In this document: in pieces, positions 1 through 45,226 of the stretch
Layout: every line of letters begins with the position of its first letter
Position numbering within the stretch: the first letter of the stretch is position 1
Made by a program: the position numbers and the translations under genes
Notes under the pieces: generated by a model
What the model saw: the letters and a program-made list of their open reading frames with translations, nothing else
The model's database searches: none
What the model was told of the DNA's origin: nothing
Origin: Candidatus Buchananbacteria bacterium RIFCSPHIGHO2_02_FULL_39_17
GTDB taxonomy: Bacteria > Patescibacteriota > Patescibacteriia > Buchananbacterales > UBA6539
Direction of reading: 5' to 3'
Length of the DNA stretch: 45,226 nt
NCBI GenBank assembly: GCA_001817425.1
Contig: MHII01000032.1
Location: 1-45,226 of the forward strand

Positions 1-7994: not shown

Positions 7995-8088
7995 CTTTTA
8001 ACTTGGACTTTTGACTTTTAATTTTTGACTTTTGAATTAATACTTGGAGCTTGGTGCTTGAAATTTGGTGCTTAAAAAATTATAAAAG

Positions 8089-11000
8089 ATGATTTCACCA
8101 AAACACAATTCAGTTTTTAAAAAAATAACGAAAAAAGCCGTTTATTTTTTAGTGCTTTTTAATTTGCTTTTCAGTTTGGTCTCGCCGGCTTTGGTCGTGC
8201 CGATTCCAGTGGTTTTGTCGGATTTTAAAATTTCGCGGGCGCAGATTAAGGAATTAGTTTTTAAATTGTTGCTGGCGGATGAGGCCAAGGCGCAGGAAGT
8301 AGGTGCGCCCGGTGATATCGGTTTGGCGCCAGGAGCGCCTGGTGCGGCAGAAGTCACAGCTGCCGGTGGTGGTCTACCTGTTATTGATACCTCGGGCAAT
8401 ATTTTAAAAGGTATAGGTAATGCTTTGCAAAAATCTTTGCATGGTCTTAAAATTGCGTTTGACAAAGCCCAGCAAGGATTAAAAGACGCCTTTTTTACCG
8501 CGGCCAATGAATCATTAAGAAATTTCTTAAACACCATTGCCTATGACACGGCGACCTGGCTCGCGTCCGGGGGCAAGGGGCAGCAGCCGTTATTTTATAC
8601 CCAAGGCTGGGGCGAATACTTAAAAGATTTGGCGGACAGCGCCGCGGGTAACTTCATTGAGCGTTTAGGCGGCGATTGGCTGGACTTTAATGTTTGTAAT
8701 CCTTCATTGCCGAGTTTGAAGCGAAAGATCGGTTTGGGCCTAGCTCAAATTAAGCGGCCGCGCCGGCCGGACTGTAGTGTGACGGAAATGGTCAAAAATT
8801 GGGATCAAGCCATTCAAGATCCGGACTTTTTGCCGAAGTTCAGCGAGATTTTTGATCCTTACCGAAATGACATTGGCATTTCGTTTTCCATTTTTGAGCA
8901 ATATAATGCCGAAAAACAGGCGGCAATCACCGAGGGTACTAAGGACCGGGAAGAAGGCGGCGGGTTCAAGGGAATCGTGGATGCGATTTCCGGTATTATT
9001 AAAACCCCGGCTAATTTAGTCAAGGAATGGGCTACTGAAGCATTAGTTAAGAAATCTTATGAACCGAGCTTGCACCAAATCCAATATGGCCCGATTTTAG
9101 CCGAAGCGATTGGCGTTTTTGTTGATACTTTAACGGGCAAGCTTTTTGAAAAAATTTTTAAACAAGGATTAGTCTCGGCCAAAGACGATAATTTTGACAC
9201 TTCATCGCTTGGCAGTTTTGGCTTAGGTTTTTTGCGCGACTTTTTATCGGCCCGGCGGCCGGGTCAAAATGATTTATATTCCGAAAGCGCGATTGCCGGC
9301 ATCGCGGCGAGAAACGCGGCGCAAGTGAGATTTTTAGATTTTTTGCAATCAGGCAAAAAACAAAATGAACCTTATGACATTTTGTCCAAATTAGCTTTTT
9401 GTCCGGATCCGCAAAATCCCGGACCAGAAGAATGCGTTATTACCCCTTCATTTCGCACGGCCATTGAGCGCGGCTTAACTTTGAAACAGGCAATCGCTCA
9501 AGGCTTTATTAATGGCGATGCTCCCTTTGGCCAACTAACCTATAATGCGGCAGCGATTTATCAGGGCATTCCTTACCGCAGCATTGTCATTTTACGGACG
9601 CACCGGATCGTGCCCGCCACTTGGGAAATCGCCGCGCGCGCGGTTCAGCTATATGACAATAATAAAATTTTGAGTTTAAATGATTTAATCGCTGAATATG
9701 ATCAGGCGGATAGTAAATACCAAGGGTTAATTGATCAAAATTGGGTTTTGGTCGTGCCCGAACATTTATGCAAAGCTGAAGGTTTTGGCGAAAAGATTTT
9801 ATATGAAGAAGCGGTGGCCGGCAATGACGCTAATTTAGACGGCGATTATAATGACCCTGACGATGTCCAGCCGCGGCGTTTAATCGGCCGGGCGGAATAT
9901 TGCGCGGATTTTCAAACTTGTCTGGAAAAAAATCCAGACGGCACTTGCCGTTATTACGGCTATTGCAATGAAGAAAAAAGAATTTGGGATTTGGCCGGCC
10001 AATCCTGCCCGACGCAATTTAACACTTGTACGACTTTTCAGTCGGGGCGCGGCGAAATTGCCAGCTTTTTGAAAAATACTTTGGATTACAACAATTGCAA
10101 CGCGGACAATGCCGGCTGCCAGTGGTATTGCCAAGCCTTTAACCCGATTAACGATATTTGGACCTGCACTAATCAAGACGAGCGGGTTTTAAAGCCTTGT
10201 TTGCAAGCTAACGGCTGTGATTTAAGCGCGAGCTGTGAAATCGCGGCTGGCGGCAGTGCTTGCAGTGATCCGGTGGCGGTGGTGAATTTGGCGATTAATC
10301 AGCCCTGCGGCGAAGGTTCAAAATGGTGGGTGGGCGATAAATGCGTCGTTAATGCCGCTTGTGAAATTCCCCAAAATGGCGTTTCCTGCACGACTAACAG
10401 TTGTAGCGCCTTGCCTAATCTTTTAACTAATAATGGTTTTGAAGCCGGCAATGGCATCAATGCGACTGGCTGGATAGGCGATAATTCTTTTTTTAAACGG
10501 GTTAGCCGGAATTTAAACGATAAGGTCCAAAGCGGCAATTTTAGTTTACGTTTTTATAACGCCGGCGCGGTGATTAGCCCTCAAACCATTATTTCTAATG
10601 CTATTACTTTAACGGCGGGTAAAACTTACACTTTTACCGGTTTTGTTTTTAATAAATTAAATTCCGGGACAATTAAGATTAGCATTGGCGATGGTTCAAA
10701 AATCGTTTCTGACCAGGTTAAAAATGATTGGCAGGAAGTCAGTTTTGATTTTGAAGTTTCTGGTAATCAACCAGTCGCCATTGCCGTCAGCGGTAATGTG
10801 GTTAGCGGCTCAGCTTGGTTTGACGATTTCCGCGTTTCAGAAAACTGCGTGACCAATGCCGTCACCCTGACTTTAATTGGCACGATTGACCAAGACCAAA
10901 GCAAACTCCATTTTGACCGTGATGTCGTTGAGTGCGATCAGTCCGCGGCCGGTTGTTCGCAATTTATCCGGACCAGGCCGAATTTAGGGATAAATTTAAT

Positions 11001-14000
11001 CCCGAACGGCGGTTTTGAAATTCTTGATGAATCAGTTTTCGATCAGGCTAAAGCCTGGCAGTTAAGTATCAATCAAGCCAGCGCGACCAGCACGGCTGAT
11101 CAAATTCACGGCGGCGCCAAAGCCGTTGGCATTGAAATCATTAACCATGGCTCTGATTATACTTATAGTTTTAATCGTGAGAATTTCCTGACTTTAAAAG
11201 CCGGCAAAAAGTATATTTTATCGGCCTATGTTTATGCGACTTATCCGATTCCGGCTTATGTTAATAATTTTTATGAAACTGGCGGCGGTGAATCAAGGGA
11301 TGACTATGATGGTACGGAATTAAATTTAAATCAACGGACAAATCAATGGATTAGGCTGCAAAAAATCTTTACCCCGACTGAAGACCGTTACAATGTTTCG
11401 CCGCAATTGGTCATTGGCGGTAACGTGATTAGTGATGGCAATCAGGGCGTAATTTATGTTGATGATTTTCAGCTGGAAGAAGTGATGCCTGATGTTTTTT
11501 TCCCGACGAATTATAAAGAATACGGTTCAGTTAATTTGACTTATCTCAAAAAACCGCCGGCTTATTTGAATTGTGAACCGCAAGACACTAATCAAAGCGG
11601 TGTCATCGGCGACTGCATTGGTCAGGCGCCAAACGAGATTTGTGATTTACCCGTTCCCTCAGAGTGCGGCAACTACGTTGGAATCTGTCAGCCCGAAGAA
11701 GTTGGTTGCGAAGCTTACCGGCCGGTGCGGGGCGGCGAGACCATCCCCGGGGTAGTGGCTTTTGATGATTACTGCCCAGCCGAGTGTATTGGCTACGAGG
11801 CTTTTAAACAATCTAGTACGGCTTTTGAAACCCAAGAGCCGTTAGCTTATTTCATTCCCCAAACCGCGCGGCAGTGCCAGGCCGCGGCCGTCGGCTGTGA
11901 TGAATTCACTAATTTGGATGAAGTGGCCGCCGGCGGGGAAGGCAAAGCCTATTATCAATTATTGCGGCTTTGCAAAAAGCCGGATGACGTTAATGCCAAT
12001 TGTCAGAATTTCTATAATTGGCAGGGCTCTGACGACACGGGCTATCAGTTGCGGGTCTATAGCCTTTCTGCTGACACCTTTGGCCAGCCTAATCAAGCCA
12101 TCGCTGATTCTGCCCGCTGGCCATCAGTCTGGGGCACGCCTGAGGACTGCAACAGCGCTGATGATTTAGCGACCAATCCTTTTTGTAAAGAATTTTACGG
12201 CTTAGATGGTAGCATCAGTTATCAAATTTTGGAAAACACGATTTCTTGTTCTGCTGATTGCCATCCTTACCGCAAAACCCGTTTAGGCGAAACTGATGAT
12301 GAAGCCCGGAATAATTGTAAAAATACCAATCCGGATTGGCCGACCGACATTAATGGGGTGCTGATTGATAATCCACCCACGAACCCGGTTTGGCAGGGCG
12401 GAGCTTGTATTTATCAAGCCGTGCCTCAAGAAGGCTTGGCTTGCGCGCCCGCAGCCGCGGGTTGCCGCGAGTACCGCGGGAATGCCAGCGGCAATATCTT
12501 TACCGCTTTTGCCGATAATTTTGAAGACGGCGAAATTAGCGGTTGGCGGCATGGTTATATCAGTAATGAAGCTTTGAGTGTGGCTGGTCATTCAATTAAA
12601 AGTCAAGACGTTTCAGGCGGTCGGCGCATTGCTTCAACTTGGGCGGACCTAGGATCTGTTTGCCGTGAAAATTCAGCCTCTTATGATCCAGCGCTTTTTA
12701 AGTGTGCGGCCACTGATCTCGCGGCTACTACTTTGCAGACCTGTTTAGTCAATTTGGGCGAGCAGTATTGCGGTTTGATTAATAATGTTTTACAGTCCCA
12801 AAAAACTTATCTGATGTCTTTTTGGGCAAAAAGTAATTCCGCCAATATTATTGAAGATGTGACGATTGAAATTGCCGAAGACACGCCGTCTCATAGCATT
12901 AATATTGGCACGACCGATTTAACCAGCGAGTGGCGTTATTATTTATTTGGTCCTTTTGTTTATGATTATAACGATGGCACTCAAGCGCCCTGGACTTCCT
13001 CGCGTTTAAGGATCATCGCGCCCGCTGAGGCAACCGCTGATTTTTATGTTGATAATATTAAAATTCAAGAAATCACTAATTATAATTATGTCATTAAAAA
13101 TTCCTGGACCACGCCGGTGAGCTGCGACACTAATCCATTTGTCACACCCGCCATTAGCGCGCCGCAGTTTATGCTCGGCTGCAAGCAATACCGCGATTCC
13201 ACCAATCGGGTCCATAATCTAAAATCGTTTAACCATTTGTGCCGTTTGGAAGCGGTTGGTTGTGAAGCCTTAATTGACACCTTTAATTCAGCCTCGCCGT
13301 TTAGCCAGACTTTTAATGATGGTGACACCACGGGCAACATTAGTCTGCCTGACGATAAATTAGTTTATCTGACTAATCGGTTGGAATTTTCCTGCCAGTC
13401 AAGCGAGAAAGGTTGCCAAGCCCTGGGCTTGCCGGCCATTGATGTGGATGACAATGTCGCGGCCTATCAAACAACTTATTTAGTCAATAATCCCGATAAC
13501 TACAGCCAAATTTTGTGCGCCAGTCCGGAAGTCGGCTGTCAGGAATGGCAAACGCAAACGGGTTTTATTTACTTTAAAGATCCCGGTCCTAAGACTTGTG
13601 AATATAAAAGCGGCCAAAATATCGTCACGGGTTGGTATAAAACTGGTTCAACTTCTGGCCAGCCGGATTGTCCGGTCTTGCAGCCGCCTTTGGGCGAAAT
13701 TCATCCAAACTCTGGCTTTGCCGGTTTGTGCCCTGAGGAATTTAACAGCTGCACCCAGTTTGTTGATCCAATTAGCGAGCAAGCGAAAAACTTAATCTTT
13801 AATTTTGATTTTTCCTTGGATGTTGATGAAAATCAAAAGCCGGATGGCTGGGATATCACAGAAGACCTAGCCAATAATATTACAATTTGGTCGCAGCCGC
13901 TTGAAAAACTTAAGCGCAATACTTTATACACTTTAAGCTTTGTCAGTCAAGATAAGCCGACAACCGGTTTGGCTGTCAGTTTAATCGGTTGTTCCATTAC

Positions 14001-17000
14001 TTCTTTTGATAATTCTTATCCTTTGCAAGGTTATGGCACGGATCAGCGGGAAATTCCTAATCTAACTGACGAGCGGCAATATTCCGGTCGGTTTTTAGTC
14101 GGCGATAATGCCGCCTGCACCTTGCAATTAAGTGCCAGCCAAAATATCCCAAACTTGATTAAAGAAATTGCCATTAAGGAAACCGGGCTTTATTATGATT
14201 TGGAAAACACGGTTGACCAGACGAGCTGTAATGGCTTAGTCAATCCGGAAATCGGTTGTGTTTTGTTTAATGACCGCAGTGCCGTTAATTATAAACTCGG
14301 TGAAGATGATATTTCGTATTTGACTTTTGACGCGGATGTCAGCGGTTCAACGGTCAATAGCGGTTTAGCGGTGACGTCTTGCGCTGGCAACTGCGACAGC
14401 AATACCATTCTTAAAGTCATGCCAGATCGGACTTGTGAATCATTTTTGTACTGCAATACCATGGCGACCATTAAAAAAGATGACGGCACGGAGACTAATT
14501 ATTGCGCCAGTATTGGCGAGTGTAATAATTTAGCCGCTGACGGTTCCTGTGCTAATCCGATTGTGGTCAAAACCAGCGACGCGCCAAAAGATTATTATGA
14601 TTCCGTGGAAGAAGTCAAAAATTTAAGCGGCTATAGTAACGCCGGCGTGCGCTTAAAAACCGGCGACATTATTCCCAGTTTATTTCCTTATGCCCAAATG
14701 ACCGAAGAGGGTGGGGCGACCCGAATCGCCAACGGCAGTTTTGAATTTAATTTTGGCGGCACGAGCGAACCAGTTGGCTGGCAGTCAATTATTATTGGTT
14801 ATTGCACCAATAATTTAAGCGGCGATTATAACCCGCCAACCACCGGCCTAAGAACCTGCACTTTAGATAGAAATTGTTCAAGTGGAGAAACCTGCCGTCT
14901 GCCGGATAGTCCGAGCGAATGGTTTAATTATAAATTTAAAATTGAAAAAGATATCCGTAATTTAATTGAAGGCACAGGTTATCTGCGGCTAAATTCTTTT
15001 TATCAGGCGCAGTCCGAAGAAATTGATGTTGAAAGTGGCGCCACTTATGTTTTATCCGGCTTAATTAATACTTTATATTTAGAGCATCCCATCCAGACCC
15101 CAGAAGCCAGAATTCTTTTCCTTTTTTTGGATGCCAGCAATAATGTCATCCCTACCATTACCTGTCCAATCGTGGATGACGGTTGGTTACAGTGCGCTGA
15201 ATTAAGCAAGATTAGAGGGTTGGGCTGGCAACGAATCACTAAGGAATTCCAAGCGCCGACCGGAGCCAAAAAAATGGTGGTGCGGTTAAGTAATTTTGTT
15301 AATGATCCGGTTTGTATTGGCGCCAAGCGCTATGACAAAAATTCCGGCTGTGAACTTGGCGGCTATTCGCTTTTTGATGATATTTCTTTAAAGCCGGTTT
15401 TAAGGGCGAAAACACCTCGCTTGAACCAAACGGATTTCATCAGCCGCAGTTGCCGTTTGTATCCGACCATTGACGCTTTAGCCTGTAATTTTGTCCGCGA
15501 CGGCAGCATTTATTTTGGCCAGCACGGCTATTGCGTGACTCCTGATCCAGCTAATCCCGGGCAGTGCTTGCAGTGGTGGCCGGTGGATCAGGTTTCCGGG
15601 GAAACTTTGGATGACATTGTGGCCGGCTACAACGACCGCGTGCCGCTGGATTATTGCACGGAAAAAGACCGGCAAAATATCCGGGTCAGCGAAGGCGGAG
15701 TTTTGGCGACATTTGGTGGCAGTTCAAAAGGCGACTTTCAGATCATTGATGATTTAGGCCGTTCCCATGAATTTACTAAGTTTACTATCAATAATGATTA
15801 TCGAGCCTTATTCCGTTATCCGTATGTTGAGAAGTTTAAGTTCCGAGGCGCGGGCATCGGCGTCGCGAATTTTACCGGCACGCCTTTTGTCCTTTTGCCA
15901 TTTTCCTTTACCATGTATAAAGACCATGTTTGCTTCAATATTTTTGATTTTAATGGCGGGCCGCTTGAATTCTTGCTTGGCGGGGGCAGTCGCCTTTCGA
16001 CAAAATCTATATCCTCAAGCAGTGATTCGGTTGATTCAACGTTTGGCACATTATCTGATTTTGTCTCAGGCTTTTTAGGTAATAATCAAGTTGGCTGCGC
16101 TCAAAATGAAGGTATTCGTTTACCCAAAGACACTTTCTTAATTACTGATTGGGGTGAAGACAAAGATGGCGATGGCGTTTTTGAGTTAATTGATAAAGAA
16201 CAATGGGGCGGCTGGGCGGCGATACCAATGGGCATTTCTTTGGGTGATTTTGGCATTGCGGTGGCTTTGCCGATTCCTTACAGTTTAGCTAATTCGCCGG
16301 CCGCCAGCATTATTAATAGTGTTTTGGATCAGCTCGGTGCTCCTAATGATTTTGGTTTTGGTCCGCCGCTTTCGGCTAAAATTGTGACTGATCAAGAAAT
16401 CAACTTGACCGAAGCCAGCACTGATCCGATTCCGGATATGGGCGGGGATATTTTAGGAATTTCTTGGAATATTGGTCAGGCCGACCAATATGTGATGGGC
16501 GCTTTATTGACCGGTTCTATTGTTTCCGAAGTTGGCATTCAATACTGCACCGAATTAGTCCGAACCGTAACTTCTTCAGGCACTAATAAAGGCTATGCCA
16601 ATCGGCTGTCGCAAGGTTCCGGTTATATTTTAGAAGACGTCGTTAATAAAGATTTTAAAGAAAATACCACCGGCGATTTCACTACCAATAAAGACGATTT
16701 TGTTAAATATCGTTATTATGAGCCATTTAATTTTCTTGATTTATTAGCTGATCCGATGAATTATCAGCCGTCTGATTACCAGCCGTTTGGTTCTTTAGTC
16801 TCACCGCAAAACGCCCAATATCCGACCGCTTGGGACGCTAAAGCCAGTCAATACAATCAGCCGCTGTTATATGAGCCGCCGCGCTCGGTTTTCCCGGCGC
16901 CGCATCAGGCGAGAATGGGTGAAATTCATACCACTGAAGGTTTGAAAAATCTTTTTGCCAGAAGTTACGGCATTTGGCATTGGGAATCAAGAAATCCAGA

Positions 17001-17502
17001 TAAATTAACTGACGGCGGACAGTATAAAATTGGGCCTTTGGAAGATGGGGCGGCAACCCAGCTTTGGGATTTGCCGTCAACGCAATGCGTCAGTGACACT
17101 CGCGGCGCCGATGAGTATTGTTTAGTTCTACCGCAAATTCCTTCTGACAATATCAAAATCAACGATAGCGCTTCAGTGACATTGGAAAACGGCGTTGGCT
17201 TAGTTAAATTGAGTTTTACGACTAAAGTTGATCCGGATCAATTGCCGATCACCTCTTACAGTATTAATTGGGGTGACGGCAAAACTAATACAGTTTCGGG
17301 CGTGGTGCTGCGTAATCGGAATAATCCCGAAAATCCGTTTATCTTGTATCATTTGTATGATTACTGGCAGATGAAGGCTGTTTCTACTGGCGGTAATTGC
17401 ACAGACACTGCTTGCACCGCCACGATTAAGATTACAGTGAAAGATAATTGGGACGCGGAGGTGGAAGTTTCCGCCGATAATGCGGTCACCGTGATTCGCT
17501 AA
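8089..17502 (+). CDS. Giant secreted surface protein (3137 aa) with repeated Cys motifs, several jelly-roll/CBM-like modules and a C-terminal PKD-like domain
   Basis: N-terminal signal/TM segment; recurrent C-x(n)-GC-x-x-[YFW] units (QSAAGCSQF, PEEVGCEAY, AAAVGCDEF, PAAAGCREY, LEAVGCEAL, SSEKGCQAL, SPEVGCQEW); recurrent NGxFE...GW modules; ISYSINWGDG-like C-terminus. Confidence 0.85.
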   Translation: MISPKHNSVFKKITKKAVYFLVLFNLLFSLVSPALVVPIPVVLSDFKISRAQIKELVFKLLLADEAKAQEVGAPGDIGLAPGAPGAAEVTAAGGGLPVIDTSGNILKGIGNALQKSLHGLKIAFDKAQQGLKDAFFTAANESLRNFLNTIAYDTATWLASGGKGQQPLFYTQGWGEYLKDLADSAAGNFIERLGGDWLDFNVCNPSLPSLKRKIGLGLAQIKRPRRPDCSVTEMVKNWDQAIQDPDFLPKFSEIFDPYRNDIGISFSIFEQYNAEKQAAITEGTKDREEGGGFKGIVDAISGIIKTPANLVKEWATEALVKKSYEPSLHQIQYGPILAEAIGVFVDTLTGKLFEKIFKQGLVSAKDDNFDTSSLGSFGLGFLRDFLSARRPGQNDLYSESAIAGIAARNAAQVRFLDFLQSGKKQNEPYDILSKLAFCPDPQNPGPEECVITPSFRTAIERGLTLKQAIAQGFINGDAPFGQLTYNAAAIYQGIPYRSIVILRTHRIVPATWEIAARAVQLYDNNKILSLNDLIAEYDQADSKYQGLIDQNWVLVVPEHLCKAEGFGEKILYEEAVAGNDANLDGDYNDPDDVQPRRLIGRAEYCADFQTCLEKNPDGTCRYYGYCNEEKRIWDLAGQSCPTQFNTCTTFQSGRGEIASFLKNTLDYNNCNADNAGCQWYCQAFNPINDIWTCTNQDERVLKPCLQANGCDLSASCEIAAGGSACSDPVAVVNLAINQPCGEGSKWWVGDKCVVNAACEIPQNGVSCTTNSCSALPNLLTNNGFEAGNGINATGWIGDNSFFKRVSRNLNDKVQSGNFSLRFYNAGAVISPQTIISNAITLTAGKTYTFTGFVFNKLNSGTIKISIGDGSKIVSDQVKNDWQEVSFDFEVSGNQPVAIAVSGNVVSGSAWFDDFRVSENCVTNAVTLTLIGTIDQDQSKLHFDRDVVECDQSAAGCSQFIRTRPNLGINLIPNGGFEILDESVFDQAKAWQLSINQASATSTADQIHGGAKAVGIEIINHGSDYTYSFNRENFLTLKAGKKYILSAYVYATYPIPAYVNNFYETGGGESRDDYDGTELNLNQRTNQWIRLQKIFTPTEDRYNVSPQLVIGGNVISDGNQGVIYVDDFQLEEVMPDVFFPTNYKEYGSVNLTYLKKPPAYLNCEPQDTNQSGVIGDCIGQAPNEICDLPVPSECGNYVGICQPEEVGCEAYRPVRGGETIPGVVAFDDYCPAECIGYEAFKQSSTAFETQEPLAYFIPQTARQCQAAAVGCDEFTNLDEVAAGGEGKAYYQLLRLCKKPDDVNANCQNFYNWQGSDDTGYQLRVYSLSADTFGQPNQAIADSARWPSVWGTPEDCNSADDLATNPFCKEFYGLDGSISYQILENTISCSADCHPYRKTRLGETDDEARNNCKNTNPDWPTDINGVLIDNPPTNPVWQGGACIYQAVPQEGLACAPAAAGCREYRGNASGNIFTAFADNFEDGEISGWRHGYISNEALSVAGHSIKSQDVSGGRRIASTWADLGSVCRENSASYDPALFKCAATDLAATTLQTCLVNLGEQYCGLINNVLQSQKTYLMSFWAKSNSANIIEDVTIEIAEDTPSHSINIGTTDLTSEWRYYLFGPFVYDYNDGTQAPWTSSRLRIIAPAEATADFYVDNIKIQEITNYNYVIKNSWTTPVSCDTNPFVTPAISAPQFMLGCKQYRDSTNRVHNLKSFNHLCRLEAVGCEALIDTFNSASPFSQTFNDGDTTGNISLPDDKLVYLTNRLEFSCQSSEKGCQALGLPAIDVDDNVAAYQTTYLVNNPDNYSQILCASPEVGCQEWQTQTGFIYFKDPGPKTCEYKSGQNIVTGWYKTGSTSGQPDCPVLQPPLGEIHPNSGFAGLCPEEFNSCTQFVDPISEQAKNLIFNFDFSLDVDENQKPDGWDITEDLANNITIWSQPLEKLKRNTLYTLSFVSQDKPTTGLAVSLIGCSITSFDNSYPLQGYGTDQREIPNLTDERQYSGRFLVGDNAACTLQLSASQNIPNLIKEIAIKETGLYYDLENTVDQTSCNGLVNPEIGCVLFNDRSAVNYKLGEDDISYLTFDADVSGSTVNSGLAVTSCAGNCDSNTILKVMPDRTCESFLYCNTMATIKKDDGTETNYCASIGECNNLAADGSCANPIVVKTSDAPKDYYDSVEEVKNLSGYSNAGVRLKTGDIIPSLFPYAQMTEEGGATRIANGSFEFNFGGTSEPVGWQSIIIGYCTNNLSGDYNPPTTGLRTCTLDRNCSSGETCRLPDSPSEWFNYKFKIEKDIRNLIEGTGYLRLNSFYQAQSEEIDVESGATYVLSGLINTLYLEHPIQTPEARILFLFLDASNNVIPTITCPIVDDGWLQCAELSKIRGLGWQRITKEFQAPTGAKKMVVRLSNFVNDPVCIGAKRYDKNSGCELGGYSLFDDISLKPVLRAKTPRLNQTDFISRSCRLYPTIDALACNFVRDGSIYFGQHGYCVTPDPANPGQCLQWWPVDQVSGETLDDIVAGYNDRVPLDYCTEKDRQNIRVSEGGVLATFGGSSKGDFQIIDDLGRSHEFTKFTINNDYRALFRYPYVEKFKFRGAGIGVANFTGTPFVLLPFSFTMYKDHVCFNIFDFNGGPLEFLLGGGSRLSTKSISSSSDSVDSTFGTLSDFVSGFLGNNQVGCAQNEGIRLPKDTFLITDWGEDKDGDGVFELIDKEQWGGWAAIPMGISLGDFGIAVALPIPYSLANSPAASIINSVLDQLGAPNDFGFGPPLSAKIVTDQEINLTEASTDPIPDMGGDILGISWNIGQADQYVMGALLTGSIVSEVGIQYCTELVRTVTSSGTNKGYANRLSQGSGYILEDVVNKDFKENTTGDFTTNKDDFVKYRYYEPFNFLDLLADPMNYQPSDYQPFGSLVSPQNAQYPTAWDAKASQYNQPLLYEPPRSVFPAPHQARMGEIHTTEGLKNLFARSYGIWHWESRNPDKLTDGGQYKIGPLEDGAATQLWDLPSTQCVSDTRGADEYCLVLPQIPSDNIKINDSASVTLENGVGLVKLSFTTKVDPDQLPITSYSINWGDGKTNTVSGVVLRNRNNPENPFILYHLYDYWQMKAVSTGGNCTDTACTATIKITVKDNWDAEVEVSADNAVTVIR

Positions 17503-17672
17503 TCGCCTTTACAGAAGCAGATTATCGTGGACAGATAACGCGGATGAACGCAGATGTTTACGACAATCGCAAATTGAGAATCAACATAGCGCCAGATTAA
17601 CTATTAACTAATAAAAGTATGGCGCTAATAGAATACATTAATAAATCACAAATTCAAAATTCCAAATCCCAA

Positions 17673-17775
17673 ACCCGCCTGCCTACGCCTTATAAATTTA
17701 CTTAAATACAAATAATAGGGCAAGGGAAAATAAATTATTTATGAGAAAAAGTAGGGACGGCATTGGCGGGCAGGT
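17673..17775 (+). mobile_element. MITE-like element family B, copy 1
   Basis: ACCCGCCTGCC...GGGCAAGGGAAAATAAATTATTTATGAGAAAAAGTAGGGACGGCATTGGCGGGCAGGT; near-identical to 43985-44087. Confidence 0.8.
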
Positions 17776-18139
17776 AAGCACCAATAATCAAAATTCAAAA
17801 CGCTACGATTTAGAAGATAGAACCTTGGAATTTGGAAAAAGAATAATCAGATTGTGTCAAAATCTGCCGAAAAATGGGATTAATTTTAAACTCATCGATC
17901 AGATAATCCATTCAGGCGCTTCAATCGGTGCGAATTACCGAGAAGCCAATGAAACCGAAACCAAGAAAGATTTTCAATTTAGAATCAGAATTTGCCGAAA
18001 AGAAACTAAAGAAACAACTTATTGGCTGCAGCTAATCCCCGAAGCTAATCCGACTTTAACCGAAAAAATCAATCCTTTGATTCAAGAAACTAAGGAGCTA
18101 ATCAAAATCTTTGCCGCTATTCTGGAAAAGACTAAATAA
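17741..18139 (+). CDS. Four-helix-bundle (IVS / S23-like) protein
   Basis: RTLEFGKRIIRLCQNLP...LIDQIIHSGASIGANYREANETETKKDFQFRIRICRKETKETTYWLQLI is characteristic of the family. Confidence 0.9.
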   Translation: MRKSRDGIGGQVSTNNQNSKRYDLEDRTLEFGKRIIRLCQNLPKNGINFKLIDQIIHSGASIGANYREANETETKKDFQFRIRICRKETKETTYWLQLIPEANPTLTEKINPLIQETKELIKIFAAILEKTK

Positions 18140-18302
18140 TTTAAGTTTGTAATTTAAATATTTGAATTTATTTGGAGCTTGTGATTTGGAATTTGGTGCT
18201 TGACTAAATATTTTAAATCTGACGATTCTTATTAAACTCTATAATTTAATACCTAAACATATAATTAACCCTCTTAATCAAAAACTTATTAAAAAAGGAA
18301 TT

Positions 18303-21300
18303 TTGGCTGGAGTTTTGGTCTTGTTTTTAGTTGTGGGGATTTTGGGGATTAGTCAGAATATTTTTGCTGCACCTCCTATTATAATACCAACAGCTGCGGA
18401 TCATGACCGTGACGGATATTCTAATGTGTTTGAGAGGGCAAATGGGTCTGACCCAGAGGATGCGCAAAGCATTCCTATAGACACAACAACAGGTTTACCA
18501 TTAAAGCAGGATCAGTCCTCAACAGATCAAAATGCTAAGCCAAAAAATGATCAGCCGTTTGAAAGTTTCTTTGTTGATATACTTGGGGTATTTGTTGGTT
18601 GGATTATTGGTCTGCTAGGATCACTGATCACGCTGTTAGCCGGCGCTTTAGCTAAATTGATGGCGTATAATGACTTTATTAAAGCGTCAGCAGTTCAGAC
18701 TGGCTGGACAATAGTTCGTGATGTTTCTAATTTATTTTTTGTTTTGATTTTATTAATTATTGCCATTGGCACAATTTTAAGGATTGAGAATTACAGTTTC
18801 AAAAAATTATTGCCCAAAGTCATTATTATGGCGGTTTTGGTTAATTTCAGCAAGACCATTGCCGGCTTAATCATTGATTTTGCCCAAGTGGTGATGATGA
18901 CTTTTGCCGCTAGCTTCATTGCTATAATATCGGGTAATTTGTTTGGAACATTACATATTCAAGATATTATTCAGCAGGGTAAAGAGGCGGCTCAAAGTTC
19001 AGGTGAGGATATTGGCTTTATCAATCTAGCGGTTACAGGATTAATTGCCATATTAATGTTGATAGTGGCCGCTATGGTTATTTTAGTGATTTTGGTAGTA
19101 ATTTTAATGAGAATGATAATGCTTTGGATTTTAGTTGTCCTTTCGCCTTTGGCTTATATTTTAGCGGCTTTTCCCCAAGGCCAGAGATATGCCCAGCAGT
19201 GGTGGCAGGAATTTAGCAAGTATGTGATTATTGGTCCGGTTTTGGCTTTTTTCCTTTGGCTTTCTTTTTCAATCGCTGGCGAAGGTGGGGCAATTAGAGT
19301 CAATGAACTTCAACAGGAGCAAGTCCAGAATCTTAATGGAGTTGCACAGTCGTCTGGCGTTGATGCCAGAATATTCACTGGTATTGGTAACATTGATAAT
19401 TTTCTTTCTTATATTATTGGTATTGGTATGTTAATGGGTGCTTTGATGATCACCCAGCAAATGGGCGTGGCGGGCGGCAGTTTTGCCGGATCAATGTTTA
19501 ACCGGATTAGACAGGGTGGATTAGTGATGTTAAAGGCACCATTTGCACCAATCAGAGGAGCGGCAAAGCTTGGCTGGAAAGGTATTAAAGCTGGACGTGA
19601 CGTTGGTCTAGAAGTTCTTGGTGCTAGAACCGGTATTGAATTAAGGCCAAGTAAGTGGAAAGAGGGTTGGGAAACTAGTCGGAAAAAACACCGCGAAGAA
19701 AGAGAATATGAGATGTACAAAACAGCTTCAAGGCGGGAGGGTTTATTTGGGGCTTTGGCAACACCCGGGCATGCTTTCACGACTTATTATCGTTTAACCG
19801 GTCGTGAGGGTCGGCCAAGTGGCTTTCGTAAAATTTATGATGAGGGCTTTGCTGGCGGTAAATATATAAAAAATGTTGAACAGCTTGAGGCGGCCGAGGC
19901 TAACCAAAGAAGGGCTAAAATAGCCTTAGATAACGGGGATCTTTATGAAGCAGGTCTTAAATTTAAAACCGGTGAGAGGTTTGAAGAGTTCCTTAAAAGG
20001 GCCCCAGAAGATTTATCTGAAGAAGAAAAGAAAAATGCTTTTCAGGGAATAGAAAATAGGGTTAAACGAGAATTTAGTGATCGCCCCGAAGAATTAGTGG
20101 ATATCACCAAAGATAAAATGAAAAGCGAAGCCCAAGAATTAGAAATCAAGGCTCAAGCTCTAATGAACGGTGACTTTAGTGATAATCAAAAACAGAAAAG
20201 AAGTGATGTGTTGGCAGCAAAAAGAAATGAACAGATAGAATTGCAGCGAGTCATTGCAATAAAAAATCGTAATAAAGAGGATACAACTAAGGAGCAGCAA
20301 TTATTAAAAGCAATCAAGGATGAAATTAAAAATTTAAGTCAGCTAAAACCGACCGCCGAAGAAAGAAAAGAAAATAAAGAAATTAACGCTAAGGAGATTG
20401 GTAATTATCTTCAGCAGACCCAAGATATTCGTATGGTTGCTGATCAACCATTGAGATCAGAAATTGAAAGAAAATCAGACTATGAATCAGCAAGCCGTAC
20501 TGTTGATGAACTCGGCAAAATAATTGCGGAGACGAGGCCAGAAGTTAATTATGAATTAAGGCGACAGCAACGATTGGCGATTGCACAAGAAAAAAAGGAT
20601 ATGACGACTGACAGTTCTGATGAATTAATTAGTATTTTTGAGGATGCCAAGAAAAACGGTGATGTCAATCGGATGGGCGCTGCCCTGTTGCGTTTGACAG
20701 AAACTGCCAATGAAAACGAAATTTTTAATACTTATGGTTATCGGAGCGATGCTCTGGGTTTGAAAGATCTTACTTATGAGCAATTAGTTGGCAAGCGCGG
20801 TATGAGCCGACAAAGAGCAAATCAATTAGGCTATGACTATGATAAATTATCAGAGGGAGGAATGTCTGAGGAGCAGGCTTTAGCCTTGGCTAATGATATC
20901 AGTTATGCCGCGGAAGACATTAATCATTGGCAAGTGGCTCGGGCGGTCGGAATTAAAAATGGACGTCAGGTTTTTCAGGATGAAGATGATCGATTAATTG
21001 AGGTAATGGCGGAAACCAGAAAAACGGATTTTGAAAATTTTCTTCGTCGTTCAAACCGTTTAGCCTTTGGCTATGAGGTTCCAGAAGGTGCAACTCGCGA
21101 AGAACGGGCGGCTAATTTTAGGCGTACGGGGAAAAGGGAATTTTTCAATTCACCTTTTGGTTTGGCTTTTTTTAGAGAACACGCGCCAAAATTTGAAAAG
21201 AGGCTTGATGCTGGACGCTTTAATGTCAATTGGGCAATTAATTTGAGCTCTAAAACCGGCAGACCAGAAGTTGAAGACTTAATTAATAAAATGCCGGAAC

Positions 21301-21446
21301 AAGAAAGGATTATTGCCCAAAGAATCTATAATCTTATTAATCAATTCGCCGGTGAAGAACAAGGTAAAGATCCATTTGGTGACCTTAAGCGGATTATTTC
21401 TGATGTTAAAACTGGCCAGATTGGCGGCAAAACAAGGCGCGAGTAA
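18303..21446 (+). CDS. VirB6/TrbL-like polytopic membrane protein with a long charged C-terminal soluble domain; TTG start, true start uncertain
   Basis: TSP3-like HDRDGYSNVFERANGSDPEDA near the N-terminus, many TM helices (~residues 90-400), GGSFAGSMFNRIRQGG, then ~600 charged coiled-coil-like residues. AAAAAAGGA precedes the TTG. Confidence 0.75.
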   Translation: MAGVLVLFLVVGILGISQNIFAAPPIIIPTAADHDRDGYSNVFERANGSDPEDAQSIPIDTTTGLPLKQDQSSTDQNAKPKNDQPFESFFVDILGVFVGWIIGLLGSLITLLAGALAKLMAYNDFIKASAVQTGWTIVRDVSNLFFVLILLIIAIGTILRIENYSFKKLLPKVIIMAVLVNFSKTIAGLIIDFAQVVMMTFAASFIAIISGNLFGTLHIQDIIQQGKEAAQSSGEDIGFINLAVTGLIAILMLIVAAMVILVILVVILMRMIMLWILVVLSPLAYILAAFPQGQRYAQQWWQEFSKYVIIGPVLAFFLWLSFSIAGEGGAIRVNELQQEQVQNLNGVAQSSGVDARIFTGIGNIDNFLSYIIGIGMLMGALMITQQMGVAGGSFAGSMFNRIRQGGLVMLKAPFAPIRGAAKLGWKGIKAGRDVGLEVLGARTGIELRPSKWKEGWETSRKKHREEREYEMYKTASRREGLFGALATPGHAFTTYYRLTGREGRPSGFRKIYDEGFAGGKYIKNVEQLEAAEANQRRAKIALDNGDLYEAGLKFKTGERFEEFLKRAPEDLSEEEKKNAFQGIENRVKREFSDRPEELVDITKDKMKSEAQELEIKAQALMNGDFSDNQKQKRSDVLAAKRNEQIELQRVIAIKNRNKEDTTKEQQLLKAIKDEIKNLSQLKPTAEERKENKEINAKEIGNYLQQTQDIRMVADQPLRSEIERKSDYESASRTVDELGKIIAETRPEVNYELRRQQRLAIAQEKKDMTTDSSDELISIFEDAKKNGDVNRMGAALLRLTETANENEIFNTYGYRSDALGLKDLTYEQLVGKRGMSRQRANQLGYDYDKLSEGGMSEEQALALANDISYAAEDINHWQVARAVGIKNGRQVFQDEDDRLIEVMAETRKTDFENFLRRSNRLAFGYEVPEGATREERAANFRRTGKREFFNSPFGLAFFREHAPKFEKRLDAGRFNVNWAINLSSKTGRPEVEDLINKMPEQERIIAQRIYNLINQFAGEEQGKDPFGDLKRIISDVKTGQIGGKTRRE

Positions 21447-21458
21447 TTTTAATTAATT

Positions 21459-22802
21459 ATGATGGCAGACAAAAATATAACAAAAAATAGCGATCAAATA
21501 GTATTAACCGATTTAGCCAATCCACAAGTTTTGACTAAGTACAGCGATTATATTAAGTATTTATTGAAGTACGATTTTATTAATGAGGCAAACGATCTCC
21601 GGGTATCATTACCAATTTTGCTGGAACAAAAAGATAATTTATCTCGGATTGCGCCTGATTTTTTATCACAGTATAGGCACATTGCTATTTTAGCTAAATT
21701 TATTACTCTGTCAGTTCTTTCAAATCGCGAGGTAATAGACCTAATTGAAAATAATTTATCAGAAGCTTTAGTTGAACCAGATTTAATTCTTACGGATAAA
21801 ATTAAAGCAAAAATCGTAACCATAATGATTCCTGCCGATCGAGACATTTTTAAAAGAGAATTGCGCGAAGCAATGTTAAGGAATAATCAATTAATAACTA
21901 GTAAAAATATTGTTGTTGATGGCGTCACTAGAGAGCCAACCATAGGTAATTGGATTAAAGATTATAATAAAGATGTTGGCGCGGCTCAAGCAGAACAAAT
22001 AAATAAAATCCAATATTTAACAACGAGTGATAATACAAAAATTTTAGTTAGCCAAGAAAAAAATAAAATTGAAACCCTAATTAATATTTACGAAAATTTA
22101 AAAAAATCTTCAACTACGCCAGAGGGTGCGGAAGAGGTTGTGCCTTATTATCAGGATAATCAACACTATGTTCTAAGGGAGGGTAAATTAGAATTAATAA
22201 AACCCGATAAGATTTTATTAAGTATTTTAGAAGGTAAACCGGTTAGCGAAATCAATATTGAGACAGGAAAAAAATATGAGGTTCCCGTGATAAGAGAGGA
22301 AGCCATTTTTTCGGCTGATAGAGACATTTTAATTGCCTACCAAGGCGATCCGAAGCAAGCTAAAGCCATTGCTGCTGAACAGGATAAATTAAACAAAAGC
22401 TTTGGCGGCGATTTGGCGAAATTACGGCAGGAGTTTTTTGCCGCCGTGCAGAAAAAAAACGTTAACCGAACCATTGCCTGCCTGCGCTTATTAACAGAAA
22501 AAAATGATTTGGAAAATTTTTTACGCCAAGACGAAAAACTGCGCCAGTTTTTGTTGGTGACTTGGGAAAAACAATATGGCGCTGATTTTGCCGCCCAATT
22601 TAGGCAAAATCCGACCCAAATTAAATTTGTCCGGTTGTTTTTACGCTATATTTTAGAGGAGCGACTAACTATGCCCGCCAGCGAAGCCGCGCGAGTGGGG
22701 CTGCAATTGGCAAATATTTTTGTCAAAGCCGGCAAAAAAAGTTATAATAAAATGGCGTACTTTGATGTGAAGGATAAATTGTTTCATTGGTTCAGTGATT
22801 AA
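21459..22802 (+). CDS. Hypothetical protein in the T4SS-like locus
   Basis: Long ORF 12 bp after the VirB6-like gene; no motif recognised. Confidence 0.75.
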   Translation: MMADKNITKNSDQIVLTDLANPQVLTKYSDYIKYLLKYDFINEANDLRVSLPILLEQKDNLSRIAPDFLSQYRHIAILAKFITLSVLSNREVIDLIENNLSEALVEPDLILTDKIKAKIVTIMIPADRDIFKRELREAMLRNNQLITSKNIVVDGVTREPTIGNWIKDYNKDVGAAQAEQINKIQYLTTSDNTKILVSQEKNKIETLINIYENLKKSSTTPEGAEEVVPYYQDNQHYVLREGKLELIKPDKILLSILEGKPVSEINIETGKKYEVPVIREEAIFSADRDILIAYQGDPKQAKAIAAEQDKLNKSFGGDLAKLRQEFFAAVQKKNVNRTIACLRLLTEKNDLENFLRQDEKLRQFLLVTWEKQYGADFAAQFRQNPTQIKFVRLFLRYILEERLTMPASEAARVGLQLANIFVKAGKKSYNKMAYFDVKDKLFHWFSD

Positions 22803-22918
22803 TTAAGAATTTTGAAATTCGAATTTTGAATCAATTTTGAATAATTTAATATATTAAAATATTGAATCGAAATTTAAAATTCAGAATTAAAAATTTTTAA
22901 GGAAAGGGAGAAAAATCA

Positions 22919-24094
22919 ATGTCAAAAGAAACAACGGGTAAGTATATTTTCACCTCCGAATCGGTGACCGAGGGTCATCCGGATAAGATCTGTGATCAGA
23001 TTTCGGACGCGATTTTAGACGAATTAATCAAACAAGATCCGCATTCCCATGCCGGCATTGAAACTCTGGCGACTACCGGCTTAGTCGTCGTGGCCGGCGA
23101 AATTAGGACTAAAGGTTATGTGGATATCGCCGGGGTGGTGCGGCAAACCATTAAAGAAATCGGTTATGATGACCATACGATTGGCTTTCATTGGGAGGAT
23201 TGCGGTGTTGTTGTCGCCATTGATGAGCAAAGTCCGGACATTGCCCAAGGCGTTGATGCGGGCAAAGGCCGATATAAAAAACAAGGCGCCGGCGATCAGG
23301 GCTTGATGTTTGGTTTCGCTTGCCGCGAAACGCCGGAATTAATGCCTTTGCCAATTGTTTTGGCGCATAAAATTGCTAAAAGATTGGCGCAAGTTCGCAA
23401 AAATAGGACTCTGCCCTATTTGCGGCCTGATGGTAAAAGTGAAGTGGCGGTAGAGTATATTGACGGCAAGCCCAAAAGAGTTGAAACCGTGGTTGTCGCG
23501 GCCAGCCATGACGAAAAAGTTTTGGAAAAACGAGTGGAGCGCGACGTGATTAATCAAGTGATTAAGCCGGTCTGCGGCCGATATTTGGATAAAAAAACTA
23601 AATTTTTTATTAATGCCACGGGGCGATTTGTCAAATGCGGACCGCCGGCGGACGCGGGCTTAACCGGCCGCAAAATTATTGTTGACACTTACGGCGGTTA
23701 CGGTAGCCACGGCGGCGGCTGTTTTTCCGGCAAAGACCCGTCCAAAGTTGACCGCAGTGCCTCTTATATGGCGCGCTATGTCGCCAAAAATATTGTCGCG
23801 GCCGGCATTGCGGAAAAATGCGAAGTGCAGGTGGCTTATGTTATTGGCGTGGCCGAACCGATCAGTATTTTAGTTGATACTTTTGGCACGGGCCAAATTA
23901 GCGAAGACAAAATTGTTAAATTAGTCAGAAAACATTTTGATTTGACGCCCGGCGGGATTATTAAAAAATTAAAACTGCTGCGGCCGATTTATAAAAAAAC
24001 CGCGGCTTATGGCCATTTTGGCCGCAGCGAAGCGGAGTTTTACTGGGAGAAGACGGATTTGGCAAGCACCTTGAAGAAAGCGGCAGGCTTATAA
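22919..24094 (+). CDS. metK: S-adenosylmethionine synthetase
   Basis: [70 protein letters not shown] upstream of the ATG. Confidence 0.98.
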
Positions 24095-24112
24095 AATAAT
24101 TTTCAATTTTTT

Positions 24113-24219
24113 TGTCGTTTCGACCAAGCGAAGCGCGTGGAGAAATCTCATAATAGTTAATTAACTTGTTGAGATCTCTCGACTCCCCCGACCTAAAGTC
24201 GGGGTCGCTCGGGACGACA
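24113..24219. repeat. Long imperfect palindrome between metK and the next ORF
   Basis: TGTCGTTTCGACCAAGCGAAG...GAGAAATCTC...GAGATCTCTC...GTCGGGGTCGCTCGGGACGACA. Confidence 0.8.
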
Positions 24220-24258
24220 TATAAATTTTTGAAAATTAGAAATTGAAAATTTTATTGT

Positions 24259-25464
24259 ATGGCTTCGGCAAACCAAAATCAAAACAATCCTGATGATTTC
24301 TTCCGTCCATTAGAAGAACAAAAGCAGCAGGCGAAAATGGCGGCTGACGAGATTATTTTTCGCGATGAAGCCGGTAAATTAAAAATTTTAAAGGACGGGG
24401 AGGTTTTAGATTTTGAGGAAAATAAAAGTCAAATCGGGCGAACTTTTCAATCCGGAGTCGAGGGTAAAAGTCGGGGGATTAATTTGGCAAAAGAGCCAGC
24501 CGTTGCCGTTAAAGCGCTACCGTCTAAGCCGTTAATTATTTTTGATGAAAAATTTCAGCGGCGAAATATTGATCGTGAACTTGAAGAAATTATCAAAAAT
24601 TCTGGCATTACTTTTTCTGATGAAAATTTAGTCAAACGTTTTCGTAATGTGGTTAGCTCGCGGCTCAAGGAAGTGCGGGATCAGATTCAGGCCCGGGAAA
24701 TACTTTTGTCTTCACCGGCGATGGGCGGAATTGGTCTGAACGCCCAAAGCGCGGATCGGGTTTTGACTTTGATTAATCAACAACTGGAGCAGATGAATGG
24801 TAAATTAAGAAATCAAGTGAGCGCCGAGTCGTTTGCCGACTTGCACTTAGCCGTTAAAGGTCTTTTAGCCCAGCCCCTGCCCAAGCCGCCGCCAATTGTT
24901 TTTAGCCCAAAAAATGAGTCGGTAATAAAGCAAAATATTTTTTCTGAACCGCCAAAAGTAATGCCGAAAATTTTGGAAAAACCAATGGTTGAAATTCCTT
25001 CAATGCCAGTTATTAGTCCAAAACCAGCTAACCGATCAATGCCAGAAAACAATTTGACCGAGTCAGTGACCGTTTATCGACCAGCGCCAAAGCCTTTGAC
25101 GCAAAAACCGAAGATTCAAGACATTCGGTTTGAGCCGCGCTTGACCGGTCCGGTGGAGGAAATTAAAACCATGACTTTAGATGATTTTCGACGGTTGGCG
25201 CCGACCCCGGTTTTAGCCATTGAAAAAATCTTAGAAAAAATTCAGCTTTTGGAGCAGGAATCTTTTACGAAAAAAGTAGCGGCCATTAAAAGTTGGAAAG
25301 AAAACAAAATTAGCCGGCTTTATTTTGAACTAGGTGAGCAAAGCATGGAAGAAAAAAAACCCATCACTGAAATTATTGCCCGCCGCCAAGCCCAAGGACA
25401 GCCGATTTTGACGGTGGAGGAATTAGAAGCAGTCATTGAATTAAACCAGAGATTAAGATATTAA
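24259..25464 (+). CDS. Hypothetical proline-rich cytoplasmic protein in the T4SS-like locus
   Basis: 401-aa ORF with Lys/Pro-rich centre; position between metK and prgI. Confidence 0.7.
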   Translation: MASANQNQNNPDDFFRPLEEQKQQAKMAADEIIFRDEAGKLKILKDGEVLDFEENKSQIGRTFQSGVEGKSRGINLAKEPAVAVKALPSKPLIIFDEKFQRRNIDRELEEIIKNSGITFSDENLVKRFRNVVSSRLKEVRDQIQAREILLSSPAMGGIGLNAQSADRVLTLINQQLEQMNGKLRNQVSAESFADLHLAVKGLLAQPLPKPPPIVFSPKNESVIKQNIFSEPPKVMPKILEKPMVEIPSMPVISPKPANRSMPENNLTESVTVYRPAPKPLTQKPKIQDIRFEPRLTGPVEEIKTMTLDDFRRLAPTPVLAIEKILEKIQLLEQESFTKKVAAIKSWKENKISRLYFELGEQSMEEKKPITEIIARRQAQGQPILTVEELEAVIELNQRLRY

Positions 25465-25510
25465 ATTAGCTTGTAGGAATTAGCTTTTTAGCTTTTTAGA
25501 AAATTTAAAG

Positions 25511-25543
25511 AGCTACAAGCTACAAGCTACAAGCTACAAGCTA
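25511..25543 (+). repeat. Heptamer tandem repeat (AGCTACA)n immediately upstream of prgI
   Basis: AGAGCTACAAGCTACAAGCTACAAGCTACAAGCTAATTATG. Confidence 0.85.
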
Positions 25544-25546
25544 ATT

Positions 25547-26005
25547 ATGCAGCAATTTGTCGTGCCTCAATTCATTGACGTTGAAGATAAAGTCATCGGT
25601 CCGATTACGGTCCGGCAATTTATTATTATGCTGGCGGGCGGCGGTTTAACCTTTATCGCTTATAAGCTTTCTGATTTTGTGCTTTTTCTCATTCAGCTAG
25701 TGTTTATTTTGCTTGTTACTTTTATTATTGCTTTTGTGAAAATTAACGGCCGGCCGATTCATTATTTTTTGCTTAATATTTTTCAAACATTCAAACGGTC
25801 GCGAGTCAGAGTTTGGCAAAAATTTTATTCCAAGAGCGAATTGCGCCAATATACTAAAGAAAAAATTGCTGTTTTGCCGCCGCTGATTCGGACCAGAAAT
25901 AAAGTCAGAGCTTCGCGGTTGGCCGAGCTTTCCTTAATTGTTGATACCGGCGGAGTTTACCAGGGAGAAAAAGAACCACCGAATACTAATCACCAATTGG
26001 TGTGA
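25547..26005 (+). CDS. PrgI family membrane protein (T4SS component)
   Basis: MQQFVVPQFIDVEDKVIGPITVRQFIIMLAGGGLTFIAYKL with two TM segments. Confidence 0.85.
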   Translation: MQQFVVPQFIDVEDKVIGPITVRQFIIMLAGGGLTFIAYKLSDFVLFLIQLVFILLVTFIIAFVKINGRPIHYFLLNIFQTFKRSRVRVWQKFYSKSELRQYTKEKIAVLPPLIRTRNKVRASRLAELSLIVDTGGVYQGEKEPPNTNHQLV

Positions 26006-26077
26006 ATACTCTGTCACCCCGAGCTTATTGAAGGGAGATAGGCCTGGACACACTATTTTAAATCCGAATGACAAAAT

Positions 26078-26190
26078 CCCACGCCCGACTTCGCCTTTGA
26101 CCATTGGTTTATTGTGGTCGTAGTTATTAACATTTAATCATTGTTTTTCTGAATTATGACCTTCAGGGCGAAGTCAAAGGCGGGCAGGCA
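26078..26190. mobile_element. MITE-like element family A, copy 1
   Basis: ACGCCCGACTTCGCCTTTGACCATTGG...TTCAGGGCGAAGTCAAAGGCGGGCAGGC; three near-identical copies in the window. Confidence 0.85.
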
Positions 26191-26355
26191 AATGACAAAT
26201 TAATGTCAAATAACAAAATCCAAAAATTAAAACGATTTGATATTTGAATTTTAAATTTGATTTGATATTTGAGTTTTGGATTTTGAAATTATTGAAGTTA
26301 GAAATTCAGTTTCTTAATTCTTAATTCTTAATTCATAATTCTATATTTTAAGTCA

Positions 26356-27036
26356 ATGAAGTCTCCTAAATTAGCCAATAAAAAAGTTACTGCTTCTACC
26401 CAGCATCATTTAGATATTGCGGAAATTAAAGAGGACTGTGTGCTTTTGAAAGATGGGACATTGCGAGCCGTGCTTTTGGTTTCCAGTATTAATTTTTCGC
26501 TGAAATCAGAAGATGAGCAAAACGCGATTATCGCGGCCTACATTGGCTTTTTGAATTTTTTGGAGTTTCCCCTGCAGATTGTCATTCAGTCGCGCCGATT
26601 GGATATTGACGGTTATTTGGAGCGGCTGAAAAAAATTGAAAAAGAACAAACCAACGAACTTTTGCGGATGCAAACCACCGAGTACCGCCAGTATGTCAGT
26701 GAATTAGTTGAAATTGGCGATATTATGACAAAAAGGTTTTATGTCATTGTGCCTTATGACCCTCTCTCGGATAGACAAAAATCTTGGTGGAAGCGGCTTT
26801 TCGGTTTGTTCGCGGCGGCAAAAGACGTTAAGCTTAGCCAGCAGGATTTTATCAAACGCCGCCATGCTTTATTCCAGCGCGTTGAACATATTGTCTCGGG
26901 ATTAGCCTCAATGAGTCTAAAGTCGGTGCTTTTAGACACTCAAAGCTTGATTGAACTCTATTATAATACTTATAATCCGGATATTTATAATAAAGAAAAA
27001 TTAGTGGAAATTGATAAATTAAGAGTAGAAGAATGA
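26356..27036 (+). CDS. TraC/VirB4 N-terminal-like T4SS protein
   Basis: HHLDIAEIKEDCVLLKDGTLRAVLLVSSINFSLKSEDEQNAIIAAYIGFLNFLEFPLQIVIQSRRLDIDGYLERL. Confidence 0.8.
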   Translation: MKSPKLANKKVTASTQHHLDIAEIKEDCVLLKDGTLRAVLLVSSINFSLKSEDEQNAIIAAYIGFLNFLEFPLQIVIQSRRLDIDGYLERLKKIEKEQTNELLRMQTTEYRQYVSELVEIGDIMTKRFYVIVPYDPLSDRQKSWWKRLFGLFAAAKDVKLSQQDFIKRRHALFQRVEHIVSGLASMSLKSVLLDTQSLIELYYNTYNPDIYNKEKLVEIDKLRVEE

Positions 27037-27123
27037 TATTATAATACTAATCTACGAATTTATGCGAATAATACGAATAGATATTTGTGATATTCGCATA
27101 CATTCATAATTCGCATTATATTT

Positions 27124-29019
27124 ATGGCGATTAAACCCTCAGATTTATTCAAAAAACAAAATCAAGGCATGCCTGGGATTGTTTTGCCGTCCAAGGAGAT
27201 TTCTGCTCAAGAGAAGAAAGAGTTGGAGGCAGAAAAAATAATTTTAGAAGAAGAGCGGATTTACCGCGAGGGCGTCGTTTCGGTTAAAGATTTAATCTCG
27301 CCCGCGGCTTTAGCCGTGACGCCGACTTTTCTCAAATTGGGGGATAAGTTTTTGCGCACGCTTTTTGTTATCAGTTATCCGCGCTATATCGCGGTTGGTT
27401 GGTTTGCGCCGATTATTAATTTGAGCGTGACCCTTGACATCTCCATGTTTTTTTATCCGGTTAAAGCTAATATTATTTTAAAACAATTGCGCAATAAAGT
27501 CGGCGCTTTAGAAGCTCAAATTTTGTCGGATCGGGAAAAAGGCGCGCCGCGCGATCCGATTCGCGAAACGGCTTTGCGCGATATTGAAAAACTCCGCGAT
27601 GATTTAACCCAAGGGGTGGAACATTTTTTTCAATTCGGCCTTTATGTGACGCTTTATGCCAACAGCAAAGAAGAACTTGACAATTTGACCGGCGATATTG
27701 AATCGCTCTTTGGCTCGCGCTTGGTTTTCTCCAAAAAAGTTTTATACCAGGCCGAGCAGGGTTTTAACTCAACTTTGCCGTTGGGCAATGATGAACTGAT
27801 GATTGGCTTTAATATGAATTCTTCGCCAGTTGCTTCCTCATTTCCTTTTATTTCGTCAGAGCTTACTTCTGATGAAGGAATTTTATACGGCATTAATCGC
27901 CATAATAACAGCTTGATTTTATTTGATCGTTTTTCGTTGCAAAACGCCAACACTGTGGTTTTTGCCACCTCCGGTGCCGGTAAAAGTTATGCCATTAAGT
28001 TGGAAGTTTTGCGGACATTGATGTTTGGCACAGACGTTTTAGTCATTGATCCGGAACGCGAATATAAGCATTTATGCGATGCCGTGGGCGGCACTTACAT
28101 TAATATTTCGCTTAGTTCGGAGAGTAAAATTAATCCCTTTGATTTGCCCCGGCCAATGGGCGAACAAAAAACGGCTGATATCATCCGTGGCTCGGTTATT
28201 ACCATTAAAGGATTAATCCGTTTAATGTTAGGCAAATTGACTCATCAGGAAGATTCAATTATTGATCGGGCGCTTTTGGAAACTTACGCGAAAAAAGACA
28301 TCACTTCCGACTCCGATTTAACTAAAGCTGAAGCGCCAATTATGCAGGATTTCCAAGATGTTTTGGAAGGAATGGAAGGCGGTGCGGATTTATCCTTAAG
28401 ATTAAAAAAATACACGCAAGGCACTTTTGCCGGGTTATTCAACAGCCCGACCAATGTTGATACCAAAAATCAGTTGGTGGTTTTTTCGGTGCGTGACTTG
28501 GAAGACGAATTGCGTCCCATGGCCATTTATATGATTGTTAATTATATTTGGAACGTGGTTCGTTCGGAACTGAAAAGAAGAATTTTAATTATTGATGAAG
28601 CGTGGTGGCTGATGCAAAACGAAGACTCGGCAAAATTCATCTACGCTTTGGTCAAACGTTGCCGTAAATATTATCTGGGGGTGACTAATATTACCCAAGA
28701 CGTCAATGACTTTTTACTTTCACCTTACGGTCAGGCGATTGTTAATAACTCGGCTTTACAGCTTTTGATGCGTCAGTCGCCTGCGGCAATTGATCTGGTG
28801 CAAAAGACTTTTCTTTTAACGGAAGGCGAAAAATATCTGCTTTTGGAGTGCGGCGTGGGTGAGGGCATCTTTTTTGCCGGTGACAAACATGCGGCGATTA
28901 AAGTGGTTGCTTCTTACACTGAAGATCAACTGATTACCTCTGATCCGCGCCAGATTTTGGAAATTGAGGAAGCCAAACGCGAATTTGACCGGTCAATGGC
29001 GGCAAGAAAGGAAGAATAA
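27124..29019 (+). CDS. virB4: VirB4-family T4SS ATPase
   Basis: Walker A FATSGAGKSYAIKLE, DVLVIDPEREYKHLCDAVGGTYINIS, Walker B RRILIIDEAWWLMQ. Confidence 0.95.
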   Translation: MAIKPSDLFKKQNQGMPGIVLPSKEISAQEKKELEAEKIILEEERIYREGVVSVKDLISPAALAVTPTFLKLGDKFLRTLFVISYPRYIAVGWFAPIINLSVTLDISMFFYPVKANIILKQLRNKVGALEAQILSDREKGAPRDPIRETALRDIEKLRDDLTQGVEHFFQFGLYVTLYANSKEELDNLTGDIESLFGSRLVFSKKVLYQAEQGFNSTLPLGNDELMIGFNMNSSPVASSFPFISSELTSDEGILYGINRHNNSLILFDRFSLQNANTVVFATSGAGKSYAIKLEVLRTLMFGTDVLVIDPEREYKHLCDAVGGTYINISLSSESKINPFDLPRPMGEQKTADIIRGSVITIKGLIRLMLGKLTHQEDSIIDRALLETYAKKDITSDSDLTKAEAPIMQDFQDVLEGMEGGADLSLRLKKYTQGTFAGLFNSPTNVDTKNQLVVFSVRDLEDELRPMAIYMIVNYIWNVVRSELKRRILIIDEAWWLMQNEDSAKFIYALVKRCRKYYLGVTNITQDVNDFLLSPYGQAIVNNSALQLLMRQSPAAIDLVQKTFLLTEGEKYLLLECGVGEGIFFAGDKHAAIKVVASYTEDQLITSDPRQILEIEEAKREFDRSMAARKEE

Positions 29020-29058
29020 TATTTATAATTCTTAATTCATAATTCTTGATTCTAAACC

Positions 29059-29637
29059 ATGTCTCGCAGAAAAAAGATAATTATCATTACTATCATTGTC
29101 ATTGTCGTTTTGCTTTTAATTATCGGCTTATTCTGGTGGTTTTGGCAGAAAAAACCGTCACCAATGGCAACGAACACTAATCAGGGATTACAAATTCCGG
29201 ACGATGTGGTTAGGCCGTCAGCCGATTTAAACACTAATGTCCCGCCCGGGCAAGCTAAACTAGAAGCGGAGCTAAAGGCCATAGCTATGACTTTTGCTGA
29301 ACGGTTTGGCAGTTATTCCAACGAGAGTAATTTTTCCAACCTTGATGATTTGAAAAGTTTAATGACGATTCGGATGAAAGCTTGGGCGGAAAGTTATAAG
29401 GCGGAAAAATCGAATGATTTAACCGCGTCTGACTACTCGGGGGTGACGACACAAGCGCTATCAGCCGAAATTCAAGATTTAGATGAAAGTATTGGCCGAG
29501 CTGAAATTTTAGTTAATACTCAAAGGCGGCAAGCTCAAGGCAACCCGATTAATCCAGAGGTTTATTATCAAAAATTAAAACTGCGTTTGGTAAAAAGCGG
29601 TGAGGGCTGGAAAGTTGATAGTGCGGAATGGCAGTAA
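29059..29637 (+). CDS. Hypothetical membrane-anchored protein
   Basis: N-terminal TM helix (IIIITIIVIVVLLLIIGLFWWFW), soluble domain; follows virB4. Confidence 0.7.
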   Translation: MSRRKKIIIITIIVIVVLLLIIGLFWWFWQKKPSPMATNTNQGLQIPDDVVRPSADLNTNVPPGQAKLEAELKAIAMTFAERFGSYSNESNFSNLDDLKSLMTIRMKAWAESYKAEKSNDLTASDYSGVTTQALSAEIQDLDESIGRAEILVNTQRRQAQGNPINPEVYYQKLKLRLVKSGEGWKVDSAEWQ

Positions 29638-29724
29638 TAATTAGCTTATAGCTGTTAGCTGGTAGCTTTAGTAAATATTGATATTACACTAAAAGCTATA
29701 AGTTGAAAGCTAATAGCTCGGTCA

Positions 29725-29760
29725 ACATAGCGCGTATAATTATTAAATCTATGCGCTATG
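29725..29760 (+). promoter_or_regulatory. Start-site hairpin CATAGCGC...GCGCTATG with internal TATAAT upstream of comFC
   Basis: 8-bp perfect inverted repeat; TATAAT at 29734-29739; comFC ATG at 29758 in the 3' arm. Confidence 0.6.
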
Positions 29761-30423
29761 TTTAATTTAAAAAAACTGGTTTTAGATTTATTGTTTCCGA
29801 TTGAATGCTTGGGTTGCGGTCAGCCGAAGATTTGGCTTTGTGAATTTTGTCGACAGCAGATTAAGATTAATTTTTTGAGTCGGGCTCATTTATCTTCTCG
29901 TTCTTTATCCGGAATTTTTGTCGCGGCGGATTATCACCAGCCGACTTTATTAAAAGCGATTCACCATTTTAAATATAATTTTATTGCTGATTTAGGGGTG
30001 ATTCTCGCCGGAATATTAATTGAATTTTTAAAAAATCAAATAGAGAAAAGCGATTTTTTTAATTTTGATTTAATCGCGGCTGTGCCTTTGACGAAAAAAA
30101 GAAAACTTTGGCGCGGTTTTAACCAATCGGAAATTTTAGCCAAAACCGTTGCCATAAATTTTAACTGGACTTATTCTTCTGGCTTGCTCATTAAAAAATA
30201 CCAGACCAAGCCTCAAGTGGGCTTAAGCGCCCAACAAAGACTGATGAACATCACCGGAGCGTTTAAGCTTGATAATCAAGCCAAGGTAAAAGGCAAAAAA
30301 ATTTTATTAATTGATGATGTGATGACCACTGGCGCGACTTTATCAGAATGTGCTAAGGTTCTAAGGCAAGCCGGTGCCAAAGAAGTTTGGGGGTTAGTGA
30401 TTGCGAGCGATCAAGATTCATAA
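29758..30423 (+). CDS. comFC: ComF family protein (phosphoribosyltransferase-like, competence)
   Basis: CLGCGQPKIWLCEFC zinc ribbon; ILLIDDVMTTGATLSECAKVLRQAGA PRPP-binding motif. Confidence 0.92.
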   Translation: MFNLKKLVLDLLFPIECLGCGQPKIWLCEFCRQQIKINFLSRAHLSSRSLSGIFVAADYHQPTLLKAIHHFKYNFIADLGVILAGILIEFLKNQIEKSDFFNFDLIAAVPLTKKRKLWRGFNQSEILAKTVAINFNWTYSSGLLIKKYQTKPQVGLSAQQRLMNITGAFKLDNQAKVKGKKILLIDDVMTTGATLSECAKVLRQAGAKEVWGLVIASDQDS

Positions 30424-30444
30424 CCGTTAGCTAAGAGGTGGCTG

Positions 30445-30533
30445 TCCGTTCATCACCGCGAAGCGGCGTGAACGGATCCGCGCACCCCGCGCACTCGCCA
30501 AGCGAGATGCGGGCGGGGATGTCGTGGAAGTGG
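30445..30533. repeat. Double-hairpin repeat, copy 1
   Basis: TCCGTTCA...TGAACGGA stem followed by CCCGC/GCGGG-type stem; near-identical to 30816-30904. Confidence 0.9.
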
Positions 30534-30551
30534 TTTTCATATTGAGTTTAT

Positions 30552-30797
30552 ATGTATTATGTTTATTTTCTTAAAAGTAAGGTAAAATCAAAAATATACG
30601 TTGGATGTACTGCTGATTTAAAAAAAAGATTCACCAAGCACAACCATGGCAAGGTTCAATTGACTAAAGCGTTTGCGCCATGGAATATTGTCTATTATGA
30701 AGCGCATTTAAGCAAGACTTTGGCTCGGATCGCTGAATTGTTTTATAAGAGTAGCCAGGGCAGGCGTCAGATTAAGAAAAAATTGGGGATGAAATAG
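30552..30797 (+). CDS. GIY-YIG nuclease family protein
   Basis: MYYVYFLKSKVKSKIYVGCTADLKKRFTKHNHG. Confidence 0.93.
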   Translation: MYYVYFLKSKVKSKIYVGCTADLKKRFTKHNHGKVQLTKAFAPWNIVYYEAHLSKTLARIAELFYKSSQGRRQIKKKLGMK

Positions 30798-30815
30798 CGT
30801 GATAATTGAGTTGGA

Positions 30816-30904
30816 TCCGTTCATCGCCGCGAAGCGGCGTGAACGGATCCGCGCACCCCGCGCACTCGCCAAGCGAGATGCGGGCGGGGATGTCGCGGAG
30901 AGGT
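30816..30904. repeat. Double-hairpin repeat, copy 2, running into the tRNA-Ser 5' end
   Basis: Direct repeat of 30445-30533, offset 371 bp. Confidence 0.9.
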
Positions 30905-30983
30905 GGCTGAGTGGTCTAAAGCGCCTCACTGCTAACGAGGTGGCCCTTAACCGGGCTCGCGAGTTCGAATCTCGCCCTCTCCG
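30897..30983 (+). tRNA. tRNA-Ser(GCU)
   Basis: Acceptor GGAGAGG/CCTCTCC, D-arm GGCTGAGTGGTCTAAAGC, anticodon loop CTGCTAA, long variable arm, GAGTTCGAATCTC T-arm. Confidence 0.95.
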
Positions 30984-30999
30984 AATCTTTTTAAAAAAC

Positions 31000-31707
31000 A
31001 TGTTATCTGCAATTAAAAAATTAAAGCAGAAAAAATTTTATCGTGGCTTTATCCCGTTAGATCCTAAAAAATTTAACTTTCCAGCTGGAGATAAAATGGT
31101 TTTCCCGCGGCAGTCAAAAAAGCTTCACCTCTCAGGTAAGGATTTAACGGGGCTTACTCTAATTGAGCTTTTAGTGGTGATTGCTATTATTGCCCTTATC
31201 GCCGTTGCCATATTAATCGCTATTTCTAATGTGCGAATAAAAGGTCGTGATGCCAAAAGGTTGGCCGAAATTAAACAAATTGAAAAAGCGATCCAATTTT
31301 ATTATGAAGATCATGGTTATTACCCCGGTGCCAACGACGAACCTTTAATTAGTACTGATTGGTGGGATCCTAATTATGGTTGGTGGTATTTAAGTCGGGT
31401 TTTGGAACCTTATCTTAAAAAAATACCAGTTGACCCAATTAATAAACAAATTAACAATCCATGGCCAAGCCCTAACTACGATCATTCCGGTGATTATTTC
31501 TACTATTATTATTCGCCGCAACGTTTGGGTGCCCTTACTGGCAGCAATGTTGCCGGTGAATATGATTTATGGGTCCGTCTGGAAAATAAAAAAAATCCTT
31601 ACCGCTGTGAGTTTGTTGGTTATTTAAAGTATGAAGGTTTTTCTAATCTGTCTATCTGTGGTGATAGCGATGCGCCAGAAATGAAAGATGTTTATTCCCC
31701 TCATTAA
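31000..31707 (+). CDS. Type IV pilin/pseudopilin-like protein; start placed at ATG 31000
   Basis: GLTLIELLVVIAIIALIAVAILIAISNVR prepilin signature. The ORF-track start (30799) runs through tRNA-Ser. Confidence 0.88.
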   Translation: MLSAIKKLKQKKFYRGFIPLDPKKFNFPAGDKMVFPRQSKKLHLSGKDLTGLTLIELLVVIAIIALIAVAILIAISNVRIKGRDAKRLAEIKQIEKAIQFYYEDHGYYPGANDEPLISTDWWDPNYGWWYLSRVLEPYLKKIPVDPINKQINNPWPSPNYDHSGDYFYYYYSPQRLGALTGSNVAGEYDLWVRLENKKNPYRCEFVGYLKYEGFSNLSICGDSDAPEMKDVYSPH

Positions 31708-31776
31708 TTAGGTCACGCCGCTGGCGGCCGATTAAATGAATTCTAACTAATTGGTAAATATTAATATCCAATTAAT

Positions 31777-32277
31777 ATGGCAAATGAAAATAAAAATCAA
31801 GCCCCGGACCGTGGGCAAGTGCTTTTTTCTTGGAGCTTTTCCGAGTTTCCCCGCTATGAGCGCAATCAAAGTTGGTATGTTTGGCTCGCCGTTGCGGTTA
31901 TTTTTCTTTTAATTTATTCGTTTTTCGCCGCTAATTTTTTGTTTGGTTTGATTACTTTGATTACCGCTTTAATTATTTTGCTTTTTCACCAAACCAATGG
32001 TAAAGTTGAATTTCAGATTACTGAAGATGGTATTTTAGTTAATCAGCGATTTTACGAATATAAAACTTTGAAAAATTTTTATATCATTTATGAACCGCCA
32101 GAAGTAAAGACCCTTTATTTTGAGCCAAAAAGTATTTTTAGCCCTCGGGTACCGATTGATTTGGGCAGTCAAGATCCAGTTAAGATCCGGGAAATTTTAA
32201 AACAATATCTGGCCGAAGATTTAGAACGAGAAAACGAGCCGCTTTCTGATCAGACTTCGCGCCTGCTGAAGTTGTGA
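31777..32277 (+). CDS. Conserved hypothetical membrane protein with two TM helices
   Basis: FSWSFSEFPRYERNQSWYVWLAVAVIFLLIYSFFAANFLFGLITLITALIILLF. Confidence 0.75.
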   Translation: MANENKNQAPDRGQVLFSWSFSEFPRYERNQSWYVWLAVAVIFLLIYSFFAANFLFGLITLITALIILLFHQTNGKVEFQITEDGILVNQRFYEYKTLKNFYIIYEPPEVKTLYFEPKSIFSPRVPIDLGSQDPVKIREILKQYLAEDLERENEPLSDQTSRLLKL

Positions 32278-32361
32278 AAAGACATAAAATAGAAACAGAA
32301 AACCGCCGAAGGTGGTTACCATAATTTTGATTTTTGAGATTTGATTTTTAAATTTGATATG

Positions 32362-32435
32362 GTCCCCATAGCTCAGCTGGATAGAGCGCAAGCTTGCGGA
32401 GCTTGAGGTCGTAGGTTCAAATCCTACTGGGGACG
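32362..32435 (+). tRNA. tRNA-Arg(GCG)
   Basis: Complete cloverleaf: acceptor GTCCCCA/TGGGGAC, D-stem GCTC/GAGC, anticodon arm CAAGC-TTGCGGA-GCTTG, T-arm GTAGG-TTCAAAT-CCTAC. Confidence 0.95.
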
Positions 32436-32538
32436 CTTAAAAATTGAAATTTAAAAAATCAAAATTAAAAATGACAATTAAAAATTATAAAATTCTGCGA
32501 AGCGGAATACTAGAATTTTGCACTTTGATTGCTAAATT

Positions 32539-34611
32539 TTGAATTTAATGTCTATTATTAGTTTATCTACGCCGGTATCAGCGATCACCCGCGTGGGCAA
32601 AACCACAGCTTCATATTTAAAACGTTTAGGGATCCAAACTGTCATGGATCTTTTATTTTATTATCCTTTTCGTTGGCAGGATTTAAGCGAGATTTCACTC
32701 ATTAATTCTTTAAAAGCAGGGGAGATAGGTACGGTCAGAGTAAAAATTCAATTATTAACCAATCGGCGCAGTCCAGTAAAAAGAAAAATTTTAACGGAAG
32801 GGTTAGTGGCAGATAAAACCGGTTCAATTAAGGTGATTTGGTTTAATCAGCCGTTTATCACAAAAATTTTAGCGCCCGGTGATGAAGTTTATTTATCCGG
32901 CAAAGTTGATTTTGACAAATACACTTTGCAGTTTGTGAATCCAATTTATGAGAAAGTAAAAGAGGAACAGACCCATACCGCCAGAATTGTCCCGCTTTAT
33001 TCTTTGAGCGGTCACTTGACCCAAAAACAGTTGCGTTTTTTAATTAAGTCAGTTTTGCCAGCGGCTAAATTAGTCGTAGATTTTTTGCCCCAAGAACTTA
33101 TCCGAGAATTTAAACTGCTTGATCTGGCTTTCGCTTTAAAACAAATTCATTTTCCTGATCATCAAGCCGTTTTAGATCAGGCGGTTTATCGCCTGAAATT
33201 TGACGAACTTTTTTTATTTCAACTTCAGATTCAGTTAAGCAAAGCGGAATCAGCTAAAAGCCAAGCTTGGCCGATTAAATTTTTTGAAAAAGAAACCAAA
33301 AATTTTGTCAGTAATCTGCCTTTTCAATTAACTACTGACCAGCGGAAAACCGCTTGGCAGATCATTACTAACTTAGAAAAAAATCAGCCGATGAATCGTT
33401 TGCTGGAAGGTGAAGTTGGTTCCGGTAAAACTTTGGTGGCGACTTTAGCAATGTTAAATATTTGCCTTAATAATCGGCAAGCGGTTTTAATGGCACCAAC
33501 AGAAATTTTAGCCAGCCAACATTATAAAAACATCATCGCTTTATTAAAATTATTTAATTTTAAAATCGCCTTATTGACTCGTGGTTATCGGTTAGTAGAT
33601 AATCAAAAAGAAAGTAAAAGTAAAATTTTAGATAAATTAAAAAATGGAGAGATAAAAATTTTGATTGGCACTCATGCCTTAATTCAGGAAAAAGTTTTTT
33701 TTAATCAGCTCAGCTTAGCGATTATTGATGAACAGCACCGCTTTGGTGTTAGCCAGCGAAAAATGCTTCGTGAACATTCTGGTGATCATAAGGTTCCTCA
33801 TTTACTTTCAATGACGGCCACGCCCATTCCCCGGTCACTAGCCTTGGCTTTGTATGGTGATTTAGATTTATCAATTATTCGCCAGATGCCAAAAGAAAGA
33901 AAAAAAATTATTACCAAAATTGTTTCGCCCCGTCAACGCCTTAGCGCTTATCAGTTTATTCGCCAACAAGTTAAAACTGGACGGCAAGTGTTTGTGATTT
34001 GTCCCTTAATTGATCCTTCGGATAAATTAGGCGTTAAAGCGGCGACGGAAGAATATGAAAAATTAAAAAAGGAGATTTTTTCAGATTTAGAAATCAGCCT
34101 TTTGCACGGCAAATTAAAAAGTCAGGAGAAGGAAAAGGTCATGGCTGATTTTTTGGCTAAAAAAAGCGATATTTTAGTGGCAACGGCAGTGGTTGAGGTT
34201 GGCGTTGATGTCCCTAATGCCGCCGTAATGTTAATTGAAGGTTCAGAGCGTTTTGGTCTGGCTCAACTTCATCAATTTCGCGGCCGAGTGGGGCGAAGTA
34301 TTTATCAATCATATTGTTTTTTAATTACTGAAAATGAAAGTGAAAAAATTAAAGCTCGGCTTTCAGCGTTAGTCACCGCCAAAGACGGTTTTGAATTGGC
34401 TGAATTTGATTTAAAATTTCGCGGCCCGGGTGAAATTTACGGCCAAATGCAATCAGGCTGGCCAGAATTTAAGATTGCCCACCTAACTGATTTGGAAATT
34501 ATTAATCAAACAAAAAAAGCGGCTCAACAAATTATTAGCCGCGGTATAAATAATTACCCATTATTAAAAGATAAGGTTGAGGATTTAGTGAAAATCGTTC
34601 ATCTAGAATAA
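32539..34611 (+). CDS. recG: ATP-dependent DNA helicase RecG; an in-frame ATG at 32548 is an alternative start
   Basis: RLLEGEVGSGKTLVATLAML, LAIIDEQHRFGV, SMTATPIPRSLALALYGDLDLSII, QFRGRVGRS. Confidence 0.97.
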   Translation: MNLMSIISLSTPVSAITRVGKTTASYLKRLGIQTVMDLLFYYPFRWQDLSEISLINSLKAGEIGTVRVKIQLLTNRRSPVKRKILTEGLVADKTGSIKVIWFNQPFITKILAPGDEVYLSGKVDFDKYTLQFVNPIYEKVKEEQTHTARIVPLYSLSGHLTQKQLRFLIKSVLPAAKLVVDFLPQELIREFKLLDLAFALKQIHFPDHQAVLDQAVYRLKFDELFLFQLQIQLSKAESAKSQAWPIKFFEKETKNFVSNLPFQLTTDQRKTAWQIITNLEKNQPMNRLLEGEVGSGKTLVATLAMLNICLNNRQAVLMAPTEILASQHYKNIIALLKLFNFKIALLTRGYRLVDNQKESKSKILDKLKNGEIKILIGTHALIQEKVFFNQLSLAIIDEQHRFGVSQRKMLREHSGDHKVPHLLSMTATPIPRSLALALYGDLDLSIIRQMPKERKKIITKIVSPRQRLSAYQFIRQQVKTGRQVFVICPLIDPSDKLGVKAATEEYEKLKKEIFSDLEISLLHGKLKSQEKEKVMADFLAKKSDILVATAVVEVGVDVPNAAVMLIEGSERFGLAQLHQFRGRVGRSIYQSYCFLITENESEKIKARLSALVTAKDGFELAEFDLKFRGPGEIYGQMQSGWPEFKIAHLTDLEIINQTKKAAQQIISRGINNYPLLKDKVEDLVKIVHLE

Positions 34612-34647
34612 TTTAAAAATTAAAAAATCAAAAATCAAAATTATGGT

Positions 34648-34675
34648 ATCAGCCTTCGACTGATTTTATTTTGAG
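34648..34675. terminator. Possible weak terminator between recG and the convergent glycosylase gene
   Basis: ATCAG-CCTTCGA-CTGAT stem-loop followed by TTTATTTT. Confidence 0.3.
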
Positions 34676-34718
34676 ATTTTACATTGTCATTTTACATTTT
34701 AATTTTTCCATTTTAAAT

Positions 34719-35255
34719 TTATAAATGGAATCGCCACAATTTATTCTTATATTCTCCCGCATAATCAACGCCGATTCTCGGCGATTTTTTAATTTGGCTT
34801 AATTTAATTTTTTCACCCTGATTTTCAATCCAGAGCTGGTTATGACGGCCAAAGGCGGGGTGAGCATTGAAATTTTTATCAATCTTAAAAGCCCGACAAA
34901 GTTTACCTGGCCCATTAGTTTTCACCTTATCGGTAAGGCCTTTGCTTGGCTCAACCGCTCTAATCAAAACCGCGGCTGGATAATTTTTGTGTTCAGTCAC
35001 AATATTCAGGCAATAATGCATCCCATAGACTAAATAAACATACCAAAAACCGGCTGGGCCAAACATAATTTCTGTTCTTTTTGTCCGGCCACGACTGGCA
35101 TGGGAAGCTAAATCATTTGGACCGATGTAAGCCTCGGTTTCGGTAATCAGGCCAATAATTTTTTGTTGGCCGATTTTTCTAACCAAAAATCTGCCCAGCA
35201 AGAGCCGAGCAACTTTGAGTGTTGATTGATTATAGAATTTTTGGTTTAGTCTCAT
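34719..35255 (-). CDS. DNA-3-methyladenine glycosylase (Mpg/Aag family); start placed at MRLNQKFY
   Basis: ARLLLGRFLVRK, ITETEAYIGPNDLASHASRGRTKRTEIMFGPAGFWYVYLVYGMHYCLNIVTE. The upstream extension in the ORF track comes from a repeat element. Confidence 0.93.
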   Translation of the reverse strand: MRLNQKFYNQSTLKVARLLLGRFLVRKIGQQKIIGLITETEAYIGPNDLASHASRGRTKRTEIMFGPAGFWYVYLVYGMHYCLNIVTEHKNYPAAVLIRAVEPSKGLTDKVKTNGPGKLCRAFKIDKNFNAHPAFGRHNQLWIENQGEKIKLSQIKKSPRIGVDYAGEYKNKLWRFHL

Positions 35256-35307
35256 TGGAATAAACCTCAACGAATTATATAGATATAGAAAACTCAAATT
35301 ACAAAAT

Positions 35308-35420
35308 CCCACGCCCGACTTCGCCCTTGACCATTGGTTTATTGTGGTCGTAGTTATTAACATTTAATCATTGTCTCTGAATTATGACCTTCAGGGCGAA
35401 GTCAAAGGCGGACAGGCAAA
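35308..35420. mobile_element. MITE-like element family A, copy 2
   Basis: Near-identical to 26078-26190. Confidence 0.85.
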
Positions 35421-35448
35421 TTTTAAATAAATGTCAAAGCTCAAAGTC

Positions 35449-35495
35449 CAACCCCACCATTCCTCCCCTTATTTAAGGGGAGGGTAGGAGGGGTT
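35449..35495. repeat. GC-rich palindrome upstream-intergenic of mpg and radA
   Basis: AACCCCACCATTCCTCCCCTTATTTAAGGGGAGGGTAGGAGGGGTT. Confidence 0.7.
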
Positions 35496-35542
35496 ATTTG
35501 AGTTTTGGGTTTGATTTGAAATTTGTCATTTGGATTTTGACA

Positions 35543-45226: not shown

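Follow-up and report, generated by a model that had tools for sequence, protein, structure and literature searches.

The window, the whole stretch of DNA that was analysed (45,226 nucleotides of Candidatus Buchananbacteria bacterium RIFCSPHIGHO2_02_FULL_39_17), contains at positions 8089-17502 of the forward strand one uninterrupted frame encoding a protein of 3137 amino acids, referred to below as the giant protein. As mapped in Table 1, its gene forms part of a run with the order RsmA - TSP3p - giant - VirB6 - X447 - (MetK) - Y401 - PrgI - TrsD - VirB4 - single-TM protein - ComF. This arrangement holds throughout the taxonomic order and in the majority of 20 loci compared class-wide. MetK, a SAM synthetase encoded at 22919-24094 (+), lies inside the T4SS run, and this position, too, is kept across the order. 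TSP3p matches Pfam TSP3_bac at 5e-5, just below cut-off. The VirB6-like protein carries an N-terminal TSP3-like motif and a long C-terminal extension; the VirB6-like proteins of relatives are very variable in length (820-2082 aa) and have long C-terminal extensions as well. The preliminary description had placed the giant gene ahead of the VirB6-like gene with a four-helix cassette between them, and this was borne out, the cassette being a gene of the 23S_rRNA_IVP type. Both genes of this type that flank the giant gene are absent at these positions in most relatives and are insertions in the present genome; similar genes are scattered in T4SS loci of other genomes. At the contig edge, positions 2-1021 (+) of the window encode a reverse transcriptase in which a GNLTSQ motif and YADD are present; the enzyme resembles those of the DGR type, and among named families it agrees best with group II-like and defence reverse transcriptases. 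DGR diversification of the giant gene was rejected since the window contains no TR/VR-like repeat; given the position of the reverse transcriptase at the contig edge, a template repeat could be off-contig.

Table 1. Features of the giant protein and of the surrounding locus (window coordinates)
Feature	Position	Strand	Residues (aa)	Basis and remarks
TSP3p	6664..7488	+		Single TM segment; TSP3 repeats; helical motif LTPxQ(I/V)R, repeated
Second four-helix 23S_rRNA_IVP-type copy	7551..7892	+		Other flank of giant gene
N-terminal hydrophobic export signal	8125..8223	+	13-45	Hydropathy
Conserved N-terminal domain	8356..9888	+	90-600	Alignment; no Pfam match
Cys-rich block 1	9886..10404	+	600-772	19 Cys
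Jelly-roll 1 (CBM_4_9)	10408..10854	+	774-922	Pfam and Foldseek; lineage-specific
Jelly-roll 2	10984..11493	+	966-1135	HHalign to jelly-roll 1, 98.8%
Cys-rich block 2	11536..12483	+	1150-1465	Repeated C-x6-GC units
Jelly-roll 3	12508..13080	+	1474-1664	Profile comparison; model matches to CBM22, CBM16
Cys-rich block 3	13111..13788	+	1675-1900	Among least gapped blocks class-wide
Jelly-roll 4	13795..14226	+	1903-2046	HHalign to jelly-roll 2, 93%; lineage-specific
Cys-rich block 4	14227..14688	+	2047-2200	
Jelly-roll 5	14701..15396	+	2205-2436	In nearly all homologues; sequence profiles only
Cys-rich block 5	15421..15678	+	2445-2530	
Variable region	15676..17073	+	2530-2995	
C-terminal WGDG domain	17074..17499	+	2996-3137	Alignment; PKD-like by motif only
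Four-helix 23S_rRNA_IVP-type gene	17741..18139	+		Between giant and VirB6
VirB6-like (TrbL) polytopic protein	18303..21446	+		PF04610, 1.3e-6; TM
X447, conserved T4SS-locus protein	21459..22802	+		No Pfam/NCBIfam match
Y401, conserved T4SS-locus protein	24259..25464	+		No Pfam/NCBIfam match
PrgI (VirB3-like)	25547..26005	+		PF12666, 1.2e-8
TrsD-like protein	26356..27036	+		NF041427, 1.4e-6, below cut-off
VirB4 ATPase	27124..29019	+		NF045971, 1.1e-105, above cut-off
Single-TM protein, possible VirB8-like component	29059..29637	+		TM, sequence only; conserved position

Cys-rich blocks and jelly-roll blocks alternate along the giant protein, in keeping with the earlier claim that Cys-repeat units and jelly-roll modules are paired in a single frame of this length. 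The claimed number of at least ten C-x(n)-GC-x-x-[YFW] units also held: the pattern C-x(5-14)-GC-x-x-[YFWL] matched 10 times, at 9 distinct GC sites in a protein with 94 cysteines in total, against a chance level of 0.41 on average and 4 at maximum in 1000 shuffles. The expected five or so CBM-like modules were likewise recovered, five by profile comparison and three stretches by Pfam CBM_4_9, the sole Pfam family in the protein (E 8e-13; 49.4 bits at a cut-off of 25.9 bits), which was also matched in 12 of 14 homologues at E <= 0.5. Jelly-rolls 1-4 resemble one another (93-99% by HHalign where pairs match best); jelly-roll 5 reached only 57% alone, yet the same module was recovered in many homologues. 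The C-terminus, described before as PKD-like, retains a conserved WGDG...H-x-Y motif, but no Pfam PKD match was obtained there in six homologues up to an E-value of 5. The variable region contains one weak hydrophobic stretch (aa 2711-2729), which is not conserved within the class.

That the modules are predicted to be jelly-rolls was indicated not only by Pfam and HHalign but also by Foldseek on AlphaFold models covering aa 76-960 and aa 1150-2160. The latter model has a mean pLDDT of 79, with values mostly of 80-95 in Cys-rich block 2; in the N-terminal model, most blocks of aa 426-640 are of good confidence, and aa 76-425 are poorly modelled, so that its first 350 residues are unreliable. 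The modelled jelly-rolls match CBM4, CBM16, CBM22 and CBM61 structures (CBM4-2, CBM16 and CBM61 at E about 1e-7 for jelly-roll 1; a CBM22 tandem for jelly-roll 4), and also phage minor tail or CenC-like proteins. Jelly-roll 2 additionally matched NCBIfam GTA_spike_fiber, a phage spike-fibre domain, at 4.9e-5, below cut-off. Sequence search of solved structures in the PDB with the giant protein gave no match, no catalytic domain was recognised with Pfam and NCBIfam or in homologues, and neither database returned a T4SS subunit match in 14 homologues.

Conservation is concentrated on the cysteines. Among seven order-level homologues, 76 of the 94 cysteines are invariant as compared with 11% of all columns, and when 27 homologues from the whole class are compared, cysteine accounts for 44 of the 78 positions without variation. 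No homologue lacks the Cys blocks; the jelly-rolls number from 2 to 5 and are less conserved, and the C-terminal 600 residues vary strongly. A hydrophobic N-terminus acting as an export signal is present in all 27 homologues, most of them with an AxA-type site, which supports the initial assignment as a surface protein. The suggestion that it might face DNA is disfavoured by the acidic net charge of every homologue (-25 to -257; 27/27). None of the 27 has a lipobox, and no conserved C-terminal anchor was found among them; LPxTG is absent from the giant protein, and in the three homologues that contain the string once there is no sorting signal at the end. A wall-anchored adhesin or lipoprotein was thus rejected for want of a C-terminal LPXTG or lipobox, and retention at the surface is therefore an assumption. 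A multihaem cytochrome or nanowire was also rejected, as CxxCH does not occur in any of the 27 homologues. With respect to oxidative folding, a DsbA-like thioredoxin was found in 57/57 ABY1 genomes, with four in the present genome. VKOR occurs in 23 of 57 class genomes and is absent here, for which reason it was rejected as an oxidase partner common to the whole class. Its absence leaves the Dsb-like protein of the present genome without a recognised oxidase to recharge it, and this counts against the reading favoured below.

The present genome assembly comprises 1.14 Mb. This genome and its named relatives (Buchananbacteria, Falkowbacteria, Uhrbacteria, Kerfeldbacteria and Kuenenbacteria) we take, from the names of the latter, to be members of ABY1, a class of the ultrasmall Patescibacteria. 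Profile search with the N-terminal domain found the giant protein in 172 of 192 class genomes (156 of 167 good ones), mostly as a single frame of 2,500-4,000 aa, and in a phylum-wide sample (n = 287) all 22 matches fell in ABY1 with none in about 265 genomes of other classes. The giant gene is a single-copy core gene of ABY1. No homologue was found in plasmid and phage collections (tblastn with aa 1150-2160) or IMG/VR contigs, and within these collections a mobile-element protein is therefore rejected. One contig (G045, C2) has two equally scoring giant matches, at 645652 and 694304, in opposite orientation and flanking two VirB4 copies, possibly an assembly duplication.

Given that both the giant protein and VirB4 are near-universal, their co-occurrence is uninformative and was dropped as an argument. 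VirB4 lies downstream of the giant gene, on the same strand and no more than 41 kb away, in 60 of the 61 genomes that have the two genes on a single contig. Because contig sharing favours close pairs, we restricted the comparison to near-closed genomes of at most 10 contigs, and here VirB6, PrgI, TrsD and VirB4 are downstream of the giant gene in 24 of 32 (binomial chance about 2.5e-33, ignoring relatedness). The linkage to VirB6, PrgI and VirB4 is strong, but it is not the constant one that was to be checked: in 8/32 the giant gene is away from VirB4, several of these genomes belonging to one family. Of the two outcomes that would have told against the preliminary description, homologues scattered apart from any T4SS and modules that fail prediction as jelly-rolls, neither was obtained. 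TSP3p is almost always directly upstream of the giant gene: it precedes it in 20/20 class loci and in 70 of the 73 named loci that offer room on that side, the median gap being 12 bp, and it stays with the giant gene in the unlinked cases inspected (G033, G073, G067 and G097). It is the most constant neighbour, and there is a weak resemblance between its TSP3 part and MtsD, a protein of cell cohesion. In a separate one-contig genome (G141; L051/L052), the giant and VirB6 genes are followed by a frame of 5715 aa or more; no VirB4 was detected in this genome.

The position upstream of VirB6 is occupied beyond ABY1. In about half of 20 VirB4 loci from other classes, the gene immediately ahead of VirB6, or nearly so, encodes a secreted protein (280-1,959 aa); RsmA and TSP3p often come before it, and several of these proteins are Cys-rich. 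In one such locus (L141), a stand-alone secreted protein of 280 aa is homologous to the first part of the N-terminal domain of the giant protein (E 4e-13; HHalign 97.5%); it was not found in the six other genomes of its own class. No homology of the other slot proteins to the giant protein was detectable beyond this one and, weakly, that of L160. Secreted T4SS-locus proteins of unrelated appearance were seen at L147:6397-10011 and L150:5711-9979 and as a 1959-aa frame on the reverse strand of L152; such proteins of other classes include ones of 1204 aa with 58 Cys, 1422 aa with 40 Cys and 1959 aa with 27 Cys. The slot thus extends beyond ABY1, and the giant protein looks like an elaboration that arose in ABY1.

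With the export signal, the cysteine invariance, the jelly-rolls, the class-wide conservation and the genomic linkage established by computation, the reading to which we incline, and to which we give an even chance, is that the giant protein is an extracellular, glycan-binding scaffold or adhesin of the type IV secretion apparatus of ABY1-class Patescibacteria. It would be exported by Sec and folded with the aid of many disulfide bonds, and the N-terminal domain together with the TSP3p membrane protein would probably keep it on the cell surface close to the VirB6 channel. The fixed cysteine framework may then form a rigid stalk or scaffold, from which the two to five CBM-like jelly-rolls could bind surface glycans of a partner cell; such binding would bring the secretion channel into contact with the host and keep it there. 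We favour this reading because a class-wide core gene linked to the T4SS combines invariant cysteines with variable CBM-like jelly-rolls, because DsbA-like thioredoxins occur in all 57 ABY1 genomes tested and secreted proteins of other classes, one of them homologous to the N-terminal domain, fill the same VirB6 slot, and because a study on the Patescibacteria T4SS, which is of the known MPF_FATA type, reports no adhesins and none of the PrgB type (PMC12102498). Ca. Southlakia epibionticum reportedly cannot grow as an epibiont without its T4SS (PMC10633639), and another report proposes large Cys-rich secreted proteins of Peribacteria for attachment (PMC4736985). The constancy of the scaffold points to a component of a machine, the variability of the jelly-rolls to ligands that change. 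Against an adhesin, a scaffold so highly conserved would be less usual for a fast-evolving adhesin than for part of a machine; against glycan binding, CBM-like folds are not always sugar binders, and binding by the jelly-rolls here is putative; and against a role in the T4SS stand the 8/32 near-closed genomes just mentioned. The original proposal of an adhesin of an episymbiont secretion apparatus therefore gains from the locus linkage, the ABY1 assignment and the published T4SS of the phylum, and loses from a linkage that is not universal.

It is possible, if somewhat unlikely, that the giant protein instead serves its own envelope as a conduit or sheath, a T4SS part crossing the cell wall and the S-layer or capsule of the epibiont, with the jelly-rolls bound to its own polysaccharide. 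A collinear scaffold with near-invariant cysteines class-wide is what one would expect of a machine part, the gene is single copy, and outer-membrane core components are not associated with the Patescibacteria T4SS (PMC12102498). Moreover, as no anchor of its own was found, binding to own glycan would explain retention. Gain and loss of jelly-rolls, which are less conserved than the Cys blocks, fit variable external ligands better, however, and the C-terminal 600 residues are strongly variable too. Less probable still is a general ABY1 surface or attachment protein paired with TSP3p that, in a compact genome, neighbours the T4SS without functional connection. The TSP3p-giant pair does stay intact where VirB6 and VirB4 are elsewhere, including several genomes of one family, and the run also includes RsmA and MetK, which clearly have nothing to do with secretion; yet the arrangement is kept in 24/32 near-closed genomes from many families, and another class has a homologue of the N-terminal domain in the equivalent slot. 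That the T4SS exports the giant protein to the host as a substrate or effector, which a large protein encoded in its locus might be, is very improbable in view of the own N-terminal export signal of all homologues and the single conserved architecture with no catalytic domain recognised.

Going beyond the scaffold or adhesin reading, one may speculate, tentatively and with rather low confidence, that in a class of Patescibacteria a single giant protein, a rigid, disulfide-stapled extracellular stalk with exchangeable glycan-binding jelly-rolls, built on an older N-terminal slot domain found on its own in another class, replaced the pilus or outer core of the T4SS. The family bears on how Patescibacteria recognise and dock to hosts, and on how their T4SS can make its way to another cell when no adhesins or outer core parts are known for it. 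It is a specific, near-universal ABY1 candidate for an extracellular T4SS part, its modules are separable and lend themselves to expression and to assays of binding to glycans or cells, TSP3p, giant and VirB6 together provide a simple genomic marker, and the family offers a point of comparison with the slot proteins of other classes.

Among known proteins, the CBM_4_9 superfamily (CBM4, CBM16, CBM22, CBM61) has the jelly-roll fold and the sequence profile in common with the giant protein, whose modules differ in that a Cys-rich scaffold surrounds them, no enzyme being recognised, and in that sugar binding is putative. Weak structural matches of the aa 1150-2160 model to Reelin and ELAPOR1-type extracellular proteins (about 10% identity, TM-scores near 0.1) are an analogy only, possibly arising because Cys-rich segments alternate with jelly-rolls. 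Adhesins that fix the partner cell are known from conjugative T4SSs, namely PrgB in Gram-positive bacteria and the Cys-rich TraN in F-type systems. The role suggested for the giant protein is similar by functional analogy only: it is much larger, restricted to ABY1 and without LPXTG, and 14 homologues gave no Pfam match to the TraN and PrgB families up to E 0.5. Our literature search, outside of which most subscription journals lie, found no paper describing the giant family. The Peribacteria proteins, compared by description only, are given neither a T4SS link nor a jelly-roll architecture in the accessible portion of that report; they are likewise large, secreted and Cys-rich and come from the same phylum (PMC4736985). 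Finally, the published MPF_FATA-type system of Patescibacteria, in the accessible portion of whose description the giant gene and TSP3p are not named as components, is encoded by the same locus, with VirB6, PrgI/VirB3, TrsD and VirB4 (PMC12102498).
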